From Hydractinia symbiolongicarpus (taxonomy: Eukaryota > Cnidaria > Hydrozoa > Anthoathecata > Hydractiniidae), in NCBI RefSeq assembly GCF_029227915.1, contig NC_079882.1:9548001-9612000 (forward strand): 64,000 nucleotides of DNA, read 5' to 3'. Position 1 is the first letter of the stretch. Each line of letters begins with the position of its first letter. A program made the translations under genes and the position numbers. Under the pieces are notes generated by a model that was given only the letters and a program-made list of their open reading frames with translations, was not told the DNA's origin and ran no database searches. Below are positions 1 through 64,000 of this stretch, one piece after another.

Positions 1-86
1 GGAACTTGCTTAAACTCTACTGGAACAAGAACCAGCGGAATTGAAGCTGACGTAGTTACTAACGATATAAATATCAACACAATCAT
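1..86 (-). CDS. Possible N-terminal exon of a secreted protein, cut by the window edge
   Basis: Read on the minus strand, an ATG at 86 opens a frame that stays open to the left edge (28 codons). Its start, MIVLIFISLVTTSA, is a typical signal peptide: short n-region, hydrophobic core, small residues before a likely cleavage site. The rest is too short to name a family. It lies about 1.4 kb downstream of the discoidin-repeat gene on the same strand, so it would be a separate gene. A chance hydrophobic frame in AT-rich DNA is the main alternative. Confidence 0.4.
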   Translation of the reverse strand, partial: MIVLIFISLVTTSASIPLVLVPVEFKQV

Positions 87-1461
87 GAAATTATCTTTCT
101 TTTCCACTGACGGGGCTTAATTGTGAGATGTACTTTTTTTGTATTTATTAATAATTATTTTAACACGCTACTTTCATAATGGCAGAAAATGGCAGTACTG
201 TCAGTTGGTTGTGGTTTGAATTTTTCAGACATTCGTTTTTTTAGTATTTTTTTAGTATCAGTGGTACTAGCAGGCAGATTCAAAGTATTATAAAAATGGA
301 CCCTCTATTTTTCATTATTTTTGTTCAAAAATGGAATATGTCATATTTTTTCAAGTAACTAACAACTTAATATAAAACTGGGCATTAAGTGTGTGCACAA
401 GCCATAAAAAAGTCTATAATTTTTAAAAAAATGAATTTTAAAGACGTCTTTAGTTACAGAAAAACAATCATTAGTTTACGAAATTTTCTTATTTTAACCA
501 TAACAGTAAAAAGATCCCTTTTTCCAAAATTATTGATGTTCTTGTCATTAAACTTGGTACAAGAATATGGCATTTTCAGATGTTCAAGGTATGGATAATA
601 ATATAATGACGTCATTGAGATTAGTGACAATTTAGGCTTAAAAACTGTAAACAGACGGTTGCAAATTGTTCTTATTCAACAAAATAAATCTCATGGATTT
701 ATTTAAAAAGACAATCAGCTTTTGTATTTATTTCCAATACAATAAAATTGATTCCCTTCTTCCTTTGAGGTTCCATTTTAACACCTTTTTTTTGTCTTCT
801 ATTATTCAAACCAGGAAATGACATTATTTTGCAGGCTTAATATTTCCTTTAAATCTGGTCTGTATTTTATACCCAGGATAAAACATGTAATAAGTAATTA
901 TATAACCAATAAAGCATATTACAACATTCATACATGCAAGTCATTCCTGTTTTTAATTTTTAAATTACGCGTCTGAAAAATCCAAAATCGCCATAAAGTA
1001 AAAAATTTATTAAAAATAATTTTTTTCATTACAAACCCCCAAAAGTCACAAAATTTCAGCACATTACATGCTGAACAAAAGTTATTCCTGCTCAAAGAAG
1101 TTACAGGCACTCCTTGCCTAACTGCTGGTGCTAATGGGGATAATGCTATCTATTTAAAATTTCACTTTTTGTTACTCAAATTTTCTCAATCTATTCTAAA
1201 AGTTTTGTGTGACCTATTAAAAGAAAACAAAATAAAAATCTAAAAACCATTTTTCATATATATTTTTCAGCTTGATTTTACACCAACTCTCCTACACCAA
1301 AGTTATTTGATTTTGTGAAAGAAACATAAAATGTAAGCACTATTTACGAAAAAATAAACACAGAAAAAAGGTGCTATTTCTCTTCACAAAAATGAACTTT
1401 CAACAACACAGAATTTAAACCCTTTTTTCTTTGATCATTGTCCTTTGAGATTTTTCTTCTT
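87..1461. other. Gene-free stretch, probably 3' UTR and spacer
   Basis: No convincing coding sequence on either strand. It would hold the 3' UTR of the discoidin-repeat gene; a minus-strand AATAAA at 1006-1011 is a possible polyadenylation signal, about 450 bases past the proposed stop. The rest is AT-rich low-complexity sequence. Confidence 0.5.
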
Positions 1462-4400
1462 CTATGCAGCTAAATCAACATGATACAGAAAGCACGTCAT
1501 GAAATGCAGCACACTCTGTGACAATTAATATTTCTAAAACATACTTCAACACCCAATTTTGGAATAATAATCACCATCAAAGAATTTAGTCAACTCCTTT
1601 ATACAGGGTTTTCTTAATAATTAAGCTTCAAATGCTTTGTGTTAAATACTTAATTTAAAATTGGAAAATAATGGGTTATGGTGCTATAATTTTATATTAT
1701 ATTGTTAAAGAAAAATATCTATAGGATTGGCAAAGTATTAACACACACAGTTATTATCACACAGTAGCCTGCTACTGTGTGATAATAACTGTGTGACTTT
1801 TTTATTTTAAGATTACCAAAAAAAGGAAGATAAACAACAAACATGCTCTAAAAAGTTACATCACCCAAAATGTTCTTTAAATATCCTCCTTAATAAGGAA
1901 AATTTGAAGAGAAAGTAGATAAACACTTACATTCAGCATTATCGCATGTGATAACATCAAATCTTAAACCATGGTTAGTACCCACGTACTTGTCTTTGTT
2001 TGGTATTATTTTGAGGTACTGCATATATACTGGATGTGGCAATGGAGTTATCTCTGTCTTTTCAGGATGAATTATTTTCCGTTCAAAATCCTAAACAAAA
2101 TATAAATAATGATGTTAAACTTACGTCGTAGAGATTACAAAGTCGTTTGACATGATTAACCTTTTATAGGACTTGTTTGTTTACTTGCAAAATTTTATTG
2201 CAATCAGACATAATGATTGCAGGTTATAGTTTTCACTTTGAAAATCCTTTAAATAAAATTACAAATGTTCTCAGAAGAATATTTTAATGCTTAATAGAGA
2301 AGTGGTTGCCTACAACTCTACTGGCCTGCTTGCAGCCCGTATCAGTTGCATGCAACCTTGCTGAGTGTGATTCCGTTTGAAAAATAAAAAATAAATAAAT
2401 AAAGAAACAAACCAAAGAAAAGGTCTCCCAGGCAATGTTATTACGGGAATATTCTATTTTGAAGGAAGTCGTCACATTTAAATCAGTGTGAATTAACTGT
2501 TTAACACCTGCCACTTTTAGAGCTGTTATAAGATACTGCTTCATCAAGTTGATTTGAACTATTTCATTGTGATTGCAAGATTGGTAACCCTTTTCACTAA
2601 ATTTAACAAGATGGGGTAACTGATGACAGTCTGTATCGGATTGTTGTTGGAAGTTTGAATTAGGTAGCTGTGTTATGATGTTGGTTTTATGACTATGACA
2701 AGCTAAAAAATAAATAATACAATAATACAAATACAGTTTCTGTAACCCACAAAGTGGATGTATTCATTTTCATTCAAACTGTTCATTAAAAGTACACGAC
2801 CCTATACATTTTCTTGATCAGGGTTTCATGCTGTACACAATAAAGCGAACAGGTAAACAGATTTGTTTTTAAAAACTTTTGGTATTGACACATTATTGCT
2901 GATGTCAGCAAAATATTAAAACTCATTTATTACTTTTATTGCTGATCAAAACCATGCAATGCTATACATAATTTTGATAAGCGTTTTAAGCTGTACGCAA
3001 TACATGTAGCAAGTAAACAAATTTGTAATTTTTTTTATGCAATTTGACTGCTTAGGTAGGTTTTTTCATGGCTCTTATCATTGTCAATCAATTTAACATA
3101 TTTCCTACTTGCCAAAATATAAATGTAAAGGTGTAAAATTGTAAATTAATTGCGCAGTGTAGAAAATTGTTACAAATAGTTTAAGCCTTAAATTTATATA
3201 TATATACACATTTTAAAACAAAATTAATTAACAAAAAGAAAGTAATACCAGGAAAAATGCTCAAGGATAAAGATGAAGAAATCATTACACCAAGATAGTT
3301 TGCTGCTGTTGGTTCAATTACCAATGACAACGATGTACCATATTTCCAAGCTTTAGAATTACCAATTCGTTGCAGAAAATTACTAATATCAATTCTTTTA
3401 GAGGAAAATTTAAATTTTCCTTTAAGAATATATTGGTGTGGAGCCTTTCCATACAAGCAATTTTCAACATAAGAAGTATTCTGATTCACAAAAGCCTGAA
3501 TAATTAAATTTGAATTTGGAAAATATCCACGCATATGTAGCAAGGAATGCACTGTCTGAAATCTTTGAAGTTGAATGCTGTTGAAATGAATGCCAAACAT
3601 TGAATTTATGGTTAGATTCTTTTCCAAAGTAAGCTGTTCACAAGTACCATCATAATATTTTGAAATAACAAATGCTTCGTGAGATTTTGGAAGTTTCCAT
3701 TTTTCGATGTCTAAAAACAAAATAAAGAGAATAGTAAGGTCATCACAAAAATAGAAAATTTTTTAGAAAATTGGCATTTCTGCACTTAACCATAAGCCTA
3801 TGCTCTTTATCTACCTAAAAGACCTGTTAAGGTTATAACCCCACCTGTCTTTTCATGAATGCCTGAGAGTTAACATAAAACTTGGCCAGTGATTCGTTTC
3901 AATTTATTTGAATAGAAATTTAAGATATGAAAAATTCACCTATGACGTCATCACTTTCAGTATAACATGACTTCATAGGTGAAAGGTGGCACCTGAAAAC
4001 TATAAATTGCGAACTACTGTTTTGTAATAAATACAATACTTCTACACTCTAGGAAGTTACAAATAAATAAATTCTCCATACAAAAATTTTATTACCATAC
4101 CAAATGAAGTTAGGAAAAGTTGTGAAGTGTGATAAACTTAAAGCATTCAAAAAAATTACCACACTTTGAATATGCGATCTTTACTATCTTGAAACAAACC
4201 ATAATAAGCATCAATATGTACCAATAATTATATACAAGCTTGATAGCTGTGTGTGCTGTCATATTTTATTTGTATATTTTTATGTTTGTAAAACAAATTG
4301 GTTTTAAATAAATTAGTTTACCAATAAAAAACTTTGATGGGTTAGGCGCATTTGGCACTTTTGACCAAAATTAATTCCCATCAAACTTATTATTTTTGTT

Positions 4401-7400
4401 ACTATTGGATGGATGGAGAAATCCACTTAGGCAGATGGACAATGGAAAGATTGTTTTAGATTTTTTTCTGACGTCAGCAGTGCACATACAAAAAAATTGG
4501 CAAAATTTAGTTGCCTATAATATGCAGAGGTTAAAAGGCTGTTAAAATTATGTATAGGATCATTTTTTTTGACGAACGCCTAAGGGGATTAAAAAAATTC
4601 GTTGACATCAGCAAGGACCCACCAAAACACACAAATTTTTTATACAAATTTGTGTACCTGTTGCCTTGCCGTATAGATCTTGAAATGTTAATCAAGAAAA
4701 TGCATAGAATCATATAACTGTAATGGTTTCATTATTTTAATATACTTTTCTTTGTGGTTAATATTATTTTAGTGTTAAAGTTTGGTAAATTACAGAACAA
4801 TTTTATGAGCGATGTTTTACAAGCTTTATCAAAGAAAATAGTGAAAAATATAATCCGCTTTGTAAAAGTCACAGACAGACAGACAGACAGACAGACATAC
4901 AGACAAAAGCTCTGTATTATTATAAGAGATTGTAAAAAAAAGTCAATTAATTCTAAATAAGCTTGTTAATATATACAAAAAGATGTAAAGGATTTAGCAG
5001 GAATTCCTTTCAAATAAGTAAAGCATGCAACCAAAAGAAACATATGTTATTGTTTTATATTTTTAACAACTAAAAAAATTGACCTGACTGATATCTTGAT
5101 TTTTTTAGCACCTACAACGACAATCAGCCCAATGTATTTATTTTAGTTCTAATATGATGAATAATACACTTAAAATTGATTAGCTAAATCTTTTGTACTT
5201 ACCTGAAAATCCAAATGAAGCTGTAAACCCATCTTTACAAAAATCAGGATTAATCAAACAATCATTTGATGGAAGTTCTTCTGTTCTTAAGTGTGGATAT
5301 TTTTGATGCCTTCGAAGATATGAAAACGCAGCTTTTGGCCAAATTCTATTTGTTGGGCGAAGGTCTTCAAATTGAATGGAATCAGTAAATGAATGTGGCA
5401 ACACAAGTTTCCAATTATGGTCAGCTGAAAAATAAATTTATTTTTGTATGCTAAAAGTAACCGGAATCAGTGTATAATCATATAATCATTTAAATACACT
5501 AGTGAAAATGTTTTTTTCTGCATTTTAGGCCTGAGCTATAAACAAATCATGATGACAAATGTGTGCACCTCCCGCGGAATTGAACTGCAATTTATTCAAT
5601 AAACAATGATCCTTCTTTTATTCTTGATTTCACATTTTCGTGAAAAAAATGCTGCAAATGCTTGTATGTTACATTTTATTTTGTAGCTGCAATGATAAAA
5701 CTTGAGTACGGTGGTATCAAATCTGCATATACTGTACAATGACACTGAAGAATTCAATTCTGCAAAGATGTTATGTAATATAAGATGCAAAAAACACATC
5801 ACCTCAAATACGACTTGATAATAATCAGAAAAAGGTTAATAGGAAAAAAAATTGATGTTTTTAATTCTTGTTTTAAAGTAAAAATAACAAGTCAAGCGGT
5901 CTATCAACAAGTTCAGGAGTTGATTTTAGCTGTTTTGACAATCAAAAGGTGATAAAGGGCGGTGGCTTACAGGGTGTAACCATGGATCTGTTAGTCCACC
6001 TGAAACCCGCAGTTGCTTGTGATTCCCTTGAGAAGCAATTTTACACCAGTCAAAAAAAAATCCTAAATCCGCCCCTGACACTTTTACCCAATACATAACA
6101 AATAGATAACCACTGGTTTTGATTTTGTACTGTGAAATACAACATTCGAGGTCAAAGGTATGTATTTTCCTTTTATGCTATGAAAATCAATTTTTTAATT
6201 GTTTATGTTTTTACGGTAATAATTAGTATAGTGTATCCAAAGCCCTGTTTTCATGATCCGTAAATCTGGGTTTTTTTGTATCGGTCAGGCAATAAAATCA
6301 TAATTACCTCACAAATGCTAATTTTTATTCACATTATCTTATGCTACATGAGTATAACATTTGGATCAATCACTCAACTATTTATTTTATTTACTGGTAA
6401 TTTATAATTGCCACAGATATAATCAATTCTAGTTAAAGGCACAGTGCTCACCTAACTGTCAAAATTAAACTAAATATTAATAGTTGCTGCAGGAAATCAA
6501 AGCGTATAAGGATTTTTCAGGCAGAATTTTAAGTCTAAATAATGACGATGTAGAAATCTTTTGTTGATACGTCAATATTTTTGTATCTTTTGCAACAAGA
6601 AAAAAAATATCAGCCCTAGCAATATCCACATTAAAATTATTTAATGACATATGAATTGATAAAAGCATATTTGGCTTCATGTTTTCCAAACTTTTTTAAA
6701 ATTTTGGTACACTCTCTTAGAAGCACAGCACGTGGGGCAATGGGTAGGTACAAATATTCACTCTTATTCTATTTTCTTTATTCATTAATTTTTATTTTTT
6801 CTTATATTTTCTTTTGTTTCTTCTTTACCTAAGTAACATTCAGAATTATTCTCCCTTACAAAAATATTTCCTCCGAATGTTAGCTTTTGTAGCTACAGTA
6901 TGAAATAAGTCTGCTTAAGACTTCATATTTCTGTGCAAAAGAATGATAAAGGTTTGATTAAAAAAAACCTGGATACTTACGTGTCAAATAATCAACACCA
7001 TAAAGCTCAATTTTCACTCTGGGTTTAGATATTCTGGGTAATACAGGGATATATCGGATAATGCTTGCAATTAGTGGAGTTGAAAACACATGGGTAGCAT
7101 TTAGAAATGCACCATATGGTGGAGGCTAAAAAGAAACAAAATAATACAGAAAAGAATAATGATAAGGATTGATTATTAAGGCTTTTCTACCTCGACAAAA
7201 AAAATGTCAAAAAAAAAACACGGAAATAAAGTTTGTGAATGGGTCCTCAAAAATTCGAATCGACACATTTGGAAAAACACTAATGCTCATTAATAAGTAA
7301 CTTTGGGTACACAATAACATGTACCAAAGTTTTAAATTTTGGAAGTCTAGTTATAACACAACTTTACTTAAAAAGACACAATGGACAAGGGAAATTAAAC

Positions 7401-10400
7401 AAGAAGCCCTGCAGCTTGAAGCAACACAGGGTTTTTATTTTAAAATTTAAAAAGTAAAAACTCAATTATTATGGTAGTTAATCTGTAATGGTAAATCATA
7501 GATTTTAAAATATATATAGAAAATACCACTAAATAAATAATTTGAATGTTTCAATTTTCAGGTGCTTAAAATGTGCCCCTATCTTAAGATTTTTTGGGAA
7601 AGCTGTGTATAATGATTGATTTAAAAAAAACTTATAAAAATTTGGAATGAGAATACAAGCACAAGTGAATTAACCTGATGTTGCTATTTAATTATTGTAA
7701 AATTTAATTTATTGTATTCAAATGTGTATCAACATTTTTTGATTTTATAAAATCTAGACATTTTGTCATAGTTGCCCTTTCCCAGGCCCATAATTATGAA
7801 AATATAAAGTGCAAGAGCTTCTGGTGTGATGGAATTTTAAGTCAAGTTTTCACTACTGAAATGTTTAAATCAATCAACATCAATTAACATAAACCAGGAA
7901 GCAATCTAACTTCTGCATTGATAATGGTCAATTGACTTTGCAATTTGCAATTTGTGATAAGTAGATTAGTTAGAATGAAACTTATTGCTTTCTGAATATG
8001 TTCAAGACGGATTCTGATCAAATATACTGCTATCATACAGCAGTAAGGGGATATCATCACTACCAGAGATACTTGTAGTCAGAACAAAATCAAAAACTGT
8101 ACTTGTCGCTAAAAGAAAAAATCTGTTTGGCATATTTACCATAAAAGTGTCTGACAGAAAAGATAAAATTATTGGCTATCTTCCAATAGAATTATCTAGA
8201 GTCACAAAATTTTTGATGGGCTGTGGTGCAAGACTAATGGGGACTCTTTGATTGATTTACTACCGCCAATCCCCTCTCATGAAGAGGGGCCTCAAGCTAC
8301 CCTGTATCTAGTAGTACTAGTGTTGATAATACCATAAGAATAAAAAAGTTAAGAATAATACTTGCTTGTATTATTATTATATTTATTCTTAAAACTCTGT
8401 TATTAAAATTATTTTGCTCCTAAAATTCTGCTCATAAAATAGTTTTCACCAATTCTTACATTCTCAATGCATACATGGCTATCCTGCGCTGGTAAGATCT
8501 TTGTTTTCTGGCCAATTAAACATTTCCCTCGACTCCTCCTGGTGATAGCTCCTGTGAATGCTATCACCAGTAGACCTATTTCCATATCCATATTCATTCT
8601 GTGGAATATACATACAAAAATATTGAATAACATGAAAGAAAATTAGTTATGAGCAAATTTTTAGTTTGCAGCCAAGTAGTTCAGATATGGTTTGTTAACT
8701 TGCAATATTTGCAAAATTAATTTGTCATACAGATTGTTATTAACATTTGGTGATAATATGGGATAATAGCATGTATCATTGGTCCATTCTAATGCTTTTG
8801 TTTATTGTTCTTGATGTTAAATCAGCTAGATATTAGCCAGCTTTGAATATGGTTATATGAGTAGCCCACTTGTTCCAAACAAACATGAAATTTTAAGCCA
8901 GTTACCAAAATTGGTGATATATCCTGTGTCCCCAGTTATTGAGTGTAACTTATTTTTAAAACAACATCTGTAAAAATAACATTAGCCAGATTTACTAACA
9001 GTGTTTTTTAAATAGTAGTTTTTATCATCACTTGGGAAAAATAATACTTTTTCCCAAGTGATGGTACTTTCAGAAGTATTTAAAACCTGCATTTTACACA
9101 TTTATGATTTTAGAATTAGTTAATTAGAAGATGTTAATTTAAATAAGTGGGACAAAATGGATGTTAAATTTTCTTTGAATGTCCTTGTTTATTTTCGTCA
9201 CAAATCTGCTTACTGTGCATTTTTAAAAAACATTGTTCCCTCGTCAATTCCCTCTCTGTCTTATGCTGGTAGTAGCTTTTTAGCCACATTAAAATTGAAT
9301 TGGTTGATTTCAATGCAGCTGACTAGTATTTTCTTATTTTTAACAGTAGTAGCTGTTCTAGGACCATCCTCAATGTTTCCTCTTCACATACCACATTTTC
9401 ATTACACTTCCGCTTTGAGACAGTTTATGTTCTGCTTGATGACAATATAACTGTTGGGGTTCCATTTTGGGGATCGCTATTTAATAATAGTAATCTTCTT
9501 TCGTCTTCTTTATTGTTTCGTTGACATCTTTCCTCATTCTTCCGAATGCGTCTGACAACTTTGTTAACTCTTCCATGAATAATTCTATTTGTTAATCCAA
9601 TTCGTCTCTCTCCTGGCTGAGCCTCCCCCATCTATGAGTCCCATCAATCTATTAACTGTTTTTGTAAAGTAAGATTTTCTTTTTGATTTTTCTTCCTTTA
9701 AATCTTGCAACATCTTTTCACTTTTTCATCAATTTTATCTTCTTTTAGTTTTAGTTTTATTTTAGCAACTATCCTGTACTACCAATTATAGTGTCTATAA
9801 TACCATAAGAATGAAAACGTTAAGAATAATAGTTGCTTGTATTATTATTACAATTATTCTTATAATAATAAAGTGAAGAAACTCGTGTTGCTACTTCTGT
9901 TTAAATCATTCAATCTCACACAACAATATTGACAACAGAAGCCCTATAGTTCCAGTTTGCTCTATAATTAAAGCTGAACATATTCTTGATCATTAATCAT
10001 TTCCTTACTTTTAGCACGTTTTTGGCTTTTTTAGAATTTCCTTGTTAAAGTTTGCTCAATAATGCAAACTTTTTCAAATCATTTTATGAATTAGTTTTAT
10101 GATTTTTAACAAAAGATTAAGGTATTGAGAGTTGGGGTTAAGGTAGTTACAATTAATCAAAGCCAGGCTGTAAATGTACTGAGAAAAAGGGGGCTAAGAA
10201 AGCAGCCTCTCTTTTTAGAAAATTAATAGAAGGCTAAATTATTAAAAAATATTGACAAAGATATTTTCAACCATTTTTCCAACCACTTGCTCACCATAAA
10301 ATCAACATGACAACAGGCATGGTATTATTATCAATATTTTAAAATAGTGCTTCAATCCTACTGCATCTCTGGGCCTAAATAGTGTCAACAGAATACAAAA

Positions 10401-13400
10401 TACTAAAAACAAGAACAATAAATTACCAAAATTTTATAAGTTGTAAGTAAATTTTCGTCTCTCCCGTATTGGATCCAATAATTTGTACGAAGATTTGAAT
10501 TGAATTTAGATCCTTGCACAATAATATAAATAACTTTTTTTAAGGCTGGCAAAACAATTTGCAACCAATATTTTGCATTTCCAATATTTTTCTGGATTCC
10601 TGCACTGTCAAGTGGCTGCCATCCAAAGCCTTGTGAATCAAGTCGTGCAAGATATGGGTTTGATCTTTGTTTGTTAGCATAACTCATAATTCTTTGTTTG
10701 CTAATTAAGCCACTAGACATACCAAGTGGTTTTGCATCTATAACAAAAAAGATCATAGAAGAACTTATAGTGAATAGGAACAAGGGTGCATGTGTGAAAT
10801 ATATTGATATAAGTAGCCTTGCGCATTATCTTTGCATTAAGTGCTGTAACGATTGTGCATCATTCGGCGATATCTTATTGGTACGAGTTAGTAGAAAAGT
10901 ATGTCACAAGGAGGACATTCGTCGTCGCAAAGAAGTAGTATCCTCGCCTCGACTCCTTATGTGCTAGGGAGGTAGCATTGGATCAATAGCGCAGTGGCTA
11001 GAGCAATGGCCTGGCAAGCGATAGGTTGTGGGTTCAAGTCCCACTCGATCCATCATCTCTGCAGCACTTAGAAAGATAATATGCAGGGTTACTATACTCT
11101 TATAGGAAATGTTTTCACACTAGTAATTTCTGTTAGTTTATCAGCCGCTTATGTTATGTGAAAATAGTAACTTTTTCATTGCAGAGTATATGAACAAGAA
11201 ATTGTATGTAAAAAATTGTATAACAGCAGGTTTTCATACTGACAAACTGAAAGTTGAAATCATTTCCTCTTTTATCACAGACAGGAACCAACAAAGCAAA
11301 AGAAAAATAGCCCAATAAATAAAAGTATTATTATGTTGTTATGTTATGTTCATAAGTATAGTATGACGTTTTAATGTATTTTGTATTTAAGTGGTAATAC
11401 AAGGCACTTAACAGTTTAAAGAATTTGGGATTGTAATGGCGTGGATACCAAAATGTTCATCAATTACAGGGACAATTTCTTAATATCAACAGTTTCCAAA
11501 ACTTACAATTCCAATGCGGGCATACGTAAATTTCGAACTGCATGGTAGCCACTTTGATTTGAAAAACATAAGTTGGTAAAAAATATATTCTGAAGTTTCT
11601 GGCTTTTACAGGAGTCTCAAATCTATAATTTACTGAACCATTTGATGGGATTCTATTTATCTAAACATAAAATATTTTTAATATAAATTTTAAAAATACA
11701 TATTGCAGTTTTTTTTAATACTTAATAAAGATTTTGCATGTTATTTTTGTACGCGAACTAGATTCAAAATGCAATGAATCAAAAGCCTTTCATGTTCGAT
11801 GAAATCATAACAATTACAGTTCTATGAAAAATTAATTAAAATGGTAAGAAACTGTCAAGAAATTGGTTATAACTTTTAATAATAGGACAAATTATTGGGA
11901 GTTTAGGTCCTGAAGAGAAACTTGTATCAATGTTAAATACACGCTTTTTACGAGAAAACAACTAGATTCTAAGTGGTCGATGGACATATATAAACACACA
12001 ACAACTGCAACAGGCAGAGAAATCTGTTTAAAATTTCTACTTTAGATTTTTTCTTTGAGATTGATCTTATTGAAGATGAAATGTGGCAAGATCAGGTAGA
12101 TTCAATTGTTGTAGGATTAAAACAAGGTATATTATAGGTTATTTAGAATCTTATACTGACTGCAAATAGAAAGAAAACAAGGGCAACACATTTGGCTTAT
12201 TTCACATTGAAAATTTCTGCACTAAATATTTGTTTTGCACTGTTTACAAAACTATTAAAAATGCATAAATTATGTAACCAAAACGCATATGTATTTATAA
12301 ACACTGTAACATAAACAGCATTAAGTTGAGTGTTATAACCAGTAAGAAAAATAATAATTTTTGGAATGTAGTAGTCAATATAACAAAACACAATGATGAG
12401 CCTAATGGACTGTAAGATTCTCAAAGGAAGACAATTTGAGCCTTTAGAATTATTTTGATTTGTTGTTGTTTTTGTTCAACGTTCAAACCTTGTTACATTT
12501 TATTTGATTCTTCACTTATAGTTTCAAAACCAATAATTATTAAAGACTAATATTGGGAGGGGGAAAGAAAATGGACGTGTTGTACCTTTGTTAAAAAAAA
12601 CGACTATCAGAAAACAAAGAGGACGACAAATACAACAAAGATGAAGATTGACGAATAATGAATATATAAATTTTGGAAAAAGGATTGTACGATGGTTCTC
12701 ATTAAAACATATGAGCGACTTAAAACATTGCATATCTATTTTAAGAGCTATTTCTTATATGCATGAGATTGGTTTTTGAATGATTTAAGTGCACCATTTA
12801 CCATTTCTTAGGTAATTTGACGCAGTCGCAATCTAATCTGGATAAACTCCTGATGGAGCAGTTTACTTAGAGTATTTAAACACTTAGAAGTGATAATTGG
12901 ACATACTATGTCTTAAGACATAAATTAAAAAACCATGGAAGACGGTACTTAATAATGCGCAAAAGATAAACAGACGGAACAACTTTAAATGTAAAAAAGA
13001 CTTTTGAAACAGCAATATTGTCTATGATTTTACAAACCCTATCAAAACCTGTTTAGTAGTAAAAGCTTCTGAAGCAATGGCTTAGAACACGCCAAGACCC
13101 CAAGCATTGTTTTTTTTGTTTTATTTATTTTAAATGTTTTGACATAGTAAAAAAATTGGCTAGATTAGTGCCTGCCATACTAATAGTGTTGATGTAAATC
13201 CAACATTGATAAAGTTGAGAGAGTGTCACTCAGCCATTCAAAACAATATGTTTATATTAATAACTCCTAATTTTAAGAAAAGGGTTTTGCGTAAAGGGAA
13301 GGTATTTCTTTCATACCTAATATTGAAATCTGTATGCACCAACTGCTCAAGTGCTTTGATGACCAAAAACCAGCACAGAACTGAATCCAAGTGCTTCGAC

Positions 13401-16400
13401 TTTTTAATGTGGTTTAAAAATTTATTTTTTTTGCACAGTTTTTGCATAATTAGGAAACTACAGTTCTTTGTAAATAAATATGGCTGTTTTAAAAGCACTT
13501 TTTAGTCTTCAGTAAAGAAGAAAACGAAGAAGATAAAGAAAACAAAGAAGATATAACTGACCTAATTCTGTGTGACTGTGTCGTTGCTGTTAGGATACCA
13601 GGATATTTTGAGACAGAAATACCCTTGTATACCAAAGACACCTTTAAAAGCCATTTTAGGTTGAGAAAAAAATCAGTAAAATCATTGTGCTTAAAGCTTG
13701 GCAACTTTGATCAGTTTCTCAAATTAAATAGTACGTCTCAAGCCCCGTTGAAACTGAGTTGGTGGGTTTGGTAGCACTTGAGAAAAAATTCCTTTTCTTT
13801 TTTTTTCTTTTCTGACCTGGCTGACTTCAACATCTTCCTTTTCCTGTTCACTTTCACTTTCATCAACTTTTCCTCATCCACTTCAATTTTTCTTTGAACA
13901 TTACCTATACCTGCCGAACTAACGGTGCACGCACGCATTGACATTTAGCCTATAACTGAAAACAATTTTTAGTTCCTAATAAGATTGGCAACTTTTTTAT
14001 CATTTCCTGATTTATTGTTATGGTCAACTGTTTTCCTGTATATTTTGGTAATAGTTTTTCATCTTGAGTTGCAAGATGGAAAATTTTTATTGTTTAACTT
14101 TTATAATTCCTTTTTGACTTCATGTGCTATAATCTGCCGTACTTCCTTTGCTTTGTACTTAAAAAATTCTAAAATTATTGATGCATTTCTCATATTCTAC
14201 AAATTTTGGTTGCCTCTTTTTTCCAATAAATCGGAGAAGAATCATCCTCAACTGTTGTGCAAGCAGCTGATGGCACGCTTTGGTTAACCATTTCACCTGT
14301 TTTATTTTTTTTTGTTTTTGTCTTTTTTATTTTTCATTTCATTTTCATTTTTTTCAGTTAAAAAATTATTGATGCAAAAAATTATCAATGATTTTTTCAG
14401 TAAAGATGGCAAATGAAGTATGCCGCTTGCATCTAACATAGATGGTTCTCCTGCTTCATCATTTCCTCTCATATATTCTATAAATATAAACCGTAGCCTT
14501 CACAATTATTTCCACTGACAGCATAAGTGTTTAATGGCCTCACTTTCACTTTCAAGCCTTGTTTACATTCAAAGCGTTTGTTAATTTTTGTGCATAATTG
14601 AGTTCCGTCTCCCATGGTTTTTAATTGATGCAAAGTATATAAAATGGTTTCTCCCTGCAAGAGCTTACCTGGCGAAAAAATGTGCACCAAAAAATGTGGT
14701 TTTGAAGCAAGAAGGCTTCGACAGCAGTTAGTAAAATTATTAGTTCTAAGCGCTCTAAATGCTCCAAGTAAACTGCTCATTAAGGAGTACATCCAGATTT
14801 GATTCTGACAGTCCCAAATAACCAAAGAAATGGGAATTGGAGCATTTAAGCATCCAGAACCGAATCTTATGTGTGAAAGAAAAAGCCTCTTATTGGAGAA
14901 AGACAGTCAAACTTCAAAATAACCCCTCAGATTTTAGTAGTAATTGTAAAAGGCCACAAACTTTGGCTTCCTAGTTGCATCAAAACCTGTATTACACAGA
15001 ACAAAAAATAGTTACTGCTGTAGTAGTTATTTTTGTTTTTGTGGCAAGCTTCTTATATTATAAGAAATGTTAAGTATTGCAAGCTAATTTGCTGCTTACA
15101 TGCTACATTATTGCTTCTCACAAGCTTCTCACATAAACATTTTTTTGTTATGTGCACCACTTTTTATTTAACTGTAGAGGACTATTTTTATGAATATACC
15201 ACTTTGGCAAAAAAAATAAACAACACATGTGATTGCATAGTAGTTCATTAATGTAGCTGTTTATTTTGTTCGCATTATTTTTTTCATTGACATCAAAAAG
15301 ACTTTCTTGTTAGTACATACACATGCATATTTGCTAACAAAAAGACTATCTTCAAATGGAAACAAGCCTTAACAAAGTCATAAAACAATGCAATATTAAA
15401 GGTAATCTTAGACATTATTTCAACCTAAAACATTTCACATTTTTCTACGAACTGTAACTTAAAAGATTTTAATTATACCAGTAAAATAAGTTGGTTAAAG
15501 TTGTAAACATTACTGGTGAGTAAAGTTTTCACTTACTAATAATTGACGAGTGCTCAAAATAAATTGAAAATCTGCAGTATTTCCATTGATATATGAATAT
15601 CCATAGTAATGACCTTCAAAGTTCATTGAATTTGATACATGATTCAAATGATAACCAGTTATTATTGTAACTTGTCTAAACATGATCTCCAGAAAATATG
15701 GAAAAGATAAGTTGTCAACATGTGATTTTGGTTGCAATTTTATTAGATTTGTTCCACCTTTGGAAATAGTATTGAATGTTACCCACCAGTGACTGGCTGA
15801 TATATCATTTCTGGAAATTGCACCACTGTGCATTCCCAATGGTTTGTTGCATTCTAAAAAAAATATGAACTTATAATTAAAATTTGTAAAATGTAAATAA
15901 TATTGGTTAGCATTCACATTAGTTTTTCTAATTGCTACAAATGCTTGCACTATTTTTTAATTCTTCAAAACATGATTTATAATGCTTGTCAGAATACAAT
16001 TTTTAGTGTGCTCATATAAATATTCATTTTAAATCAACTTGTGTTTGCCTCCAGATTACAAGAACTCATGTGCATACGTATGCAAGTCCTGTGTAGTGTA
16101 TATGGGTAGGGTATACTAATTTAGAAAACAGCAGATATGCTTTGGCATACGTTTGACACTTTATCTTGTAAATATGTAGACATAAGAAGATGGCTTCATG
16201 TAAAAACATTTAAACAATCAAGCTGTCCTGACAGCTTCAAATGTAAACAAGACTTTGTTTATTTTTGCTTCAAGATTTTGTTTATTTTTGCACATATTAA
16301 GTTTCATCTCCAGTTTTTTAATATATGCAAAGTATTCAAAATGGGTTCTCAATGCGAAAGTTTCACTGGCGAAAAAATGTGCGCTAAAGAAATTGGTTTT

Positions 16401-18835
16401 CTAGGCAAGAAGGCTTTGACCGTAGCTCTGCTTTGAGTGCTCCAAGTGAACTGCTCCTTAAAAAGTTCATCCAGATTCGATTCGAGTGCCCCAAACTACT
16501 AAAGAAATGGTAATTGGTGGTAAATATCTGAATTATACTAAAAACGCACTTGTTACGGTTAATTTTTAAACCATTTATCTGCATTCTTCCACGCATTTTC
16601 CAAATAGTGCTATTTCAATTCTTTTTCAAAAACTTTCAGTGTACTCCTTCATGGGTGGCAAGGGCTCCCTTTGTGTAATTCAATTTAGTGGTACTTTTCT
16701 CAAAAGTTGATCTTGGAAAATATTTCAGATTGTTTTCCCGTTTCAGTATTACATGTCTTTCTCTGACGATAGCTTGATTTGCTTTGCTCATGTCAAGGCA
16801 AAGCCTGATGCAGTCTTTTCTCCTTTGAACTACAATAATAATTAGCCATTAGGTCGGTCCCTTGACAGGCTTAATAATATTGAGGTCTTGTAATTGTTTT
16901 ACGATTGTTATAAAATCCTCTTAATTGGCTGTTGTACAGGAAAAACAGTTTCATTTAGTTTTAGTTGTAATGAAAAGTTTTTAAGTTTTCCTACTCCTTT
17001 AAAAATGTCAGAATATTCCTGGATCATAAGTTTTCTGTTTGGAATAATTTTATTTAGTGTATTGTATATTGGCAGTCCAATATGCAGAATGTCAAGTTGT
17101 TCTACTAAAAATGTCCCAGCAATGTTGCTTTTTATTTATTTCAAAGTTCAGATGGAGTTATGATTTTCCTTAAAATTTGAGGACATAAAACTTGAATTTA
17201 TAGTTGTTTTTTTTCCAGCCGTCATATTTTAACGATCTTTTTTATCTTTTATTCCGGTCTAATAAGCACCCCATCGCAAAAATGTTCATTTGAAATCGTA
17301 TGTAAACAAACGGCCTAACTTTAAATTACTTTAAATTGAGATGGAGTTCCATAAAATCGCCATTATGGAGTCACCATTGTTTTTGGAGACCGGAGAAAAC
17401 AAAACAAAACAGAAAGAAGAAATCACAGCATTGTCTCATGTTTAATATGCATGATAATTAATGCTAATCATGATCTTTCTTTTTTTATTAGCATGACCAG
17501 GATTATTGCATATTATAAGCAAATAAACCCAATGGGGGAGATGACTCATTGTGGTAGTTTAATATAGTTGAAGCACTATGGCGATAATTAAATTTAGAGC
17601 ATAAAAGGGGAAATTCTGAAAATTTAGGTATTCTAATTGTCTAGATCTGATACTGTCTCCATAAGGAAACAACTAACTGTTTGAACAAAAGAAAATAAAA
17701 AAAAAATAAGACAGCTAGCAAGGCGAAGCTGTCTTCAGAAACCACAACAAGAAGAGGTCGGTGTTGCAAAGAAGTTGGATTTCAGTAAGTTAAAAAGTTC
17801 AAATAACAAAGAATAACACAGAAACTTCGATTGATTTATCTGATTTTTCATGTTTGAAACTTTGTTGATACATTTATAAAAGCACTAGTCGTTAGCCCAT
17901 GGAAAAATCCACGAGTTCGCCCGTCCTTTTTATACCGCATTGCGTGCAGCTAAGCTACCATTTTGCGTGACAGACAGACGGACGGACAGACGTATACAGG
18001 CATTATAATATAGATTATGATGGAAACACAGCTACAGATGCTCTCCCTTATTTTTTTACTTTTCTGTAATGGCATGAATCCAGCAACCATGTGGTCGATT
18101 TTGCCGTGCGTTGATTATTGCATGATTTGTGCAACGAAATGCAATATCGGTTCTTTGACGAAGAGAAATTGGGGGAGTTTGTTATTTTTATGAAGCATTT
18201 TAACATGTTCTAGTTGTCACTTTTTAATAAAATTTTCAGGATAATGTTTTCTCATGTATATCCTTCAAATATTTGCCAACAGGGTGATTACGCCCCTTTA
18301 ACAGGTCTAAAATAATTGATGACAGAAAATGTCAAAATTTGTTATTACTTAAATAGGACATTATAATATATGCAGCATAATTAATCTGAAATTCTTTAAA
18401 TGTGAATATCTTGAAAATGAAAAGAGTTTTGAAATTTAAAAAAAGTCCAGCATCATTTTATACCTTGTGTTCCTTTAAGTGTTCCACCATGTGTATGACC
18501 TTGGGTCACACAGTTACTTGTGGCTTAACCCAGTGTTTTGACGCTTGGTCCTCCAGCAACTATTTAATATTTTTTAAATTGATGCACTACTTCTGTTACT
18601 TGAACTGTACCACTCTGTGAACAGTTTATAAACAAAGCAGAACCTATCCTGCAACTAAAACTCCCCATCCAACAAGTATATAGCTAAGAAATTTTTTTTT
18701 AAAAAAACCATGTGGATTAAAATATCAATATCATAAACTTGATTCATACAATATGTATCTACCTAGTAACTTGTCAGGAGGTGGTCTTCTAAGTGCCAGA
18801 GCAAAAATATTTGGTAACTTCAACAGCAACAGAAA
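1462..18835 (-). CDS. Secreted protein with three F5/8 type C (discoidin) domains
   Basis: Minus-strand exons: 18763-18835, 15537-15853, 11507-11660, 10427-10737, 6981-7125, 5203-5424, 3249-3710, 2413-2702, 1931-2090 and probably 1462-1469. Phases agree at every junction (about 713 residues after a missing Met exon). Exon 18763-18835 reads as a signal-peptide core (FLLLLKLPNIFALA). Domain 1 spans exons 15.8 and 11.6 kb (CNKPLGMHSGAISRNDISAS), domain 2 exons 10.7 and 7.1 kb (AKPLGMSSGLISKQRI), domain 3 exons 2.7 and 2.0 kb. Each is split by an intron at an equivalent place. Domain starts (PLGM.SG.IS) and the basic/aromatic C-halves fit coagulation factor 5/8 C modules, which bind membrane or matrix ligands. 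An unidentified module sits between domains 2 and 3. The initiating Met exon was not found. The last exon adds only Ser-Ala-stop and is the weakest part. Confidence 0.82.
1744..1795. repeat. Perfect 25-bp inverted repeat with 2-base loop
   Basis: Arms 1744-1768 and 1771-1795 are exact reverse complements, separated only by CT at 1769-1770. Pairing stops sharply at 1743/1796. It lies just downstream of a discoidin exon, in the last intron. Confidence 0.9.
3249..5424 (-). CDS. Unidentified module between discoidin domains 2 and 3 (two exons)
   Basis: Exons 5203-5424 and 3249-3710 join in phase 1 and encode about 228 residues. The first starts with DHNWKLVLP and ends with a Cys-x6-Cys segment, CLINPDFCKDGFTASFGF, that resembles the start of concanavalin/LamG-like domains but is cut short. 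The second opens with a similar phrase (EKWKLPKS) and continues as a beta-rich, Asn/Ser-rich stretch with two cysteines, ending near IDISNFLQRIGNSKAW. I do not recognise the family. The parallel W-K-L-(x)-L-P openings hint at a duplicated unit. Confidence 0.6.
4872..4912 (+). repeat. (CAGA)n microsatellite at the end of a dispersed repeat
   Basis: A run of CAGA units with one CATA variant, followed by a short tail containing TATTATTATAAGAGATTG. The same arrangement (GACA/GACG units, then a TATAATATAGATT-like tail) recurs near 17968-18018, so it is likely the 3' part of a dispersed element and not an isolated microsatellite. It lies in the intron between discoidin exons 5203-5424 and 3249-3710. 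Confidence 0.6.
5425..6980. other. Intron with nothing recognisable
   Basis: AT-rich intron of the discoidin gene between exons 6981-7125 and 5203-5424. Short open frames on both strands show no domain pattern. Confidence 0.5.
8297..9861. repeat. 1.4-kb segment bounded by about 95-bp direct repeats
   Basis: 8297-8390 and 9767-9861 are diverged direct copies sharing the block ATACCATAAGAAT, then GTTAAGAATAATA and a (ATT)n stretch before TTATTCTTA. Each copy can itself fold (TAAGAATAATA against TATTATT..TTCTTA). The interior holds only broken frames. It may be a short terminal-repeat element or two insertions of one repeat. It lies in the large intron between discoidin exons 10427-10737 and 6981-7125. 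Confidence 0.55.
9026..9063. repeat. Perfect 16-bp inverted repeat with 6-base loop
   Basis: Arms 9026-9041 (CATCACTTGGGAAAAA) and 9048-9063 are exact reverse complements around TAATAC. It lies inside the 1.4-kb direct-repeat segment. Confidence 0.85.
10783..11130. mobile_element. MITE-like unit with imperfect inverted repeats around a tRNA-like core
   Basis: The left part (about 10783-10851, ending AAGTGCTG) and the right part (about 11061-11130, starting CAGCACTT) are imperfect reverse complements. They share the AAAGATAAT block and, further out, GG(C/T)TACT and TTTCACAC. Pairing extends about 60-70 bases with small gaps. The middle holds a tRNA-shaped sequence. The element starts about 45 bases upstream of discoidin exon 10427-10737, so it sits directly before its acceptor. 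A foldback element that captured a tRNA-derived head fits best. Confidence 0.5.
10980..11052 (+). tRNA. tRNA-like sequence (anticodon position reads GGC), probably a pseudogene or SINE head
   Basis: A 73-base cloverleaf can be drawn: 7-bp acceptor stem, D arm with TAGCGCAGTGG, anticodon loop CTGGCAA, 5-base variable region, perfect GTGGG/CCCAC T stem with loop TTCAAGT, and a discriminator A. The acceptor stem, D stem and anticodon stem each contain one mismatch. A GGC (Ala) anticodon is not normally used in animal nuclear genomes, where Ala is read by AGC. These points and the flanking inverted repeats favour a tRNA-derived repeat over a working gene. Confidence 0.5.
13508..13770 (+). pseudogene. 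PIF/Harbinger-type transposase fragment (N-terminal part)
   Basis: A plus-strand frame without Met runs from about 13508 to a stop near 13770. After an acidic Lys/Glu start it reads RIPGYFETEIPLYTKD and FKSHFRLRKKSVKSLC, the pattern seen just before the DDE domain in HARBI1-like transposases (Fk.hFR...., then .LC). No catalytic region follows in frame, so this is a fragment. It lies in the discoidin gene's intron between exons 15537-15853 and 11507-11660, on the opposite strand. Confidence 0.5.
14520..14850 (+). repeat. Dispersed repeat, copy 1 (about 330 bp)
   Basis: Shares a long collinear similarity, in the same orientation, with 16205-16530: for example GGCGAAAAAATGTGC, CAAGAAGGCTT, GCTCCAAGT(A/G)AACTGCTC and CATCCAGATT(T/C)GATTC. 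No open frame is conserved between the copies, so it is a non-coding repeat. Confidence 0.75.
16205..16530 (+). repeat. Dispersed repeat, copy 2
   Basis: Second copy of the repeat at 14520-14850, clearly diverged by substitutions and small gaps. The two lie on either side of discoidin exon 15537-15853. Confidence 0.75.
17890..18018 (+). repeat. Dispersed repeat end with GACA/GACG tract
   Basis: After CCGCATTGCGTGCAGCTAAG comes a GACAGACAGACGGACGGACAGAC tract and a terminal ATTATAATATAGATT. This resembles the tract and tail near 4872-4940 and is probably the end of the same class of dispersed element. It lies in the intron between exons 18763-18835 and 15537-15853. Confidence 0.5.
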
Positions 18836-19127
18836 CTAAAAATCAAACAAAACAAAAAAACCTTGATAATGGTAAAAAAAGTCATTATAAGAATAACATG
18901 TACATTAAAACTTTGTTTAATTTATAGAAGGGTTTACAACTCCATTTCGCTTTTGTCTTTACGTTGCCTTACACATTTATCCAACCTTTACCATAACTTA
19001 AAAAACATTTCGTTTAAACAAAACAGTTGCTTTTAAAACAAGGCAAGGTAGCAACAAAAAAATTAAAACATGACAAAAGGTGTTAAATAGTTATGTTAAT
19101 AAGAAAAAATGTAAAAAGAAACCTGTT
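18836..19127. other. Upstream flank of the discoidin signal-peptide exon
   Basis: AT-rich sequence with no recognisable feature. A first exon with the initiating Met should lie somewhere upstream of 18835 on the minus strand, but I could not identify it. Confidence 0.4.
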
Positions 19128-19408
19128 ATTATTATTATTATTATTATTATTGTTGTTGAAATTTTTCACCCAGGATTGGTACTGCTATCAAAATGGGTCC
19201 TGCGATGGGGGTTCTAGTACATTTACAGCTCCCATTTGAGCTACAAATGTCTTGTGAACACAGCAACCGCTCAACTACACAGCCTAAGATATCAATTCTA
19301 TCCACATGCTGAACGCTAAACAGAATTGATAGATCTCTGGCATGACACAGCCAGGGTTTGAACCCAAGACATACTGCACTGGAAGTAAACACCCTACCAG
19401 TTGGTATA
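19128..19408 (-). mobile_element. tRNA-derived SINE, copy A
   Basis: Minus-strand element. Its 5' head contains a pol III B-box-like GGTTCAAACC (complement of 19354-19363) after an A-box-like segment. The body carries GGGAGCTGTAAATGTACTAG, and the 3' end is an (AAT)n tail, seen as (ATT)n at 19131-19153 on the plus strand. The body aligns with 28351-28575 (CTCCCATTTGAGCTAC, TAAGATATCAAT on the plus strand) and with 63650-63900 (CATGCTGAACG). An open frame across it reflects SINE sequence and is not a gene. Confidence 0.75.
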
Positions 19409-22400
19409 ATATCTAAAAAGTTTTTGCAAAAGCTCTAAATTGCGAAACAATCACCCAGAAATTTTCAAAAATTACCTTGTATGGTGACTAAGCTATCTTC
19501 TTGTTACAGGATGTTTGTTGTATCCAAATTGTTAAAATTGTCTTATTCAAGATTTATACATATTTTGTTAATGTTTGTTAGATACAGTAACCCCTTTTCC
19601 CACATACACACAAACACACACAGTAAATCTGAAATATTTTTGCAATAAATATGTTTTAAAAAATAATTAAGTTTCCTGTAGGTAGGCTCTTCATTCACGT
19701 GACCAAAACGTCTTGAAATCAGTTAGCGAAATTAGGGAAGAGTTATACTTTTATTTGAACCGGTTTCCTTTAATTGACGATGAAATTCACATATTCCTGA
19801 TAAAAATATTTAATGCAGGTCCCCCAAGGCAAAAAAAATTGCTTCAAACTTTTAACTGTTGTGAAATGAAGTCTGCATAGTCAAAAACTGAAATTATGTA
19901 AAATGTTATTTTGAATAAACTTTCAAACATATCTTACAATTTTTCTGTGAATTTTCAATTTCTGTTTTGTGTACCTTTGCAACTTTTGGTCAAGAATACT
20001 TCCTTGGGAAGAAAGTACACAAAGGCGCTGCTATTTTGTTTTAACCTAGCTCAGTTTTGTATTATTTTTTATCACATTTACAGTCTACCTATGGAAATAT
20101 TACTTCTTTCTTTTTATGCTCTTTTCAATGGTATTAAATTCGAACAATCATATCAAAGTAAAAAAAAAGACCTGAAGTGTCTACTATAGGATGTCGATGT
20201 CGTATTTCATTTAATATATGGGATTTCCAAAAAAGAGAAAAAAAAATTAACTTAAACATACATAACTTCAAGCTTTTATAAATCTCCTGAAATTTTTTTT
20301 TACCATTATGGTCAAATTGACCTATTCAGATCTTCATCACTTTGTTCAGCTTTTTAAAAAAGGGGCTCTATTTAATAAAAACGTAATTTTGTCTCTCAAG
20401 TTCGTTAAAAAGTTAGTTTTTTTTATGTATTTACCACCAAAGGCTCATTTTTAGCATCAGATAAAGCAAAGTCTTGTAGGTACAGTAGGTATCAGTGACA
20501 CAACAGCGTTTATTACATCATGTTGCGACTAAAATGTGGAGAGTTGTCAAGAAAAGTTCTAAGCCATTTCGATAAAAAATTCCTTTTTTTTACTTGACCT
20601 GTAAAAAATGCTAAAAAAGCTTACAGGGGTATGCAAAAAGTGTGAAACCCTGGCCTTCATTACCTCGCTGAGATTTTTCCAAAGATCTTTTCCAGTGAAA
20701 TACATTCTTATAACAATATGAAAATTTTTAGAGGATTGAGGTTTGATAGTAAAATTTTTAAAGAGATCTTAAGTAATTTCGAGGCTGTAATTATTTACTT
20801 TGAGGAAAATACTTCTGCAGGAACAACCTCGTCTTCAAGGTTTGTTAGGTTGTGTACTGGGACAAAACCAGAACATAAATTGTAACAAATCCTGGGGACA
20901 ATTGTTTAATAGGACAAAATGATACACATGAGAATTCAGTTTCCATAACATTTTTTAAAAGTGACATCTACTATTTTTCACTTGCAAACCTAGGGGACCC
21001 TCCCTAGCTCACCAACCCTTTTTATATTTAACGTTGCTTGGGAGGTAACTTTTAAAAATACCCCCTACTTTTAAAGCAATGTTTAGCTCTGGATATCTTT
21101 TTTTTCGTGTTCTACAATTAAGATGCTGCAGATTGACTAAAAATAACTACTCGTTTCCAGAATAAAGGCATAAATTTCATTTCTTAGGTTTACTTTGCTG
21201 GCCAATCAGACTTAAAACAGTATCGTTTCCGTCTTGTGACAGTGACCAGTGTCAGTATATTATGTCACATATCATGAACCAAAATGCGATTCTTGTACAT
21301 GAAAACGTTGGATTTATAAACATAACAGAATTTGCACATAAAATACGTATACCGTTGTATTGCAGCTACTACATGCCTACTGGGCCACGCGCTTTCACTT
21401 TTCCTAGGAATTTGTCTCGCTGTTACAGACTTGAGTGGTGGAGTGAGAATTTTGATTGGTGGGCTTTTTTTGAGACCCCTAACATTTTTGTTAAAACACG
21501 GGAAAAGCGGGACCCAGGGGCCCGGGACGTGACTAAACGTCTAAGACACCACATGTGATATTGCAGAAGAATTACTTTGTTCATCACTAACATACTGCCT
21601 GGCAGTGAGCGGGGTTCGATCCGCGGTCCCCAGAGCTGGGAGCCGCAGACTTCTACAATATGACTTCTTCTATTATAATATGGCTTACACGCATTACACT
21701 CGCCCGTCACGATCAGAGGTCTGATCGGGGCGAAGCATTCTCTGTTGAGAATGAAATACGGATGTGCTATGATAAATATTCACCTAATATATACACCACA
21801 TGTGATTTGAGTCTCTTATCAAAATGGCAAAAAATCAGTGGGACGAAGTTGATTACAAAGAGAGAACGCAAGTAACGGCCTATCGCAAGATTTTTTTTTT
21901 GTTCAATAGGTTTTTTTAAACTCAAAATGATTATAGATAGGGTAGCTCCAAGAAATTTACGTGAACGCAAAATGACGCCATGTTTCTAAATTCACTAAAG
22001 AACAAACAATTTTAGATGGTAGTGCAAAAACGAAGTTATGTGTAAAACTTTAGTAGCTATATTTAGACGTGCTTAAAAAACTTGACTACAGCTATTCAAA
22101 TACAAATGTTGAGCTGGATTTATTCTCGGACGTCTCTGTTATTTGTCTCACAACTTAAGAAACTCTTTTCTACTTTCTCAGCACATTATTCTTATTCTTG
22201 GTTAGCCTTATTAACTAAACTTTCTCTTAGATATATCAAAAACCAGTTCAACACTATATTCTTCCATTTTCTCGATTGCAAGAAGCACAGCATCTACGCC
22301 TGATTTACACAGCATCTACGCCTGATTTGTCTATTCGTCTATGTTTTTCTGTAAACTTTTTTAAACTTGTGTACTTCTCACTAAACAAAGCAGTGTTCAC

Positions 22401-22792
22401 TTTCGAGTGCCTGTTGTATGATTTTGAAATTTTAAGAAAAACTTGGCTTTGTTAGTTAAACTTTATTTGACACGAGGATAAAAAAAGTTCAGTTCTCTTC
22501 CGATTTCTTGGTGGTAAGAAAATCACGCTGGTTTTATCTAAAATCCTGCTCTACTCTAACCACTTCAGTTTTGGACCAAAGCCGTCATATGAATATGCCA
22601 AAATACATTGGTGTACTTATTTATATTTCCACCAATATACGGAGTAGACATGTCGCTATTATTAGCAGTTATCGTCCATATAGGCATAGCTATAAATGCA
22701 TGCATCGTCTTTCTTATATGCCGACATCTTAAAAAACCACCTGCTTCCCGTTATTAACCTCATATTTTTTCTCGTTAGATCCAGCCACATTG
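19409..22792. other. Gene-poor stretch with low-level repeats
   Basis: No gene with splice structure or domain support. A 22-bp unit is duplicated in tandem at 22286-22329 (CACAGCATCTACGCCTGATT). At 21615-21635 there is a B-box-like GGTTCGATCC with no clear tRNA fold. Open frames around 21262-21710 on both strands show no protein family signal. Confidence 0.5.
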
Positions 22793-22880
22793 TCGGCGCG
22801 TGGCCTTGTGGTTATGGAGTTCGCTTCGCAATCACAAGGTCCGTGGTGCGGTCCACAGCTCGGGTATGTTTAGCAAGTAC
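22793..22880 (+). mobile_element. tRNA-like SINE head
   Basis: Plus strand. An A-box-like TGGCCTTGTGGTTATGGAG is followed about 40 bases later by a B-box-like GGTGCGGTCCACA. The spacing and the CCTTGTGGT phrase resemble the head of SINE copy C. No intact cloverleaf can be drawn. Confidence 0.4.
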
Positions 22881-23328
22881 CTTTACCACAACTACGGGTC
22901 AACCCATGCCATGCAAGGGAAATTGGGTAGGTATTACTGGTATATACTTAATGTATACATTCCGAACACAGGATCCACATTGATAACAGTGTTTCCAATA
23001 CTAAAGTGGCTATATCCTGTATGAATATTCATAATAATAATATCAGGAAATGAAAAAAAGCTCTGGAAAGGAGAATTTTAGTGATGCTAATTTTCAGAAA
23101 CTTTCCTCTCCCATCAAATTGAAGTTAGACTTTGACCCCTTCCCTCCTACAATCCCTGCTACAAAAAATGATCGTTGTTAGAATTAAGGAAATAATATTT
23201 TATTTTTTATGTTTCTGTTAACCCTTTTTGTCACGGATAGTCGTGTATTTTCAAAAAAAATTCACAAGTTTGGCTGCTTCTCGTCGCAAAGGACACTAGA
23301 TTTGAAAGATTCAGCCTAATGGTAACCA

Positions 23329-23346
23329 CCCCCCCCCCCCCCCCCC
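23329..23346. repeat. Poly-C run (18 bases)
   Basis: An uninterrupted C homopolymer in AT-rich DNA. Other G/C runs occur at 32147-32158, near 32720-32732, 33130-33142 and 36963-36977. Homopolymer length may be unreliable in an assembly. Confidence 0.9.
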
Positions 23347-23702
23347 TTCTTCTGCAGATGTATGGGAATGAAAAGGTTTTTAAAAGATAGTTTTAAGAAT
23401 GTATTGCAATTTTGTATAAACACTCCCCTTGTACCAAAAACGTGCGAGCTTTTATTAAATCATATGGTTTTTATATACAAAACATTGGATCTAAGCCGTC
23501 GTCATTCGGAATTCACTATTTTCATACGTTAAGCCTTCACGATTCTTTTTTTATTCACGAAAAAAAAACTTGTGCCGATAGATTTTTGCGCACCCGCGCA
23601 GCTCATCTGCACAATCATTAATACAGGCAAAGATTGAATTTTCTTATACAGTAAACAAAAAAATGTGATATGTGATACACGTGATACCACTACTCAAACA
23701 GA

Positions 23703-24014
23703 TTGGAACGCCTAATAACAGTAACTAAAGCGGCTAACCTGGGTAAACAATTTCAAATAAAAAATAAAATGTTAACATTTTTCAACTCAAGATCCACATT
23801 ACTTATGTATAAAACGAAACATGACATATCACCTAAACCATTTTCTAAGCGATTCTTACCAATTGAACACAAATACACAACAAAGTTGAATTCATTTGAA
23901 GCTATGAGCAAATTAAAGCTTCCAAATGTCACCATTGACAAAACGAGATATTTTCGAGTAATAACGTTACGACTCCTACAAATCTCTTTTCACGCAACCT
24001 GGAAAGATAGGTAG
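23703..24014 (+). pseudogene. LINE C-terminal remnant
   Basis: An open frame with LLMYKTKHDISPKPFSKRF, then HKYTTKLNSF and a Lys-rich end, matches the pattern found after the reverse transcriptase in jockey/CR1-type LINEs (MYK....P..F, then Y.TR, then a W-N-x-L-P-like end). The conserved end is degraded and no RT domain precedes it. Best read as a 5'-truncated LINE. Confidence 0.45.
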
Positions 24015-26399
24015 CTCACCTACCTTTATTTATACCTTTATACAAAAAAATGTAAAAAAGACTGGGATCGAAGTTAATCAATTTATAAAATAGCTCAAGG
24101 TACGAGGCTAGCTAATGACGCACATGTATAGTACGAAACAATTTGTTACCATACCTTTCTAATATTAATCATTGATATCACCCTCGTCTTCAGGGCTTTT
24201 TACCTTTTTGGTATGAGAGAAGACGGCGAAAAAACCTGTGGACTAGGTTGCATTGATATAAAATTTGCAGGATATCTAATAAATTTATCCCTTGACTCTG
24301 TTAGGTTGCCATCTGTGAAGACGAGAAGAGATAAGTATTCTAAAATTGTCCTACGTGTTAAGCATGCATCGTAAAAGAAAAGACTTTTAACAAATTGTAT
24401 GTTAAACGAAGTCGTTCTTTTCACACAAGCAGGAGTTCTCTTTATTCGTCTTTTTAATCTTCATATACTTTTTATATGCTCTATAGCTACGGGGGTAAAA
24501 GTTTTAAAATTATTGAGGTTTTTAAAATTATAATTAGGAATTTTGTTAGCTTATTTTAACAGTTCTAGGTGCCTTTTCCTGAAAAAACTTAATCAAGTTT
24601 ATCTGGAAATTGACAACCTCCCTGTGAATGAAACACAAAGGACGTTGAAGCTGCCTATCACAATACTACAATGGTCCTACTGGCCATAGAAAATTACATC
24701 ATTGTTAATATGTTACCTGAAAAACGAACATGCTGAGAATCTTTTCTTCACAAAATGTCTCTTTTTCAGGTATTTCCTCTTTAATCCAGTTTCTATTGCG
24801 TTTTTTTTAGTAATTGAATTACAAGTTTTTGATTGGTTAAGCTTTGAATCAATACAGGTATCGTACGTTTTGTTTGTTACGAGGCTATTTAAAAATTGAA
24901 CACTCGTTATTGAAATTATTTTCAGGAAATTCAGTGGTACGTGAAAATATCTCGACGTTGTTTTGAAAACATGACAATATGATTTGACTAACCAATACCG
25001 TGAAATACCTATAGAAACTTTTGCGGTTATATATTTTCACGATTAGTTTTTCCAACTAGAACGTTTTCATGATTTCTTAATTTAGAATTTTTAATTATTT
25101 TGAATATTATCAAATAAAAAGGATAGCACAATATTAAATTCTTTTTTAAATATAACTACATTAACGTAAACAAGGTTAGCTTAAATTGCATTTGTCGAGG
25201 TGCTCATAAATTTTAAGTTTTGCAGACAAGGCGGTTTTTAATTCGATTAGATGTTTAAAACTGGAGAAGAATTTATTGGAAAAGCCTTTTAAAATTTAAT
25301 TCGCTTCTTATTTTAAAAGGTTTTGTCGTCAGTTTTGTTAAGCTGAAAAATATATTAAAACATTTAATTAAAACGAAATAGACAACAATATTAACAAATG
25401 TCCGTGACTTTGACCGTACACGAATTTATTATAAAGTACGGAAATTTAATCTAGAATTTAATAAAATTCCAAGCTAATAAAATCGCCTCATTTTAAAGGT
25501 TTGTTTTCACTTGACTGCATTTTTCTCTATAATGCGTGCGCAGTTGGACAAAACTTCTATTTTTTTCAAGGTGCGCACGCGTTAACATTTTTTTCGCTAT
25601 ATGAAAAAATGTAGTAAAAAATAAACGAGCCTTTACACATTTTGTTCAGCCAATTTAAGATGTTAATAAAGTTTTTATAAAATACAGAGCATAGATTGTC
25701 AAAAAGTTTTACAGACACTGTCAAAAATTTAAAAAAATCTCCCGTGCCAGTCACAGATAGATGGGCTGAGCTGCTCTATTAATACATGTTAGTACTTCTT
25801 AAAACCCGTGTGAAAAACTTGCAAATATAAATTCAATATAAATTCAGTTAAATGGTGTGCTTAACAAGCATAAAATTTGAAATAGTCTTAGCTAATGCAA
25901 AAAATAAACTATCGCCTCATAGACACAATAAAACCATTGGGATAGTTTGCAGACCAGAAACGGTTGCCATAGTAACAAATGATTTTTTCAAGAAAAATAT
26001 ATTGTTATATATCGTTGAAAAGCTCATAAAAAATGCAACAAAGAACATATAAAACGTATACCTAAAAGAACACTGGTAACAAGCCTTTAACCAGAGGGTT
26101 CAAATTCAAAAAAGATTTATATTTTATTGCAAATAGATAATCAGATTTCTTGCAATTCTTTGCAATATATTAATAAAATTTCTATTTTTATTTGAGGGTT
26201 GGCAACCTTATGAACAAAAAATACGTTTCTGACTTAAGATTTATTGAAAGTAAAGAAGTGAAATATATACCCCCTGAAAATAATAACCAAGTAGATTTGA
26301 GATAATTTGAGCAATATTACTACGTACATAAATGAAAGAAGATATTTAATCAACGTAGTATAAGTAAAATAAGTCAACCGTCAATAATTATACGCTGTG
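24015..26399. other. Gene-poor AT-rich stretch
   Basis: No coding sequence, RNA gene or clear element end could be supported on either strand. Short frames are AT-driven. Confidence 0.5.
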
Positions 26400-27600
26400 C
26401 ATTTTAAAGACGAATTTTAACATTTACATCGTCCCCTATCCCTTTCCTTTGTTACACCCGCATCGAATGAGTTCCCGACATATTGCAGATGCCTGTGAAA
26501 TGGTGATCCACGAAATTACCAACTGTCATGTTTCCATGCTCCCATCCTTATTGGTATTGTTCTGGAATATCTGTTGTATCACCAGAGAATGATTCCAACA
26601 GCCTGTTTGGTATGCTGCTCGTTTTGCTTACTGCAAGAGAGCATCTTTTGTCAGTGGAATTGTCAACCTTATCCCCTGGGTCTTGTGGTCTCTGATTCGT
26701 TAATACGATCAAATTAAACAAAAAGGCAAAATGCTAAATGCGAAATGAAAACGAGGTTGTGGAATGACCTCTAGAGACCTCTAACTTTTGTGGCAAACGT
26801 AACTTTACAACATTCGTTGACAGACATTGCTTGTTCGATCGTACATCAAGATAACGAACCTTTTAAAGTGTGACAATTTGTCATGATTTACCAACGGAGC
26901 TGATTATTAACTTCTATGTTGCTATTTTAACAACTTTATTTGTCAAGAATTGAAAAATCTCCATTTTGTTCTCGTCCAATCATCCCAAAATATGTCCCAA
27001 AAGAAGATTCTCTTTCTTTACTCAGGTAATTTGTAGTACTGCCTAATTTCGCTCCAGTACGTTCAAGAAAATTTTGTTCAATCGGTTGAGATATAATGAC
27101 ACTTGCTTGTTCGGTCCTTATAAAATCATGTCAATTAACAAACAACTTCTGAGAATCGTGATAAAAATGTCCATTGGATTTCTCTGTTTTTCTTGCAAGT
27201 AAAGTTTGTCGTAATATGTTCGCTATATTCGAAAGAGTGTATGCAGTGCCTTCAAAATTGCGTTACACAGACATTTTTAACACTTGAAATGATCATCGAA
27301 TGCTACAAACGTGGTTTTACTTTGTTTGGATTTAAACCATAAAGTTGGGAAGTTAGCCTGGCTTTTAAATGGGTTGTATGAACCTTCTATGGCGGAAGCC
27401 CTTCTAGCACATTTAGACATTATTTGTATAGGTCTGTTAAATAATTCATTTTGAAAACCTGTGAGCCATTCTCTATGTCTTTCTCGTGTTTAATAAAAGA
27501 AGCTAGCTCTGCTTGTACGAGACCATGCAGCTTCCTATCTTCATTACCAACATCCACTTCGTGTGATTAAATTTTTGCCTTTTCGTGAGAAAAAAGGTAA
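26400..27600 (-). pseudogene. Decayed coding stretch, family not identified
   Basis: The minus strand contains several protein-like runs in different frames broken by stops: around 27420-27560 (HGLVQAELASFIKHEKDIEN), around 27310-27420 (NPFKSQANFPTLWFKSKQ) and around 26945-27085 (NYLSKERESSFGTYFGMIG). Codon texture and base composition differ from the surrounding spacer. Such chopped runs suggest an old transposon ORF or a processed pseudogene. I do not recognise the family. Confidence 0.4.
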
Positions 27601-28350
27601 TTCTTTCTAGATTGCGAAACCCCACTGGTTACACAATTCTTTAAGAAATTGTATCTCGTTACCAGTACTTTTTTAGGCGTGTATTCTTATATGAAATATG
27701 TTTCATTTATCGTGCTCTTTCCAATGATGTATAACACTATATCTTTTCCAAAATAAAAATTGATATTATGGCAACTTATTCTGGTCTGTAAAATACCTCA
27801 GAGAGGTGTTTTTGATTGGGTCTGAGGCTCGAATAGCTTCTTTTACCCATAAGTACGATTGTGCCAAATTTTATGCTCGTTACTCAATTTGCACATAAAT
27901 GTTATTTTTTGCACGATTTGACAGGAATAGCAAATTTAAACTAGCGTACAATGAAATTCGCAGGGGAATTAATGTACGTGCAAAGTCACGAACAATTAAA
28001 CACTATTATTGTTTGTTTTCTATTACCTTTACAAGTTTTATTGATTGTTCGAACATTGTTTTTAGGTGATGTTTCATGGACGCTGCTGTAGTCTGTTATA
28101 GACACCTTGAGTATTTGTATATAACTAGGTGTTTAAACTTGTAAAAGAATCCACTTGAACAAACATTTCAAAATACATTGTACTTCTTATCGCAAAACGG
28201 TTTGTTTACTACCACTAGGTTGAAAGTAAAACGTTTTAAACGAAATAACAATGTGAATTTGCCATGACTTTGTCTGTGATCAAACAAAATTTTAGACAAA
28301 ATAATCGCCATTGCCTGTCGAAGACACTCTGTTGCCGTGAGAAACTGTTT
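27601..28350. other. Spacer with nothing recognisable
   Basis: No supported gene or element between the decayed coding stretch and SINE copy B. Confidence 0.4.
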
Positions 28351-28580
28351 TTTTATTATTATTATTTTTATTATTATTACTAGTATTTACCCAGGATAGT
28401 CTCTTCAGTTTTTAATAGAATTGTTTTCAATGAGGAGGATCCTTATTAGGGGGTCCTAGTGCATTTAGAGCTCCCATTTGAGCTACGGAAGGCGTGCAAG
28501 CACAACAGCTTCTGAACTAGTTAACCGCTAAGATATCAATCCTATTTTTATATGCCGAACATAGTATAGAAAAACAAAGA
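28351..28580 (-). mobile_element. tRNA-derived SINE, copy B (5' truncated)
   Basis: On the plus strand the order is (ATT)n, ACCCAGGATAGTCTCT, GTCCTAGTGCATTTAGAGCT, CCCATTTGAGCTAC, AAGATATCAATCCTAT and GCCGAACATAG. Each block has a counterpart in copies A and/or C. The tRNA-like head is missing, so it is probably 5' truncated. Confidence 0.7.
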
Positions 28581-29042
28581 AAACTGATAGTGAAAATATA
28601 CCTTATAAATATCGACACATGAATGTGATTTCTCATCAACAATGCTGGAGAAGTAAGTGTTAGTTTGTAGTTTCCAATCATAAGTGACATAGCAACATTA
28701 TTTTTGATTTAAATTTCATAACATAAGCTTCGAATTTTCATAACATAATATTTTTGTGTAAGACTGTTTTGGGCTATTTCCCGAAAAACAAACCACATCA
28801 ATTGGATAGTACTCTGCAGCCGGTAAGCTGCAAAAGTTGTACGTCGGAAGACGTGTAGACTGAGCAACAGGCGTCAAAAATGTCCTAGATTTACTTTCTA
28901 CTGTCAACAAAGTCCCGTTGTGGAACAATCCGCTACATAACCCGGAAAAATCCGAAAAACCGTTGTGAACATTGACAAGTTCTAAGTGCGTGTTGGTTAG
29001 ATAGAAACAGCATTCGTGTAAATATGTAAAAATTTTGTAGTT

Positions 29043-29115
29043 GTAGAAAGCTTTTTTTAATAAGATTTAATGTCGTTTCTTCAATTTTGTTAAGAACGTG
29101 AATGCGAAGTGTGTT
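29043..29115 (-). repeat. Dispersed repeat, inverted relative to 36036-36107
   Basis: The reverse complement of this segment matches 36036-36107 over about 70 bases, including ACACACTTCGCATTCACGTT, CTTAA(C/T)AAAATTGAAGAAA and AAAAAGCTTTCT. Shared frames are short and unidentified. Confidence 0.7.
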
Positions 29116-29811
29116 TTGTTGTTGTCCACTCATAAAGAATATCTATATGGTCATAATTGTATAACCAAACAATGCTATCATCAAATAAAAAAACATATCA
29201 TAAAAGTCAGGCTTTTTAATTGCGTTAAAAAATTAACTCATCGGCTATTATGCAAGCAAACTTATAAATTTAGGGAGCAAGTATTGAGTGATAATTAGCT
29301 GGGTGGGGTGGAATCAAGACGTTGATACAAGTCTCTTTGTTGTTTTAAAATCATGTTCTTGATTAAATATCCCTCACGTAGTACTCTCTTTTAATAGAAT
29401 TGCATTTTGTTTATCACATGGCCTGTTTTAAAGCAATTAAAAGTTTTAATCAAGAACATTTATAAGCACATTGAATGAATAATATTAAATCGTTTAACAC
29501 ATGTGTAATGTTACTGCACAATTTCTTAAGATACAACAAAATATCTACTTTTCTGTTACAGACACCATTATTATTGCCATTAGAATAAGCGTATTAGTAG
29601 ATAAAGTTAATGTTACGTCCATGGATACTAAAGTATTAACTCCCGGTTGAGATAAAATATGAAGGATATCAGTAGAGGAACCAGAATCAGCAAAGGGTTT
29701 GCATCTTCCCCAAGTAAAATCCAAGCATTATATCTTTCCCAGCAACTTTCTGTCGGCTCCACCTTTCCTGTCTCTTCTACTATTTCAGTGTTTCAGTTAA
29801 GAATTTTTCGA

Positions 29812-30000
29812 TTTCTATAATATTAAGGTAAGAGTGAGTTTTGTGATTTCTTTAACATTAAGGTAAAATTGAGTTTTGTGGGTTTTTTAATATTAGAGTA
29901 GGGCGGTATGGGTAGGTTTTGTGGTTCCTATAATATTAGGTAAGGTTGAGTTTTGTGGTTTCTTTAATATTAAAGTAAGGGTGAGTTTTGTGATTTCATT
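29812..30000. repeat. Minisatellite, about 35-bp unit, five degenerate copies
   Basis: Units of the form TAATATTAAGGTAAG..TGAGTTTTGTGRTTTC repeat from about 29812 to 30000, with substitutions and one longer variant unit near 29895-29925. Confidence 0.75.
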
Positions 30001-30706
30001 TTGCGAAGCTTCGAATTAAAGCATGTTTTATAGCTTTATGCAATATTTTTCTATTTTTTACATTTTTCTGACTTTTACTTTTAGTAATGTTAGGAACTAG
30101 ACGTGTTTTTGATCAACTTACAGTCGCTAATTATTCTTACAGACTCTAGAGTCATAAAAACATGCGTTCGTACATCATGCGTCTGATAATCAAGTTTTCA
30201 CCCAAGCAACCACTTTTGTTTATATCAGATGATACGTTATAGAATTTTAAGTATTTCTATCCAATTAGGATTCTATTCAGTTTTTTTCCTCTTTTTGATT
30301 CAGCAACATGGGAACAAAGTAAGTAAGAAATACCTATGATATTATTCGGAGGATGTTATTTGTTTTTGTCCTTCTTAACAGGACACCGGTCTCGCCATAT
30401 CAAGGCGTGTTTACTTGTTTACAAAACATTTCTCTTTACATGACTAATTTTCCGTTGAATTGAATTTGTTTAATACGGACAATTATAACTATGTTAAAAG
30501 GCCTAAAAATAATACCGTCGTCTTGTTTGAAAAGTTCAGAGGAAAAAATACGAGAACAAAATGCATCATAATGAATAATGCATTGCGGTAGTCATGGCGA
30601 TACTGAAAGTGATAAAACCCACAAAATGTGAGTTAGATACATAACTTTAACAGACATCGTTGACGCAATTGACGTTGACGCATCGAAGACGCAATTTTCT
30701 GACAGA

Positions 30707-31104
30707 ATGAGAGCAGGTAACAAAGCGTTTTTTCCTATACCCTAGATTCATAAAAATTTTTTTATCTATTTTGTTTTTTGTTACTAGATTGGGTAAACAC
30801 TTAACAGTTTCCATTATCTTCTGATTTAGTTGTTTGCCAAATCTACTTGTTGGTTTTTATTTTATTTTCATCTCTCAAGTACATGAATGCTGAAAATAAA
30901 ATATATAAAAGGGGAGATGTGTTACCGATAACCGGTAAAAAAGGCTTCAGATGCGGAAGTTTATGTGAAGGCGAATATGACATGTGCTCGATTAAAGCAC
31001 GCGAAATTCCCCAAAAGTTTCGTTGTCTGCAAAAGAAAACAATTTGTCGGCAGAATTGCTTAAAAGATAAAATTTTATTTAAAAAATTGCGATTAAATGT
31101 ATAA
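30707..31104 (+). CDS. Small secreted six-cysteine peptide precursor (two exons)
   Basis: Exon 1 (30707-30716) carries the ATG and splits a codon in phase 1 before GTAACA. Exon 2 (30830-31104) follows an AG acceptor, restores the frame and ends at TAA; the product is 94 residues. The junction creates a clear signal peptide: short start, hydrophobic core YLLVFILF, likely cleavage near MNA. Next comes a dibasic Lys-Arg site (IYKR), then a basic mature region with six cysteines spaced C-x3-C-x6-C-x12-C-x6-C-x3-C. The spacing is symmetrical and would suit a compact disulfide hairpin. Defence peptide, venom-type peptide or secreted signal are all possible; nothing in the sequence decides. A polyadenylation signal AATAAA lies at 31239-31244. 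Confidence 0.65.
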
Positions 31105-31238
31105 TAGGGTTGTATGTAAAATTTTCTTCTGGTATATTTTAATTTATATTAATTCATATTATTTATTTATATTAATTTTGTTATATATCCTAATGTAAAT
31201 GCTCTAATATATATATGGAATACATTTTATGTAACAAA

Positions 31239-31244
31239 AATAAA
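31239..31244 (+). promoter_or_regulatory. Polyadenylation signal of the six-cysteine peptide gene
   Basis: Canonical AATAAA about 135 bases after the stop codon on the coding strand, in an AT-rich 3' region. Confidence 0.5.
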
Positions 31245-32113
31245 TTTTACATTTGAGGATAGTATTCTTTGAATACTAAGGGATTGCGAATTATATATGT
31301 ATAGTAAAAACACGGGTTAAGGCCGTTGTCCATTCGCGTAATTTTAAGGCGGGCGGAATAGTGTTTTTCATTTCAACATGAATATTCTTACGCAAAAATC
31401 ATCCTGATCCATTCAAGTATATTCTTGGCACAACAGTTAAGATTGAAAGATCTGAGAATGAAAACTAATGTAACTCCACCGCTATGGTGCTGTTGTTTAA
31501 GCCGACAGACAGACAACTAGTTTTCGTGAAGAAAAAATACTTCAAATCAACGTCGTTTCTAGCGCCTGTTGTCTCTTTTATATCAAGACGACGAGACGAA
31601 AATGTTTGTATCGTCGTCCAGAAGTCAGAAAAGATAGAAGATGCACTGAGGACGAGGTTGAATTCAAATGAAACCTGCTGTTTTTGCTTTTATTCCTTTC
31701 AAGATGGAAGAAAAATTTCAAGAGAAGCATAATCTTACCACATCCTTAACGTTTTGTCTAATTTCATCCTAAATATTCTTATAGTATATGTTCTTAAAAA
31801 AAAGCCTGTTATAATGAGCAGAAAATATTTTCCTATGTCCACCTTAAATTCTTTACCGGTAAAAACAAAGGCAGATAAAATATTTTCGATGTAATACAAC
31901 GATTGCGGCATAATCGAAACGAAGCCTTTTACTACAGAATGCAAATTAATCTAATTCCCAATATTGGATAGAATGCTAAAGAAGCAAGAAAACAATAAAT
32001 AATAATAATAATAATAATAATGTTTTCAAATGTTTTAATAACTTGGAAATGATTGTTTAAATTTCGCCCCCTCCAAATTTTTTTGTAACAACTTCTGAAG
32101 GATACAATTTTAA

Positions 32114-32793
32114 CCCTATTCGGTTTGGGGGAGGGGGCGCATTCCGCCCCCCCCCCACCTGATGTTTTTTCTTAATAACTTCTTATTGCTATGTTATACG
32201 GCTAAGAAACTTTCAATATTTATCTATTAGACACCTACATGTAAAATTTTTGGGTCCCATACCTTTCAGAGGCTTTATTATTGGCCATTACTCGAAACTG
32301 CCCCTAAAAATCTCCATGAAATCCTTATAATGGGGAAAAATTAATAACTCCTGTTAGGATTATCCTTAAAACTTGAAACTTGAAATATAACTTTGTTTTA
32401 TTAAGAAGAATCCGATTTCCCGATTTTGTCGGATTTTACCGAAAAATCGGCAAAAACCGGATTTTCGGGCAATTTTTGGCATTTTTTATGCACGGAAAAT
32501 ATGTTAAATAATTTTTATTTAGCTTTCAGAAACTGCAAACAGAATGCAAAAATTCGCTCTGGAACAAAAGTATTTAAATTTCAAGCTTCTGATGACGTCA
32601 CAAAAAATGTGCTGACGCAAGCAAAAATTTATTGCTGCTATTTTGTTCCTTTTATGACGTACTATAAGGGTGCCAAGTTTAATTCAATTTGAACAATCCT
32701 ATGAAAAGTTTTTTTTTTTTTTTGGGGGGGGGGCGGATTCCGTCCCCTGGTCATACCATGTTCGAAAAACCCCGGACCGATTGGGGTTAAGGG
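32114..32793. mobile_element. 680-bp MITE with TTAA flanks (piggyBac-type ends)
   Basis: TTAA lies directly outside both ends (32110-32113 and 32794-32797). The left end CCCTATTCGGTTTGGGGG and the reverse complement of the right end, CCCTTAACCCCAATCGGT, align with a small gap. Both lead into a G-rich stretch and then CG(C/G)A(A/T)TCCGCCCC. No transposase frame is present. TTAA target duplication is characteristic of piggyBac-like transposition. Confidence 0.65.
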
Positions 32794-33912
32794 TTAAAAT
32801 ATGATGACTGTCGATCATTCTTAGTGACGTGACGTCTGTTTGATGACTCATTGGTTCACAGGTGGTCAGAAATTTATAATCGAAAACATTTTTTTGTTCA
32901 AATATCCTCTTATTAACAGATTACAACTTATTTTAAACAACGTTTACAACCATTTCTCTAATTTTAAAGTTTATGTTTCACCGTTTTATCCTTGCTATAT
33001 GATCGGAAATATCTGGCATGATCTTGGGTAAAATCATTCAATTTGTTTATGCCCCAATTTGCTAACAAACATTTGTGTCAAACTTGTGGCAACACAATGT
33101 CTCGTTCGTCACTTTCTTAGTTTATTAGCCCCCCCCCCCCCTGGCCTTAGGGCGCCTTTATAAGCCTGCTTGAATAGTTATTAAATAAGTGAGGAAACAA
33201 TGTTGTTTATCATTTAAAATATATAGGCGAATTTTTTAAAAAAAATTATAGGGGACTAAGCTCCTACTTCCTACGGCTCTTATAAATAAAGCCAAAAAAA
33301 GAAAGAATGTTCAAAAGAAAAATTTAAGTACAATTTTTATTACAAAGTGTAAATCCAGCACATTTAAATATAATAAGTTTTCTAGCATGGTTGGCAACCC
33401 TAAATGAAAGTTGTTTTTGTTAATGCTGTGTTTGAAATTTAGAATCTGTTTCTAAGATAATAATAAAAATAAATGACAAAAATAGCAACGGCGGTACCCT
33501 ATGATCATATTCTTTCTATTTAAATGTGTTTGTTTGTTGACAGGCCACGCCCGGATTTTTGTCAACTCATTAATTAGCGCATTAATGAGATGATCATATC
33601 TTTTTAATTTGTGTTAATCCTAATTATAGAAATTCCATACATGCGATTCTATCTCAAAACAAATTTCTAAAACGTTATTGAGCACTCATAACTATGTTGA
33701 TGAAAAATTCCCATTTTCGCTGTTTCGATAATTCAGATATTAATGCAAGGATTGCGTCGCGAGATTTAACCCGATGGGAACTAAAAGTGAAAAAAGCCCA
33801 CTATAGTCGGCAGTGAAGTAAACTTTTAACTTAAAAAAGGTTCTAAGATCACTAAAAACGTTATTTTGTACTTTAAAATATATTTTATATATTTTTATAT
33901 ATATATTTTTTT

Positions 33913-35560
33913 GCCGCTACCGCATCGCGTGCTGTTGGTAAGAATCCAATATCACCAGCAGAAACAAAAGCATTTATAGACACCGTACCAAATGACAATG
34001 AGAGTAAATTTACACTCCGTTGTGTTACATATAGCGAAGTTATGAAAGAATTGCGCAATCTTAAAAATAACTGCTCTACTGGTCCCGACGCAATCTCTGT
34101 TCGTTTTTTGAAACAAGTTGCCGAGTTTATATGCTCCCCATTAACACAGATTCTTAACGAATTCATACACTTCAATGAATTTCCATGTATTTGGAAAACT
34201 GCAAGAATCGTGCCTATAAATAAAGTGCCAAATGCTGTCGAAATTTCAAATTTTTGACTGATATCAATACTGTCCTCTTTATCCAAAGTACACAAAAAGA
34301 TTGTATTGAAACAACTTATAGAATTCATCGAATCAACCAACATCTACAAGGATACTGTTGATGGATTTCGTAAAGGCTGCAGCACAAGTACAGCACTTAT
34401 GGAATTGAAAGACGATATTAAAAAAGCTATGAAAGCCAATGAAGTCACATTAATGGTCTTGATAGACTTCTCGAAAGCTTTTGATACTATCCGTCATAAC
34501 AAACTTATCAAGAAAATGGCTTCACAAGGTTTTTTCTGGAGATTTCTTTACTTGGACCCTTTTTTATCTTTCGGATAGACAACAGTTTGTGCAAATTGAT
34601 AGCAATAATTCAAATCAATTACCATCATTATTCGGAGTACCGCAAGGTATTGAACCTTGGCCCCATATTATTCAATTTATACGTCAACGATTTGCAGGAC
34701 GCTTTTGATGCTTCCACTATTCAATACGCAGATGATACAACGATTTATAGATCATGTAAACCTGCAAATATTGTGAATACAGAAATTTCCATTAACGATA
34801 CACTAAATGAGCTTGACAAATGGGCCGAAGAAAATTTTCTTGCGGCTAATGCAGCAAAAACTAAATTCGTGTTGATTTCGACCAAACACTTGTCCAATTC
34901 TTAATGAACACAGTTCGACGATCAAGCTAGGGAGTACTCCACTCAATCGTGTTGGGACTTGTCCACTATTAGGACCAACAATTTATGAAACGCACAAATC
35001 GACAAAACTTTAAAAAAATGTTATGGGAAAGTATCTGTGCTACGAAAGTTGAAGAACTTCACAAGCTTCAGACTACGAAAACAGTTAATTGAAACCTTGA
35101 TTTTTTCACAAATTGATTATAACGACTTTGGAAAGATTACAAAAACTTCAAAAAGTTGCATGTAGTTTTGTTATTGGACGTTATGCCAAAATTCAAGATA
35201 CCATCAAATTAAAATGGCTCCCCATAAAGGAACGTCGTGAATTTAACTTATCTAGCCTACAAAGCCATTAATTTCACTAACTGGTCAAGTTCCTGTAAAG
35301 TAATTGTACGTATGAAGCAAAAAAATCTCCGAAAGCAACATGAACTCAATCTTCATCACTCGATCAATGGTACCTTTCAAGATGAAGCAGCGCGTGTGTT
35401 CAACAATCTACCAGCTAACCTTTGTACTGCTGAATCCTTCAATATTTTTTGTAGAAATATTAAATTGAATTTATTTTATATTATTCATGTTAAAGAGCCA
35501 TTATAACATATGGATAACCTGAAATACATTTTACTTACTTACTTTTATTTAAAAAAAAAT
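33913..35560 (+). pseudogene. Broken non-LTR retrotransposon (LINE) with RT domain, 5' truncated
   Basis: Plus-strand reverse transcriptase of the jockey/CR1 kind. The frame opens at 33913 with no endonuclease upstream. Visible RT blocks: GPDAISVRFLK near 34083, LIDFSKAFDTIRHNK near 34458, GVPQG near 34637 and the YADD active site at 34725-34736. C-terminal pieces (YKAINF, NNLPANL) reach 35506, and a TTACTTACTTACTT tail follows. Decay is clear: an in-frame TGA at 34255 in the conserved P-I-S block where Arg is usual, frameshifts between about 34530 and 34700, and stops after 34904. It cannot make an intact protein. The start abuts a (TA)n-rich tract. Confidence 0.88.
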
Positions 35561-36035
35561 CACCATCCAGCAGTAGGGAAGGACGTTTGCAGGGCATCTC
35601 CAAGCCGCTGCAACCCATGCAATGTATGACTCTTAATAAGCAGTAATAATTATATAGCGCATTATACAATTTGCGGTAAATGATTGTTGAGTAGTTTGAA
35701 AATGTGGGTGAGTCTGTATGAGAAGGTAAAATTTCGATAAAATAAATGACGAATTAAGAATTACTAGGAACTATATGACCCTCTGCGCCATTTCATTCCT
35801 AGCTAATTCAACGTTGCGAAGTGTATTGCAAAAATAGAAGGGAGAAATCGAGATTATAATTTCAAGCAATTTTTGACACAACGGTTAAACAATAAATTAA
35901 GTAACAATTTCTTTAATCCTGTCCCAGTAATCACCCTTCAAACAATTGTCCATTGCTAATGCCTTGGGTAATGCCCCCCCCTGGACAATTCCTACCTAGG
36001 ACAATCCCCCTTGCATAATTACCCCAGCTAATATA

Positions 36036-36107
36036 AACACACTTCGCATTCACGTTCTTAATAAAATTGAAGAAAAGGCGTAAAGTTTCGTTGGAAAAAG
36101 CTTTCTT
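36036..36107 (+). repeat. Dispersed repeat, inverted copy of 29043-29115
   Basis: Matches the reverse complement of 29043-29115 over about 70 bases with few differences. Confidence 0.7.
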
Positions 36108-37312
36108 TCGTCTTAAAAGGTTTTTTTTTGTTGCTATTTTTTTTTTCTTTATTGACTAAATAATTTTTTTAAAGTTTATTTTAGAGAATTTAAAATGGTT
36201 AATCTGGCTAAAATTAATTCTCTAGCTTGTTTTTTAAGTACAGCATTTTTGGTCAAAATTGTTATCACAGACGTGTATGGCTGGTCGCGCTGTGGCCTTA
36301 TCCACCAAAAATGTCCTAGATGAGAGTTATCTGAGTGGGGTAGTGGCAATTTATTGAGGAGGAATTGTACTAAGTGGAACTGTACTAAGTATCTAGTGTC
36401 AATTATTAGTAACTATTTATATATCGGATTTCGTGTTCCGTAACACGACGTTTTCCCGGGTACAGACGGATAAAATAGGGCTGTTATTATAGAGAAAGAC
36501 AGTTATTCTAGGTACAAATAAACCGACGAGTGGAACAATTTTTTATTGACAATTAGCGGAAAGCATTTGTCCGAGGAGCCATTATTCAGAGGAGACTTGT
36601 TCGAAAAATATACAATCGGCTTTTATGTTTTTTTGGGTATAGCTTTAACATTATCGTTATGTCAATTTCGTTTCAGAAAAAAAGAATATGTTGCACTTAA
36701 AGTGCCCATAAAAAGATACATACATATGTGGATACAAACATGCATCGATTTTATTGAATTTAAATGTGTTTTTGCCAATCTATAGGTGACACTAAATTTA
36801 CGTCCCCCACCCCGTTTGATTCCTTTCACACTGGTTAGTTCACTACTAAAAAATGTACTGCAGTTTATATAATTATGCACAAAGTTATCGGAAAGTTATT
36901 AATTGCACGACATGCGGTTTACAACTTGCAATTATATCTTGGTAGTACTAACCAACGCAATGCCCCCCCCCCCCCCCATGACCTGCAACCACCTCCAATG
37001 GCCCCCGATAAGCCACCAATGACCTTCAATTAGTCATCAATGACCCCAACCTTCACTAATCATGAGGAGTCTTGCTGTAAAGGCATAAAATTGACATAAA
37101 ATTTAAATTATTAGATGTTCTTAGATGTTTAAATAGGAATGAAGTTAAGATAGCTATTATTCGTTAAAAATTTAAGAAGTAAACAATTTCTGGTATAGTT
37201 GATTCGGTGGCAATAACATTTAAGAACGGTGACAAAACATTAGACAGGCCGGGAGAAAACCTGAGGACCAGCAAAGCCGTGATTTTTTTTAGCGGGATAA
37301 CGACTATCCTCT
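36108..37312. other. Gene-poor stretch with simple repeats
   Basis: No supported gene. A C run at 36963-36977 is followed by short degenerate CA(C/T)CAATGACC-like repeats to about 37060. Confidence 0.5.
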
Positions 37313-37386
37313 ATTCTCTTCCCTAGAGCTCTTTGAGATTAAAACCTGCTTTCGAGTTTATCTCAAAGAGCTCTAGGGTCGAGAAT
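37313..37386. repeat. 27-bp inverted repeat with 20-base loop
   Basis: Arms 37313-37339 and 37360-37386 pair with two mismatches; the inner core CCTAGAGCTCTTTGAGAT is perfect. The loop is 37340-37359. A strong T run after the arms, as in a terminator, is absent. Confidence 0.85.
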
Positions 37387-37821
37387 GGACTATCATCTTA
37401 AATTATAGCTGTAATTTTTGCATTCAAAATAGTTGTGTAGCAGTTTTATTTTAAAAAATCATCACAGAACCCGATTTTTACAGACTTTGTTTTTTTTTTA
37501 CCACTAGCGTGTAGTTTACCAATTACCATTTTTGGTTGCAAAGTGATAGTGTAAGGTTTATTTAAAAAATATTCATTTTCTGTACGTTTACACAAAACTC
37601 ATTTCACAAACTCATTCATTCCGGTTAACGTTGTGGAAAAGTTATTCTTTAAAAAAATATGTTAAAGCCTGGAGTACTGTACCGTTGCGGACGCTTTACT
37701 CGATTTGCTGCACCCCCGCTTACCTAAACCCTAAGCGCTCAGCCTGGCGTCAAACGCTTGGTTACTGATGGCTTAAGCCGGCGTTTCGACGTCGGATCTC
37801 CTGTCTAGTTACTCTATATTA

Positions 37822-38637
37822 CAGTGGACTCTTTATAACTCCAACTTTCATTACTCGAATCTCTCCTTAACTCAAACAATTTTGCGCTGGCACGGCGAAG
37901 ATTACCTAATAAACTCTCCTAAAAACTTTCTATTACTCGAACCACCATAACTCGAAAACCTCCTTACCTCGAACAATTTTTTTTGTTATAACTTGAATTG
38001 CGGAACATGTACCTCGGACTTTGAATGATCCCAGTGACATTAGCAGCTTCTTTTTTGCTTTTATTTGACACGTAATTGGGTCTTAACCGATTCGAATATT
38101 TGATATTTATATGTGCAAGAGGCCTTAAATGATTCGAATGAGTTTTCGAACAAAACGTAAACATTATCCTATCGTTTTAAAATTTTATTTTTATAATCAT
38201 GTGGATTTTGACATCGTAGTAACCACGTCGCATGGTAAACAAACAACCACTGATATAATTGCTTAAGGGAACCCATGAAAAAGACGAGGAGGACAAAAAA
38301 GGTGGCGCTATAGAAGATGAGGTAATCGCCAAAACAACGACCGAAGAAGTGCTGAAAGCTATTAGCGTTCTTGAAGATCTCAGTATTTTTTCAAATTTTG
38401 GGAAGTCACTAAAGGTCTTCACAATATTCAAAAAGAATTCCTTTGTGCAAGAAAACTACGATTTCTGATTTATTTAACAAAAGTCTTTAGTCCTTTATAA
38501 ACTGTACGGAGAAACATTTTGTTACCATCCTACATAAAGCAGAAAAATCATGCTAAAATTTCCAAACTCTCTATTACTTGAACTCTCCTTAACTCCAACG
38601 ATTCACCGTGGCTATTCGAGTTATAGAGAGTTCACTG
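37822..38637 (+). mobile_element. Pogo/Tigger-like DNA transposon, non-autonomous, both ends present
   Basis: The ends are inverted repeats: left CAGTGGACTCTTTATAACTC and, reversed, right CAGTGAACTCTCTATAACTC. A TA duplication lies directly outside (37820-37821, 38638-38639). These ends and TA target sites are typical of pogo/Tigger (Tc1/mariner superfamily) elements. Subterminal TTAACTC/TTACTCGAA-type repeats occur inside both ends. The interior keeps only a transposase tail remnant at 38259-38468. Confidence 0.85.
38259..38468 (+). pseudogene. Transposase C-terminal remnant inside the pogo/Tigger element
   Basis: An open frame starts in an acidic/Lys-rich stretch and continues EVLKAISVLEDLSIFSNF, then a basic hydrophobic end to the stop. 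This resembles the C-terminal helical tail of Tigger/jerky-type transposases, after the DDE domain. The DNA-binding and catalytic parts are gone. Confidence 0.5.
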
Positions 38638-38639
38638 TA

Positions 38640-40037
38640 ATATCGTATTCTGTCTACGTGGTTAAAATATGTTTAAACCTTTTCGCCATGCTATTTTAAA
38701 CTTTTTTCTTCTGTCTTTCGTTCTGTTTTACATAAGCCTTTGTTAAATTTTCTTTACACAAAAGATACGCGTAATTAATTTCAATTTTTTTTATTTTTCT
38801 TTGTTAGAAATACGTTGACGGACAAAGTTACGGACAATTAACATTGTGTTGTCTATTTCGTTAAAAAGGCTATTGGTGTTTTCAAAAAGATTAGCAAAAA
38901 AGAATTTCTGACTAGGAGAACACTAAATTTTAAGAAGTTATATTTATTGTAAGTGGATTTTTTTGTTGTTGACTATTTTTCTTCCGCGGTTTGACCGAGA
39001 TTAACTAATCGAATTATAATAAAAAGATTGTTTAAATATTTATTAAATATAAATTCGAATTTTTTTCGGGGATTTTGTTTAATCTTTAAATTTTGGCTAA
39101 AGATGGACGTGCCTTATTTTTTTGCTGAAATTTTTCTTTTCATATTTTTAACTTAAAATCTTACTTATCCATATTAGACAGTAGAAATGTATGAATTATA
39201 TTATATGTCTCTGCGGAAGACTACTTTGTTGTTCTTTTGCCTAAATTCTTACAAATTTGCGTGAAGTTAAACATGGTCTTAATGTGTTCTTAAATCTTAA
39301 ATTTTCTGATGAATAAGGTTTTATTAAAAGGAATTCCTTTAACGTGTGTTGTTAATACTTCGTGGCTATAGCAAAGTGAATTTTTCCAGGGATCCTATGA
39401 CTACCGCATAGTAGTACCGAACAAAGATTCACAAAATACCGATGCAGGAAGTATGGACATCAAAAACGCTAAAATAATAAAAAAAGAGATGAAGTTAGAG
39501 TTAAGAATAAAAATATTTCAACAAGTATATAAATCTTACAATATTAAGTGCTTAACTTTGTTTATAATGCAAAGAAAAAAGCATTTTGAATATTTATAAC
39601 TTTAAATGTATTTAACTTGTTTATTGTCACGTTCTAGTACCGTAGGAAGGGTCAAGGGTCTCCGCGAGGGAAACAGGGTCAAAGGTCTCCGCGAGGGAAA
39701 CTATGTTTTGGTCCCAGCCAAAAAACGCAACAGTTTGATTATAAAGAGGTAGGGAAACAATATCGTATTTTTTATTAAGGAGGAACGCATTTTAAAACGA
39801 ATTATTGCCTCAATTTCCCCAATCCTATATCCCTTGACTTCCATCCGCTTCCTACCGCACTACGTTCGATTGCTTTTTTTGTATAATCATATATCTCGAT
39901 TTTCGTTACTGTTCTGTCTTAGTTTAGTTTGATAATCTTTAAACAGCAAAACATATGTCCAAGTTTCGAATACAAAATAATGTTATATATATATTTTGTT
40001 TCGTTGTACACAAGTTGAATGGTTTCAACAGGGCGAT
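38640..40037. other. Spacer and possible 3' region of TRPN terminal exon c
   Basis: No gene. A minus-strand AATAAA at about 39768-39773 (270 bases past the terminal exon c stop) and another near 39630 are candidate polyadenylation signals. A 27-bp unit containing GGTCTCCGCGAGGGAAAC is duplicated in tandem at 39648-39701. Confidence 0.45.
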
Positions 40038-41048
40038 TTAGGCTTCGCTGCTATTGTCGACTTCCTTGAATAGCCAATATTCTTCAATAATGTCTTTCCA
40101 GGGTACAACCTTTTTCAAATGTTGAGGTCTTTTTTTTCTTTTTGGGCTCTCAATATCCTCTTCTCCTTCATCTTCATCACTTTCATCATCGTTATCAAAT
40201 CGACCATGCACTTTGTTGTTCATGTCGTAATAAATTTTTCGGACGTTGGCGCAACAACATAAAAACCTTGCTGTAATGCATACTTTTAAAACAACGATGA
40301 ATGTAGTCACCAAATTAACAGGTGCCGGCACAGATGTTGTTTTAGTCATATTCCATATTACACTTCCACGTCCAAACTTCCATTCAATTTCCGACTTTTC
40401 TTCAATTTTGGCATATGTGTCGCTCATCATTGCAATAAGTAAATTCACCAGCACAATAATAGCAAGAATCTGATAAATAGCAAAGACAAATGTAGCGATA
40501 ACATACGTTTCACTCGGACTGTCGTTTCTTTCCTTTGCAGTTAATTCTACTGGTCTATTTGTAAGACCGAAGCATGCAAAGAATAGCTCTTCAAAAACTA
40601 TTCTAATGCTGACTTTAATGTTTAAGTCAGTAAAACCTTCGGGAAAATCAACTCTCTTTTTGTTATAAACTGGTTTATAAATCACGCACATATGTAATGT
40701 AAAAGCACCAATAAACAACAATAGCACTATAAGAAACTTCACAACATCCATGACCAAACTTCGAATGATAACAGACCATGGACCAAATAATTCATGCATG
40801 TTCATAAATTCAAAGATTTGAACAATCAGCACAAGCAGGACAAAGGCAAAGATGTTATCTCTAACGTACATCAAATTCTCTCTTGGTCTGTCGTCGACAA
40901 ATACTGCCATTAAGTTTGCACCAAGAGCTGCACTTGACAAAACACATGTTATTAATCGCAGCAATTTAAACTCGGAATCAGCAATTTGTTTTACAAAGAT
41001 GGCAAACAACCAAATTAGCAGTGCACATTCCCATGGCATTGGATATAG
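40038..41048 (-). CDS. TRPN: TRPN terminal exon c: S2-S6, pore, TRP helix, tail
   Basis: 337 codons with stop, phase-0 acceptor (TTCTGTTTCAG). Entry LYPMPWECALLIW, RENLMYVRDN, HELFGPWSVI, pore EELFFACFGL, S6 end LVNLLIAMMS, TRP helix IEWKFGRGSVIWNM. The tail is strongly acidic and then basic (SPKRKKRPQ), ending VPWKDIIEEYW. Two odd points: the filter has Cys where a and b have Leu, and the TRP helix has Trp where a and b have Arg (VIWNM against IIRNM/VIRNM). It is separated from b by 3.2 kb containing two dead transposase fragments. Confidence 0.93.
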   Translation of the reverse strand, partial: LYPMPWECALLIWLFAIFVKQIADSEFKLLRLITCVLSSAALGANLMAVFVDDRPRENLMYVRDNIFAFVLLVLIVQIFEFMNMHELFGPWSVIIRSLVMDVVKFLIVLLLFIGAFTLHMCVIYKPVYNKKRVDFPEGFTDLNIKVSIRIVFEELFFACFGLTNRPVELTAKERNDSPSETYVIATFVFAIYQILAIIVLVNLLIAMMSDTYAKIEEKSEIEWKFGRGSVIWNMTKTTSVPAPVNLVTTFIVVLKVCITARFLCCCANVRKIYYDMNNKVHGRFDNDDESDEDEGEEDIESPKRKKRPQHLKKVVPWKDIIEEYWLFKEVDNSSEA

Positions 41049-44000
41049 CTGAAACAGAATTTTTTTATATTATTATGTATTATTTGCAACTTTACCAGAT
41101 TACTGTCAGGCTTTGTTTTATGTTTAGATTTCTGTCTTGTATTTTGCTAATAGACTCACTCAAAAGAGATAAAAGAAAAACATTCTAGGCCACCTATTTA
41201 AGAGATATTTATATCTTCAAATAAATAAAATAGGACACTTTTTTTAAAAAAATATGTAAGTTCATGTAACCTGGCAAACATAATTATGACTATTAGAATA
41301 TGTACCCCGGCGTAAAACCACAAGGTTTTAAATTCTGCTTGAAAATCAAAAATGCTAGCATATGTGAACATTGAATTTCAAGAATTAAGAATAAGAAGTC
41401 GAATTTAAGTTTTGCAATCTTTATTTGCTATATAAACGGTCTACATAAGTCCTACACTATCTTACCTTATAAAGCTTATAAAGGGGAATACTTACTATGT
41501 TTAAGGCCTTAGGACAAAAAAATATAAATATTTTGATGCCCAGATTAATCTTTCTGTTATAATAAAGGCGCAGTAAAGATCGGGAATTAGAAAATAAAGT
41601 GTTTTCTCGAATGGTTTGGAAAGTAAAATATAGGGTTTTTTACTTATGACTTACGTAAAGCACTAAAAATGCGGGAAAATTCATTTAGCACAATATTTGG
41701 AATTTTACGAGATATTTTTGGCGACATGCAAGCCTTTTTTTAGAAAACCCGTTCAAATGCCTCTTAACTTGAGGCTGAGATTATACTTCATCTGCTAACT
41801 CGCAAAATTCTGAAAAGTAAATTGATAGATCGACAAGAATCTTGCTGGAGAAAATTTTAAGGGTAAAAAACAGGGATCTGACTTCAGAAATTTTCCGAAA
41901 ATCTTCTTTAAAGTTAAGAAACTGAATTCAAATTTATTTTTTTTATAAAATAGACGTGTTTAAGGATGTTTAAAATAGTCGAATTTAAAGTAATGACTAT
42001 TTAAAAAAAATAAGACCATATTAAAATTTCTGCGAAAAATTTTTTAATCGAAGGTCGCCCTTCATAATCATTATTTGTCTTCTCAAATGAATTCACATCA
42101 TTTATTTCTGTTACAAAGGCCTATCAGCCATTCAACATGGATTGGCTTGATGATGGGAAATCTAAAAGACCCATACACCTGAAAGCGGCTTTCAGAACCG
42201 TGTCTCATTAAAGATTTTATTCCTTGGAGAACAACATACCTTATTACAGGAAATTAACGGAGCATGAAATTAACAGATTTTAGCCTTTTTCGCGTTAACT
42301 TTATATCGTGTTCATTTTTGGGGCCCGTAAATTTAGTGATTTTCTGCCTCTAGTAATTTCATGAAAAAACAGCCATAAAATTGTAAAAAATTACGGGACA
42401 TGTGATAAAGGGTTTAGATTACAAGTTTTATTTTTCTTTGAAAATTGTTAACTTGTCAGCAATCACAGTTGATAACATTTGCCCTTGTCGATTACAACAT
42501 TATGATACTTATGGTGCCAAAGAATCTAACCCATCTGCTTCAACCTCGTGATTTGACAACCAATGAGAGCTACCTTCAGGGATTATTTCACCAACACAAC
42601 AACAAAAGAGCTCCGAACCAATCCTGAGAAAGATGTAACAACCATTGAGGTAGATCTTCGGTTATCTACTCTCAAGCCGATTCATGCAAAGGTGATAGGG
42701 CAGATTTATCAGCATTTTTAAGCTGACGCAAGGACGCCAAACTATTATCAACAGCTGGAAAGCAACTGGTGTAATAAAAGCTGTCGCAGATGCAAGAAAC
42801 GGTCATGTAGATGATTGTTTTTATTCGTGAAAATATAAAGTTACAAAGAGAATAATTTTCATTTTATTCCCTATCCCTGAAGACGGCGTTAATTTTATGC
42901 TTAAAAAATTGTGATTTTGCTAAGACCGTGTTAATTCATATACTTACAAAACACGTGTTGTTAATCAACTGCTCCGTTAATATCATGTAATAAGTTATCG
43001 ACAACTAAAATTATGTCTAACTAAAATTCTGTCCGACTAATAATTTAGTCCAAAATTTTATTTTCAAAACAGATGTTCTGAGAACTGTTGAGCTGTACAA
43101 TTCTATATTTACTTCTAAAACCAATGACAAAAGAGAGGCTTTTTTTCTTTTATCTATCCTAAAGTGATTTTTTACTCTTTTAAAAACATTCTGTGCATCG
43201 TTGTTGCTTCACACATAACAGCCTTTTCAAAGCTTTTGACTATGATCTCCTTTTCGTTTTGCGTATACAAATTTACGATCCAACCATCGAGTAAGGGTTT
43301 CAAATCAGAAAGTTTGGGAAAAATTTTAATATCTACCGGTCCAATACCATTTTTCATTTGCCGAGCAACTTGGTTGAAAACCAATCATTATACTGGTTTG
43401 AAAAAGAGTTTTTGCTGCCTTATTGAAACTTAAATCTAATGGTTAAAATTTATTAGTGAGGTTGTGAGGAACGATCATGAGCTTGTATGTATTTTTAGAA
43501 CAAAGTTCTTTTAGAATGTCATTATCCTGTCATTTAAAGGTATCCATTATAACAGTTCTGTTGTTTTGGCATACCATTTTCTTGTTTCATTTCCTCAAAA
43601 TAAGAAAATATGATTTCCTTAAAAAACTCTACCGATTTATCTGTGTTGGTCCTTCGTAAATGTGGTAATCTTTCTTTGAAAATTGTCTTTTTGAACCTTT
43701 CGCGCATAGTGAAAAGAGCTTTTATTCTTAAAATTATGTATTCTGAGAAATTAAAAAAAAAATATCAGTCGGACAAAAGCGACTAAATTTTTAAAAGGCG
43801 CTAAAATTTTGTCCAAACTAATAATTTTACCTGACTTAAATTCTGTCCGACTTTGTTTTGACCGACAAAGTAGATAAGAACGCCGATGCTTCTATAATTG
43901 ATAACGTCATTTATATTAGTTAGTTCGAAAACCTAGTCAAGATTTTTTAAAATTTTGCATTAGAAAACCTTTCGTTCTAATAGGCCTCCTTAAATTATAA

Positions 44001-47000
44001 CTACACACTTAGTAAATACAGAAAACCAAGATAAATCAAGTCGAATAATAAAAAAACTGATGATTGTCGGGTTAACAAAAATGTCAGTTATAAATATATA
44101 TTTCAAACTATACACCCAAACTAACTATTTCTACATATTAAAGTTTCATCACTATTTTTAGCAAAAGTATATAACAAGCTTATACCTTTATCATGCATTT
44201 TTATCTATGTTTTATCTATTACATAGACTTGACAATGTGTGACCGATAAAATTATATACCTTGATAATCTAATATTTTGTAAATGTAAAAGTGTCCTCAC
44301 TTTGCTCGCTCACTTCTACACCTTTACTCTCCCAGTAATCTTTCACGATAGATTTCCATGGCACAACATTATAAAGCAAACGTATTCCTTGTTCCTCAAT
44401 ATCCTCTTCTGTTTCACTCTCCTCACCATCAGTTTGTGCTTGATCGTCTTTCATACCAAATATGACAGTAGACTTACAGCACATGCATTTTACTCTCCTA
44501 ATAAACCTAACGATTGACATAAGAGCTGTCACAATGTTCATGGGGGCTGGGACTGAACCAGATCTTGTCATATTTCGAATGACAGTTGCGCGACCAAACT
44601 TCCATTCGATTTCCGACCTTTCTTCAATCCTTGTATAGGTACTACTCATCATAGCAATTAAGAGATTAACCAGTACTATAATTGTGGTGATTTCGTAAAG
44701 GGCAAAGACAACTGTAGCAATTTGGTAAGTCACGTCTGGATTGTGAATTCCATCAGCATCTGTAATTTTTTCCGGTCGACTTGAAAGGCCAAACAAGGCA
44801 AAAAATAAATCGTAAAATATAGATAAAAAATCTCCCTTTATTCCAAATGAAGTGACACCGGTGGGAATGTACGTCCTTTTTTTGTCATATACAGGCTTGT
44901 AAATGACACACATATGCAGTGTGAAGCCTCCAATAAACAGCAACAACACACAAAGAAATCGAACGACATCAAAAACCAAATTTTTAATGATAATTGACCA
45001 AGGTCCAAACAGTTCATGCATCGTCAAGAACTCCAAGATTTGCATCACAAGAATAAGAAGAACGAACGCAAGTATGTTATCACGTGCATACATTAAATTT
45101 TCACGTGTTCTTCCGTCAGTGAACAGTGCATAGATGTTCACACCAATTGCAGCCGTTGATAAGATCATTATTAGCAGTCGTAATATGTTGGTTTCAGACT
45201 CCTGAATCTTTGTCACGAATAACGCACTTAACCACAGCAATAATAGCCACTCCCAGGGCGTTGGAAAAACCTAAAAAAAATGTTTATATTATAAAGAATA
45301 GAATAATTTTAAATAATGCAATACAAAAAGACATTTGACTTTAATTAATATGATTTTTAGTTTATTTTTATATTACAAATAGTTATTTTTTCTAACTAAA
45401 TTATATAGCTTTATATTATATTTAGGTTTATATTTATTCATACCTTACTTTACTTCTGTTTATTAAATTTACGGTATCGACGAGAACGTTGTCTGTTCTC
45501 TTCCATAATGGTAGCAGCCGATGTGCCATACAAGCTTGTGTATCCAACTGGGACCATGTTGTTTAAAAAAAGTGAATGAAAACAAAACTGTTTTTAATAC
45601 ATTTTGTTTTTCTAAAAACTGCCGTTCTACCATAAATAAAAAAAGTAAAAAATATGGCGACTATTCTCAAAAAACATTATTGTTAACTTAACTTGTTAAA
45701 TATTACAAGTATATATAATTTACATAAAACTAATATATTATGGTTTCTATTTTTTAATGTAGAAAAAAAGAACAAAATCAATTTTGTTTTTCACATTTCT
45801 CCTTTCGTGTTTCACAGTAAAAGAACTTTATGCTTACTTTGAAAAATATTTTCATCGAAACATTCAAGACCGATTTCTTTTTTCTGTACTTTCTTTTGCT
45901 AAAGTTAGACAAACTTGGACACTAATTTAAATATTTATCAAATATTGTTAGAAATAATTATAAATTATGATACATTTGACCAACCAAACTATATTTTATC
46001 AAGTCCATCTTTTTCAATCCCATGATTCTGACGAAATTCTTCCACAACACTGTTCCAGGGTACTGCATGTAAAATTGGAACAGGCGCGCTCTTGTCATCA
46101 GGATCATAACTATCTGTTTCCGATGAACCACTAGAGGTACTTTTAGTGTCTTCCATATTCAGTTCCACGTCTCCATCATCGTGTAGAGGAACTTTTTTCT
46201 TTACTTTGTTCTTGGCATAATGATCAATCTTCACAAAGCAACAGCAGAAACCATACATGAAGGATACCATGGTAATTGTTATTATCGTTGCAAGAACATT
46301 TGCTGGAACAGGCATTGAGTAGGATTTGATCATGTTGCGTATGATACCTGCTCGCCCGTACTTCCACTCAATATCCGACCTTTCATCCAACACTGCGTAT
46401 GTGTTACTCATCATTGCAATCAGCAAATTGATCAAAACAATGACAGCTAAAATTTGATACAACGCAAACACTAAGGTGGCTATAATGTACGTTTGTTCAG
46501 AGTTTGTTTCAAGCTGACTACCACTCATCGGTTTTGGTTTATCTGCTAAACCAAATAACGAAAAGAATAAATCGTCAAATATAGCAGCCAATCCGTCGGA
46601 GTATCGGAGGATAGGAGTCGTGCTTGTCGGGATATCAACCAGCTTTTTACCATAGACAGGTTTGTAAATGACACCGAAGTGTAAGGTAAATGCAATGACA
46701 AACAGAAACATGATGATTAAAAACTTAATCACGTCAATAACAAGACTGACGATGATAACTGACCATGGACCAAACATTTGATTCAGCGACAAAAAGTCCA
46801 TAATTTGGATTACAAGTGCCAGTAATAGAAAAGCTAACACATTATCTCTTATATACATAATGTCTTCACGTAATTTCCCTTCGGCAAATATTGCTGCGCA
46901 GTGTATTCCAATTCCAGCAAATGCAATCACAAGTTCGACCACTCGCAGGATTTTAGAATCAGGTTCTGTTATTTCTGCTAATAAATGACCTGTTACCCAT

Positions 47001-50000
47001 ATAAGTGTTAGCCATTCATACGGGGTAAGGAAGACCTGAAATAACAACAAAATCTCCGTAAATTCTTCATAGTGAGTTTAAAATATTTAAAATAAACGGA
47101 AATTTCACACTTACGGATAGTGTATACGAGTATATGTCTCTTCGAATATTGTGTATGCGTATTTAGTCTGAACGTGGTATATGCATGCGTAGAGGCTAAA
47201 ATGTACTGCAACAGCTCACTTGAAATGTGTGTGACTGGCAAGATTTAAAATCACTATTCATTTTCGCGCCACTGTTTTTTTATTAATTACCTATTTTGTT
47301 GTTTCGGGTCCAAGTTTAATTCATTAAAATGGTTACGTATTTGAATAAAACAATAACTTATAAATCTATGACCTTTGTTTTTTATTTCGTTATATGCTAG
47401 TTTTTTACGTTCAGATATTTGTGTTCGCTTTTAATTTAATTTTAAATGTAATGTTACAAGTTTATATTTTTGTTAAATGGTGTTTATGGGATGTTATGTA
47501 GTGTTGTTGGTGATTTTTGATAATCTACTTACCTCAAGATAAGACCGATCCCACGGCACGACAATCACTAATGTTAACACAATAATGAAATACATGTGTG
47601 AAACAATATGACATATGAACTTCAGTGTAGGTATTTTATTCCAACGATGAAATGGCAAGCAAAGGAAAAACCATAACGGCGGGAAAATGAAACAGATGAA
47701 TGCAACTAAAATGGCGAACACTCCTTCGATATGAATGTCGTTTCCTAAAAATTTAAAAAATGGTTTTAAAAAGTTGAATTCGTATTGCAGGGAATTGGAT
47801 GTTTTTTTACATAGAAGCTAACAAACTGATTAAGAAAAATATATATACATAATAAATAGTTACCTCTCCACAGGTCAGATAAGTAACCTTGTACATTTGC
47901 ATGTGCAACGCAATCTTTGAATTCATTATCTATCATGATATCTAACAATGGTTGTTTGGCATCATCAATGGCGTTCAATAACCCTTCACAACCATACGTT
48001 GTAGCAATGTGAAGTATGTCATATGCCATTTGCTAAAATAGAGAAAATAACAGCAAACTATATACACATCTTCTTTGCCAGCACTTCTTAGGTTTTATAC
48101 GTTGGGGAAACCTATGGAAAAAAATTAGGGGCAAAAATATGTTGTGAAGAGCAAGAAGTAGAGTTGGCCTAAAGTACAATTACAGCAAAAAAATGGATTA
48201 TTAATCAATGCCAAAGTTTTGATTAAACTACCTCGCAAAATAAAGCAATTTCCAAGTAATCCTGACTTTTGTCCTTCACTCTCAACGATTCTTCTCGATA
48301 CATCAAGGTGAGTTTAATAGCTGTATAGATAGGTGCAGGAGAATTCAAAATAAAATCCTGGGCTGAGACATTGTTGTTCAACTTGCAGCAAATCATCAAA
48401 TGAGCCAAAAACTACGAGAAAAGAAATAAAATTAAGACATTTCCGTTGTGAAAACAAACACTTGAAAGAGAAGTTACTCTAAAAACTCACTTTTTTATCC
48501 TGCAAGAGTTCTTCGACGTCAAATTCGTTTAACAATAAAAACTTCATAACGTCTAAATGATGGTTCTTAGCAGCAAACGCTAATGGTGCTTTACCATCCT
48601 AAAAAAAAACAAATTTTAAAGTTTGTCTTTTTCTACAAAAGTATGTACAAAAAACATAATTGTCGTTATACATACATTATCTTCTATAGTTGAAATAGCC
48701 CCCATTTGGACTAGATAGCGAACCACTTCTAGAAAGCCAGCATCGGCTGCATAGTGAAGAGGGGTCCATCCATTCTAAATATGATGTACAAAATAAGAGA
48801 TAAATTAGAGGTATTGGCAAGCCATTTCTTATAAAATATGCCGTCACAGCATCAACTGTGATTCATTGAAATATATTATGTATTTTACATACGTTGTCGG
48901 GATCATTGATTTCGGCACCTTGACCCAACAGTAATTGCACCAATTGCAAATGCCCATGTGCAGCTGCAAAATGGAGAGGAGCTCGTCCTGCTGCACACTT
49001 GAACCTAATTTGATCTGCAGATCTACTCAACAATAAACTCGCCACTTCATTGTGTCCTTCAACTATTGCCATGTGTAATGGAATATAGCCCTAAAGACAA
49101 AGAAACAAATCATGTTTTTACATTTAACTTTAATTTTATTGCATTGATAAATGTAAACCTTATTTAATCACATTAACTGTCAAAAATGAGTAGTTCATAC
49201 TTTCTTCGATGTTGGTTTATCAACAATGACACCGTCACTATTTATCAGCATTCTCACAGCACCCACGTGTCCATTTTTAGCAGCAAGGTGAAGACTCGTG
49301 TATAAGTACTAAAGGTAATTAAGATCAATATCTGCGTTTTTTAATTTTAAACAAACTTTAATACCGCAATAAAGCTGAAACTTACTTCTGTTTCTTCTGG
49401 AGGCTTACCCACTGGGCACTAAAATACAAAAAAATATATTGGATTTGATGTTACATTTAGTGATTATAAACAACCAAATTATCTCGTTACCTCACTCAAT
49501 ATACCTCCAGATACTCTTGTTAAGAAATCAGCCATACATGCAGTTTGATCGTGCTCTGCTGCGATATGCAGTGGCGTAAAACCAGTCTAAGATGTCGTGA
49601 AAAAGAGGTAGCATGTAAAAAGTTACAACAATTTTGCAGAACTAAAAGTCTACCAAAAACTTGTAATATTGTACCTTGTTACTGACAATGCTAAATGGGA
49701 TTTTTCCTTTTAATAAATCAATACTGCCTCTTTGTCCAAATTTTGCAGCAAGATGTAAAGGTGTCATGCCATCTTTATCTTCATCAGCAACGGGAACTCC
49801 CTGGTTAATTAACAATTGCAAAACTTCCACATGCCCTCCAGCAGCAGCTAAATGAATTGGCATTTGTCCAGTACCCTATCAAAAATAAGATTAATCATAA
49901 GATTAATAATAATAATTAATCATAAGATTAATAATAATCATGCTATTTTTTAACTTGTGTAACACAAGTTAAAGTTAATTTTGTTTGCACGTTACCTTGT

Positions 50001-53000
50001 TTTTCGCGAAAGCCATTGTTGGATCGCTCTTAATAAGCGCTTTCATTACTTCAACACTGCCTTTTGATGCAGCAATATGTGTACAATTATTTCCTTCCTT
50101 ATTAATCAATCCAGCCAACTCGGGATATTTTGATAAAAACATTTTTACAATCTGTGGGTTATCATTCTCCGCAGCACCATGAATAGAAGCTTGTTCATTC
50201 TAAAAAGACAACTTCGTTTTATTCTTCGTAAATAAGCATTTGTTTACCTGCAGAAACTGATACATAAACATGTATCATTAAAATTATTCTTTCATTCCAA
50301 TTAAGATAACTCACCAAATCTGTTTTCATGGGGTCAGCGCCAAGATCAAGTAGAGTTTGACATGCATGCAAATGTCCTCTTTCTGCTGCTAGGTGCAAGG
50401 CTGATCTTTTATTCTGAAAATAAAAAGAGTAAAACTTTGTAGCTTGAGGCTTTAAGTTTACAACAAAAATTACATAATGAAGCTACTTACCAGAGCTAAT
50501 ATGTCATGTGCTGCACCGTATTTCGTGATCAACAATTCAACCAGTTGGTTATGACCACTGGCGGATGCCAAACTTACAGCAGTCAATCCAAGCTTTTAAA
50601 AATAAATGCAATAATTTATAAGTAAACGACATATTATTAGCTTCTCAGGAGTGTTTTTACGAAATATGCAGTCAGTCAAAAATGGTACCTTTGTTTTAGC
50701 GTTGACATACGCTTTCTGCTCCAGCAGTAATTCAGCACACTCCAAATGACCATTCTCACATGCGATGTGTAATGCAGCTTTGCCATACTTTTTAATAAAA
50801 CAAGGTTAAGGTTAGTTAAGGCTATTTAGGTTAAGGCAGAAAATTAAGATAAAGGCCATCACTTACCTCGTCAAAGATATCAACTCTGCTGTGATTTTCT
50901 AATAAAATACGCACAACTCCAGCATATCCTCTTTCACAAGCAATCAATAAAGGAGACCAACAACCCTATAAAAACAATCCTTACATTTGACGCCCAAGGT
51001 CCTTTTGAAAGAACTTAAAATTTCTACATTTATTGGGCGACAATCTTTTGTCGTTGAATCCGGTGTCTGGCCACCTAGCGCAAGAATATTTAATTCTATT
51101 TTAAAAGATGGTTAATTGATTGCATGTCGGTAATTCGGTCTTGCTCTGACGCATCTGAGCGTGGTACGTAGTCTGAAGACTTTAAATTGAATAAGCAGTT
51201 GCTCGTTAGGGCAAATCTTCGGAGTAAATCTCTAACAATACCTTATTTTGTTGGTTGGAAGCTTTACTGGCTTCTTTGGCAGTCATGCCACCCAATATCA
51301 TTCTAAGGACATCTGAGTTTCCACCACGGCAGCAATAGTGAAGTGGAGTTTCTTCTGTCTGCGAAGAAAATATCACATTCAGTTAATACAAATTCGTCTT
51401 GGCAACATTACAAATATTTGTGACAATTTAATAATTTTAAACTACCTCACTTAGGGTCATGTACTTACTGTATTCGTCATCAAATTGAGTTCAGCATGAT
51501 TATCCAATAAAAGTTTGCACAGATCTGTATACGTTCGTTTGTTTTCTATTTTAGGTCTGATATTAGCACAATAGTGAAGAGCTGTTTCACCTTCCTATAA
51601 CAAAAAAATCATCGTATGTATTAGGTTGCAACTATGACCAAGCATCAAGGAGATAGGTCAAGGGGTGTAGAACTGCTAATAAAGAAAAAATAAGAAATGG
51701 GTAAAGGGTTATCTTTCCCTTTTGCTAAACATTAAATGTAAGGAGGGCAAGCGCGCTTATCTTAGTGCCAAATTTTGTAAAAACTAACCTTGTTCACATC
51801 GTTTACTGCTTTAACAAATGCATCAACCTCCATGTCTTTTTTCATGTCATCAATAATTTCCAAAGCGATTGCAACAGTCATATATTTGATAGCCAGGTGC
51901 AGTGGAGTTTCCCCAGCCTATATTAACACAGAAAGTTAGTAGATAAAGAGATAAATATAATCATATAGGAAAAAAGTATTTAAAAAAAATTTACCTCGTT
52001 TTTAACTTCGACAAAGGCGCCATTTTGGATTAGCATTTTCACGACCGGATAATTGCGATGCTTTATAGCGACATGAAGAGCAGTATCTCCTTCCTAACAG
52101 ATATATAACAGCATGTGTATCACCAGCATACAACATTGCAGTAAACACAAAGATGTAATAACTAAGTACCATATTTTCTTCGTTTATTCTGGCTCCACTT
52201 TTGATCAGCATTTCTACAACTTGTTCAGAAAAACGTTGTAATTTTGCCGCCAAATGCAGAGCAGTTTCATTTTTCTATAAACAAGAATTGTCATTATTTA
52301 TTGCAATATTGACAGGATAAGTTTAGAAACATGTGACTGTTAAAAGCCAAGACATGGTGAAAACATGAAAAATTGAGAATAAAAAAAAATAGAAAAAGGA
52401 AATAATTTCGGTGAGTTTGCAGCTAGCCGTGACAGATTATTCAATTTAAATGAAAAAGTTTAAATACTTCATAATGATAACCATACACTCCATCGTAGTA
52501 ACTTACCGATCCACCCTGCTCGTTAACACTTGCACCAATACCCAGCAAAATTTGAACAACCAAATGCTTACCATACCTCACAGCCGTGTGTAACGGTGTG
52601 TATTTATCCTGAAATAAATAGTAAAATGTAAATACTTGTTTGTTTATAATAACAAGATAACTCGATTAAATAGATAACTATACCTTTGTAAGTGTATTTG
52701 TGAGTGCACCTTTTGAAATCAACGCTCTAACAACATGAACATGTCCTTGCTTAGCTGCTTCATGTAACGCAACTGCCCCTTCCTATAATTATATGAAGAT
52801 AGTATAACAACAGGTAACTAACGTAGATAAGATGATTGTTTAAACAACGTACTTTGTTCGGCATTTGAATAGGTACGCCTCTTTTGACGAAATATAAAGC
52901 CACATCTGCATGTCCGCATTTTGCTGCTAAATGCACCAATGTGCTTCCATCCTAAATGTCAAGATACCGGAAGGATAACATAATAAAAATACAAACATGT

Positions 53001-56000
53001 GCTTCATTAGGATTTTTTAATTATATTATACCTTCGATCTTTGATTGATATCTGAGTGAAATTTGTCAATTAACATCTCGATGATTTGTTTGTTACCAGT
53101 CTCCGTGGCCACATGAATGGCTGTTCTGTTTCGCTAAAATACAAAATATAATTAGCATTGAGGTATATAATGTTTTAAAGAAAATCGCATGCTGATTTAA
53201 GTGCTTGGTAACTATTTGGTTTTTATTTTACTTCTTAGTAAGAAATAACAACGGCCTACCCTGTCTTTTATGCTTCCCGAAGCTTTTGACTCGTGCAAAT
53301 ATTTTACAGTCTGTTCGTCACCTTCTGAACAAGCTATATGCAGCGGAGTTTGGCCCTCAAGCTGGAAAAATAGATTGATTAAAATTGATAAGAACTAAGA
53401 CTAAAATTTATATAAAAATATTTAAAATATTTATATTTATGCAGTAAATAAATACTAAATCAGTAGCGCAAAATATTTATTATCATTCAAAATTTAAAAC
53501 GATAAGGAACTGTACAGTTTCGCGCCAACATTTCAGTGCATGTGACAATTGCATGGGTGAAAATAACAGTCCTTTACAGTTTCCCCTTTTTTATTTTAAA
53601 AAATAAATATAAAAAAGATTAATTCATTTATTTTTATCTTACATTGGTTTGATCAACTTCAGCTCCATTTTCAACCAGAACTTTCATGATATTGTAGTCT
53701 CCTCTCCGTGCAGCAAGATGCAATGCACAGTCCCGATAATCCTTTGTGACTGCTTTGAGTTGTGCGTCGACCTCATCATGAAGCAATTCGTGTACAACAT
53801 TGATGTTACCCTTATTTATAGCCAGATGGATAGGTATCAACCCGGCTTTGTCCTGTTCCAATTTAGCTTCATTTCCCATTGTCTCCAACAAAAGCTTTAC
53901 AACATCTATAGCACCGCTACTTCTTGAGCATGCTTGATGAAGACATGTTCGTTCGTAATCCTGGATACAAATAATAAACCGCTCAAATCAAAGAGCTATT
54001 TCTACATGCTAAATTTATTCCTTTAACAATATAAACCTCAAGTTGTAGCCTAGTTCATTAAGTTTTTTTCGTAGAGAATATAATGTTGGTTTCTCTTTTA
54101 AATAAAACTTAGACAAAAACAATTGACTTGGATACCATCATGTTTCTTTTTGAACAGCAATTTTTTAGTTTGTATAAGTTATGAAAATAACAAAAAAGGT
54201 TTGTCGAAAATGTAAATTAAAAATCGAATTGTTTTGCAAATTTACATATTCGAAAGAGTACTCAATTTGAACATATCAAAAGAATTCGACGGTTTGAAAC
54301 TTCGAATTTAGAATAACATATTAAGGTGGCAGTAACCCTTTTTTAGCTGTCCAAATAGCTGAATTATTTACTCAGTGTTTTATTTATACCATTCTTTTTA
54401 CTATTTCCTAGAAATATAGGCCTTAATACATAATAAAATGATTTTAACTTAACACTAAAATTGCTGAGTCAGCAGAAATTTCTTTTTAAAAATGTATCAA
54501 AAATAAGAAAAAAAATCGGATTCTACGAGCTCCAACTTTTTACAATCTCGTTATTTTTCATCAGCTTCTGTTTTTAAATGAACCTCGGGTTAACCCTGTT
54601 AAAACGGTGTGCAGATTTTTTTTGTTCATTCTTATTTTTTTAACAATAGCCTTTTGTTTATTTCAAAAGATTGTTTGTTAGCATCCCCTGCTGCATCGAA
54701 CGCTGTTAAAAAAAATATTCCGAATAAAAAGATTTCCGCGCACCGTATCATGGCTGCATGATTCACCAAGCATGTTTGAAAATTTTAAAGTAAAACGAAA
54801 ATGTTATCGAAAGTTAAAGCTCGTGCAGTGTAGTATAATAAAGATCGTCTTAAATTTCTACATAATGCGCCATCTTTGTTGTTATTAACGTTTCTCTTTA
54901 ATAATTACGTCATTTCTTTCTGTACAATTTCACAAGCGTGTATACTTATACTATATTCGGCAGAACTAATTAATTATTCATGAATTTTATTTTAAAGAGG
55001 AATTGTTGAGGCTGAATATTTTTGGTGAAAGATAATAGAATTTTAGCCATAAAATCGTGACAAGTGTGTTATAACAGAAAAAATATGGATATATAGTCTG
55101 AAAATAACCTTTCGTAACTAATTATGTAAAAAAAGAATTTCTGATTTTTAAAAGGGTTACTGCACCTTAATTTAATGCGCCTAGTTGAATAAAAATTTGC
55201 AATGTGCAAAGATAACGTCCAATGTCTAATATCAATACAGACAGTTAAACTTTCAAAAGAATCAAAGAAGTTTGAGTTATTAAGTAGTTATTGCCTTGGA
55301 AGCATAATAAAAGAATTGAGAAATGTTCAAAACATCGAATTTTTTTTTCTCACATCGGGACGACTAAGTTGAATATTTAAAATAAGTCTTCGTATACGTA
55401 CCCCTGCAACCATAAACGGATCAGCTCCATGATCTAGCAAAACTTTTACCATTTCTTGAGATGCATATGTCGCTGCATGAAACAGTGCTGTCCTACCATT
55501 CTATAAGTAACAAGCAAAAATAAAGAATCTGCTTGACAACAGGACACAAAGTGTCAACGAAAGTCAACTTACGGAGTCGATGTCGTCGATAAAAGCACCT
55601 GAGTTGAGTAAGGATTCAGCAGAGTTAACTTGATCATCTCGACATGCTGCCATGAGAGGAGTAAGTCCTTCATCCTAAATAAAATACATAATTTCATTCC
55701 TACATGTGGTAAAATGTTACTGTACAACTGGTTGCAAACGGAAGCGCGATAAAATTGTACACGTTATCCAGGCTCAACGGCGTAGCTTACATAGGAAACT
55801 CCGGCAAGGCTAAAATACACAGCTTCGTCCTCTTTCGCTTCTTCAAGCAGTTTATTTAGAGCCTTCCAGTTTCTATTTCTAGCATACCAACATATTTTAT
55901 CCTCTAATTTTTCTGGAAGCGTTTTACTTAACGGAGCCTCAAAAGTTCTTCTAGCTTTTGAAAACGAACCAGTAGATGATACGTCTTTCTTTTCTGGCTT

Positions 56001-56039
56001 TAGCTTTACTGCTGGCGGTGTTTTATCTTTCTTATCCAT
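40038..56039 (-). CDS. TRPN: TRPN (NOMPC-type) mechanosensory channel with three alternative terminal exons
   Basis: Exons: 1 55791-56039; 2 55573-55674; 3 55402-55500; 4 53643-53960; 5 53260-53361; 6 53032-53133; 7 52853-52951; 8 52684-52782; 9 52507-52608; 10 52170-52274; 11 51995-52093; 12 51789-51917; 13 51469-51594; 14 51242-51358; 15 50867-50965; 16 50689-50787; 17 50491-50592; 18 50315-50413; 19 49996-50199; 20 49675-49875; 21 49491-49586; 22 49386-49418; 23 49201-49308; 24 48893-49090; 25 48676-48774; 26 48491-48598; 27 48232-48411; 28 47864-48032; 29 47533-47744; then 30a 45989-47035, 30b 44269-45270 or 30c 40038-41048. Phases agree throughout, giving 1633, 1618 or 1621 residues. I count 29 ankyrin repeats (residues about 84-1098), the number characteristic of NOMPC, then linker, pre-S1, S1 and a six-segment channel. 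The S6/TRP-helix phrase NLLIAMMS.TY....S.IEWK separates it from TRPA. In the family this is a cation channel opened by force carried through the ankyrin spring. Confidence 0.96.
42430..42830 (+). pseudogene. Pogo/Tigger-type DDE transposase fragment (plus strand)
   Basis: Frame-shifted pieces run in order: ILMVPKNLTHLLQPRDL (the block normally read as V-P-x-N-x-T-x-L-L-Q-P-L-D), then VDLRLSTLKPIHAKVIGQIY, and finally NSWKATGVIKAVADARNGH to a TGA near 42828. These are late parts of a DDE_1-family transposase. At least two frameshifts and a stop separate them. Confidence 0.65.
43005..43885 (-). mobile_element. Decayed pogo-like element with subterminal repeats and transposase remnant
   Basis: On the minus strand, from about 43620 to 43172, broken frames read VIMDTF (a catalytic-Asp-like block), QDNDILKELCSKN, LMIVPHNLTNKF, PLDLSFNKAAKTLFQ, then PKLSDLKPLLDGWIVNLY and EIIVKSFEKAV. 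This is the order of a DDE_1/pogo transposase, interrupted by stops and frameshifts. Both flanks (43010-43060, 43795-43870) contain repeated 15-17-bp motifs of the form ACTAAAATTxTGTCCG, as expected for subterminal transposase sites. Exact ends were not fixed. Confidence 0.6.
44269..45270 (-). CDS. TRPN: TRPN terminal exon b: S2-S6, pore, TRP helix, tail
   Basis: 334 codons with stop, phase-0 acceptor (TTTTTTTAG). Same layout as terminal exon a: entry VFPTPWEWLLLLW, RENLMYARDN, HELFGPWSII, pore YDLFFALFGL, S6 end LVNLLIAMMS, TRP helix IEWKFGRATVIRNM, acidic Glu-rich tail and VPWKSIVKDYW. It is clearly closer to c than to a in S4-S5, S5 and the extracellular loop (CVIYKPVYDKKR). No stop or frameshift. 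The first AATAAA found on the coding strand lies about 545 bases past the stop. Confidence 0.94.
   Translation of the reverse strand, partial: VFPTPWEWLLLLWLSALFVTKIQESETNILRLLIMILSTAAIGVNIYALFTDGRTRENLMYARDNILAFVLLILVMQILEFLTMHELFGPWSIIIKNLVFDVVRFLCVLLLFIGGFTLHMCVIYKPVYDKKRTYIPTGVTSFGIKGDFLSIFYDLFFALFGLSSRPEKITDADGIHNPDVTYQIATVVFALYEITTIIVLVNLLIAMMSSTYTRIEERSEIEWKFGRATVIRNMTRSGSVPAPMNIVTALMSIVRFIRRVKCMCCKSTVIFGMKDDQAQTDGEESETEEDIEEQGIRLLYNVVPWKSIVKDYWESKGVEVSEQSEDTFTFTKY
45271..45988. other. Spacer between TRPN terminal exons b and a
   Basis: 718 bases with no coding signal. It serves as 3' flank of exon a (several coding-strand AATAAA matches) and as branch/acceptor region of exon b. Confidence 0.6.
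45989..47035 (-). CDS. TRPN: TRPN terminal exon a: S2-S6, pore, TRP helix, tail
   Basis: 349 codons with stop, phase-0 acceptor (TTATTTCAG). Exon-relative residues: S2 8-20, S3 30-50, S4 64-84, S4-S5 linker with MFGPWSV at 87, S5 101-124, pore helix/filter DDLFFSLFGL 154-163, S6 183-209 ending LINLLIAMMS, TRP helix SDIEWKYGRAGIIRNM 220-235. A long tail then has an acidic Ser/Thr/Asp stretch and the conserved end VPWNSVVEEF. It is the nearest cassette to exon 29 and the most divergent of the three (REDIMYIRDN where b and c have RENLMY). Minus-strand AATAAA signals occur at about 45467, 45435 and 45361. Confidence 0.94.
   Translation of the reverse strand, partial: VFLTPYEWLTLIWVTGHLLAEITEPDSKILRVVELVIAFAGIGIHCAAIFAEGKLREDIMYIRDNVLAFLLLALVIQIMDFLSLNQMFGPWSVIIVSLVIDVIKFLIIMFLFVIAFTLHFGVIYKPVYGKKLVDIPTSTTPILRYSDGLAAIFDDLFFSLFGLADKPKPMSGSQLETNSEQTYIIATLVFALYQILAVIVLINLLIAMMSNTYAVLDERSDIEWKYGRAGIIRNMIKSYSMPVPANVLATIITITMVSFMYGFCCCFVKIDHYAKNKVKKKVPLHDDGDVELNMEDTKSTSSGSSETDSYDPDDKSAPVPILHAVPWNSVVEEFRQNHGIEKDGLDKI
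47533..47744 (-). CDS. TRPN: TRPN exon 29: pre-S1 and S1, last shared exon
   Basis: Encodes a hydrophobic pre-S1 (ILVAFICFIFPPLWFFLCLP), then WNKIPTLKFI and the S1 helix (SHMYFIIVLTLVIVV), ending VPWDRSYLE before GTAAGT in phase 0. This donor must serve all three terminal exons because no other copy of S1 was found downstream. Confidence 0.93.
47864..48411 (-). CDS. TRPN: TRPN exons 27-28: linker between ankyrin array and membrane domain
   Basis: Exon 27 (48232-48411, 60 codons) reads FLAHLMICCKLNNNVSAQDF and continues with LNSPAP, as in the family's linker. Exon 28 (47864-48032) contains ANVQGYLSDLWRG, the conserved helix just before the membrane in TRPN/TRPC channels. Exon 28 ends in phase 1 and exon 29 supplies the other two bases of Gly. 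Confidence 0.92.
48491..55674 (-). CDS. TRPN: TRPN exons 2-26: 29 ankyrin repeats, mostly one per exon
   Basis: Twenty-five phase-0 exons of 33-318 bases. Exons 2, 3, 5-18, 21, 23, 25 and 26 carry one repeat each, exon 4 three, and exons 19, 20 and 24 two, totalling 29. Typical openings are EGQTPLHIACSEGDEQ (exon 5), DGSTLVHLAAKCGHADV (7), NKRSALHLAAERGHLHA (18) and NGWTPLHYAADAGFLEV (25). Exons 12-14 carry longer repeats (39-43 residues). Exon 22 is a 33-base microexon (CPVGKPPEETE) making a spacer between repeats 24 and 25. Every exon is a multiple of three, so each could be skipped without a frameshift. In NOMPC the array forms the spring tethering the channel to microtubules. Confidence 0.95.
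54325..55166. mobile_element. 842-bp MITE with TTAA flanks in a TRPN intron
   Basis: TTAA lies immediately outside both ends (54321-54324, 55167-55170). Left end GGTGGCAGTAACCCTTTT; reversed right end GGTGCAGTAACCCTTTT. One base is gained or lost between them. No transposase frame. TTAA targets fit piggyBac-type mobilisation, like the 32114-32793 element but with unrelated ends. It fills most of the intron between TRPN exons 4 and 3, the gene's longest intron upstream of the terminal exons. Confidence 0.75.
55791..56039 (-). CDS. TRPN: TRPN exon 1: N-terminal cytoplasmic segment
   Basis: ATG at 56039 in a good context (AAAAATGG on the coding strand), with stops upstream. The 83 residues begin Lys/Pro/Ser-rich (MDKKDKTPPAVKLKPEKK), then form a helix (LEDKICWYARNRNWKALNKL) and end SLAGVSY before GTAAGC. 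The join to exon 2 gives LAGVSY-DEGLTPLMAAC, matching the family's LAGV..(x)TPLM start of the ankyrin array, which fixes both start region and junction. Confidence 0.9.
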
Positions 56040-57829
56040 TTTTATTTTATTTCTTTAATCTACAATGTATACTTTCGATGGCTCTCAGCTTCTTAACCTT
56101 TCTGGCTGCTACCTTCACTAAAAATTGATATTTTGATTTTTTGCTCAATATAAAGATGAAGTATTCAAATCTTTTTTCATTTCGGACTATTTTTCACAGC
56201 AGAATTAATTGATTAATCGTGTCATCGCAACCATGTCAATTTGATTAGCATGATTTCATCTAAATCTTTCTCCATTTTTTTATTAAAGTTCTGTTTCTTT
56301 TTTAAAAGGAGATGTTATTTGCGTTGTTTCTACGCGACAGATACAGAACAGAATTGATTTAGTAGATCGCTATTTGACAGGTGCTGAAACTCGACATTTT
56401 TTAATCTTCTTGTGATATTTACATTAGTTCTGTATTCTTCTTCAGTCAAACGAGAACATTTAATAAGCTCATTTTCAACTTATTTCTTATTTGTTTCCTT
56501 GTTTCAAATTGTCAATATTATTTATTTGAATTTTTGTGATCTTGAGACACATTCTCAACTCGCGTTATTAAAACTTTTATTTTCTTTGATAACTTAAAGC
56601 AGTCTAATATTTTTAATTGAGAATGTCACAAAAAGGATGGCTAAATTAAATATTTTTTTCATTCCAAAACATTCTATTCTTATAAAAGATCACTCGTTAC
56701 TAATATTTTTAAATAATTTTAACTGTCATTGGTACAGTTGGTTGTTGTATACAACTCTCAACTGAATTATCACACTCAAGAATTTTAAAGACTTCATATT
56801 CACGCATTACTGCTACTTTATTCTCGTCTAGCATTGGTTATCTTAACGGTTGCCACTAATGAGCTGTGTATATGAGGGGCAGGATCCCCCCCTCATTAAT
56901 AATTCTACTAAGTATATATGGAAGTTTTTTGTCCCGGAAAAATTTAATCCCATTCCGACTTAGCGGAATCCCAGCTGAGGTGAGACGTTTTTTTCTATAA
57001 ACACACGTAAATTCTGCATTTTTCAATTGAAAGAACAAAAAAAAAACAAAAAAACGAGACACTTTTATCCATATAAATGCAGAACAAAAATCATTCCGGC
57101 TAACGTCCTGTCCCTGCAACCACTTATTTTAATTAATTACGTTCTTTTCATATTTGATTCTAAAAGTTTTTATCAATTTCTTAGTGATTTCGAAGTAAAA
57201 TAAAACAAAAAAGTCATTACATTGTTTTTAACAAGTTTATAGCATTTTTTTTTTCTCACATAGTTGGCTATCCGAGTTATATCATCACTTTGAAACCAGT
57301 TCAAAATGAAAATTTCTGTATGCTTTTAAAAGTACATTTAGTGTAGACAATTTCTTTTTTTTTTTTTTTTTGAGGCACTGGGTCACTGATAAACAGATTT
57401 ATTAATACTGAGAAAGAATGAATCTGTTTGACATTTTGAAAAGGGTTTATTGATTTTTGTATTTTTTGATTAGGAACATATTTAATTTGTCGCTCAGAAT
57501 AATATCATTATAACTAGGTGATGTTGAAAAACACAACGTCATTTTGAATATATTTTTCTGATATTATTCATTTTTATGAATATAAAATGTGGTTCAACAT
57601 TCATACGATCTTTATTCATGGATAATTTATCTTCCCGCAATCCTGAGCAACTAAGTGACAATAAGAAATAGAAATTTATTACGTTTGTTTTTTATTAAGT
57701 TCAATTATTTTTATTCGTTATTTTTTTTTATTCTTCTTTCTTCAAATAGAAACCATTCAAATATTGGTTACAGAAACTGTATTGATATTAAAAATCTGAC
57801 AGAAAATATTTTCAACTTAGTTAATTCTT
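56040..57829. other. TRPN 5' flank, no feature resolved
   Basis: Contains the presumed 5' UTR and promoter of TRPN on the minus strand. No TATA-like element could be tied to a start site. A T run near 57355-57372 and weak frames only. Confidence 0.4.
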
Positions 57830-57892
57830 TCGCGTTACGAGTTCTCATGCAAAAAAAATATTATTGTTTTTGCATGAGAACTCGTAACGCGA
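57830..57892. repeat. Perfect 26-bp inverted repeat with 11-base loop
   Basis: Arms 57830-57855 and 57867-57892 are exact reverse complements (inner part CGCGTTACGAGTTCTCATGC) around an 11-base AT loop. It lies between TRPN and the orphan exon at 58.6-59.0 kb. Confidence 0.9.
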
Positions 57893-58627
57893 TTTTATTT
57901 TTCTTTTCTATTTTTTAACTATCTATACGTATGTATGATCGAAAAATCCGATTGTCCCGTTTTCAGCACTCGGAATTCTTACCCAGCTCTAGTTTTAGAA
58001 CTGAAAATACTCAGCGTGCTCGCTGATTTATCCTATTTATTTTTTATTTTAAACTTGTAATTTGCCATTTTTCCTTACAGAAATTCTTTGGAACACAAAG
58101 TTTCTTTTTTTAAAAATTTGAGCGTTAAGCCACGAGTTTCTGAACTTCAAACTTCAAACTCCAAATTTGTTATTTACATAAATTGGCGATTTAGATACTG
58201 AATCCTCTGTATTCATTTTTACATATCCACTTTGTAATTTCGGTATAATTTATAAAAGTTACTCGCGCAGCACAAGTTCCATCTTTGCAAGCTTAACCCT
58301 CTGATGTCCACACTTGACCATCAAAAAAACAATCTAGATTAATCCTTACTTTTCAAATTAATGTCACGGTCTAACAGTATAGATGTTTAATACAATAGGT
58401 CGCACACACTGTTTGATGAAAATTAACTTTTTGATTGAGCCTTGTGATTACTAGAAAATCGACGTTTTGAGCCTAAATAATTTTAAAATTATTCTTCAAA
58501 GAAAAAATTGGTTACACCGCAATAATATTTCTTCCACCCTGTGGATTTTTTTGACAAAAATGTTGTAAAAATGAATATTTCAGTCGAATTTCACATACAA
58601 ATGAAAATTAATGTCTGATGATCGTAC

Positions 58628-58966
58628 CCAAACATTATTCTTAAATTGTTTTAAAAATTTAGGAAAATAAGCCTTGATGATTCTATCAAATGAATTCTCA
58701 TAAAAAATTGCATAGTTAAAAAGTTTATCTAAGTCCCTTACGTCATAATTATCTGCTGGATAATATTCTCTTTTCGTTTGCGGCTTGTACGACGAATCAC
58801 TGACTGCAGACATTCTTCGACTGTTGTTGGATCCTGGAACATCTCTGTGTCTGTTATCAACTTGAGGTGGAGGACTATACCCATTTATACTACTACCTGG
58901 TGATGGTGGAAGGGAGCTGTCATCTTCATTTAGACTGTCTAAATATCGATGAAGATTTGAAGACAT
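58628..58966 (-). CDS. Orphan first coding exon, Ser/Pro-rich, family unknown
   Basis: ATG at 58966 (AAAAAATGT context) opens 113 codons that end at a phase-0 donor (GTACGA at 58627). The residues are Ser/Pro/Asn-rich (DDSSLPPSPGSSINGYSPPP) and then form a likely amphipathic helix (DLDKLFNYAIFYENSFDRII). The composition is unlike the AT-driven frames around it, which supports a real exon. No partner exon was found. It lies 2.6 kb upstream of TRPN exon 1 on the same strand and in matching phase, but lacks the conserved LAGV segment. Confidence 0.45.
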
Positions 58967-60907
58967 TTTTTAAACTTCTTGAATCAAACTATATTTTTGA
59001 TAGTTTTTTTACGCGCACATCTTTTATATTTTGCTCTTTTTGTTAAAATGACTTTCGCACTATATCTCCTTTTCTATTTATGTCGTTAAATAGCGATTCA
59101 TCTTCGTTTGGTGGCAGAATTCATCATTTTTACTTAATGTACTGACTTTTCCTCGTCATTGAGTATAGCTTTCATTACTCATTGAATTTGTTTAAAAATA
59201 TCTTCAATCAATTTTTATCTGAATGCAAGGCTCATATGTTATTCTTTTCGATTCATTAATTGAAAAGAAAAGCTTCAATATGTTCAAGCTGCATATTTCA
59301 CAACATTTGATTTTCAGACTTTCTTTCGATAACAGATAAAAAATTAGGTCTATGGGAAAAAAAAATATGATCCTTACGTAGTTAGTGCGCATGCTCGAGC
59401 ATAAACAAAATATGCAATGCCCTGCGTGATGCCAATTCTTCATTGCTTCGTGAATAATTTATGAGGATCGATTGTTACTAGTTGTTTCTTTCCATGATCA
59501 AATTGTAGAAATAATCATTTTTTGAGTTAATTTTAATAAAAGAAATATTTAAGATTAGGTATATGCCATGACGAAAAGAATCATGGTTCAACTTCCACGT
59601 ATATGCCGTGAAATTAACTCTGCCGGAAAAAACATCGCAAATGATTTAAGGGTTTGTCCTAATACACACCAATAACTTTTTCATAAATTTTAACCAAGGT
59701 GAAGGCAAAACAAGCATGACAATAAAACAGGCTCCTGATCTTGTCCAGGTTTTAACCCTATTTAGGCCTACCCGTTCGCTACATGAGCCTTAGCTGCAGT
59801 TAAAGCTTTACTATATCATTTATTTTGAAAACTTGAAGCAACCTGTCTTGTTGTTACTGAAATATTTGTTAGGGCTTGAATGCAAGCTCATCTAACTGTC
59901 ATTATATTTTTGACTTGTAACAACATTGTAACAGATATAACAAGAGAGACAATAACGTCAAAATTAGATACCAGATTTAAAAAAGAAGTTACAGTTTGTT
60001 TTGTAAGTTTATTTTCATGTTCTCTAAGGTATAATGAAGTGGCACCAATAATTGCTTAAATGTATCCAGGCCACTAACGCGTTCAATACACCTTGTACGA
60101 CACACATCTTGAAACTTGAATTTTTTGAACTCTTGATTGTGTCTAAATAAATTGCTTTCAAATATTTGTTGCCTAACTTAAGATATATTAAAAAAAAAAC
60201 AGGAGAGGTCTTTACTCTTTCCACGACTAAAGAAAAATATATTTATAAATTTTAAAAACAAAAACATGCGAAAGATTGTAAAATTAAAAAAATTAAAATT
60301 AAATTTGAGAATTAAGAAGAACTTTGTCAAAAAATCTACTTTTAGAGGAGATGAGGAGATTTAAGGAGCTTTAAGGAGACCTTTCAAATTTGAGGAGAAT
60401 TAAAGAGGTCAGGGCGTAGAAAACCTTTGAAATGTATTTATTTTGATGCTGTTTATTAGGTTTTATGTTCAGTGGCAGTGTTTACAAACTTGATTTTGTA
60501 TTCTAAAATACATAATTTCTTTATTAAATTACAAATGTGAACACCGATTCCTTAATTCGGTGAAACTTCTGATGAAACGTAGGAATCCCCGTGGATAGTT
60601 TTGAAATCTGCTGCGAGGTGATTTAACACAATATTGGACAAAATAAGAGACGAGACAAAAGTCTGTAATGAAAAAGAAGCTAAAGATAACAAGGTTATTA
60701 TATCAGAACACAACTTTTCAAATAAGCAAATAAAAAAAAGCTCAGGTCAAGGTAAAATAATAAAAAGTTCAATGGTAATATAATTTATATTTAATTTCCA
60801 GTTAAAAATACAATTTTCAACAGCATGTTTTTTCGTGTCCTTATGTGCCGCTATCTTTTACGTTTCCTGTATCTTTAATTGTTGAAGGTATTAAAATTGT
60901 CCAATCT
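58967..60907. other. Spacer upstream of the orphan exon and 3' region of the ADAMTS-like gene
   Basis: No supported coding sequence. Minus-strand AATAAA matches near 60450 and 60520 could end the ADAMTS-like transcript. A short GAGGAGA/AAGGAG-rich patch lies at 60345-60410. Confidence 0.45.
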
Positions 60908-63588
60908 TCAACAATCTGATTTTCCAATTATCCCTCGGCAATTTACAGGCTAAATAAAAAGACAAGGACATCACTTACATTTACGCTTTAAATAAAAGCT
61001 TGGAGAGTGAATAATTTTTTTTATTGTTCGTCTACTGGAGGGTGAGGGTAGCTATTTTCTCTTATCAATGGAGGCGGCGTTTGTTCCAAACATTACGGTA
61101 CTTAATATAGAAATATGTAATTACATTAGAGAGGAATATTACCTGACAGGTCCTATTAAAACACACACTATCAATAGATGAAGCCAGCTTGCACGGCGTA
61201 CCATCCACCGTTTGAGCAACATGCATTTGTTTGGAATTCGTATCAATACAAACAGAATGACATTCTTTCACCCCTAGAAGAAAAACTAATATAATAACTG
61301 TTTTATTTCAAAACATGCAATCCAAACATGATAGAATTTTACCTTGGTTTTGACCACACAAACCAAACGATAAAGATAAATCATCAATTGCAATGTCACT
61401 ATAGTACGACCGACCACGCACAGCTTCAATTGTTATCTAAAGAGTAGCATATGTAAACCTTTAAGTTTTATAAATAAAGAAAAATACTTAAAAATACATT
61501 GAGGCGGAAAATTTTAAAAATAGCCAATTAGAATGCGAGAAAGTGTAAACATTCTTTGTTGTTATAATGTTTATTTATAAAATAAAAAAGTTTACTGCTA
61601 GCCAACAAGAAATTTTCGCTAAAGTAGTTGATAACATCCTGAAACTTCAATATTTGCGCCTACGTAGATATTGAATTTGCCGTCGCAAAAATGTAGTCGC
61701 CTCGTGGATATCCAGCTTAAAAGTGTACTAACCTTGTATTCAATATTCACTTTTAAATCAATTTTAGCTTTCTGCCAACTTTGACCTTGTGGTCCTGTCT
61801 TGTACCATACTTTCCTTTTGTGTTTGCCATTTCGAATGAATACATTCAACGCACCAATATCTCTGCCAAACATGTGGTATGCAAATTCAAGGCAAAGTGA
61901 TGAAGCTAATATCATAGGTGATTCTAAAACAACAGTGCTTCCCTTGCGTAGCCTCCTGCCGTCCCCTAGTCCAGATGTTTCAAAATATAAATAATGACCG
62001 GACATATTTTTGAACGTATGATCATATTCTGGTCCGGTATACATTGATGGCGATTTTCCGCGTCCAAAAATCCATGGAATTGCGCCCACTTTTGAACTCT
62101 TCCAACCACAATTTGTTGATTCAAAATTGCATGTTAAGTTAAGAGAAGAAACTGTGATAAACAAAAAAAGATAGTAATATAGGAAATTATTATAGAAAAC
62201 ATAGGTTTCATAAGGATGGTCTTACTGTGCTTCTGTTGCATTTCCCTCGAGTAGCTAATCCATGTTTTATTGCGATGCCTTGATTTTTGACACCCCATCG
62301 AAGCGAGTGACTTTGTATCAATCCATTTGTTCATAATCTACAAAAATATTATTGGTTGTATTATTACAATCAGAACTGTAGAATCTTTAATTGACTGTTA
62401 AAAAAACAGAAATAGAAAACAGCCGTACCAACTCTGTCAGGGAATATATTTTACACGTCTTGTCATCTGCAGGAAGTACAATTCTATATTCTTTAGATAT
62501 TCCAGAGCATTCTTGTCCTCCCCCTTGCGGCCTGAATAAGAAATATAATAATTAATAAAACTAAAAGTGTAAATTCAGCATATTTTTTTGATAAGCGACT
62601 GCAAAAATTCTTGCAATTCTCTCTGGTAGATCTTCCATCAAGAAGAAAAACAGAAATTCTCTTATTGGCGCACCTTTGATATTCGTTATCATCGCGTTAA
62701 AGCGTGTACTTAGAAATATGCCGCTTTAATGATTGCTTGGTAAAGGAATGGACTAAATTTTGACAGATAAAGTTGCCATTGAGAAAAGGTCCCTTTAGGT
62801 ACCTAATAGGGTGCAAATTACAAGACTTACTTAGGATTATCGCATGTTCTATTTCTTCGTTGAATCAACCACATGCGTCGATGACTTTCACACGGGGGTT
62901 CAAAGGATGACCAGTTTGACCAATTTCCATGCACCAGGACTCTTTTGACCTTTTTCAGGCACTGCCCGCGAAGACACCACTATCAAATTTATAGTGAAAA
63001 TATTTTAATAATGAAATTTACAATATGGTATGAATATCATGTAACAAAAATCAAACGCCTGTCCTCGACTTCAAATTTTGTACATAAACCCCCTTTTTGG
63101 ATCCTGCTCCATTAATATACGGAGATGCAAAAAAGGAATTCGACTTTGTGTTACCAACAAACAATGTGAAAACAAGCTCTACCAATACCGTGTTTACATT
63201 TTAACAGACCGTACCCGGTTAACGGCACAAGACGTGCCCTCTAAAGGTGCATGCCACCAAACTGGTTCACAATGAGAAATACGATTCTTGCGGCACCATA
63301 GATACTTGCAGCGCGTTGACAACCTCTGAAATGAGTAGTGAGAAGAAAATAACATTACTGGTTGCGTGAAAGATTTATAAGCTTGCTAAACTAAATAAAA
63401 ACATGCAAGTGAGCAGTTGCCAAATGCTTTGTCTGTCTTACACAGGAAAAACTTTACCTGTCATCCAGAAAGACGTCATACCAAACTTACCAGCGTGCAT
63501 GGTAATGCATCTTTACCACGGTAACTTTTACATTGAGCAGTTAGATTTAGTGACTCTCCAGGAAGGTAATTCATATTGTGTTTAAAAA
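60908..63588 (-). CDS. ADAMTS-family protein, 3' part: disintegrin-like, TSP1, MAM, Cys-rich (protease exons outside window)
   Basis: Minus-strand exons: 63491-63588, 63215-63325, 62831-62979, 62429-62531, 62226-62337, 61733-62151, 61343-61436, 61143-61273, 60908-60949 (stop); phases agree, about 418 residues. In order: the disintegrin-like domain (LPGESLNLTAQC, CKYLWC, PLEGTSC, then WCLRGQC, the ADAMTS pattern leading to W-C-x2-G-x-C); a TSP1 repeat (HGNWSNWSSF to PQGGGQEC); a short basic segment; a MAM domain (LTCNFESTNCGW to SDIAIDDLSLSFGLC); then VDGTPC, SVCFNRTCQ and NCRGIIGKSDC-stop, the end of an ADAMTS Cys-rich domain. The chain stops before a spacer or extra TSP1 repeats. Family members are secreted matrix metalloproteases; the catalytic domain should lie beyond 64000. 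The start at 63588 is the best of two possible acceptors. Confidence 0.88.
61343..62151 (-). CDS. MAM domain of the ADAMTS-like protein (two exons)
   Basis: Exons 61733-62151 and 61343-61436, joined in phase 0. Start CNFESTNCGW, middle SGHYLYFETSG, LESPMI and CLEFAYHMFG, end DIAIDDLSLSFGLC. Cysteine pairs and the closing D-I-A-I-D-D phrase are diagnostic of MAM domains, which mediate adhesion or oligomerisation. Confidence 0.92.
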
Positions 63589-63649
63589 CTGGCAACAAAA
63601 CTGGTACGTTCTTGATGCAACGAAAGTACCTAAAAAATATGCTTTCACA

Positions 63650-63900
63650 TTTTATTATTATTATTGTTAATATTTAGACAGGATAGCCTCTACAGTTGCT
63701 AATAGCACTAACGTGTTTTAAAGTTCACAGTTCAGTTCAGTTTAAATCGCATATATATCAATCCGATTTTCATGCTGAACGTTAAGCAGAAAAAATCGAT
63801 TCACACTTTTGTAGTCTAGCATCACTTGGCTGGGGACTGAGCCGACGAACTTCCGCCCTAGAGGCAAAAGGCTCTACCACAAGGTCACCAGTCTATTACA
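63650..63900 (-). mobile_element. tRNA-derived SINE, copy C, with tRNA-like head
   Basis: Minus-strand element. Head with A-box-like TGACCTTGTGGTAGAGCC and B-box-like GGCTCAGTCCCC (complement of 63832-63843). The body shares GCTGAACG and ATATCAAT with copy A, and the TTTAGACAGGATAGCCTCT end with copy B, next to an (AAT)n tail (63653-63670). It lies in the intron upstream of ADAMTS exon 63491-63588. Confidence 0.7.
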
Positions 63901-64000
63901 AGGCTACCAGTAATGTTTTTCAGGCTAATCGATTCATCTTGATTATTAAATATTTCAAAGTTGAATCAATTGCATCAGACAAGCTAGTTGTGCCATACAA

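Follow-up and report, generated by a model that had tools for sequence, protein, structure and literature searches.

In NOMPC of Drosophila, to our knowledge, one pore is made per gene. For hydrozoans, four TRP-N paralogues (TRP-N1 to TRP-N4) were described in Hydra from RT-PCR and RACE and were located in stinging cells (Schuler et al. 2015, PMC4494053), and the available part of this report states that probes were obtained for only some of the paralogues 'due to a lack of unique sequences'. The string 'splic' is absent from the main text of PMC4494053, and the same account of Hydra TRP-N is followed in the accessible sections of PMC8523708. Among insect TRP channels, the excerpts at hand report splice variants for Pyx and TRP-gamma (PMC7143563) and for TRPL and Pyx (PMC6137742). 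Insect NompC pore splice variants were considered as a precedent and discarded, since the reported variants concern the channels just named.

According to the accessible parts of the respective report, the closest channel precedent is NALCN, in which tandem duplicated exons (15a/15b and 31a/31b) swap the pore, as they would in the gene described here, and in which the exon types are old and were lost in some lineages (PMC3557258). In human genes, 77 of 236 tandem duplicated exon substitution events swap C-terminal regions, as stated in the available text of PMC9741552.

The locus compared here with these systems was found in 64,000 nucleotides of Hydractinia DNA, the whole stretch that was analysed and that is called the window in the following. 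The original prediction proposed that a single ankyrin spring is combined with alternative terminal exons. Based on the data presented below, we consider it probable, at roughly 0.8, that the locus represents one hydrozoan TRPN gene with three tandem alternative last exons.

Layout and constraint of the terminal exons

The minus strand of the window comprises one TRPN (NOMPC-type) gene, in which a block of 29 exons coding for ankyrin repeats, linker and S1 is followed by three terminal exons, a, b and c (Table 1). These are homologous exons in tandem, which share one phase and one donor and possess an acceptor and a stop each. Their coordinates and lengths, the phase 0, the stop-free frames, the AG acceptors and the donor at 47533 were all found as predicted. 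The proposed number of 29 shared exons with S1 in the last of them was confirmed by an exact reconstruction of the public gene model P0001: first exon B (56039-55791), the 28 shared exons and exon c (41048-40041) reproduce 1621 of its 1621 amino acids. All 28 of the 28 shared exons are flanked by AG and GT. Since S1 sits in the last shared exon, the swapped block comprises S2 to the C-terminus, which had also been proposed.

P0001, which is identical to the exons of the window, contains 17 Ank_2 and 10 Ank Pfam stretches, a figure that is not an exact count of repeats. This agrees with the long ankyrin array of about 28-29 repeats that marks the N-terminus of TRPN channels. P0001 is labelled 'serine/threonine-protein phosphatase 6 regulatory ankyrin repeat subunit B-like isoform X3' (sources ncbi, uniref and nr) and was the top match when the exon b pore served as the query. 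A blastp comparison with 11 N-termini showed a resemblance of first exon B to those of P0004 and P0005 (E of 1.3e-5 and 3.7e-6), and of candidate first exon A to those of Hydra P0006 and P0007 and of P0121 (E of 3.5e-5, 1e-5 and 0.006, weak).

Table 1. Positions of the features of the TRPN gene within the window.
Feature	Position	Strand	Description
Candidate alternative first exon A	58742..58966	(-)	MSSNLHRYL..., 75 aa, phase 0 end; use predicted
First exon B	55791..56039	(-)	MDKKDKTPP..., 83 aa, phase 0 end; used by P0001
28 shared exons	47533..55674	(-)	Ankyrin repeats, linker; last one (47744-47533) with pre-S1 and S1
Shared splice donor	47527..47532	(-)	GAG/GTAAGT, single
Terminal exon a, stop included	45989..47035	(-)	S2-S6, pore, TRP helix, tail; 1047 bases, 348 aa; a-type pore
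Terminal exon b, stop included	44269..45270	(-)	S2-S6, pore, TRP helix, tail; 1002 bases, 333 aa; b/c-type pore
Terminal exon c, stop included	40038..41048	(-)	S2-S6, pore, TRP helix, tail; 1011 bases, 336 aa; b/c-type pore, in P0001

When the 7.5 kb region was shuffled 300 times, the longest stop-free run showed a mean of 86 and a maximum of 171 codons. Compared to this maximum, the frames of the exons with 333-348 codons cannot be explained by chance. All three exon pairs (318 shared codons) showed the greatest divergence at third and the least at second codon positions. A three-branch codon model resulted in an omega of 0.09 for a, 0.05 for b and 0.04 for c, which are rough values due to the saturation of synonymous sites (branch lengths reached their upper limit of 12), and forcing omega to 1 on the individual branches cost a 2dlnL of 13.2, 11.4 and 17.3, respectively. 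In neutral simulations, a, b and c acquired on average 13.2, 8.1 and 7.3 stops and remained stop-free in 0, 0 and 2 of 2000 runs. The proposed selection on all three exons is supported by these values, with an omega that is well below 1, although rough because of the saturation, and with neutral runs that are nearly never stop-free. The marks of a pseudo-exon, i.e. stops, frameshifts or, within the roughness of omega, neutral evolution, were found in none of the three. Altogether, a, b and c are real and intact, and they are most likely functional as alternative terminal exons of the TRPN gene.

Among the solved structures, Drosophila NOMPC (5vkq) was the best match for each exon (5.4e-37 for a, 9.7e-44 for b and 4.4e-43 for c), followed by TRPC channels, and by sequence S1-S6, pore and TRP helix are closest to NOMPC among the solved channels in all three cases. 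The structural model of exon a (51 sequences) reached a pLDDT of 71.0, and its helices could be assigned in the order S2, S3, S4, S5, pore, S6 and TRP helix. A Foldseek search with this model also placed 5vkq first (E of 4.8e-9), with a TM-score of 0.28 and an rmsd of 16.6, which is a weak fold match; TM-scores (query length) amounted to 0.29 at most among the matches listed. Due to these low TM-scores, the identity of the channel rests on the sequence comparison. The model of exon b (11 sequences), with a mean pLDDT of 54.5, was too low for use. The channel appears to be of the TRPN (NOMPC) type, and force gating by the spring is predicted.

A comparison of the three pores by blastp showed 52% identity between b and c and 41-43% between a and either of them. 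The highest similarity was observed for S4-S5 with S5 and for S6 with the TRP helix, the highest divergence for the turret with the filter region and for the tail. The filter reads FGLADK in a, FGLSSR in b and FGLTNR in c. By the criterion chosen, seven columns carry residues that mark the pore types. The tail motif PILH..PW, tested as a mark of the a-type, occurs in exon a, P0180, P0239 and P0200 and was rejected, as it is absent from Hydra P0006 and P0007.

Splice junctions and choice of the terminal exon

The junction from 47533 to 41048, one of those to be checked according to the original prediction, is present in the public gene model P0001 and bypasses a and b. Since P0001 consists of the shared exons and c, the donor is spliced in this model to the most distant terminal exon. 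The junctions from 47533 to a and to b would exist as well, as suggested by the intact frames, the strong acceptors and the relatives of these exons. Alternative terminal exons on one spring, as originally proposed, are therefore the best reading, with the c junction documented in a public model and the a and b junctions inferred.

For a scoring of the acceptors, a matrix was built from 26 of the 28 shared acceptors. Among the 395 AGs of the region, the acceptors of a and b took ranks 1 and 2 and that of c rank 39. The latter is the weakest of the three and corresponds to the 15th percentile among the shared acceptors. The donor GAG/GTAAGT scores level with the best among 25 other donors of the gene. 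Since the public model uses the farthest exon with the weakest acceptor, the use of c probably needs a repression of a and b, i.e. regulation. The choice itself would be exclusive without special exclusion machinery, because each terminal exon has its own stop. AATAAA or variants were found within 700 nt past each stop, an observation that does not discriminate, as such motifs are common in such A+T-rich DNA. A search for intron repeats able to pair and thereby select an exon yielded nothing convincing.

Altogether, the following course can be proposed. The pre-mRNA would start at first exon B, as in the public model, or perhaps at A, and the transcript would run through the shared exons for ankyrin repeats, linker and S1, after which the phase-0 donor at 47533 would be joined to one of the three acceptors. 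Transcripts with a and b, as well as a poly(A) site behind each exon, are assumed. The resulting products would combine a constant gating spring and S1 with variable S2-S6, filter surroundings and tail.

Hypothetical full-length isoforms would be identical to P0001 by 87.0% with a and by 89.8% with b. No a- or b-pore cluster of this species was detected among the full-length proteins (best 120 of 160; all 91 with 861-2739 aa) or at 242-770 aa (8000 candidates sharing most words scored). Since an isoform with 87% identity is expected to form its own 90% cluster, the absence in the case of a counts against alternative use, while the b isoform (89.8%) may be hidden inside the P0001 cluster of 7 sequences.

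The missing a cluster, together with the c junction as the only one in the public model, would be in accordance with a gene in which a single terminal exon (c, or c together with b) is in use and the rest are former alternatives or relics of a partial duplication that are no longer spliced. We regard this as distinctly unlikely, since a and b are intact and constrained and their acceptors rank highest in the region. Furthermore, two Hydra proteins carry an a-type pore behind a TRPN spring (a third one, as well as P0121, carries a b/c-type pore there), and a-type exon-like frames occur on other contigs (P0180 and P0239).

Spliced-leader trans-splicing is used by hydrozoans. Together with an acceptor and a stop in both b and c and a Met at residue 4 of c, this could be taken to mean that b and c belong to downstream genes of their own or to cistrons of an operon, are expressed from own promoters or by trans-splicing, and encode short S2-S6 proteins. 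Such an arrangement is highly improbable, as P0001 joins c to the shared exons, b lacks a Met in its first 34 residues, and a product of b or c on its own would be devoid of S1. A tblastn search of the whole window with seven TRPN proteins revealed no S1 or ankyrin piece between the exons, and private 5' coding exons for b or c, which the original prediction had named as a sign against itself, were not found below E 0.05. At the same threshold, this search detected, apart from the shared block and the three terminal exons, no fourth pore copy or further TRPN coding piece (next best 0.09). A coding-like frame at about 45557-45450, between a and b, was examined as a private first exon of b and rejected: the ATG frame reaches a stop before the best donor, and an earlier donor would put b out of frame, as judged by eye.

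Relationships of pores and springs

Under the preferred reading of one gene with three alternative last exons, the relatives of the individual pores are of interest. For a comparison with known pores, 19 proteins were hand-picked among 115 matches. Eight of them were closest to pore a, pore c or Hydra, three being of the a-type (P0180, P0239 and P0200) and five of the b/c-type (P0172, P0179, P0182, P0183 and P0197). P0172 is 95% identical to c, and a close orthologue of b was not found in this comparison. The frames of all eight start inside the pore exon, and those of the 11 others, which are closest to P0004-like, anthozoan or bilaterian pores, extend further upstream, by 30 to 353 residues. 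An intron that separates S1 from S2 thus looks specific to the hydrozoan-like group. Among viral contigs, which were searched for related loci, 26 stretches fitted a pattern and none was confirmed.

A pore tree of 26 rows was calculated from the pores of 14 chosen proteins (including P0001, i.e. exon c), a, b and 10 of the 115 matches, after two distant rows (Montipora and Lytechinus) had been dropped. In this tree, exon a forms an a-type clade with Hydra P0006 and P0007, P0180, P0200 and P0239 (support of 100/100), and b and c form a b/c-type clade with Hydra P0003, P0121 and five others (91/88). The support of the latter increased to 96/94 once six distant rows were omitted (20 rows). P0003 is the Hydra 'isoform X7' and represents a cluster of 12. 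Two groupings were rejected: the constraint of a, b, c and P0172 together resulted in a p-AU of 1e-132 (4e-4 for a, b and c in a ten-row tree), and that of the three Hydra pores and the two Hydra-like ones, P0197 and P0200, together in a p-AU of 2e-4 (0.013 for the three Hydra pores in the ten-row tree).

The position of b is less firmly determined than the two types. It lies outside the other b/c-type pores with a support of 94/90 (26 rows) and 95/89 (20 rows). A recent duplication of b and c showed a p-AU of 0.03 and a second recent placement of b one of 0.04, and a placement of b inside the non-Hydra pores, with only Hydra-type pores outside, was not rejected (0.096); the ten-row tree leaves b open.

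The springs of the same 14 proteins (14 rows, quick search) showed a different picture. The three Hydra springs form one clade (SH-aLRT of 100), which lies next to the single Hydractinia spring. Grouping the springs of Hydra X1 and nrA with the Hydractinia spring was rejected (p-AU of 2e-6), as was grouping the Hydra X7 spring with Hydractinia and P0121 (8e-5). Compared to the shared segments of the Hydractinia gene, Hydra P0006 and P0003 are 55-81% identical, the first exon aside. Since the Hydra springs form one clade while the Hydra pores split into two types, the pore types probably predate the Hydra duplications. The a-type and b/c-type pores would then probably also predate the split of Hydra and Hydractinia, and the ancestor likely possessed one spring with at least two pores.

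A comparison of Hydra X1 with X7 showed an identity of 75-76% for the ankyrin part, of 75% for the linker and of 80% for the last shared exon, and of 29% for S2-S4. The conflict between the trees could also be explained without an ancestral multi-pore gene if gene conversion had acted on the springs of two old Hydra genes, an alternative that concerns the evolutionary part only. It gains from the 185-aa stretch of linker and S1, which on its own leaves the relations of the Hydra genes open (p-AU of 0.18 to 0.42). We nevertheless consider it unlikely, because a conversion over about 1000 ankyrin residues at an even identity of 75% would be required and because the Hydractinia gene displays the multi-pore state directly.

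For the ancestral multi-pore gene, a scenario to which we give slightly better than even odds is that the only TRPN gene of the hydrozoan ancestor combined one spring with two or three interchangeable cores as alternative last exons; Hydractinia would have retained this state, and in Hydra the gene would have been duplicated as a whole, with one core left in each copy. As part of this scenario, the Hydra 'TRP-N paralogues' would be former splice isoforms that were moved to separate genes. The number of ancestral cores may even have been three, with b included, a claim that is weaker than that of two cores. Hydractinia perhaps keeps two possible N-termini together with the three pores.

Comparison with known channels and tandem exons

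So far, the diversity of cnidarian TRPN channels has been credited to gene copies. One gene could yield the same kinds of channels by a swap of the core, so that counts of hydrozoan 'paralogues' and the respective probes may mix isoforms with genes. If the ancestral multi-pore reading is true, the Hydra TRP-N paralogues, to which roles in different parts of the stinging cell have been ascribed, would be relocated isoforms, and a testable prediction results for every hydrozoan genome. A fixed spring with a swapped core would furthermore represent a natural experiment that separates the roles of spring and pore in a force-gated channel.

The locus would also illustrate how splice isoforms and gene copies take each other's place in evolution. 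For SKI7/HBS1, duplication with one isoform per copy is reportedly found elsewhere. The likeness to the Hydractinia gene lies in two proteins from one alternatively spliced gene, although SKI7/HBS1 is fungal and not a channel (PMC3597508, available part). The tandem 3' exons of tropomyosin likewise provide homologous and exclusive C-termini, but this example in the accessible text of PMC9741552 is again not a channel.

With Drosophila NOMPC (5vkq), the Hydractinia channel shares the combination of an ankyrin spring and a six-helix TRP channel. With Hydra TRP-N1 to TRP-N4, as described in the excerpts of PMC4494053, it has in common the hydrozoan TRPN expansion, the context of stinging-cell channels and about 28 ankyrin repeats. 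In contrast to the separate paralogous genes presented there for Hydra, Hydractinia has several pores on one gene. The pores of the public Hydra proteins P0003, P0006 and P0007 fall into the pore types of this one gene. In NALCN, according to the available text of PMC3557258, short internal exons are exchanged around one filter of a four-domain channel, whereas in the Hydractinia TRPN it is a terminal exon that comprises S2 to the C-terminus.

Among the titles and abstract openings listed by a literature search, mainly of open-access journals, no report of alternative pores in TRPN was found. As a general statement, the original prediction of a novel means of channel diversification goes too far, since pores from exon duplication (NALCN) and tandem C-terminal swaps have already been published. 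The general device is known. As far as found, what is new is its use to replace the whole part from S2 to the C-terminus behind a constant gating spring, together with the apparent interchange between this device and gene duplication in Hydra.

Two candidate first exons of the TRPN gene

Two candidate first exons precede the exons shared by all forms of the gene. In a blastp comparison with 11 N-termini, exon A was similar to N-termini from Hydra, and exon B to those of two further public proteins, P0004 and P0005. The combination of two candidate starts with three terminal exons (a, b and c) would allow up to six proteins. A near-perfect inverted repeat (31 nt, 97%, 1-nt loop) lies between the two first exons.

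Features of the window
Feature	Position	Strand	Remark
Candidate first exon A	58966-58742	minus	phase-0 end, ahead of 55674
Candidate first exon B	56039-55791	minus	phase-0 end, ahead of 55674
Inverted repeat	57830-57892
35-codon frame	~45557-45450	minus	coding-like
Direct repeat	42988-43852
MAM domain frame	61622-62221	minus	Pfam 1.3e-26
tRNA gene	10980-11052	plus	Rfam

Intervals between the terminal exons and neighbouring genes

Between exons a and b, a coding-like frame (MVPVGYTSLYG...) was observed, followed by a donor-like GTAAGG. The interval between b and c comprises two direct copies of 51 nt, which are 71% alike and 814 nt apart, as well as weak inverted repeats; together, these are perhaps the remains of a decayed transposable element. 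The MAM-domain gene is located upstream of the TRPN gene on the same strand, and thrombospondin-like pieces were noticed by eye close to its MAM domain frame.

Naming of public TRPN proteins

The public model of this gene (P0001), the Hydra proteins P0003, P0006 and P0007, and P0004 are cnidarian TRPN proteins whose label, 'serine/threonine-protein phosphatase 6 regulatory ankyrin repeat subunit', is misleading. Due to this mislabelling, name-based TRPN surveys can miss all five.
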